From positions 1 to 20,922 of IMG/VR virus record IMGVR_UViG_3300046804_002489: DNA of 20,922 nucleotides; one strand, 5' to 3'. The notes beneath the pieces were generated by a model that saw only the letters and a list, made by a program, of their open reading frames with translations, made no database searches and was not told the origin of the DNA. The stretch's first letter is position 1. Every line of letters starts with the position of its first letter. Below are positions 1 to 20,922 of this stretch, one piece after another. The translations under genes were made by a program, and so were the position numbers. The DNA is from a virus.

Positions 1-215
1 ATATAGATCCTCATCCTGAAGGTCAAACAGGAACTATGTATTGGATTCCTATGCAGGATTATCATTCTGGTCATGTCTTTATTATAAATGATGAACTAAT
101 AAAAGATTATAAAAAAGGTGACGTATTTAAATTTGATAATTTAAATGACTATCATGGTTCTGCTAATATAGGAACAATTCCTAAATTAACATTAATTGTA
201 GTAGACAATGAATAA
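1..215 (+). CDS. C-terminal part of a 2OG-Fe(II)-oxygenase/cupin-like protein (5' end outside window)
   Basis: The frame is open from the window edge and stops at TAA 213-215, giving about 70 C-terminal residues. The tail matches the protein at 3435-3920: both carry an Mxx D-x3-GH segment, then D-x-K-x-GDV-x2-FD, then an H with AN-x-GT shortly after. In the paralog that last histidine (H142) is the expected distal iron ligand of a double-stranded beta-helix Fe(II)/2-oxoglutarate dioxygenase; the proximal HxD here would lie upstream of the window. The stop overlaps the next gene's start by 8 bases (ATGAATAA), so the two are probably translationally coupled. Substrate is unknown. Assignment rests on paralogy and fold-like pattern, so an Fe-free cupin is possible. 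Confidence 0.6.
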   Translation, partial: IDPHPEGQTGTMYWIPMQDYHSGHVFIINDELIKDYKKGDVFKFDNLNDYHGSANIGTIPKLTLIVVDNE

Positions 216-1383
216 AAAAACTTATTGTCCTTATCCGTTTATGGGCGCCAGCTTACAGCCTAATAATACGGTGCTACCTTGTGGACAATACATGAATTCT
301 GCGCCATTCAAGAAAGTTATTCCTTTAACTGAAGTACGTGATAGTGAATACATGAATCAACTTAGACATGGAATGCTCAATGGACAACACGGAGACGGAT
401 GCCAATGCCCAGCAGAAGAAGCTAGTGGTATTATGTCTATGCGACAACATGCCATTGAAAAGTTTGGATATGAAGTATCGGATGATTTAAAGATTGTAGA
501 AATATTCTTTGATAATGTATGTAATTTAAAATGTCGTAGTTGTGGTAGTTCACATAGCCATTTGTGGTATGATGATGAGATGACTATGTTTGGAACTACA
601 CTTGCTGATAAAAAATATTTAAAAAATCATACTTACAAAGAAATAGATATCAGCAAACTAGAATTAGTTGACATCTACGGCGGCGAACCTATGCTTAGTA
701 TCGATGCCGATGAATTTTTAAAAGAGTTAAAAGATAACAATATAATAAAAAATATTGAATTACGTTTAAGTACAAACGGTACAACTCTTCCAAAAGAAAA
801 CATGGAGTATGCTTTACTAAATTGTAATTTTTTAAAAATGCAAATCAGCATAGATGCATATGGCCCGTTAAACAACGTAATGCGTTCTGGATCAAACTTT
901 GATGAGCTAGTTAAAAATTTAGAGTACTATAATAACATACTCGAAACCCGCCCTGCTGGTTCTACTAAAATGATGGTCCATAGTGCTGTAGGCATATACA
1001 ATATAAATGTATTGCACCTGCTAGAAGATTTTTTAAAAGAAAGATTTCCTAACCTTTGGTTTGATACACAAGTAGTTCAATTTCCATTACACCTAAGTGC
1101 AAAGCATTTGCCGCTTGATTATAAAGAACAAGTTAAATCTGTTATAGGCAACAGGTATCCTATGTTAGTTAATTATATGATGCAGGATGGTGAAAATTTG
1201 TTTGGACATTTCATCAACTATCACAATAAATTAAATGAAACTAGACAGGAAGATTTTACAGGACTAAATCCGTTGCTGGAATCCTACATGGAAACATATT
1301 TACAAGTTCCTAACTGGAATACTAGTAAAGAGTATTTTGTTAATTCAATAAACAGTCTTAAGACAAATGCCAACTTGGAATAG
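208..1383 (+). CDS. Radical SAM protein with N-terminal twitch-like cysteine region
   Basis: A 391-residue protein. The radical SAM core has the [4Fe-4S]/SAM motif CNLKCRSC (C105, C109, C112), followed by YGGEP at about 157-161, the usual SAM-contacting GGE motif. Ahead of the core is a cysteine-bearing segment (C7, C25, C65, C67) ending in an SMRQ motif. This order, auxiliary-cluster (twitch/SPASM-like) domain before the core, is typical of the family known as N-terminal-twitch radical SAM proteins. The gene at 5513-6433 has the same layout and SMRQ, so the two are paralogs. The enzyme should generate a 5'-deoxyadenosyl radical to modify a substrate I cannot name. Its start overlaps the preceding oxygenase-like gene. 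Its 3' end overlaps the converging gene at 1358 by 26 bases. Radical SAM assignment is very secure; the reaction is not. Confidence 0.93.
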   Translation: MNKKTYCPYPFMGASLQPNNTVLPCGQYMNSAPFKKVIPLTEVRDSEYMNQLRHGMLNGQHGDGCQCPAEEASGIMSMRQHAIEKFGYEVSDDLKIVEIFFDNVCNLKCRSCGSSHSHLWYDDEMTMFGTTLADKKYLKNHTYKEIDISKLELVDIYGGEPMLSIDADEFLKELKDNNIIKNIELRLSTNGTTLPKENMEYALLNCNFLKMQISIDAYGPLNNVMRSGSNFDELVKNLEYYNNILETRPAGSTKMMVHSAVGIYNINVLHLLEDFLKERFPNLWFDTQVVQFPLHLSAKHLPLDYKEQVKSVIGNRYPMLVNYMMQDGENLFGHFINYHNKLNETRQEDFTGLNPLLESYMETYLQVPNWNTSKEYFVNSINSLKTNANLE

Positions 1384-2500
1384 TATCAAACGGTTTTGCT
1401 CTTAAATTGAAAAATACAGTAGCAGAGGGAATTTTTTCTTTGAGTTTTTGTAACAATTCTTTTTCTTTGTAGTCTCTATATTCTGTACTGTAGAAAAAAA
1501 CAGTTGCTTCGTAATTAAAGATATTTGACAAGTGTACTAGTGTGTCCTCAACCTTATCAAGTTGATCAACTAAATTGTCAATTCCTAATAAATCACATTG
1601 CACAAATTTATAAGTTACACCTTCTATAGCAGGAACTTGTTGCTTCCAATACTCTAACGCTTTTTCATTGTAGTCATAAAATACTACAGTTGATCCAGCT
1701 GTTGCATAGTTAACAAACCATGTTCCACTTGCAGGTGTTACAATTTGTTTATACGGCTTAATTGGAATATCAATTGTCTCTGTATTACTTGTATGTACAA
1801 AAGTAGTTTGACAATAGTTTAATCTGTAATATGCCCAACTTAGTTGTTTGTTAAAGTCGTTGGGACTTTCTGGATAAAAGTGTTTCTTGTTATCACGTAT
1901 ACTTTCATCAAATACTAACACTGGCAGGTCTTTATCAAACGCTTGTTTTAATATATTCCATCCGTGACACTTATGATTATATGTTCTAATTTGATCGCCA
2001 CCGCTAATAGTTTTAGGTGTGTAGTCATCATGCCAAGTTTCTACGCTACGCCAAGGAACATCCTGTACATGTTGTTCGCCTAATTGTTGTTTACCTATTT
2101 CAGGTTGTCCAAGCATATTATAAACTTCTAAATTAACAACATAACATTGATGATGTAATTCGTAGTAGGCATCCTTTCTATCTAATACATGCCCTGCAAT
2201 GAAAAACTTTTTCTTAGTTAAAGTTTCAAGCGCATCAAAGAAAGCATGTCCGTTTAAAAATTCAGTTCCAGTACTTAGTACGACAGCGTATTTGTAACCT
2301 TTGTTGGCAACGTGTCGTAACAATGCATCTTCGTCTAGCCATTGGAAAACAGTATAGCCTTTATTATAAATGTTAACTAAACAACCATCTGCTTGATTTT
2401 TTATCAATTCTCGTATGTGTGGCAAGTACTGTCTTGTATTATCTACAAAACAAAAAGCAATGTCTGTCTTCCAGTTAGGATTAAATTCTAATATATTCAT
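1358..2500 (-). CDS. Two-domain protein, glycosyltransferase-like N-terminus and methyltransferase-like C-terminus
   Basis: 380 residues; last gene of the leftward operon, with an ATGA overlap with the upstream radical SAM gene. I do not recognise a characterised family. Residues about 12-150 alternate hydrophobic strands and helices, with a core strand YAVVLSTGTEFLNG (71-84) placed like the DXD strand of GT-A glycosyltransferases, but without a clear DXD. Residues about 255-306 look like a Rossmann methyltransferase start: a glycine-containing turn, then strand VVFYDYN with an acidic residue at its end (D276), then a helix and a second acidic QCD strand. The C-terminal LSNIFNYE segment resembles motifs I recall from marine phage hypothetical proteins. 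A sugar- or methyl-transfer role would suit the cassette but is inference. The 3' end runs 26 bases into the converging radical SAM gene. Confidence 0.8.
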   Translation of the reverse strand: MNILEFNPNWKTDIAFCFVDNTRQYLPHIRELIKNQADGCLVNIYNKGYTVFQWLDEDALLRHVANKGYKYAVVLSTGTEFLNGHAFFDALETLTKKKFFIAGHVLDRKDAYYELHHQCYVVNLEVYNMLGQPEIGKQQLGEQHVQDVPWRSVETWHDDYTPKTISGGDQIRTYNHKCHGWNILKQAFDKDLPVLVFDESIRDNKKHFYPESPNDFNKQLSWAYYRLNYCQTTFVHTSNTETIDIPIKPYKQIVTPASGTWFVNYATAGSTVVFYDYNEKALEYWKQQVPAIEGVTYKFVQCDLLGIDNLVDQLDKVEDTLVHLSNIFNYEATVFFYSTEYRDYKEKELLQKLKEKIPSATVFFNLRAKPFDTIPSWHLS

Positions 2501-3438
2501 TTCAGTTCTTTAATAGGCAATACTTTATCTGGAGTTTTTATAAAAATTTGTTTATTGTTACTTGGACACATATCGCAAAACTCGCTGGCACGATAAATGT
2601 TACTGGCAAAGGAAGATATATCTTCTTCTGTAGCAGTTTCTAAATCTACAGGCTTATATGCAAGATATTTTTGCCAATCTGGATCATCTAAAGAATTGTG
2701 TACTGTTAAGAATTTTTCTAGTGTTCCTAATGCTGCACATTTATATATTTTTTTATTCTTTAAAAAATTACAAAACGGACTACAACATCCTTCTCGATAT
2801 GACTCTTCTGGATTGCCACTCATAAAAGGTTTAGGGCCAGTTGTAGTCATATAATAATGAGAATGAAACTCGCCTTGATCTCGAACCCACACTTGTATTT
2901 TACCATTGCTGAATACTTGTTCATTACCATTAAAATTTCTCTGTTCTTCTTTAACAGGATTGCCAGTTATGTCTGCAATAAATTGATCTCTGTCGTACGG
3001 AGTCAACTTTAATTTATTTGCAAATTCTACAGCAGAATTGAAAACTTTGTTTGTCAGTGTAGGGTCTTCAAATGATGCAAAATGATTACAGACATACAAC
3101 GATACATTATAAGTTAGCATGAGTTCAGCAAGTTCATCGTTGCGTTTATCTAAAAGCATTCCGTTAGTAGGTATAACTATTCGAGCAACAGTGTCTGTTG
3201 TTCTTATATGCTTGACTACTTCTTTAATTTTATCCAAGTATAATAACGGCTCGCCTCCTAGCATAGAATATGTTTCTATATTAAAATGTTTTTGAGCTAG
3301 CGTTACACCTTCAATAATTTGTTCGATACTATCGTCATAACTTGTATCTTTGATAATGTCGCTTCGAGTGTCGCACTGATAACAAGCAAGATTACACTTA
3401 CTGCCAATCATGATATCAAGGATTTTTATTTGACTCAT
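2497..3438 (-). CDS. Radical SAM enzyme with C-terminal auxiliary cysteine region
   Basis: 313 residues. CNLACYQC (C15, C19, C22) sits only 15 residues from the start, and GGEP follows at 61-64, so the core lies at the N-terminus, unlike the other two radical SAM proteins here. A second cysteine set lies at the C-terminus (C218, C219, C223, C234, C288, C291), which fits a SPASM/twitch domain binding one or two extra Fe-S clusters; such enzymes often modify peptides or proteins (anaerobic sulfatase-maturase and PqqE-like group). No precursor peptide gene is evident nearby. The gene has ATGA overlaps with both neighbours, so it is part of one translationally coupled operon. Substrate unknown; peptide, sugar or cofactor are all open. 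Confidence 0.93.
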   Translation of the reverse strand: MSQIKILDIMIGSKCNLACYQCDTRSDIIKDTSYDDSIEQIIEGVTLAQKHFNIETYSMLGGEPLLYLDKIKEVVKHIRTTDTVARIVIPTNGMLLDKRNDELAELMLTYNVSLYVCNHFASFEDPTLTNKVFNSAVEFANKLKLTPYDRDQFIADITGNPVKEEQRNFNGNEQVFSNGKIQVWVRDQGEFHSHYYMTTTGPKPFMSGNPEESYREGCCSPFCNFLKNKKIYKCAALGTLEKFLTVHNSLDDPDWQKYLAYKPVDLETATEEDISSFASNIYRASEFCDMCPSNNKQIFIKTPDKVLPIKELK

Positions 3439-3920
3439 TTTAGTGTGCTAACCTGACAACTATAAAAATTGGTTGTACCACAGTTTGCCGCCCAATGTTT
3501 AACTGTACTATCAAAGTACCAAACATCACCTGCTTTCCAATCCGTTAACACTAGGTCATCTAACTGTACTATATGTCCTGGTGCCCAGTCTTCCAACATA
3601 ACAAGATAACGTATGCAATCTTCCACCGGAACATTCTTTTTAGTTTTTAACATATAGAAGTAGTCTTGATGTACAGGAATCATTTCGCGTGGCTCAAGTG
3701 TTAACCAACACACACTACCTTCTTCTACATACAGTTCATCGTAGAACTTTTTCCAACCTTCTGGCAATTGCTCATTAAACGATTGCTTCAGCATGATAGG
3801 AGGTTCTTTATAATTTTCGTGTGGCACAGCGTGAGGAGCAATCGGTGTAGTATGTTCTGCAACATACGTCTTTAGTGCGTCCTTCCAAAACGGAAATATT
3901 TTTTGTCCTTTACCTTTCAT
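3435..3920 (-). CDS. 2OG-Fe(II) oxygenase-like protein
   Basis: 161 residues. A likely iron-binding triad is visible: HxD at H84/D86 in PVHQDYFYM and distal H142 in VKHWAAN, separated by a beta-rich stretch with GDVWYFD (131-137). This pattern is that of small double-stranded beta-helix Fe(II)/2-oxoglutarate hydroxylases. The arginine that usually holds 2-oxoglutarate is not obvious after H142 (the tail is NFYSCQVSTLK), so the cofactor use may differ. The C-terminal half is clearly paralogous to the truncated protein at 1-215. Start ATG overlaps the amidinotransferase stop (ATGA). Placed between an amidinotransferase and a radical SAM enzyme, it may hydroxylate the same pathway intermediate; that is inference. 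Confidence 0.75.
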   Translation of the reverse strand: MKGKGQKIFPFWKDALKTYVAEHTTPIAPHAVPHENYKEPPIMLKQSFNEQLPEGWKKFYDELYVEEGSVCWLTLEPREMIPVHQDYFYMLKTKKNVPVEDCIRYLVMLEDWAPGHIVQLDDLVLTDWKAGDVWYFDSTVKHWAANCGTTNFYSCQVSTLK

Positions 3921-4972
3921 TGAAAGTAGTCCTCTAGTGTACCTTTACGGCGTAAGTCTAGTGTGGCACAATGTAATCCACCACTTAATGTCATAGCATG
4001 CCTAAACTGTACAGGAACACAATCAATACCGTGCTTTTCTAGCACACGCATTAATGGTTCTTGTTTACTGTCACAAATAATAGTATTAGGATTGACGCTG
4101 AGTATATTCATACCAATGTAAGGACTGCAAGGAGCAACACCTCCAGGAACTTTACTGCCCTGTGCTACACAGTCTTCAAAGTAAATCTTATCCCACTTGT
4201 CAAATAGTTTAGGACAGTTGTTAGTATTAACTCGAGTACTGTTAAGCAATACAAGACCTGGGCGCAGTGGAACAATAGTACTATCCATGTGTGCAAAACT
4301 ATAGATATGTTCTGCGGCATGTACACGATATCCTCTGTGTTCTAATACATTACGCAACCATTTAAGTCCCCAGTGATTGCCTGTATTACTAATCTGGAAC
4401 AATATGTCTTTTCCTAGTCGCACACAGTTAGGTGCGTCAAATACAGGTTCTAAATTTGTAAGACTAGGCACACCTTTAATATCTGCAAACTGATAACTAT
4501 CATCCGATAATATTGGCTTAGGAGCAGCAATCCATTCAACCCCATCTTCTATTGCTTCTAGCATTATCTTATGGTATGCACGAGTTTCAAAATATCTAGC
4601 ACGACACGGACTAGGAGTTTCAATCATTAAATTACCTAAAGGCAGTAACAAGTCGCGTGGACACCAAGTGTACCATCCTGTAGTTTTCCATTCTGGTGTG
4701 TTAAACTCTATGCTCGTATCTTGCACTTCCGGTCTGTGTACTATGACACCTAACTTTTTCAATGTATCTGCAAGTCCCTCAGCATCTTCATTTGCTTCAT
4801 CAATTAATGTCTGTGGATACACGCCCTCTAGTGGTTTAATTTGATCCATAGGATAGTTGGTATAGCTCATGCTCATAGTACTAGCATCTACAGTAGGTAC
4901 GCGAGCATTGTCAGCACGACCAACAATAATTTCTTCTAACGGATCCCAATGATTGTGTGTTGATATTTTCAT
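3917..4972 (-). CDS. Amidinotransferase, glycine amidinotransferase (AGAT)/StrB1 family
   Basis: 351 residues, close to the family's usual length. The protein transfers the amidino group of a donor (arginine in known members) to an amine, forming a guanidino compound through a covalent enzyme-amidino intermediate. The catalytic triad is visible: D179 in FDAPN, H228 in FAHMDST, and the nucleophile C335 in SGGLHCATLDLRRKG. The D-to-H distance of 49 residues is that of human AGAT (D254/H303), and the end of the protein follows AGAT closely (HC-x-T-x-D-x-RRKGTL). Known acceptors in the family are glycine and scyllo-inosamine phosphate; the acceptor here is unknown. ATGA overlaps on both sides place it in the leftward operon. 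Family assignment is very secure. An arginine deiminase-like hydrolase is less likely given the AGAT-type C-terminal motif. Confidence 0.95.
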   Translation of the reverse strand: MKISTHNHWDPLEEIIVGRADNARVPTVDASTMSMSYTNYPMDQIKPLEGVYPQTLIDEANEDAEGLADTLKKLGVIVHRPEVQDTSIEFNTPEWKTTGWYTWCPRDLLLPLGNLMIETPSPCRARYFETRAYHKIMLEAIEDGVEWIAAPKPILSDDSYQFADIKGVPSLTNLEPVFDAPNCVRLGKDILFQISNTGNHWGLKWLRNVLEHRGYRVHAAEHIYSFAHMDSTIVPLRPGLVLLNSTRVNTNNCPKLFDKWDKIYFEDCVAQGSKVPGGVAPCSPYIGMNILSVNPNTIICDSKQEPLMRVLEKHGIDCVPVQFRHAMTLSGGLHCATLDLRRKGTLEDYFQ

Positions 4973-5544
4973 ACATGAAACTCTTGTTTGTTAATTCTTA
5001 GTGCAACTAATATCCAATCGTCATCCGATTGATTCGATGCCGAGTGGGTTAAATCTCCGTCAAACATAAAAATTTCATTTTCTTTAAGATGGAATTTTTT
5101 AGTGTCTATAGTTAAAAATGCATCGCTAGGTGCTGTGATACTGATTAGTACATTATACTGTTCCTTGTCTACATGTTCTACAACATCAGAATTAGGACCC
5201 ATAAAGAATATCCCAGCATACGTTAATCCAGGTAAATTTGTTATTAGATTGTTAAAGATATCTAATTCAGAAATTCCACCAATTTTTATTTCTACATTTA
5301 AATGCCCAGAACCGGATTTGTATTCAATATCCTCTATTAAAAATCCAGAATTGCTATTGTGAAATATTTTGTTGTCTTTGCTAATTCTAGAGTACCACCA
5401 GTCATAGGTTCCTTCAGGATCTTTAGTTTGGCGAGTAAGTTTTTCATTTATACTTCGCCAGTCTAAATTCTTCAGATGGTCGACTGCAACTGCCCTTATA
5501 GATTCAAGTGCGTTAAACTGAGGATAGTTTTGATAATCTAACAT
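4969..5544 (-). CDS. Aspartyl/asparaginyl beta-hydroxylase-like 2OG-Fe(II) oxygenase
   Basis: About 191 residues. Iron ligands are visible as HVD (H124/D126) and H167 in LTHSASNQ, with an arginine (R183 in VALRIN) placed to bind 2-oxoglutarate; this is the layout of the aspartyl/asparaginyl beta-hydroxylase family (PF05118-like). I start at the ATG at 5544 instead of the in-frame TTG at 5550; neither has a strong ribosome site, and the start lies inside the end of the upstream radical SAM gene (32-base overlap), suggesting coupled translation. The stop overlaps the amidinotransferase start (ATGA). Together with 8297-8830 and 8883-9617 it makes three hydroxylases of this kind in one cassette. 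Substrate unknown, and free amino acids, peptides or amino sugars are all possible. Confidence 0.85.
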   Translation of the reverse strand: MLDYQNYPQFNALESIRAVAVDHLKNLDWRSINEKLTRQTKDPEGTYDWWYSRISKDNKIFHNSNSGFLIEDIEYKSGSGHLNVEIKIGGISELDIFNNLITNLPGLTYAGIFFMGPNSDVVEHVDKEQYNVLISITAPSDAFLTIDTKKFHLKENEIFMFDGDLTHSASNQSDDDWILVALRINKQEFHV

Positions 5545-6433
5545 GGTCAATTATATATTGTTTATTTGGAATGTCAATTGTTTCAATAGCATCTATGAAT
5601 GCTTGTGTATTAGGTATATTTACTATATCTAATTTTGATGGGTAAGTTAAAATGTTTGTAGTCCAATTTACGTTAATAGTCTTGATAAAATTGGACAGCT
5701 CCTTTAGTCCGTGCCAGTTATTTAAATGTACTACTGTATGTATAACAAGTTCAAACCCTAAACTTTTTATTTGGTCTATAAATTTAAGAATATCGTTCCA
5801 GTTACTTCCACCACGTACTTGTTCGTTTAATTCTTTGTAGCCATCAATGCTTAGAATAAACTTAACGTGTTTACATTCTTTTAGTAATTCTATAGTTGTA
5901 TCATCCAACAAGAAAGTACCGTTAGTATTATATGTTACATCTAAATCTGAACGGTTTGCTATCTTTAATAATTTTACATGTCTTGATGACATTAAAGGTT
6001 CGCCACCAAGAAACAATATTTTGTTAACGCTTACTGGCAATTCTTTAATATCAGTGCTAGTTCTAACTATCACACTACTATTAGATTTCTTTGCCCAACT
6101 ACTGCTAAATTCATCCCAGCAACCATCGCAGGTTAAATTACAAATGTTGTCTAAGCCAACTTCAAGGAATTCTAATTTAACTGTTTCAGTGTCATACGTT
6201 TCATTGAACTCTTGACGCATACTCTTTTTGCCAAGGGATTCTTCGTAATCGCATTTAGCACACCCAGCTACAGGTCCTTCATGATCACGCAATGCCTTAT
6301 ATTCTGCGCTGTTAAGAATATTAACAACATCTCCGTCAAATTTTTGTATAGGAGTTTTAAAACGGCAACAAGGAAAAATGTTGTTGTCGTTACGTATGTT
6401 AGTATGATGCCAAAAGGCCGCGCACTTAGCCAT
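5513..6433 (-). CDS. Radical SAM protein with N-terminal twitch-like cysteine region (paralog)
   Basis: 306 residues. The core motif CNLTCDGC (C98, C102, C105) and GGEP (143-146) identify a radical SAM enzyme. An N-terminal cysteine segment (C4, C22, C23, C58, C61) with CAKC and SMRQ precedes the core, as in the gene at 208-1383; the stretch around the cluster is also similar (LDNICNL against FDNVCNL). It is shorter at the C-terminus than that paralog, by roughly 85 residues overall. The start overlaps the glycosyltransferase-like gene by 8 bases, with GAGGG just upstream of the ATG. The reaction is unknown. Two versions of the same rare domain order in one cassette suggest two related steps on one scaffold, or a duplication followed by divergence. 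Confidence 0.93.
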   Translation of the reverse strand: MAKCAAFWHHTNIRNDNNIFPCCRFKTPIQKFDGDVVNILNSAEYKALRDHEGPVAGCAKCDYEESLGKKSMRQEFNETYDTETVKLEFLEVGLDNICNLTCDGCWDEFSSSWAKKSNSSVIVRTSTDIKELPVSVNKILFLGGEPLMSSRHVKLLKIANRSDLDVTYNTNGTFLLDDTTIELLKECKHVKFILSIDGYKELNEQVRGGSNWNDILKFIDQIKSLGFELVIHTVVHLNNWHGLKELSNFIKTINVNWTTNILTYPSKLDIVNIPNTQAFIDAIETIDIPNKQYIIDHVRLSKLSSV

Positions 6434-7460
6434 ATGCCCTCACTAAATGTCCAAAACCTTTTTGATTAAACCATTTGTCTATTTCTGTTTGATCAATATT
6501 GTACGTATCTTGTATCTTGTTTAAGATATTGATATTTTCTTTTGCTAATTGAAAAAACAACTTGTAGTTATAATCCGTATCTTGCCGAATATTGTCTTCG
6601 TACATTTTAAAATTTTCTAAAAAATATTTTGTATTTTCTACAATAGCATTTAACCTATCATCTTCGTCAGGCAAGTATGCGTAGTCTTTAATAAGCATAT
6701 AATCTTCAAATGTTTTAAATCCTAATTCTTTAATGTAGTCAAACATTTCTGGATTTGATGCATGTAGGAAAGGATGACGTTGTACAAAAACTCTGTAAGT
6801 TTTTTCAGTTAAGTATTTTGATGATATATCATCTTGTTGCACACCCTCTGATACTATACTGAGTACTGTGTTATGGAATATTGTTGGATCAATCCAACCA
6901 GTATTTTTAGTCCACTCATTGGCAGAAGGTGATGTTCCATAATGCTTTGATGTATCATAAATTGTATCAATGCTACGACATAGTTTTAATAATTCATCGT
7001 AGTCGCAAGTATAACTACGACACCAATCTTCTTGTACTTCTGTCCAAGGTTTAAAAAATGTCCACACAGCATGATCAAGAAGACCTACTTTTCTAAATTT
7101 ATTAAGTAAACCAATACGATTTAATCTATCTGGAACTCCTCCTAAAAATAAAAATTTATTAGACGAACTGTTCCACTTGTAAGTATCCTTTTCTTTATAG
7201 CTATTGTAAGTTGTATGTAGATTAAAATTAAAAGGAATAGTTTTTGAATAAGAAGTATTAGTTCCTGCTAATCCTGGAACTATAACCAAGTCGAGTTCTT
7301 TACTAAGTTGCTCAATTAACGTTCCGGGATTATTGTGAATAAACCCGTCGGCTAGCATTAGTCCTAATACATGTTTAGAGTCGCCTATTTCTTGTTTTAA
7401 CAGGTTATATTTTTCTTCTTCTGGAACCCAGAATGTTTCTAAATTAACTATCTTATACAT
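6426..7460 (-). CDS. Glycosyltransferase-like hypothetical protein
   Basis: 344 residues, no characterised family recognised with certainty. The most telling segment is LTEKTYRVFVQRHPF (217-231) followed by an NPEMFDYIKELGFKTFEDY stretch (236-254). It resembles the donor-binding end of fucosyltransferase-like (GT10-type) and many marine phage proteins, where an S/T-EK-x-Y-x-A/F signature precedes a P-F turn. A glycine-rich strand FLFLGGVPDRLNR at 104-116 resembles the start of the second Rossmann domain in a GT-B fold. Overlaps of 8 bases with both neighbours place it firmly in the operon. A role in transferring a sugar would fit the nucleotide-sugar enzymes in the divergent operon, but this is inference from weak motifs. 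Confidence 0.75.
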   Translation of the reverse strand: MYKIVNLETFWVPEEEKYNLLKQEIGDSKHVLGLMLADGFIHNNPGTLIEQLSKELDLVIVPGLAGTNTSYSKTIPFNFNLHTTYNSYKEKDTYKWNSSSNKFLFLGGVPDRLNRIGLLNKFRKVGLLDHAVWTFFKPWTEVQEDWCRSYTCDYDELLKLCRSIDTIYDTSKHYGTSPSANEWTKNTGWIDPTIFHNTVLSIVSEGVQQDDISSKYLTEKTYRVFVQRHPFLHASNPEMFDYIKELGFKTFEDYMLIKDYAYLPDEDDRLNAIVENTKYFLENFKMYEDNIRQDTDYNYKLFFQLAKENINILNKIQDTYNIDQTEIDKWFNQKGFGHLVRAYG

Positions 7461-8310
7461 TAAAGTGTCTGTGCAATCCTAGACGATTTGATTGCCCACC
7501 TCTATTATATTCCGGATACTTATTTTTATAGTCTATACCAAACAATACTGTATTGCTAGGGTCAACTCCTAATGTATTACACAAGTCGATTTGCTTTTGT
7601 TTATACTTGTTTACAATATAGTCTGGAGAATAAATTTCCATTGTTTTTAAACCTAACGCTGCACCAATCCTGTTTGTATATTCAATTTTATGTAACATTA
7701 AAAGAGGGTCATCGTCATCTGTTCTAGTTAATCTCATACCTACCCGGGCATAAGCTAACGGAAAAGTTTTTGATAAACTAAACGTAATATCTGTTATGCA
7801 GTCGTAATTAAAATTAAACTCGATATCTGAGCAAACACCAAAGTATGCACAATCTATTAACACTGGTATTTTTAACTCAGTGCATATTGTCAGCACTTGA
7901 TGCATCTGTAAATGTGTATTACCAGTATCAGAAAATGGCAAACTAATAACAACAGCATCATGTTCGTCGAGTGGCTCGTCTTCGATGAATTTCCAGTTAG
8001 GCCAATTGTTTCTCCACGATATTTGATGGTAAACATATTCTCCTTTAAAACATCTAAATCTACGCTTATTATTTTTCATGTAGAACTTATCAAATGCTTC
8101 TGTAGTTCCATTTGAATAAGCAGCAAAAGGAAAATTTTCTAAACCTATTAACGTATTAAGTTTAGTTGTTTTAATCCAGTCTAGATATTTTTTACAAAAT
8201 GAAGCAGAGTCTACCTGTAATAAGTTAGGTAAACTAGCAAGTACTTCGTCATCAAAGATTGCAAAAGAACCTCCAAATGGTAAAGTTCGTTTGTCATTAG
8301 GCGCTGTCAT
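7453..8310 (-). CDS. PLP-dependent aminotransferase-like enzyme (fold type I, short)
   Basis: About 285 residues. The PLP-lysine motif SLSKTFPLAYARVGMR places the Schiff-base lysine near K181, and VLIDCAYFG supplies the cofactor-pyridine aspartate (D153) and a following tyrosine (Y156), at the usual spacing. An N-terminal YSNGTTEAF element resembles the phosphate-binding SNGxTEA turn. It is shorter than class I/II aminotransferases (about 380-400 residues) and lacks much of the C-terminal small domain, although a late arginine (in SNRLGLHRHF) could be the carboxylate binder. It may act as an aminotransferase, decarboxylase or aldolase. I start at the ATG at 8310 (14-base overlap with the upstream gene); an in-frame TTG at 8331 would add seven residues and has no better ribosome site. 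Confidence 0.85.
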   Translation of the reverse strand: MTAPNDKRTLPFGGSFAIFDDEVLASLPNLLQVDSASFCKKYLDWIKTTKLNTLIGLENFPFAAYSNGTTEAFDKFYMKNNKRRFRCFKGEYVYHQISWRNNWPNWKFIEDEPLDEHDAVVISLPFSDTGNTHLQMHQVLTICTELKIPVLIDCAYFGVCSDIEFNFNYDCITDITFSLSKTFPLAYARVGMRLTRTDDDDPLLMLHKIEYTNRIGAALGLKTMEIYSPDYIVNKYKQKQIDLCNTLGVDPSNTVLFGIDYKNKYPEYNRGGQSNRLGLHRHFNV

Positions 8311-8830
8311 TTTTAAATCGTGTTTTCTCAACTATTAAGTATATTGACACTCTCGTCTCTCGGGTATCGTTCAAGGCACCGTGCGGAACTTGTCCACTGA
8401 ACATTAGTACCTGTCCTTTCTTATTTTTTAATACTTTGTAATCAACTATTGACCAACCACAATCGGTTATTGGTATAACAATGTTGTAATGCTTTCCACT
8501 AAAGTCATATTCAGGTTTAGTGTCATCGTCTACATGTATAGGCATAAAGGAAAGTTTATCTAACAAGTTGATAGTTACTCTATTAATACCTGGCATCTCA
8601 TCGACAAAATTTCTTATGTCTTTTGCTAATTCTGCTAGCTCGTCACTAACTGGCCATGTATCGTCTTGTTCATAAACAATAACACTTTTCCAATTTATAG
8701 AAATTCCTTCATTATGCTCGCCCACATCAATCCAAAATTTAGACAAGTCTTGTTTAACAAATTTCTCCACTAAATCAACAAGAGTGGGAAGTTTATCTTT
8801 GTCTAAATATATGTCAGGGTTTAAAAGCAT
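8297..8830 (-). CDS. Aspartyl/asparaginyl beta-hydroxylase-like 2OG-Fe(II) oxygenase
   Basis: 177 residues; first gene of the leftward operon. Iron ligands HVD (H99/D101) and H150 in VPHGALND, plus R160 after it for 2-oxoglutarate, mark a double-stranded beta-helix Fe(II)/2OG hydroxylase of the aspartyl/asparaginyl beta-hydroxylase type. Start: an ATG also exists at 8842, but only the ATG at 8830 has a good ribosome site (GGAG six bases upstream), and that GGAG lies just inside the longer frame, so I favour 8830. The gene faces the related hydroxylase at 8883 across a short divergent gap. The substrate is not predictable, but pairing with a PLP enzyme immediately downstream suggests an amino-group-bearing substrate. 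Confidence 0.85.
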   Translation of the reverse strand: MLLNPDIYLDKDKLPTLVDLVEKFVKQDLSKFWIDVGEHNEGISINWKSVIVYEQDDTWPVSDELAELAKDIRNFVDEMPGINRVTINLLDKLSFMPIHVDDDTKPEYDFSGKHYNIVIPITDCGWSIVDYKVLKNKKGQVLMFSGQVPHGALNDTRETRVSIYLIVEKTRFKNDSA

Positions 8831-8882
8831 TGGGTTCTCCATATTAGTTACTTATGACAGATAATGACAGCTAAGTAGTATT
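8831..8882. promoter_or_regulatory. Divergent control region with tandem CTGTCAT repeats
   Basis: This short gap separates the two divergent operons of the cassette and must hold or lie near both promoters. On the minus strand it carries two perfect copies of CTGTCAT (8864-8870 and 8854-8860), ten bases apart, that is, one helical turn. The heptamer equals the half-site of the PhoB (Pho) box, whose usual form is CTGTCAT, four bases, CTGTCAT; here the spacer is three bases (TAT), one base short. No strong sigma70 promoter is visible: GATAAT (8860-8865) is a possible rightward -10, and TTATCA/CATTAT a weak leftward pair (8884-8889/8861-8866). Activator-dependent transcription is therefore plausible. 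Pho control is a hypothesis. Confidence 0.45.
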
Positions 8883-9617
8883 ATGATAACACCCTTGGAG
8901 TTTTACGAGAAAAACAAAAATTGTTTTTGGACTAAAGAGTCTATACCATCTCATTTGGTTTCTAATATTGACAAAGCTCGTTGGATTTTAAATGAAGCTA
9001 ATTTTGGTTGGATTGAACTAGACATTGAATTTGACTTGGCAGGTTGGCAATTAGAGGCACAACAAGCTTCGCCTTATTTTGTAGCACATCGTGAAGAACA
9101 AAATACAGGCTGGAATAGTTGTTGCATACACGGTATTGATGTAGACAAAACTGGTGCATGGACCAATTATGGATACACCGATGAAAAGCAAGTCCCTTAT
9201 ACATGGACTGAATTGTCATACAAGGCTCCTACAATAAAACAATTTTGGTCAAGTAAGTTTCCAACAGAGAAATATAGAAGAATTAGATTTATGGAGTTAG
9301 AACCTGAATCTGCTATTACTCCGCACAGCGACATGCCAGGAAGACTTCCAGGAGAAGCAGGTATGGATATGCTAGATTTTGGTGTACCTATTAATATAGC
9401 AGTCGTACATCCAGATGATTGCTATATGGTATTAGAAGGATACGGAGTTGTGCCATTTAAAGAAGGCAAAGCATTTATTGTTAATATACGCAACTATCAT
9501 AGTGTAATAAATTTTAGCAAAAAGTCTAGAATTCATGTCATAGGACATAGTTACGGATACGGAAATAAGTTAGAAGATTTTGCAAATTTGGTTGTAAGAA
9601 GTTATGAAAAAATGTAA
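8883..9617 (+). CDS. Aspartyl/asparaginyl beta-hydroxylase-like 2OG-Fe(II) oxygenase
   Basis: 244 residues; first gene of the rightward operon. The iron ligands are HSD (H148/D150) in ITPHSDMPGR and H206 in NYHSVIN, with R216 (KSRIHVI) placed for 2-oxoglutarate. The GDV/GKAFIVN strand before the distal histidine is typical of the fold. It is longer than its divergent counterpart at 8297, with an extra N-terminal domain of about 110 residues rich in tryptophan. Only a weak ribosome site (AAG) precedes the ATG. The 3' end overlaps the ANL gene by 14 bases. Hydroxylation of the acyl or amino acid unit that the next gene would activate is an attractive but untested idea. Confidence 0.87.
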   Translation: MITPLEFYEKNKNCFWTKESIPSHLVSNIDKARWILNEANFGWIELDIEFDLAGWQLEAQQASPYFVAHREEQNTGWNSCCIHGIDVDKTGAWTNYGYTDEKQVPYTWTELSYKAPTIKQFWSSKFPTEKYRRIRFMELEPESAITPHSDMPGRLPGEAGMDMLDFGVPINIAVVHPDDCYMVLEGYGVVPFKEGKAFIVNIRNYHSVINFSKKSRIHVIGHSYGYGNKLEDFANLVVRSYEKM

Positions 9618-11061
9618 CGCTATAACAAGAGACTTTATCAGCGATAATTTTATATTTGCTGATATACATTCTGCTGGCAAGGAATATGATAAACAGTTTC
9701 TTGTAGAAAGAGTAAACTTTTGGAAATATATACTGAAGTATCATTACAAAGCATCCTATCAGGAATCAATCCTTATTGGTATGCAAAAACTTGGCATAGA
9801 TTATTTTGCTATTATTATTGCATCTGCAGAACTTAGTCTTAAGATTGTTGTAGTAGACTACAATAGGACTGATAAGTTTAGAGATTTAGAATATAATGAT
9901 CCAAAGACTAAGCTATTAGCACCTATTGATATTTTCCTGCACGACTTAACAGACGACATAATTGCATCAAATCCTGCTACAGGAGCCAAGTATGTATTTT
10001 TTACCAAACATTCAAAAAGAACATACAGTACTGTTAATACAATCGATATTGCAATTGATGATCAACTTTATAACAACGTGGTTTCAATACAACCGCAACC
10101 TAGTGATATATTGTTTAGAGTAACTAGTAGCGGCACTACAGATGTTCCTAAAGTAATTGAGCACACACACGAATTCATAAGTGCTATCTCTTTAAGAAAC
10201 TCTAAGTTATATAAAGGTACAGCAGTTCATGTTAATAATTTAAATCATGGTGCCAGTGCATCAGTAACCTTACTTCCTTTATTAGCAAATGATCAAGTAA
10301 CTAAACATTTGTTTTTTGATTGTGCTGATGTTGAAGTAATTGCCGACTTAGTTACAGCACTGGAACCTTACAAAGATACTATTGGATATATGTCTTTTCC
10401 TTATCCATTTTTAATTGACAAGTTTATCGAAGTAAGTAGAGCAAAAAATGTTACTTGGCCTAGATTAGATTTAATTACACTTTCTTATATTTTAGAAAGT
10501 GCCAAACATGCAGTTAGAGATAAAATCTTTAACAGTATAACAAGTATATTTGGATCAAACGAAACACTTGGTCCGCTATTTGTTAATCAATCCAATCAAC
10601 ATATTTGGAATATAGATTCTAGATATTATTACAAGTATGATGATTTTTATAAAATTAGTTTGTCCGACGAAGGACAAATTACAGTAACAATACCAATATA
10701 CAATAAAGATGTTACTACAAATGACTACTTTAAATTAGATGGTGACTCTTACATACATAATGGTAGGTCCGACATGTTTAGGATCAATGGAGAAACTATT
10801 AATTTAAGTACAATTAACGATTTAAATAAACGTAATACTAAAACTTATATAGTAGTTGATACACTGAATCATTGTTTGTATCTTGCCTGTTGGGAAGATC
10901 TTACTATAGAAGAAATACAAACAATAATTAACGATGTAGAAAGTAATTTTAGACAAGTTAAGGTTACAAAAGCATTTCATCTTGAAAAGTCTAATTTTTA
11001 TTATGGTATAAAAATAGACAATGAACTTTTAAGAGAACATTTTAGGACATACAATGTTTGA
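9604..11061 (+). CDS. Adenylate-forming enzyme (ANL superfamily; acyl-CoA synthetase/ligase-like)
   Basis: 485 residues, within the family range. The ANL core motifs are all visible: the phosphate-binding loop TSSGTTDVPK (174-183, A3), the GSNET element (317-321, A5), the ATP-ribose aspartate in NDYFKLDG (D379, A7), GRSDMFRINGE hinge (387-397, A8), and a C-terminal lysine in YGIKID (K470, A10) in the position of the catalytic GK. The enzyme should activate a carboxylate as acyl-AMP and pass it to a thiol or amine. No carrier protein or thioesterase domain is fused. The N-terminal third is poorly conserved, so substrate choice cannot be inferred. It overlaps the preceding hydroxylase (14 bases) and the next small gene (8 bases). 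It is unusual cargo for a phage. Confidence 0.92.
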   Translation: MKKCNAITRDFISDNFIFADIHSAGKEYDKQFLVERVNFWKYILKYHYKASYQESILIGMQKLGIDYFAIIIASAELSLKIVVVDYNRTDKFRDLEYNDPKTKLLAPIDIFLHDLTDDIIASNPATGAKYVFFTKHSKRTYSTVNTIDIAIDDQLYNNVVSIQPQPSDILFRVTSSGTTDVPKVIEHTHEFISAISLRNSKLYKGTAVHVNNLNHGASASVTLLPLLANDQVTKHLFFDCADVEVIADLVTALEPYKDTIGYMSFPYPFLIDKFIEVSRAKNVTWPRLDLITLSYILESAKHAVRDKIFNSITSIFGSNETLGPLFVNQSNQHIWNIDSRYYYKYDDFYKISLSDEGQITVTIPIYNKDVTTNDYFKLDGDSYIHNGRSDMFRINGETINLSTINDLNKRNTKTYIVVDTLNHCLYLACWEDLTIEEIQTIINDVESNFRQVKVTKAFHLEKSNFYYGIKIDNELLREHFRTYNV

Positions 11062-11293
11062 CGAGCATTTAAAAACAAGCAAGGTTACATACCTAGAACA
11101 TTTAAAATGGGCAATAGTTGCAGGCATAAGATTAATCTATGCCGGAGTAACTAGTATTATTCACGGTTTTGTTCCAACTCTGTTTAATGGCTCTGCTCCT
11201 AAACAAGTTATAGATATCTATCACAACCATTTAGAAGATCACCCTAATCCACAATACAAAGAAATGATTAATACCGCTAAGGAACGTAAATGA
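11054..11293 (+). CDS. DUF6356-like small hydrophobic protein
   Basis: 79 residues with a hydrophobic central segment (about 18-43) including SIIHGFVPTLF, and a short charged tail. The pattern of an N-terminal HxxxxxxYxEHL followed by a hydrophobic stretch and an HGxxPxLF end agrees with the DUF6356 family as I remember it; the function is unknown. The central segment could form one membrane helix or an amphipathic helix. It is not an acyl carrier protein, since there is no DSL-type serine. A proper ribosome site (AGGA) precedes the ATG. Overlaps with both neighbours (8 and 4 bases) show that it is co-translated with the ANL and dehydrogenase genes, so it probably serves the same pathway. Confidence 0.75.
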   Translation: MFDEHLKTSKVTYLEHLKWAIVAGIRLIYAGVTSIIHGFVPTLFNGSAPKQVIDIYHNHLEDHPNPQYKEMINTAKERK

Positions 11294-12030
11294 AGTTAGG
11301 AATAGCAGGATACGGAATAGTAGGAAAAGCTACTCACAAAGGATTACTTAAAGATTGTGATGTAGTTATTCACGATACCTTATTCAATACAACCATTGAA
11401 GATTTATATGTATGTAGCTACGTATTTTTTTGTATTCCTACGGATACAGATGCCAGCATACAACTATTAGTTGATGATATAAAACGTCTTAAAGCGGTAA
11501 ATCCAAACTGTACTATTATCATTCGAAGTACAGTTCCAGTAGGAACATGTAGTACTATTGAAAAATTAATTGATGATAAGATTTATTACATGCCTGAATT
11601 TTTACGAGAGCGTGTATGGGACACCGATTGCTTTAATCGTCCAATTATTGTTGGCAGTGATGACCAACCCTTGCCAATTTGTTTGTATGACGAAGACTGT
11701 ATAACTTGCTCTCTTGAAGAAGCAGAAGTTGTTAAAATGTTAAGCAACAACATGGCCGCTGCTCGTGTTGTATTTGCTAACCATATGTATGAACTAAGCA
11801 AACGAGTGGGTGCAGACTATAAAAATGTTTTAGATGCATACTTACAAGTTAATCATGATCAAAACTATTTAGAAGTAAACGAAAACTTGCGAGCATTTGG
11901 CGGCAAGTGTCTGCCTAAGGATTTAGATTTTTTAATTAACACCTTTGCTAGTTTAGGTATTTCGCAAACATATTTTACAGCAATGAAAGAAGACAACGCA
12001 TTATGGCCAGTGACCGTAAGAAAATCTTAA
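11290..12030 (+). CDS. UDP-glucose/GDP-mannose 6-dehydrogenase-like enzyme, short form
   Basis: 246 residues. The N-terminal NAD-binding loop GYGIVG (7-12) and the family signatures STVPVGT, PEFLRE and the catalytic-cysteine motif FGGKCLPKD (C207) are present in order, and a lysine-rich central domain (NNMAAARVVFANHMYE) bridges them. Known members oxidise a nucleotide sugar at C6 in two steps to the uronate. The usual enzyme has about 390-450 residues; here the C-terminal UDP-binding domain is absent, the frame ending about 40 residues after the cysteine. The truncation could mean a changed substrate or a partner subunit. ATGA overlap with the DUF6356-like gene and 28-base overlap with the SDR gene; AAGGA precedes its ATG. 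Likely substrate: a nucleotide sugar. Confidence 0.87.
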   Translation: MKLGIAGYGIVGKATHKGLLKDCDVVIHDTLFNTTIEDLYVCSYVFFCIPTDTDASIQLLVDDIKRLKAVNPNCTIIIRSTVPVGTCSTIEKLIDDKIYYMPEFLRERVWDTDCFNRPIIVGSDDQPLPICLYDEDCITCSLEEAEVVKMLSNNMAAARVVFANHMYELSKRVGADYKNVLDAYLQVNHDQNYLEVNENLRAFGGKCLPKDLDFLINTFASLGISQTYFTAMKEDNALWPVTVRKS

Positions 12031-12893
12031 TCACAGGTGCCAGTGGTTTGATTGGCCGTGAGTTTTGTAAACAACTAAGTCCACATCATGATGTGACGGC
12101 TGTAGATAATAATCAACGATTTATAGGATATCGTCCTGAAGGATGTGTTTATATTAAATCAGATTTAAATGAATACTTAACACAGACAAGTAATAATTTT
12201 GATGTCATATATCATCTGGCGGCCACTAATGGAACAACTAGTTTTTATAGTCACCCTAATGATGTACTGCGTAACAATGTAACACTAGACTTGGGTGTTT
12301 TTAAGTTTGCAGAATCTAATCCAACTTGTAAATTAGTATATGCTAGTAGCAGTGAAGTAGTAGCAGGAACAAGTATATTTCCAACACCAGAAATTAGGGA
12401 TATTAATATCACTAACATTCACAATCCACGATGGAGTTATATGCTACCAAAAGTTCTAGCTGAAAATTATTTGTTTAACAGCCAACTAGATTTTTTAATT
12501 ATACGTTTCTTCAATGTGTTCAGCGAACATACAGGTCCTGGACACTTTGTAAAAGACATTGTTGATAAAATTCAAAATAAAAATTTTGAACTTATTGGTG
12601 CAGATGAAACACGTTCATTTTGCTATGTTAGTGATGCCGTAGATGCTGTGATTAAAATTACCAATGTTTCTAGACAAGTAGTTAATGTTGGCAGTGATGA
12701 GGAATTAAAAATTTTAGATGCCGCAAATATAATTGCCAATGCGCTAGGCGAACAAAATGTAGTTTGGAAAATTAAAAATGGGTTGGAAGGTAGTGCTAAA
12801 AATCGAAAACCCGATATCAGTCAATTGAAAAGGCTGTTGCCAGCCTTTTCTCCTAAACCATTTGCAGAAGTAATGAGTAGTATTAAGCTCTAA
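12003..12893 (+). CDS. NAD-dependent epimerase/dehydratase (extended SDR)
   Basis: 296 residues; last gene of the rightward operon. The NAD-binding GASGLIG (12-18), the HLAA strand (71-74), ASSSEVV (114-120) with catalytic serine and the YxxxK pair (Y146, K150, in YMLPK) are all present, so it should be an active extended short-chain dehydrogenase/reductase acting on a nucleotide sugar (epimerase, 4,6-dehydratase or decarboxylase). Following a UDP-glucose-dehydrogenase-like gene, uronate epimerisation or decarboxylation to a pentose is a reasonable guess. It starts inside the dehydrogenase gene (28-base overlap). Its 3' end contains a stem-loop that seems to serve the opposing gene (12827-12850) and it overlaps the tail-fibre-like gene by 11 bases. 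Confidence 0.93.
   Translation: MASDRKKILITGASGLIGREFCKQLSPHHDVTAVDNNQRFIGYRPEGCVYIKSDLNEYLTQTSNNFDVIYHLAATNGTTSFYSHPNDVLRNNVTLDLGVFKFAESNPTCKLVYASSSEVVAGTSIFPTPEIRDINITNIHNPRWSYMLPKVLAENYLFNSQLDFLIIRFFNVFSEHTGPGHFVKDIVDKIQNKNFELIGADETRSFCYVSDAVDAVIKITNVSRQVVNVGSDEELKILDAANIIANALGEQNVVWKIKNGLEGSAKNRKPDISQLKRLLPAFSPKPFAEVMSSIKL
12827..12850 (-). terminator. Stem-loop terminator embedded in opposing coding sequence
   Basis: A perfect 10-base-pair stem (12827-12836 with 12841-12850) with a 4-base loop. On the minus strand the loop reads GCAA, a GNRA type, and is followed by CCTTTTC. It lies about 33 bases beyond the stop of the tail-fibre-like gene, where a terminator belongs. It could also act on the plus strand, where TTTTCT follows, but there it would cut the SDR message about 43 bases before its stop. 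The short T-run makes it weaker than the other terminators in the window. Confidence 0.55.
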
Positions 12894-13926
12894 TTGCGTA
12901 CATTGGAACAGCGTAATCAACGCCGTTAAAATTAACTTTCATCCAAGATGCAATAGTACCGGTATCAACTTGTCCTGATGAAGGCCCAGCTGTCAATGAT
13001 GGTGCAATAATTACTTGTTGACCATCTGGTCCAATAATAAGTTTTGGTCCAACTACTCCAGTTGCATCAGCAGTTGCAAGAGCAAGAGAACCTGGAAGGA
13101 TTCCAGCACCTGGGGAACCAGTAACAAAAGAAGCAATGGATGCTGCAGCTGATGTTGTTCCGTTAGTTGTTCTTCCAGTAAATGTTAAAGCAAAAATAAA
13201 ATCATCTGCTTGTAATGCTGTTGGTGATACAGATGTTCCTCTAGTACGATTAAAAGTTAAGGCGTGGAAATCTCCAGGTGCGTCATGATGCGAATGGAAT
13301 GTAAACCAATCTTCGCCGTCTGCTGGACCTCTGTTTGTAGTTATAACAAACTTAGCATTAACAATACCAGAATCTGTATTATCTGTAATGTTGATTCTGT
13401 TAGCGTTTATTGTTTTATACTGTGATGCTTGAATATTTCCAGTAATATTAATGTTGCCTGTACCAGTAATATCGTTTGAATTTAAATCCAAATCACCGCC
13501 AAGTTGTGGACTAGTATCATTTACAATATCTGTAAGTCCAACACCATCTAGTGCAACAGTAGCATTAATACGTCCAGCATCGTCTTGTGTTTGAGCGTAG
13601 GTAAATGTAATACCAACGTTAGTTGCATTACCAGCTACAAGTGCGGCACCAACAGCGTCAACTGCTAGTTCTGTACTAAAATATTTGTTATTAACACCTT
13701 GTGAAACATCATCTGTAGTAAGTCCTGAAACTTCTAGTTTATGCGATGTGTTGTTGTATGTTAAGCCGTAACCAGCAACGTTTGACCCTACTACAGGGAC
13801 TCCGCCAGCAGTTATTCCGTTGCCAATCCACACTTGTTGGGAATCTGTTGTATATACAATTTCGCCCACTTCAAACGTTTTCCCAGTGCGTTGGGCATCT
13901 GTACCTCTTCTAATGCGTAGCGCCAT
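12883..13926 (-). CDS. Tail-fibre-like structural protein with Mtd-type N-terminus
   Basis: 347 residues. The N-terminus MALRIRRGTDAQR, followed by GEIVYTTDSQQVWIGNG (21-37), is the pattern of the major-tropism-determinant N-terminal domain found on phage tail-fibre and receptor-binding proteins. Residues about 138-166 (SPQLGGDLDLNSNDITGTGN) form a glycine/asparagine-rich motif common in T4-like marine phage fibre proteins. The C-terminal third is Ala/Gly/Thr-rich and ends in WMKVNFNGVDYAVPMYAIRA, the likely knob or trimerisation end. GGAG precedes the ATG. It is the only clear virion gene here. Function inferred: adsorption or neck decoration. No lectin or enzymatic domain is apparent. Confidence 0.88.
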   Translation of the reverse strand: MALRIRRGTDAQRTGKTFEVGEIVYTTDSQQVWIGNGITAGGVPVVGSNVAGYGLTYNNTSHKLEVSGLTTDDVSQGVNNKYFSTELAVDAVGAALVAGNATNVGITFTYAQTQDDAGRINATVALDGVGLTDIVNDTSPQLGGDLDLNSNDITGTGNINITGNIQASQYKTINANRINITDNTDSGIVNAKFVITTNRGPADGEDWFTFHSHHDAPGDFHALTFNRTRGTSVSPTALQADDFIFALTFTGRTTNGTTSAAASIASFVTGSPGAGILPGSLALATADATGVVGPKLIIGPDGQQVIIAPSLTAGPSSGQVDTGTIASWMKVNFNGVDYAVPMYAIRA

Positions 13927-13973
13927 CGTGCTATCTCCGTTATTCTTTTAGATCTATGTAGACCAATACACAG

Positions 13974-13981
13974 TATTTATT
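13974..13981 (-). promoter_or_regulatory. T4-late-like promoter element
   Basis: AATAAATA on the minus strand differs in one base from the T4 late promoter core TATAAATA and sits about 48 bases upstream of the tail-fibre-like start, giving a plausible leader. No sigma70 -35 is obvious. The structural gene would suit a late element. The assignment is weak, because an A/T-rich octamer can occur by chance. Confidence 0.35.
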
Positions 13982-14014
13982 CAAACGGAAAAAACCGCAC
14001 TCGCATTTTCAGCC

Positions 14015-14043
14015 AAAAAAATAGGCTCCGAAGAGCCTATTTT
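14015..14043 (-). terminator. Rho-independent terminator after rIIB
   Basis: An 11-base-pair stem (14018-14028 with 14033-14043) with loop 14029-14032. On the minus strand it reads GGCTC-TTCG-GAGCC, a UUCG tetraloop closed by C-G, followed by a T-run (14020-14015). It lies 13 bases beyond the rIIB stop and separates that operon from the tail-fibre-like gene. Confidence 0.9.
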
Positions 14044-14055
14044 GTGCTAGTTTAA

Positions 14056-15009
14056 TTACTGTTTAGCAAAAGGCCAAGCACCTGTATCTGTACTAGTTGG
14101 AACGTAACGATAGCGTTCTTGTCCACCGTTTTCACGGTCGTCTTGACCTTTTTCATAGCCTTCACGATAGTCCAGACGTTCCTTGCCGTAGTACTCATCT
14201 GTAGCATTGATGTTACCTTGCCAACCTGCACTATAGCCCTTGTAAAAAGCACTAGTACCAGTTTTCATAGGACGGTTTGCTTGAGCTTGTACAGGGCGAG
14301 TAAACGCCTTATCGGCTTCAACTTCCATCTCACCGATAACTTCGTAGCGGCAAGCACGGCCCTTGGCATCGTTGTAGTCACTTGGAATGCTTACAACATC
14401 ACGTGGGTTAATCTTAACGATAACAGTACGTTCACCACCAAAACTATTCAAGTAACTTTGGCTACAAAAGTGCAAGCCTGTTGAGCAAGTATTGTCCTTG
14501 TTGTCGTCAACATCGTGACGCTCCATTTCAACAATCTTACCAACGGAGTTATCCATTGTACCAGAGTGTACGTCCATGTAGTTAGCACGAACTTTCTTGT
14601 AAGCCAAGAAGTGGCCGTCTGGAGTAATGGGCAAATTGCACTTTTCCAAGAAGCCATACAGTTCAGTAACAGCTCGCTTACTTGGGTTTTGGTACAAGTT
14701 CTCCATAAAGTTAACCATTGGCTCAATTGGAAAGCCTTCTTGCAACATTTGGATCATACGCACTGACAAACCAGTGTTCAGTTCCTTACCCTTCCAGAAA
14801 AGCGTTTCGCCTTGGATAGACACATTGCCTTGTCCATAGTTCAACACAACCTTTTTAGGTTCGATAATGTCAGGAAGTGAATCCCAATCATTTGCCTTAA
14901 TTGCGTCCAATACCTTTTGATAGGTAATGTGCGTCTTGCTAATGGTATGTGATTTGTTGCCAATTACAACAACAATATTACTACCTTGGATCAAATATGG
15001 ATAAGCCAT
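14056..15009 (-). CDS. rIIB: rIIB-like protein
   Basis: 317 residues. The T4 rIIB is 312 residues, and it follows rIIA directly, which is the canonical order. The N-terminal region (about 1-130) includes an SxVV-type strand and a VRMIQMLQEGFPIEPMVNFM helix, and the middle has CSTGLHFCS (175-183), typical of rIIB-like phage proteins. The C-terminus carries two short YxxG-type repeats: FYKGYSAGWQGN (255-266) and YREGYEKGQDD (281-291), ending in an acidic/aromatic tail. In T4, rIIA and rIIB counter RexAB-mediated exclusion and affect lysis inhibition; the detailed role is unresolved. One base separates it from the rIIA stop; AAAGGTG lies about 12 bases before the ATG, overlapping the end of rIIA. 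Confidence 0.85.
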   Translation of the reverse strand: MAYPYLIQGSNIVVVIGNKSHTISKTHITYQKVLDAIKANDWDSLPDIIEPKKVVLNYGQGNVSIQGETLFWKGKELNTGLSVRMIQMLQEGFPIEPMVNFMENLYQNPSKRAVTELYGFLEKCNLPITPDGHFLAYKKVRANYMDVHSGTMDNSVGKIVEMERHDVDDNKDNTCSTGLHFCSQSYLNSFGGERTVIVKINPRDVVSIPSDYNDAKGRACRYEVIGEMEVEADKAFTRPVQAQANRPMKTGTSAFYKGYSAGWQGNINATDEYYGKERLDYREGYEKGQDDRENGGQERYRYVPTSTDTGAWPFAKQ

Positions 15010-15010
15010 T

Positions 15011-17173
15011 TTAGTTTACACCTTTCTGTGTGTCAATCATATTCACATACTCTGCAACTTCTGCGTTAGGAGCACTACGCAAGTAGGCTAGCAACGGATA
15101 GCGTTTGCTGATTACAGAGCATTCATCAACAAACTTTTGCACTTGGGCTTCTGGACTGAATGTTACACCTTGGGCATAACGACTGCACAGACGCTTCAAA
15201 CTCAATTCACTATAACGAATCTTGTCATAGCCCTTAAACTGTGTTACCAATTTAACATACGGGCTGGCTGGATTAGTCACAGCGTTTACAATATTGCTAG
15301 TATAGCTGAGCAAGTTGAAATTGTCAACTGCCTGCAACACCAAACTCATAACAAGTTTGTTGTCAATTGGCTTGCTCAAAACGCTAACAATATGATCTTC
15401 AATGTTAACCCAATTCTTTTGGCTACGAATGAATTCAATGTCACCTTTACGCACACCGTAAATGGTAGTCTTCAAACCTTCCAAACCACAGTCTTTCAAA
15501 TCGTTATAGAACTGTTTAACGTCACCCATACCGTGTTTACTTTGAACTTCAAAGCCACTCAACGGCAAGTAGTAGTAAGTTTGGCTAGCATCAAAACTAT
15601 CAGCCTTGCCAGCATCGCGCCAAACCATTTCACGTTCACGATAGTAACCACCTGAACCACGTTCTTGCAAACACAAGATAGTAACGTTCTTACCCAAAGT
15701 AGAATCAGCACGATCCTTTTTCTGCAAGGTACTTGCTTGTACAATTCGATCCTTTGGAGGATTACTAATAGCCTTAAAGAAAGCCTTAGTATTCATATCT
15801 TTATTCTTGTTTACTTTTTCAAGAACAAAAACAGTAGTACTATGATCTGGCTTGGTAGCACGATAATGAAACTTAGCACGTTCTACAGCACCAACCTTAG
15901 TGTCGTTTACAATGAACTGAACATTGTTTTCAACAGTAATACCCCAGTAGTGTGTAACATCGTATCCGCCACCTGCTTTCTGTTTGTGGTCGGACTCTTG
16001 TTTACGATTAGGATATGCTTTGCTATGTTTAGCATAATTAAATCCACGGATGGAAATGTTATACTTTTTAGCAAGTTCTTCAACACCCAACTTGAAAGTC
16101 ATTGTACCACCGTAACGACTGTCGTCGAATGTAGGTAGTTTGGTATCTTGTACATACTTCTTAACAGCCGCTTGCCACAAACCCATGTGATACTTTTTGT
16201 ACAAGTGTACAGCACGGTCCCACAAGTTAGGAATAGCATCTGCTTCTTTAGCAATATGAATAGCCAATTGTGCGTTTACTGCTTCCAATTTACGTTTGAT
16301 AGCATCAACAGTTTGCGGAATGTAAGACAAGCCTTCACGCGATGCTTGGAAGTCTAGTTCGCCAATAGCAAAATGCAACTCCAAACCACAGTTCAACAGT
16401 AGACGCAATTCGCCCAATGCTTGTTCTGTGTTAGGAACATCAATAGGATAAGCAATATTACCCATAACAGCAACAGCTCGACGATGTCCATCTGTGTATG
16501 AATGAACGCCTGGAATAATATCTTTGGCATCATATTCTACATCACGGAATTTAAAATCTGTAACACCGCTTACAACAGGACGCAATTTAAAGTAAGTGTA
16601 AACTTGACGAGCTTCGTCTACAAACTTGGAATAGTCATAGCGGTCATTAACTGAAAACTTAACTTCAACACCGGCAGGTTCGTCGGTAGTTTCATTCATC
16701 ATCAATGCAATACTTGGAACACCTTGCTCGTTAATGAAAGCGGTATAGATACCCTTAGTGCCATCTTTGATAGCAGTTACGGTGAAGTTATCCGTATAAC
16801 TAAATGGAGACTTAGAACCAAGACCAAGGGCGCCAATAAAATCATTAGAATCAGTTTTAGTAGATTCAAAGTATGTGGTGTAGATGCTTGTGACTTGTGC
16901 ATGGGTAAGTCCTGTACCATAGTCACGAATACTAAACCAAGGCTCCAATTGGTTAGGCAAGTGGACATCAAATGGTGTATCATATTTACCAGCGGCTGTA
17001 TGACTGTCTACAGCGTTACATGAAAGTTCACGGATAATAGCACGGATCTTGTTAGCATACAAGCCCGAGCTCAAAATATTAAATGCTTTCGCAGAGTTGC
17101 GAATACGGAATTCGCCAATTTCACCAACGTTGCTCAAAACTGCTTCGTTTTGTGGTGCGTTATTGATAATCAT
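15011..17173 (-). CDS. rIIA: rIIA-like protein with GHKL ATPase domain
   Basis: 720 residues, against 725 in T4. The N-terminal ATPase motifs of the GHKL (gyrase/Hsp90/histidine kinase/MutL) fold are visible: N-box IRELSCNAVDSH (47-58, N53), G1 box DYGTG (D84-G88), and the G2 box GALGLGSKSPFSY (114-126). The rest is uncharacterised and rich in beta strands. The protein probably works with rIIB at the membrane. The start is set by AGAAAGG (17181-17187, minus) placed eight or so bases upstream of the ATG. A strong promoter (17215-17243) immediately precedes it. A translation frame on the other strand inside the gene is long but is a shadow. Confidence 0.93.
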   Translation of the reverse strand: MIINNAPQNEAVLSNVGEIGEFRIRNSAKAFNILSSGLYANKIRAIIRELSCNAVDSHTAAGKYDTPFDVHLPNQLEPWFSIRDYGTGLTHAQVTSIYTTYFESTKTDSNDFIGALGLGSKSPFSYTDNFTVTAIKDGTKGIYTAFINEQGVPSIALMMNETTDEPAGVEVKFSVNDRYDYSKFVDEARQVYTYFKLRPVVSGVTDFKFRDVEYDAKDIIPGVHSYTDGHRRAVAVMGNIAYPIDVPNTEQALGELRLLLNCGLELHFAIGELDFQASREGLSYIPQTVDAIKRKLEAVNAQLAIHIAKEADAIPNLWDRAVHLYKKYHMGLWQAAVKKYVQDTKLPTFDDSRYGGTMTFKLGVEELAKKYNISIRGFNYAKHSKAYPNRKQESDHKQKAGGGYDVTHYWGITVENNVQFIVNDTKVGAVERAKFHYRATKPDHSTTVFVLEKVNKNKDMNTKAFFKAISNPPKDRIVQASTLQKKDRADSTLGKNVTILCLQERGSGGYYREREMVWRDAGKADSFDASQTYYYLPLSGFEVQSKHGMGDVKQFYNDLKDCGLEGLKTTIYGVRKGDIEFIRSQKNWVNIEDHIVSVLSKPIDNKLVMSLVLQAVDNFNLLSYTSNIVNAVTNPASPYVKLVTQFKGYDKIRYSELSLKRLCSRYAQGVTFSPEAQVQKFVDECSVISKRYPLLAYLRSAPNAEVAEYVNMIDTQKGVN

Positions 17174-17214
17174 TTATAAGCCTTTCTGTGCCTAGTTGTT
17201 TACTGTATGTGTAT

Positions 17215-17243
17215 ATTATAGCAAACGAGCTGGAGTTTGTCAA
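17215..17243 (-). promoter_or_regulatory. Sigma70-type promoter for rIIA-rIIB
   Basis: On the minus strand, consensus -35 TTGACA (17238-17243), a 17-base spacer and consensus -10 TATAAT (17215-17220). Both hexamers match 6/6. It leaves a leader of about 35 bases before the rIIA ATG. Host RNA polymerase use early in infection is the natural reading. Confidence 0.92.
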
Positions 17244-17246
17244 CTG

Positions 17247-17275
17247 TCGATGAGTCCAAATTATGAACTCATCGA
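17247..17275 (-). other. Inverted repeat upstream of the rIIA promoter
   Basis: Nine-base arms (17247-17255 and 17267-17275, TCGATGAGT/ACTCATCGA) flank an 11-base centre, directly between the end of the 63-residue gene (17283) and the -35 of the rIIA promoter. There is no T-run after the stem on the minus strand, so it is a poor intrinsic terminator; an operator or RNA stabilising structure is possible. Confidence 0.5.
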
Positions 17276-17282
17276 GTCTAAA

Positions 17283-17474
17283 TTAACCAATTTGATCTAT
17301 GCGGGCTCTCCAATAAATCTCATAAGTGCCTTGATTGCAGGCATTTGCATAGGTTTCGGCTTCTTCGAGGGTAGTGAAGAATTTGGTTTCTTCTGGGCAA
17401 GGGCGTTGTCCCCAACCTGCTTCGTACTCAGTAACGGTGACTTTGTACAGGGTGCCAACTTTGACTTCGGACAT
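17283..17474 (-). CDS. Small hypothetical phage protein
   Basis: 63 residues, family not recognised. The sequence reads as a small beta/alpha protein: VGTLYKVTVTEYEAG strand, a basic/charged turn PCPEETK, helix FTTLEEAETYANACN and strand YEIYWRAR. Two cysteines (about 27 and 47) could pair. It has its own near-consensus promoter and a strong ribosome site AAAGGAG about eight bases before the ATG, which makes it a real gene despite its size. It sits between AAA ATPase and rIIA, and may be an early host-takeover protein; this is inference from position only. Confidence 0.8.
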   Translation of the reverse strand: MSEVKVGTLYKVTVTEYEAGWGQRPCPEETKFFTTLEEAETYANACNQGTYEIYWRARIDQIG

Positions 17475-17501
17475 TTTGGGCTCCTTTCTTACTAGGCTTT
17501 T

Positions 17502-17530
17502 AGTATAAGTGATCTAGCTAGAAATGTCAA
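17502..17530 (-). promoter_or_regulatory. Sigma70-type promoter for the 63-residue gene
   Basis: -35 TTGACA (17525-17530), 17-base spacer, -10 TATACT (17502-17507) on the minus strand. The spacer contains the perfect 10-base palindrome TCTAGCTAGA (17513-17522). The -35 begins two bases after the T-run of the upstream terminator (17533-17561), so terminator and promoter form one module. Confidence 0.9.
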
Positions 17531-17532
17531 CC

Positions 17533-17561
17533 AAAAAAATAGGGCCCGTAGGCCCTATTTT
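17533..17561 (-). terminator. Rho-independent terminator after the AAA ATPase gene
   Basis: Stem of about 11 base pairs (17536-17546 with 17551-17561) around loop 17547-17550, reading on the minus strand GGGCC-TACG-GGCCC, a UNCG-type loop closed by C-G, followed by a run of seven T (17539-17533). The stop codon of the ATPase (17560-17562) lies at the foot of the stem. Confidence 0.92.
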
Positions 17562-18651
17562 AAAATGCATCGTAGTAGCTGTATGATTTTTCTTTGACTT
17601 TGTTTAAAACCAAAGTAGTACCATCTTTTGCTACGAATACAAACTTGCCAGTTTGGCTGTCAATTTTGGTTAGGTCAGCTGGGCTGAAACGAATACGTTC
17701 CCAATCCCAATCCAAATCTCCTTCATCACCTTGCTGTTCGGCAAAGTTCTTGAAGTGAATGCTGACATTACCTTGAAGCGGATTGCCACTCCATTCTTGA
17801 GTTTCCAAATCATTGTCTGCTAATTCTTCACCGTTACGGATAACTTTTATGCTGAACTTGTTGCCTGAGTCAAACTCTGGCTTGACGTTCAACATACGCA
17901 GAGCATCCTCTGGTGTTTCATCGTAGCGATTCATTTCTTCAACTGTTGCTTTCAACATGTCAAAGTTGAACTGTGCAAACAATGCTGCAATTTGACACAA
18001 CTTTTCAGTATGCTTCAACAGAGTAGGTTTCAAGTTGTCATTACAGTATTCTGTAATAAAGCCAGCATCCAGACCTTTGTAGTCAATCATGTAGTACAAA
18101 CGTCCAGGACGGTTACGCATGTGTTGGTCAATACGCCACTTGTCGTTACAAGTCAAGACAAACAACTTTTTGCTTGGGAATACACCGTCCAGCAAGGTCA
18201 ATGCCTTTTCTTGGTCATCGCTATCGTAGACCTTTTCGAACTCGTCAAACAGAACTACACAAGGTTGTTCAATCATCTGCATAAACGCATTGAACTTGTC
18301 ACCAACCCAAGGAGCATTGATAACAATAGTAGGGATGTCCAAACGCTTTGCGGCTTCAATGGCCAAGTTCTTAGCCAGCAATGACTTACCAGAACCTTTT
18401 TCACCTGCCAGCATAACACCAGTACTTGCAGAACGATCCATGAATGTATTTAGAATACGGTCAGTGTTCTTGTCCAAGTCGCCGTAACGCTTGCCCTTGA
18501 TTTCAAAGCTCTCAATATGTTCAAGGTAAAGAGGACCATCCATAGGCATCTCTTTAACCACGTAATTACCTGCGGGCAATTTTTCATGAAGGTCCATTGC
18601 CTCTTTAGTTGAGACACGAAAAGTATTACCCGATTTTAAAAAATATGACAT
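17560..18651 (-). CDS. AAA-family ATPase
   Basis: 363 residues. Walker A GEKGSGKS (83-90), Walker B CVVLFDEFEK (131-140), sensor-1 asparagine N169 in VLTCNDKW, and arginine-finger candidates R179/R181/R184 in MRNRPGR are all present, as in classical AAA modules; a C-terminal lid follows. The first 60 residues may be an effector-binding domain. The C-terminal third (after about 270) is unassigned. Phage AAA proteins of this size serve in protein remodelling, chaperone or replication roles; which is not visible. Weak ribosome site (GAGAA) but a strong promoter upstream, and a terminator overlapping the stop. Confidence 0.9.
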   Translation of the reverse strand: MSYFLKSGNTFRVSTKEAMDLHEKLPAGNYVVKEMPMDGPLYLEHIESFEIKGKRYGDLDKNTDRILNTFMDRSASTGVMLAGEKGSGKSLLAKNLAIEAAKRLDIPTIVINAPWVGDKFNAFMQMIEQPCVVLFDEFEKVYDSDDQEKALTLLDGVFPSKKLFVLTCNDKWRIDQHMRNRPGRLYYMIDYKGLDAGFITEYCNDNLKPTLLKHTEKLCQIAALFAQFNFDMLKATVEEMNRYDETPEDALRMLNVKPEFDSGNKFSIKVIRNGEELADNDLETQEWSGNPLQGNVSIHFKNFAEQQGDEGDLDWDWERIRFSPADLTKIDSQTGKFVFVAKDGTTLVLNKVKEKSYSYYDAF

Positions 18652-18686
18652 TTAAATTCTCTTTCGTTGTGTTGCTGTATGCGTCT

Positions 18687-18715
18687 ATTATAGTTGATTA
18701 AACCCATACAGTCAA
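18687..18715 (-). promoter_or_regulatory. Sigma70-type promoter for the AAA ATPase
   Basis: -35 TTGACT (18710-18715, 5/6 match), 17-base spacer, consensus -10 TATAAT (18687-18692) on the minus strand, leader of about 29 bases. It begins ten bases beyond the stop of the kinase-like gene; no terminator lies between, so some read-through from the upstream operon is likely. Confidence 0.88.
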
Positions 18716-18725
18716 TTTGTTTTGG

Positions 18726-19187
18726 CTATACGTACCAGATTTCTTTGAAGCCTTCTTCTTCAGTTGGCTCCTCCCAACTAGCAATCATACTAGCAATGAC
18801 ATGATCTGGAATGTCTTTTCCTGGACGGCTCCACAATCGACGCATAAGTTCTTTATGCTCTGGTGTCTTAAACACCACAGCAATATGCTCGTACTTTGGC
18901 AAAGTATTAAACTTGCGAGCACGACTTGCGATAGTTGTACTAGTTTGATCCCAGATTAAATCCAAGTTGTTTGCTTGGCAAATTAAGGCTTGGTTAACCA
19001 TTAACTTGACAGCAATAGGCATGTAGTCGGTAAACACTTCGGAATAGGTCTTACCTTGTTCTTTAGCGTATGCTTCTACAAACGAATCTGTACTAACTAC
19101 AGGCATGTCCTTTGCCCATTCCTGATTGGAAATCCAGGTGCTTTTTCCAGCACCCGGAACTCCTACTAACTGATAACACTTTGGCAT
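18726..19187 (-). CDS. Polynucleotide-kinase-like P-loop kinase
   Basis: 153 residues. P-loop GVPGAGKST (9-17) is followed by STD (D34), an acidic catalytic residue in the position of T4 polynucleotide kinase D35, then IWDQTSTT (78-84) and a basic lid with R116/R117/R121. The pattern resembles the 5'-kinase half of T4 Pnk (GxPGSGKSTW), but no 3'-phosphatase domain is attached. It may phosphorylate RNA or DNA 5' ends, or be a small-molecule kinase; the nucleic-acid reading is supported by the phosphoesterase upstream. Good ribosome site (TAAGGAAG) before the ATG, nine bases downstream of the previous gene. Confidence 0.82.
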   Translation of the reverse strand: MPKCYQLVGVPGAGKSTWISNQEWAKDMPVVSTDSFVEAYAKEQGKTYSEVFTDYMPIAVKLMVNQALICQANNLDLIWDQTSTTIASRARKFNTLPKYEHIAVVFKTPEHKELMRRLWSRPGKDIPDHVIASMIASWEEPTEEEGFKEIWYV

Positions 19188-19196
19188 ACTACTTCC

Positions 19197-19802
19197 TTAC
19201 ATTGTTGGGCCATTGCCGTTCTTAAAACCTACACTACCACCTTCAGCTTCGATACGTGCAATGACGTCTTCAAATAAGATAGGAGCAAAGTCTGGTGTTT
19301 GTTCCACGCATACGCAATGGTAACGAACATCGTTCTCATCACTGTATAAAACTTCACCAGTCCTAGCGTCTACACCACGAGCCTTCTTAACACGGTTGGC
19401 GTGTAAGTGTCCGTGAATGTTAGTACCAAAACGTCCTAAGCTATCACTATGTACAGGAATATGGCTTAAGATCATTCCGTTCATAACGTGGTATGCTCGT
19501 AATTCTCTAAAGTATTGTCTGTACTCGTCATCTCTAAAGATGTCGTGGTTGCCGCGGATTAAGACCTTGTCACCGTTTAAACGAGACAACACTTTTAAGG
19601 CCTTGCGGTTAATAACAACGTCACCTAAATGGTAGACTTTGTCTGTAGGCTTGACTCGTTCGTTCCAAGCCTTAACCATAGCTTCGTCCATTTCGTCTGG
19701 ATCAGTCCACGGCCTTAACTTTGTAACACCATCGTTACGTGTGAAGCGGCAGACACCAGTATGACCAAAGTGCGTGTCGCTAACTAAAAATACACTAGGC
19801 AT
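19197..19802 (-). CDS. Calcineurin-like metallophosphoesterase
   Basis: 201 residues. The full motif set of the superfamily is present: D9-x-H11 in SDTHFGH, GD in HLGDVV (G60-D61), GNHD (84-87), H114 in LSHIP and GHLH (131-134 in NIHGHLH). The binuclear metal site is therefore probably intact. Phage members hydrolyse phosphomonoesters or phosphodiesters, including cyclic ones. Strong ribosome site AAAGGAGG before the ATG, and 12 bases from the upstream phosphatase stop. The three small enzymes downstream of the promoter at 20494 are spaced by 1 to 12 bases, forming one operon. Substrate unknown; nucleic acid ends are a candidate because of the kinase neighbour. Confidence 0.92.
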   Translation of the reverse strand: MPSVFLVSDTHFGHTGVCRFTRNDGVTKLRPWTDPDEMDEAMVKAWNERVKPTDKVYHLGDVVINRKALKVLSRLNGDKVLIRGNHDIFRDDEYRQYFRELRAYHVMNGMILSHIPVHSDSLGRFGTNIHGHLHANRVKKARGVDARTGEVLYSDENDVRYHCVCVEQTPDFAPILFEDVIARIEAEGGSVGFKNGNGPTM

Positions 19803-19814
19803 CTTGCCCTCCTT

Positions 19815-20285
19815 TCAATCTCCAATAGCTCTCATTGTACGCCAATCGTCAATGTTAGGCTTTTCATTTTCATCATAAGTCCAACCCAATGCTTTCATCA
19901 TGCGATGTTTGACTAGTAAGTTAGGACTACGAAATCTTTCTGTATCTTGAAAGCCCATCATAACACCAACTTCACAAACCGCACCCGAACGACAAATACC
20001 TGCAAAACAATGAACAATAACATCCATCTTGTTGTCTAAGGCATGTTGTAACAACCGAACAAGCTCGTTAGCCTGTTCTTGACTACACCTCATCGCTTCG
20101 TCGTCTACATGATCTTTTTCCTCTACATCAAGAAATTCAAACCGATGAACTTCTTTGAACTGATGCTTTGGTGTTGGGAACCAACTTGCTGGATCGGCAA
20201 TTTGGATCAACATTGAATTTTCTTTTACTGCAACATGAAATCCTTTTGGAATATCATCTGCCGCACAATTTTGAATCCATGGCAT
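19815..20285 (-). CDS. Dual-specificity-type (cysteine) phosphatase
   Basis: 156 residues. The P-loop signature HCFAGICRSGAV (HCx5R(S/T)), with catalytic C93 and R99, marks a protein tyrosine/dual-specificity phosphatase. An aspartate/acidic loop upstream (DVEEKDHVDDE, 53-63) could provide the general acid. Phage DSPs can dephosphorylate host proteins, nucleotides or RNA 5' ends. It follows the 66-residue gene by one base and precedes the phosphoesterase, with GGAG before the ATG. RNA triphosphatase activity, known in this fold, would fit the kinase and phosphoesterase beside it, but this is inference. Confidence 0.92.
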   Translation of the reverse strand: MPWIQNCAADDIPKGFHVAVKENSMLIQIADPASWFPTPKHQFKEVHRFEFLDVEEKDHVDDEAMRCSQEQANELVRLLQHALDNKMDVIVHCFAGICRSGAVCEVGVMMGFQDTERFRSPNLLVKHRMMKALGWTYDENEKPNIDDWRTMRAIGD

Positions 20286-20286
20286 T

Positions 20287-20487
20287 TTAAATTCTCCGCT
20301 TCTTCCATGTGTAATCTACACCATCTGGACACTTGCCATCGACAATACTGTCCGCTCCAAACTTACCTACAAGTTCCATACCATTAACTTTAATAGTAAC
20401 AAACTCGCCTAATTCTTTAGCCCAATCCATTGCTAGGGCCAATGTTTCAAACTCCTGTGAGTTTGTCTTGCTTTTAACTTCTATCAT
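20287..20487 (-). CDS. Small hypothetical protein; probable leaderless start
   Basis: 66 residues, family not recognised. Predicted helix (about 11-27) followed by two strands (FVTIKVNG, MELVGKF) and a basic tail ending KKRRI. The first gene of a four-gene unit with the phosphatase, phosphoesterase and kinase. The start is odd: the ATG at 20487 is seven bases beyond the -10 TATAAT (20494-20499), so the transcript would begin at or next to the A of the ATG and carry no ribosome site. The next in-frame ATG (residue 20) has no ribosome site either. Either translation is leaderless, or the true start is downstream. Confidence 0.7.
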   Translation of the reverse strand: MIEVKSKTNSQEFETLALAMDWAKELGEFVTIKVNGMELVGKFGADSIVDGKCPDGVDYTWKKRRI

Positions 20488-20493
20488 AAACTA

Positions 20494-20522
20494 ATTATAG
20501 CACCAAATTTTGGTACTGTCAA
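20494..20522 (-). promoter_or_regulatory. Sigma70-type promoter for the phosphatase-kinase operon
   Basis: -35 TTGACA (20517-20522), 17-base spacer, -10 TATAAT (20494-20499) on the minus strand, both 6/6. The spacer is nearly filled by an inverted repeat, ACCAAA-n-TTTGGT (20502-20514), a candidate operator. The -35 follows the T-run of the DUF2828 terminator by three bases. Confidence 0.92.
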
Positions 20523-20525
20523 CTT

Positions 20526-20550
20526 AAAAAAATAGGGCCCGAAGGCCCTA
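20526..20550 (-). terminator. Rho-independent terminator after the DUF2828 gene
   Basis: A 7-base-pair stem (20533-20539 with 20544-20550) with loop 20540-20543, reading on the minus strand GGGCC-TTCG-GGCCC (UUCG loop), followed by seven T (20532-20526). It lies about 30 bases beyond the DUF2828 stop. Confidence 0.9.
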
Positions 20551-20579
20551 CTCAAACTATGTTGTATTTCTACAACAGT

Positions 20580-20922
20580 TTACAGATCATAGCGTGGGAC
20601 CATTACAGTCTTAAGCATGATACCTTCTGGAGTGAATTGATCCAAATCAGCTGACAGCAGGGCTGTCATGATGCTTGGACTAAAACCACTTACCAGTGCC
20701 GCACCACTCTTGTCTGCCTTTACAGGCACATTGTCTGAACTGTTTAGGTTCCAGAAAACAATTTGTGGTACAGCGTAACCTGCAGCTTCGAACTTGCGTT
20801 CAATCATTTCCATTGCGCTGTCGTCGAAACGAGCGCATTGGTTAAACTGCATGTCTGACAAGATTAGCAACATGGCTGGCATGTCGCTTGCTGGTACAGA
20901 GTTCTTAACTGCAACGTCTAGA
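20580..20922 (-). CDS. DUF2828/vWA-type protein, C-terminal part (5' end outside window)
   Basis: At least 113 residues; the frame stays open to the window's right edge, so the start is outside. LLILSDMQFNQCAR, with a DxS-like metal-site context, followed by a helix-strand-helix pattern and FWNLNSSDNVPV, is the C-terminal von Willebrand factor A-like region of the DUF2828 family (related in layout to TROVE/Ro RNA-binding proteins). Function in phages is not established. It sits upstream of the kinase/phosphatase operon and ends in a terminator at 20526. Identification comes from motif memory, so moderately sure. Confidence 0.78.
   Translation of the reverse strand, partial: LDVAVKNSVPASDMPAMLLILSDMQFNQCARFDDSAMEMIERKFEAAGYAVPQIVFWNLNSSDNVPVKADKSGAALVSGFSPSIMTALLSADLDQFTPEGIMLKTVMVPRYDL

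Follow-up and report, generated by a model that had tools for sequence, protein, structure and literature searches.

The 20,922-nt stretch of viral DNA analysed here (the window) carries, from its left edge to position 12893, a hypervariable cassette that stands about an even chance of making a guanidinylated, hydroxylated unit and linking it to a host-surface or tail-fibre glycan. An amidinated, hydroxylated and possibly sugar-linked product is our best guess. This reading is supported by the co-occurrence of an amidinotransferase (AMDT), a PLP enzyme, a 2-oxoglutarate (2OG) protein and a predicted GT-B glycosyltransferase across relatives, by the kinship of the AMDT to StrB1, by glycosyltransferase folds, UDP-sugar enzymes, an Mtd_N gene at the border, low GC and purifying selection, and by similar chemistry sets in the phages S-SCSM2R and CP220, the latter with radical SAM (rSAM), AMDT and predicted sugar transferase genes.

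ORF analysis places 15 complete genes and one partial gene between positions 3 and 12893, where the sequence-only reading had counted 13 complete and one partial. That reading also had every gene overlapping the next end to start; the cassette genes do all abut, with the sole exception of a 40-bp divergent spacer (8843-8882) between g10 and g11, but the overlaps at g01/g02 and g15/g16 are convergent. Its enzyme list was borne out, with three radical SAM enzymes, 2OG proteins of the Asp/Arg-hydroxylase type, one amidinotransferase, one PLP enzyme, an ANL-like protein, a UDP-sugar dehydrogenase and an SDR, but it omitted a 79-aa DUF6356 protein. The features are as follows.

3..215, + strand: g00, C-terminal part of an Asp/Arg-hydroxylase-type 2OG protein (open-ended ORF cut by the contig edge)
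208..1383, + strand: g01, radical SAM protein 1, N-twitch family, CxxxCxxC as CNLKCRSC (PF04055 43.3 bits; NF033640 N_Twi_rSAM 212.6 against a cut-off of 170)
1358..2500, - strand: g02, 380 aa, predicted GT-A-like glycosyltransferase domain and C-terminal Rossmann/methyltransferase-like domain (AlphaFold2 and Foldseek)
2497..3438, - strand: g03, radical SAM protein 2, CNLACYQC (PF04055 48.4 bits)
3435..3920, - strand: g04, Asp/Arg-hydroxylase-type 2OG protein, HQD...H (PF05118 22.7 against 22.6)
3917..4972, - strand: g05, StrB1-type AMDT (46% identity over 347 aa to StrB1, PDB 1bwd)
4969..5550, - strand: g06, Asp/Arg-hydroxylase-type 2OG protein, HVD...H, TTG start (PF05118 33.6 bits)
5513..6433, - strand: g07, radical SAM protein 3 (rSAM3), N-twitch family (PF04055 59.1 bits; NF033640 175 against 170)
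6426..7460, - strand: g08, 344 aa, predicted GT-B glycosyltransferase (AlphaFold2 and Foldseek)
7453..8331, - strand: g09, PLP enzyme, class I aminotransferase-like (PF00155 17.0 against a cut-off of 19.7 bits)
8297..8842, - strand: g10, 2OG protein, HVD...H (PF05118 22.0 against a cut-off of 22.6)
8843..8882, no strand: divergent spacer, bidirectional T4-late-promoter-like element with facing TACTTAT (8849-8855) and TAAGTA (8872-8877) near both ATGs
8883..9617, + strand: g11, Asp/Arg-hydroxylase-type 2OG protein, HSD...H (PF05118 35.2 bits)
9604..11061, + strand: g12, ANL-like adenylating enzyme with TSSGTTDVPK, GSNETLGP and GRSD motifs (PF00501 17.4 against a cut-off of 29.9 bits)
11054..11293, + strand: g13, DUF6356 protein, 79 aa (PF19883 48.9 bits)
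11290..12030, + strand: g14, two-domain UDP-sugar dehydrogenase, 246 aa, GGKCLPKD present (PF00984 59.5, PF03721 30.0 bits)
12003..12893, + strand: g15, sugar-nucleotide SDR (NAD epimerase/SDR; PF01370 110 bits)
12883..13926, - strand: g16, Mtd_N-type virion/tail-fibre-like protein (PF18454 30.0 against a cut-off of 26.3 bits)
14056..17173, - strand: rIIB and rIIA homologues, T4-like backbone outside the cassette (phrog_609, phrog_612)

Because the partial gene g00 lies at the left edge, the cassette runs on past it. In a near relative (G008) the island is ~30 kb long and holds about nine radical SAM genes, and the window is the right-hand part of such a ~30-kb island. Island GC is lower (0.30-0.39 versus 0.40-0.43), and a g16-type Mtd_N gene flanks the cassette in this contig as well as in many relatives. 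No tRNA was found in the window, and an Rfam search gave no match. The contig groups with aquatic, T4-like jumbo phages that are uncultured and fall in the Rak2/PA5oct/CBB neighbourhood: the window itself holds only rIIA/rIIB, but a gp23-type capsid protein is present on two sibling contigs of >200 kb, in one of which (G001) it matches jumbo phages at 67-72%. Some related contigs have 12-21 radical SAM matches apiece.

Four assignments (ANL, PLP, g10, and the AMDT by Pfam ADI) score under the curated cut-offs and are based on motifs and on family-specific comparison. All three radical SAM proteins (g01, g03, g07) pass the PF04055 cut-off; g03 is not an N-twitch member, scoring 29.6 bits for NF033640, under the cut-off of 170. 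rSAM3 is a frequent partner of AMDT and PLP and adjoins AMDT in distant lineages. Among the five 2OG-hydroxylase-like proteins (g00, g04, g06, g10, g11), those encoded by g04, g06 and g11 exceed the PF05118 cut-off and have the HxD...H motif, g10 is just under, and g00 is truncated, although its 43-54% matches in relatives are to the C-terminal part of 2OG proteins of ~164 aa, one of which exceeds the cut-off. The g04 type is the commonest gene after AMDT, as the immediate downstream neighbour of 53 of 142 AMDT copies, and g11 is found in all 36 of the large clusters with g02.

The AMDT shows full-length similarity to the StrB1/AGAT family with the catalytic Asp, His and Cys kept: profile scores are 393 bits to 1bwd, 291 to HsvA, 278 to AGAT and 273 to SxtG, against 19.6 for Pfam ADI (cut-off 22.8), and residues D179, H228, D230 and C335 are invariant in an alignment of 16 homologues. 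A creatine pathway (a GATM/GAMT reading; cf. PMC11360552) seems less likely, the protein being nearer StrB1 than AGAT. Its nearest relative, StrB1, acts on an aminocyclitol phosphate; the acceptor of the phage enzyme is not readable from sequence, and the family also includes enzymes that use free amino acids or other amines. In the PLP enzyme g09 the SLSK lysine K188 is invariant (alignment of 16), and comparison with relatives suggests that the gene starts at the ATG at 8310.

Two proteins previously called transferase-like match no sequence family, but both have fold-level matches to glycosyltransferases. The g08 model (mean pLDDT 83.4) finds TarM, SenB, VldE, BshA and T4 BGT as top PDB matches in Foldseek (prob ~1, best E 1.8e-3, TM about 0.4), and its matches in a viral structure library include named glycosyltransferases. 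The g02 model (mean pLDDT 89.8) matches LH3 (E 4.9e-5), COLGALT1, LARGE1 and a PBCV-1 glycosyltransferase, and in its C-terminal part METTL6/fibrillarin, at low TM-scores (0.2-0.3) that speak to fold class only. In our reading of the g02 sequence, the usual place of the GT-A DxD metal motif seems to be occupied by STGTE, and the GT-A matches are at TM about 0.3 or less. Both proteins are predicted glycosyltransferases at the level of fold class.

The remaining genes form two separable add-ons, ANL with DUF6356 and UDP-sugar dehydrogenase with SDR, which are gained and lost independently among clusters. The g12 motifs, including the P-loop and GRxD, are largely invariant in 10 homologues; this ANL has no match in cultured phages, and a pattern scan of 84,980 prokaryote genomes found none. 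The DUF6356 gene travels with it, occurring in 9 of 10 large clusters that have the ANL and never without it. The dehydrogenase g14 (best PDB relative 3phl, E 1e-13) retains the first two domains and catalytic Cys motif of the three-domain UDP-glucose/GDP-mannose dehydrogenases, but the C-terminal UDP-binding domain is absent. The closest solved relatives of g15 are UDP-glucuronate decarboxylases (PDB 4lk3/4gll/2b69, E about 1e-23).

That the cassette genes are real follows from their homologues, intact in dozens of contigs, and from dN/dS values of 0.03-0.23 against relatives where dS was measurable (0.03 for AMDT). The possibility that the genes are never syntenic elsewhere was checked by a neighbourhood scan, in which the block was found again in dozens of contig clusters. 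AMDT has PLP, 2OG and GT-B genes within 5 kb in 16 of 16 clusters of a scan anchored on g02 and in 8 of 9 of a scan anchored on AMDT, neither of which was selected on PLP. Of 37 clusters from a scan anchored on PLP, 32 have AMDT nearby; these counts were left out of the probability of PLP given AMDT to avoid circularity. A compact rSAM3-2OG-PLP-AMDT operon recurs in another genomic setting. In L161 and L170 the core lies away from any fibre gene, so the link between island and fibre is not universal. A 107-120-aa T/I/D-rich ORF upstream of rSAM3 (L161/L164/L170) was considered as a RiPP precursor and rejected: other phage proteins in the set are similar to its C-terminal part (YPALEKAYENFKTIY...), and other lineages lack the ORF.

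The island varies while backbone genes stay nearly constant; in one relative (L012) the phosphoesterase is 95% identical, with AMDT at 76%, PLP at 52% and GT-B at 35%. That GT-B is much more variable than AMDT is expected if one unit goes on varying acceptors. Among cassette genes, similarities are only weakly correlated gene by gene (rho 0.04-0.50), so the gene set is mosaic, and co-inheritance of fibre and cassette is weak or absent (rho 0.05-0.39). The idea of a single pathway finds support for the AMDT-PLP-2OG-glycosyltransferase(-rSAM) core, given its recurrence and the compact operon elsewhere, and lacks it for the whole set as one fixed pathway, given the independent add-ons and the mosaicism.

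At the divergent junction, 19 of 41 cluster representatives have TAANTA no more than 18 nt ahead of the ATG of the g11 homologue, against a mean of 3.4 and a maximum of 10 in shuffles. Every one of these 19 also has a facing TANTTA, and TAANTA is near background at internal gene starts. The T4 late promoter TATAAATA has no exact match in the window, and only this variant emerged; generic sigma-70 promoters and terminators were not above shuffles.

We envisage the following steps, in this presumed order, for this laterally diversified, hypervariable island of an uncultured aquatic T4-like jumbo phage. The conserved core (rSAM3, 2OG, PLP enzyme, StrB1-type AMDT and GT-B) would make a small hydroxylated building block, probably a sugar or cyclitol. 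The PLP enzyme would supply or handle an amine, onto which AMDT would move the amidino group of arginine to give a guanidine; oxidation or rearrangement of the carbon skeleton would fall to the 2OG hydroxylases and the N-twitch radical SAM enzymes; and glycosyltransferases would attach the unit or build on it. The dehydrogenase and SDR might supply UDP-sugars, and the ANL and DUF6356 proteins an activated acyl or amino-acyl group. The likeliest target would be a glycan of the phage-host interface, either the infected cell's surface polysaccharide or the phage's own fibre beside the island, with superinfection block or altered recognition as the putative role. Against this reading, no flippase (PF01943) was found in 11 contigs, which would limit the cassette to modifying glycans of the host. 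A bolder version, which we hold tentatively, is that aquatic jumbo phages make a new guanidinylated, hydroxylated sugar or cyclitol by their own pathway and place it on host-surface or virion glycans through variable glycosyltransferases, as a phage-encoded serotype-conversion chemistry.

Alternatively, though rather unlikely, the target is protein of the phage's own tail fibre or virion, with radical SAM and 2OG enzymes altering residues that glycosyltransferases decorate, and no glycan on the host. The adjacent Mtd_N gene, the late-promoter-like element, the resemblance of N-twitch proteins to peptide-modifying rSAM families by profile, the similarity of the g02 fold to collagen hydroxylysine glycosyltransferases, and the eight rSAM genes inside a structural/tail-fibre cluster of Aeromonas jumbo phage 332-Vera (PMC12390700) would all fit. 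However, the core also occurs far from a fibre gene, as noted for L161 and L170, collagen-like repeats were looked for in Mtd_N proteins and none found, and a free-standing StrB1-type AMDT and UDP-sugar enzymes fit small-molecule chemistry better. Such chemistry could instead yield a diffusible guanidino compound, aminoglycoside-like or amino-acid-derived, acting in the infected cell or on competitors; solved AMDT relatives include the natural-product enzymes StrB1, HsvA and SxtG, and the ANL-like enzyme could activate an acid. We consider this improbable, as carrier-protein, transport and export families were not detected in the cassette, the ANL is optional among clusters, and a tethered product agrees better with the glycosyltransferase folds, the UDP-sugar enzymes and the fibre-side location.

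Mosaic inheritance with modular gain and loss might also mean that unlinked auxiliary metabolic genes merely accumulate in a permissive hypervariable region, which is very unlikely in view of the AMDT-PLP-2OG-GT-B association in independent scans, the same-strand overlapping genes and the compact operon in a different genomic place. We give least credence to a modified DNA base against restriction: thymidine hypermodification is known to involve radical SAM and PLP enzymes, T4 beta-glucosyltransferase is among the g08 matches and the left block of G008 encodes a weakly QueC-like protein, but in nine large contigs, which may be incomplete, the TGT/DpdA family is absent and a ThyA-type (thymidylate-synthase-type) enzyme occurs in one (G002 only; absent from the 364-kb and 282-kb contigs), the 2OG proteins are of the Asp/Arg-hydroxylase and not the TET/JBP type, and a fixed genome-wide modification would not be expected to have such hypervariable gene content.

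Phage clusters of radical SAM and amidinotransferase genes have been noted since 2010 without explanation. A core conserved in dozens of aquatic jumbo-phage contig clusters narrows the puzzle to five proteins: PLP, AMDT, one 2OG, one N-twitch radical SAM and one GT-B. Through this core the little-understood N-twitch family would gain a place in a pathway, and the means by which giant phages alter the chemistry of the phage-host interface could come to light.

Gene sets akin to this one have been described in other phages, while this enzyme combination is itself undescribed, as far as searched; the earlier statement that no described phage system has the full set is to that extent upheld, with partial precedents in CP220/CPt10, S-SCSM2R, pelagimyophages and jumbo-phage clusters. 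The AMDT resembles StrB1 (1bwd) at 46% identity with conserved catalytic residues but, unlike it, is phage-borne. The T4-related Campylobacter phages CP220/CPt10 (Firehammervirus) carry a radical SAM/amidinotransferase module, with 11-12 radical SAM genes reported, one amidinotransferase and predicted sugar transferases alongside, which is interchangeable between related phages (PMC2853527); its likeness to the present cassette is at the level of gene families. Their AMDT is only 24-30% identical, however, five neighbours tested by Pfam gave no PLP enzyme or Asp/Arg hydroxylase, and ANL and UDP-sugar genes are not annotated there. Synechococcus phage S-SCSM2R (PQ898602) has a DegT aminotransferase, radical SAM, several glycosyltransferases, a 2OG protein and an AMDT (37%) in one run, but with other aminotransferase and glycosyltransferase families and no ANL, in an AMG-rich region and not beside an annotated fibre gene. 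The host recognition cluster of the T4-like aquatic pelagimyophages is an island of hypervariable content that combines tail-fibre genes and glycosyltransferases with radical SAM cassettes that can be exchanged (PMC7029224). Our island is likewise hypervariable, with fibre, fold-predicted glycosyltransferase and radical SAM genes, but theirs lies between VrlC and gp14, where ours neighbours Mtd_N and then rIIB/rIIA or other genes; no amidinotransferase is mentioned for it, and the present phages are of a different, jumbo lineage. Finally, the polysaccharide-modification clusters of jumbo phages resemble the island in that their glycosyltransferase and sugar-nucleotide genes vary and have been proposed to change the host surface, but the paper on them makes no mention of radical SAM, amidinotransferase or 2-oxoglutarate enzymes (PMC7824862).

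The 20,922-bp window is an entire viral contig record, in which the ORF listing places 15 complete genes and one partial gene at 3-12893, rather than the 13 and one counted in a sequence-only reading. That reading also described the genes as all overlapping, which holds for same-strand neighbours (overlaps of about 4-38 bp) and fails at a single divergent spacer:
8843-8882: divergent spacer of 40 bp, the sole gap within the cassette
8843-8882: facing elements TACTTAT and TAAGTA, just before both ATGs
An Mtd_N-type fibre-like gene lies to the right of the cassette, followed by rIIB, rIIA, an AAA ATPase, a polynucleotide-kinase-like gene, and others. The GC content of the cassette is 0.30-0.39, versus 0.40-0.43 beyond it. 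Where dS is unsaturated, comparison with relatives gives dN/dS of 0.03-0.23, indicating that the cassette genes are under purifying selection.

At the level of a consensus match, the elements in the spacer resemble the T4 late promoter TATAAATA and suggest that the genes on both sides are transcribed late, in a coordinated way. Of 41 cluster representatives, 19 have TAANTA within 18 nt of the start codon of the homologue of g11, the 2OG gene right of the spacer, and all 19 also have a TANTTA facing it (shuffled control: mean 3.4, maximum 10); at internal gene starts TAANTA is near background. The pair resembles a T4-late-type promoter reading in both directions, with little or no leader. It also precedes the divergent ATGs in related loci L030, L032, L033, L038, and L046, and relatives have a similar facing pair at another divergent junction, in their left block.

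Family searches clearly recovered much of the enzyme set first proposed (three radical SAM enzymes, the UDP-sugar dehydrogenase, and an NAD epimerase) and most of the 2OG proteins, but the ANL-like and PLP proteins score under curated family cut-offs. The N-twitch family NF033640 takes in two of the window's radical SAM proteins. The best-defined component is the amidinotransferase (AMDT), which is 46% identical to StrB1 across 347 residues, matches the StrB1 profile ahead of HsvA, AGAT, and SxtG, and has catalytic Asp, His, and Cys residues that are invariant in 16 homologues. The two transferase-like proteins, g02 and g08, have no sequence family; their AlphaFold2 models (mean pLDDT 90 and 83) match a GT-A domain plus a Rossmann/methyltransferase-like domain and GT-B enzymes, respectively, and because TM-scores are low this is evidence at the level of fold class. 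In the UDP-sugar dehydrogenase the catalytic Cys motif is intact and the third domain is missing, and the solved structures nearest the SDR are UDP-glucuronate decarboxylases.

The single pathway first proposed would fail if these genes were never syntenic elsewhere; core members of the set do recur together. Four scans of viral contigs yielded 197 loci in 76 clusters (≥90% over 1.5 kb); to avoid circularity, co-occurrence was taken only from scans without selection on the gene concerned. PLP, 2OG, and GT-B genes were each present within 5 kb of AMDT in 16/16 clusters (g02 scan) and 8/9 (AMDT scan), and AMDT lies near PLP in 32 of 37 PLP-anchored clusters. L161, L170, and relatives carry a compact rSAM3-2OG-PLP-AMDT operon in a different genomic setting. 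Two modules are separable: ANL plus DUF6356, and the UDP-sugar dehydrogenase plus the SDR. Gene-to-gene similarities correlate only weakly across clusters, so the cassette is a mosaic of modules around a near-obligate core. Locus L012 shares backbone genes up to 95% identical with the window; its cassette genes are rearranged, and their identity to those of the window is 35-76%.

Related cassettes occur on contigs up to 364 kb. One of these, G001 (282 kb), encodes a gp23-type capsid protein that shares 67-72% identity with its counterparts in jumbo phages Phosso, Vibrio 2.275.O, PA5oct, GAP32, and CBB, and the window's rIIA matches T4-like phages at about 30-44% identity across roughly half its length; together these indicate that the window derives from an uncultured relative of T4-like jumbo phages. 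The island extends beyond the window, which covers just its right part; in contig G008 it spans about 4.6 to 34 kb and adds SDRs, a methyltransferase, more 2OG proteins, a PP-loop ATPase weakly similar to QueC, and further radical SAM genes, for about nine in all. Radical SAM (PF04055) matches number 12 to 21 per phage contig (G013, G001, G003, and G002, carrying L170, L012, L039, and L018), mostly above the 11-12 reported for CP220/CPt10, and another radical SAM cluster lies at 145-151 kb on G001. Genes whose products, as read from the sequence, look at their N-terminus like MetK (S-adenosylmethionine synthetase) lie near the module at L170:12154-13254 and L190:16665-17792; a putative MetK would supply the radical SAM enzymes.

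Among the collection's cultured phages, tblastn gave no match to the ANL or g08 protein. Synechococcus phage S-SCSM2R (37%) and Campylobacter phages (24-30%) carry relatives of AMDT, which in the cases examined sit beside radical SAM and sugar-transferase genes. Among prokaryote genomes, the ANL scan found no relative and the AMDT scan gave eight loci. At least one of these, L059 (JADHOR010000039.1), is a jumbo-phage fragment with cassette and backbone genes; that it is filed under a Candidatus Puniceispirillum MAG may reflect misbinning or point to a host. The AMDT scan also yielded L060, a PLP-AMDT-2OG-2OG-SDR run on a 3.7 kb Synechococcus lacustris contig, with no phage marker on that short contig.

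The most economical reading is that the cassette is a glycan-tailoring set. The PLP enzyme and AMDT would produce a guanidinylated amine for the 2OG and radical SAM enzymes to oxidize or rearrange, and glycosyltransferases would attach the tailored unit. Conservation is far higher for AMDT than for the GT-B enzyme, a pattern that fits a shared unit placed on varying acceptors. No flippase was detected (PF01943, 11 contigs). The strongest rival is that the cassette modifies virion proteins; DNA modification is unlikely, since among nine large contigs TGT/DpdA was not found and a thymidylate-synthase-type enzyme occurs in just one (L227, G002:143296-144132; 353 bits). A left-block PP-loop protein (L052:14153-14866) has a QueC-like C-terminal Cys motif, a possible link to deazaguanine-type chemistry.

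For the glycan-tailoring set, hypervariability and adjacency to a fibre-like gene fit a role at the phage-host interface, a role already put forward for pelagimyophage (PMC7029224) and jumbo-phage polysaccharide (PMC7824862) clusters. Modules combining radical SAM enzymes with an amidinotransferase (PMC2853527), radical SAM genes in fibre regions (PMC12390700, PMC7029224), and phage surface-polysaccharide clusters (PMC7824862) are already known. The open-access papers searched describe neither the core as defined, nor its breadth across aquatic jumbo phages, nor an enzyme set as full as this one.
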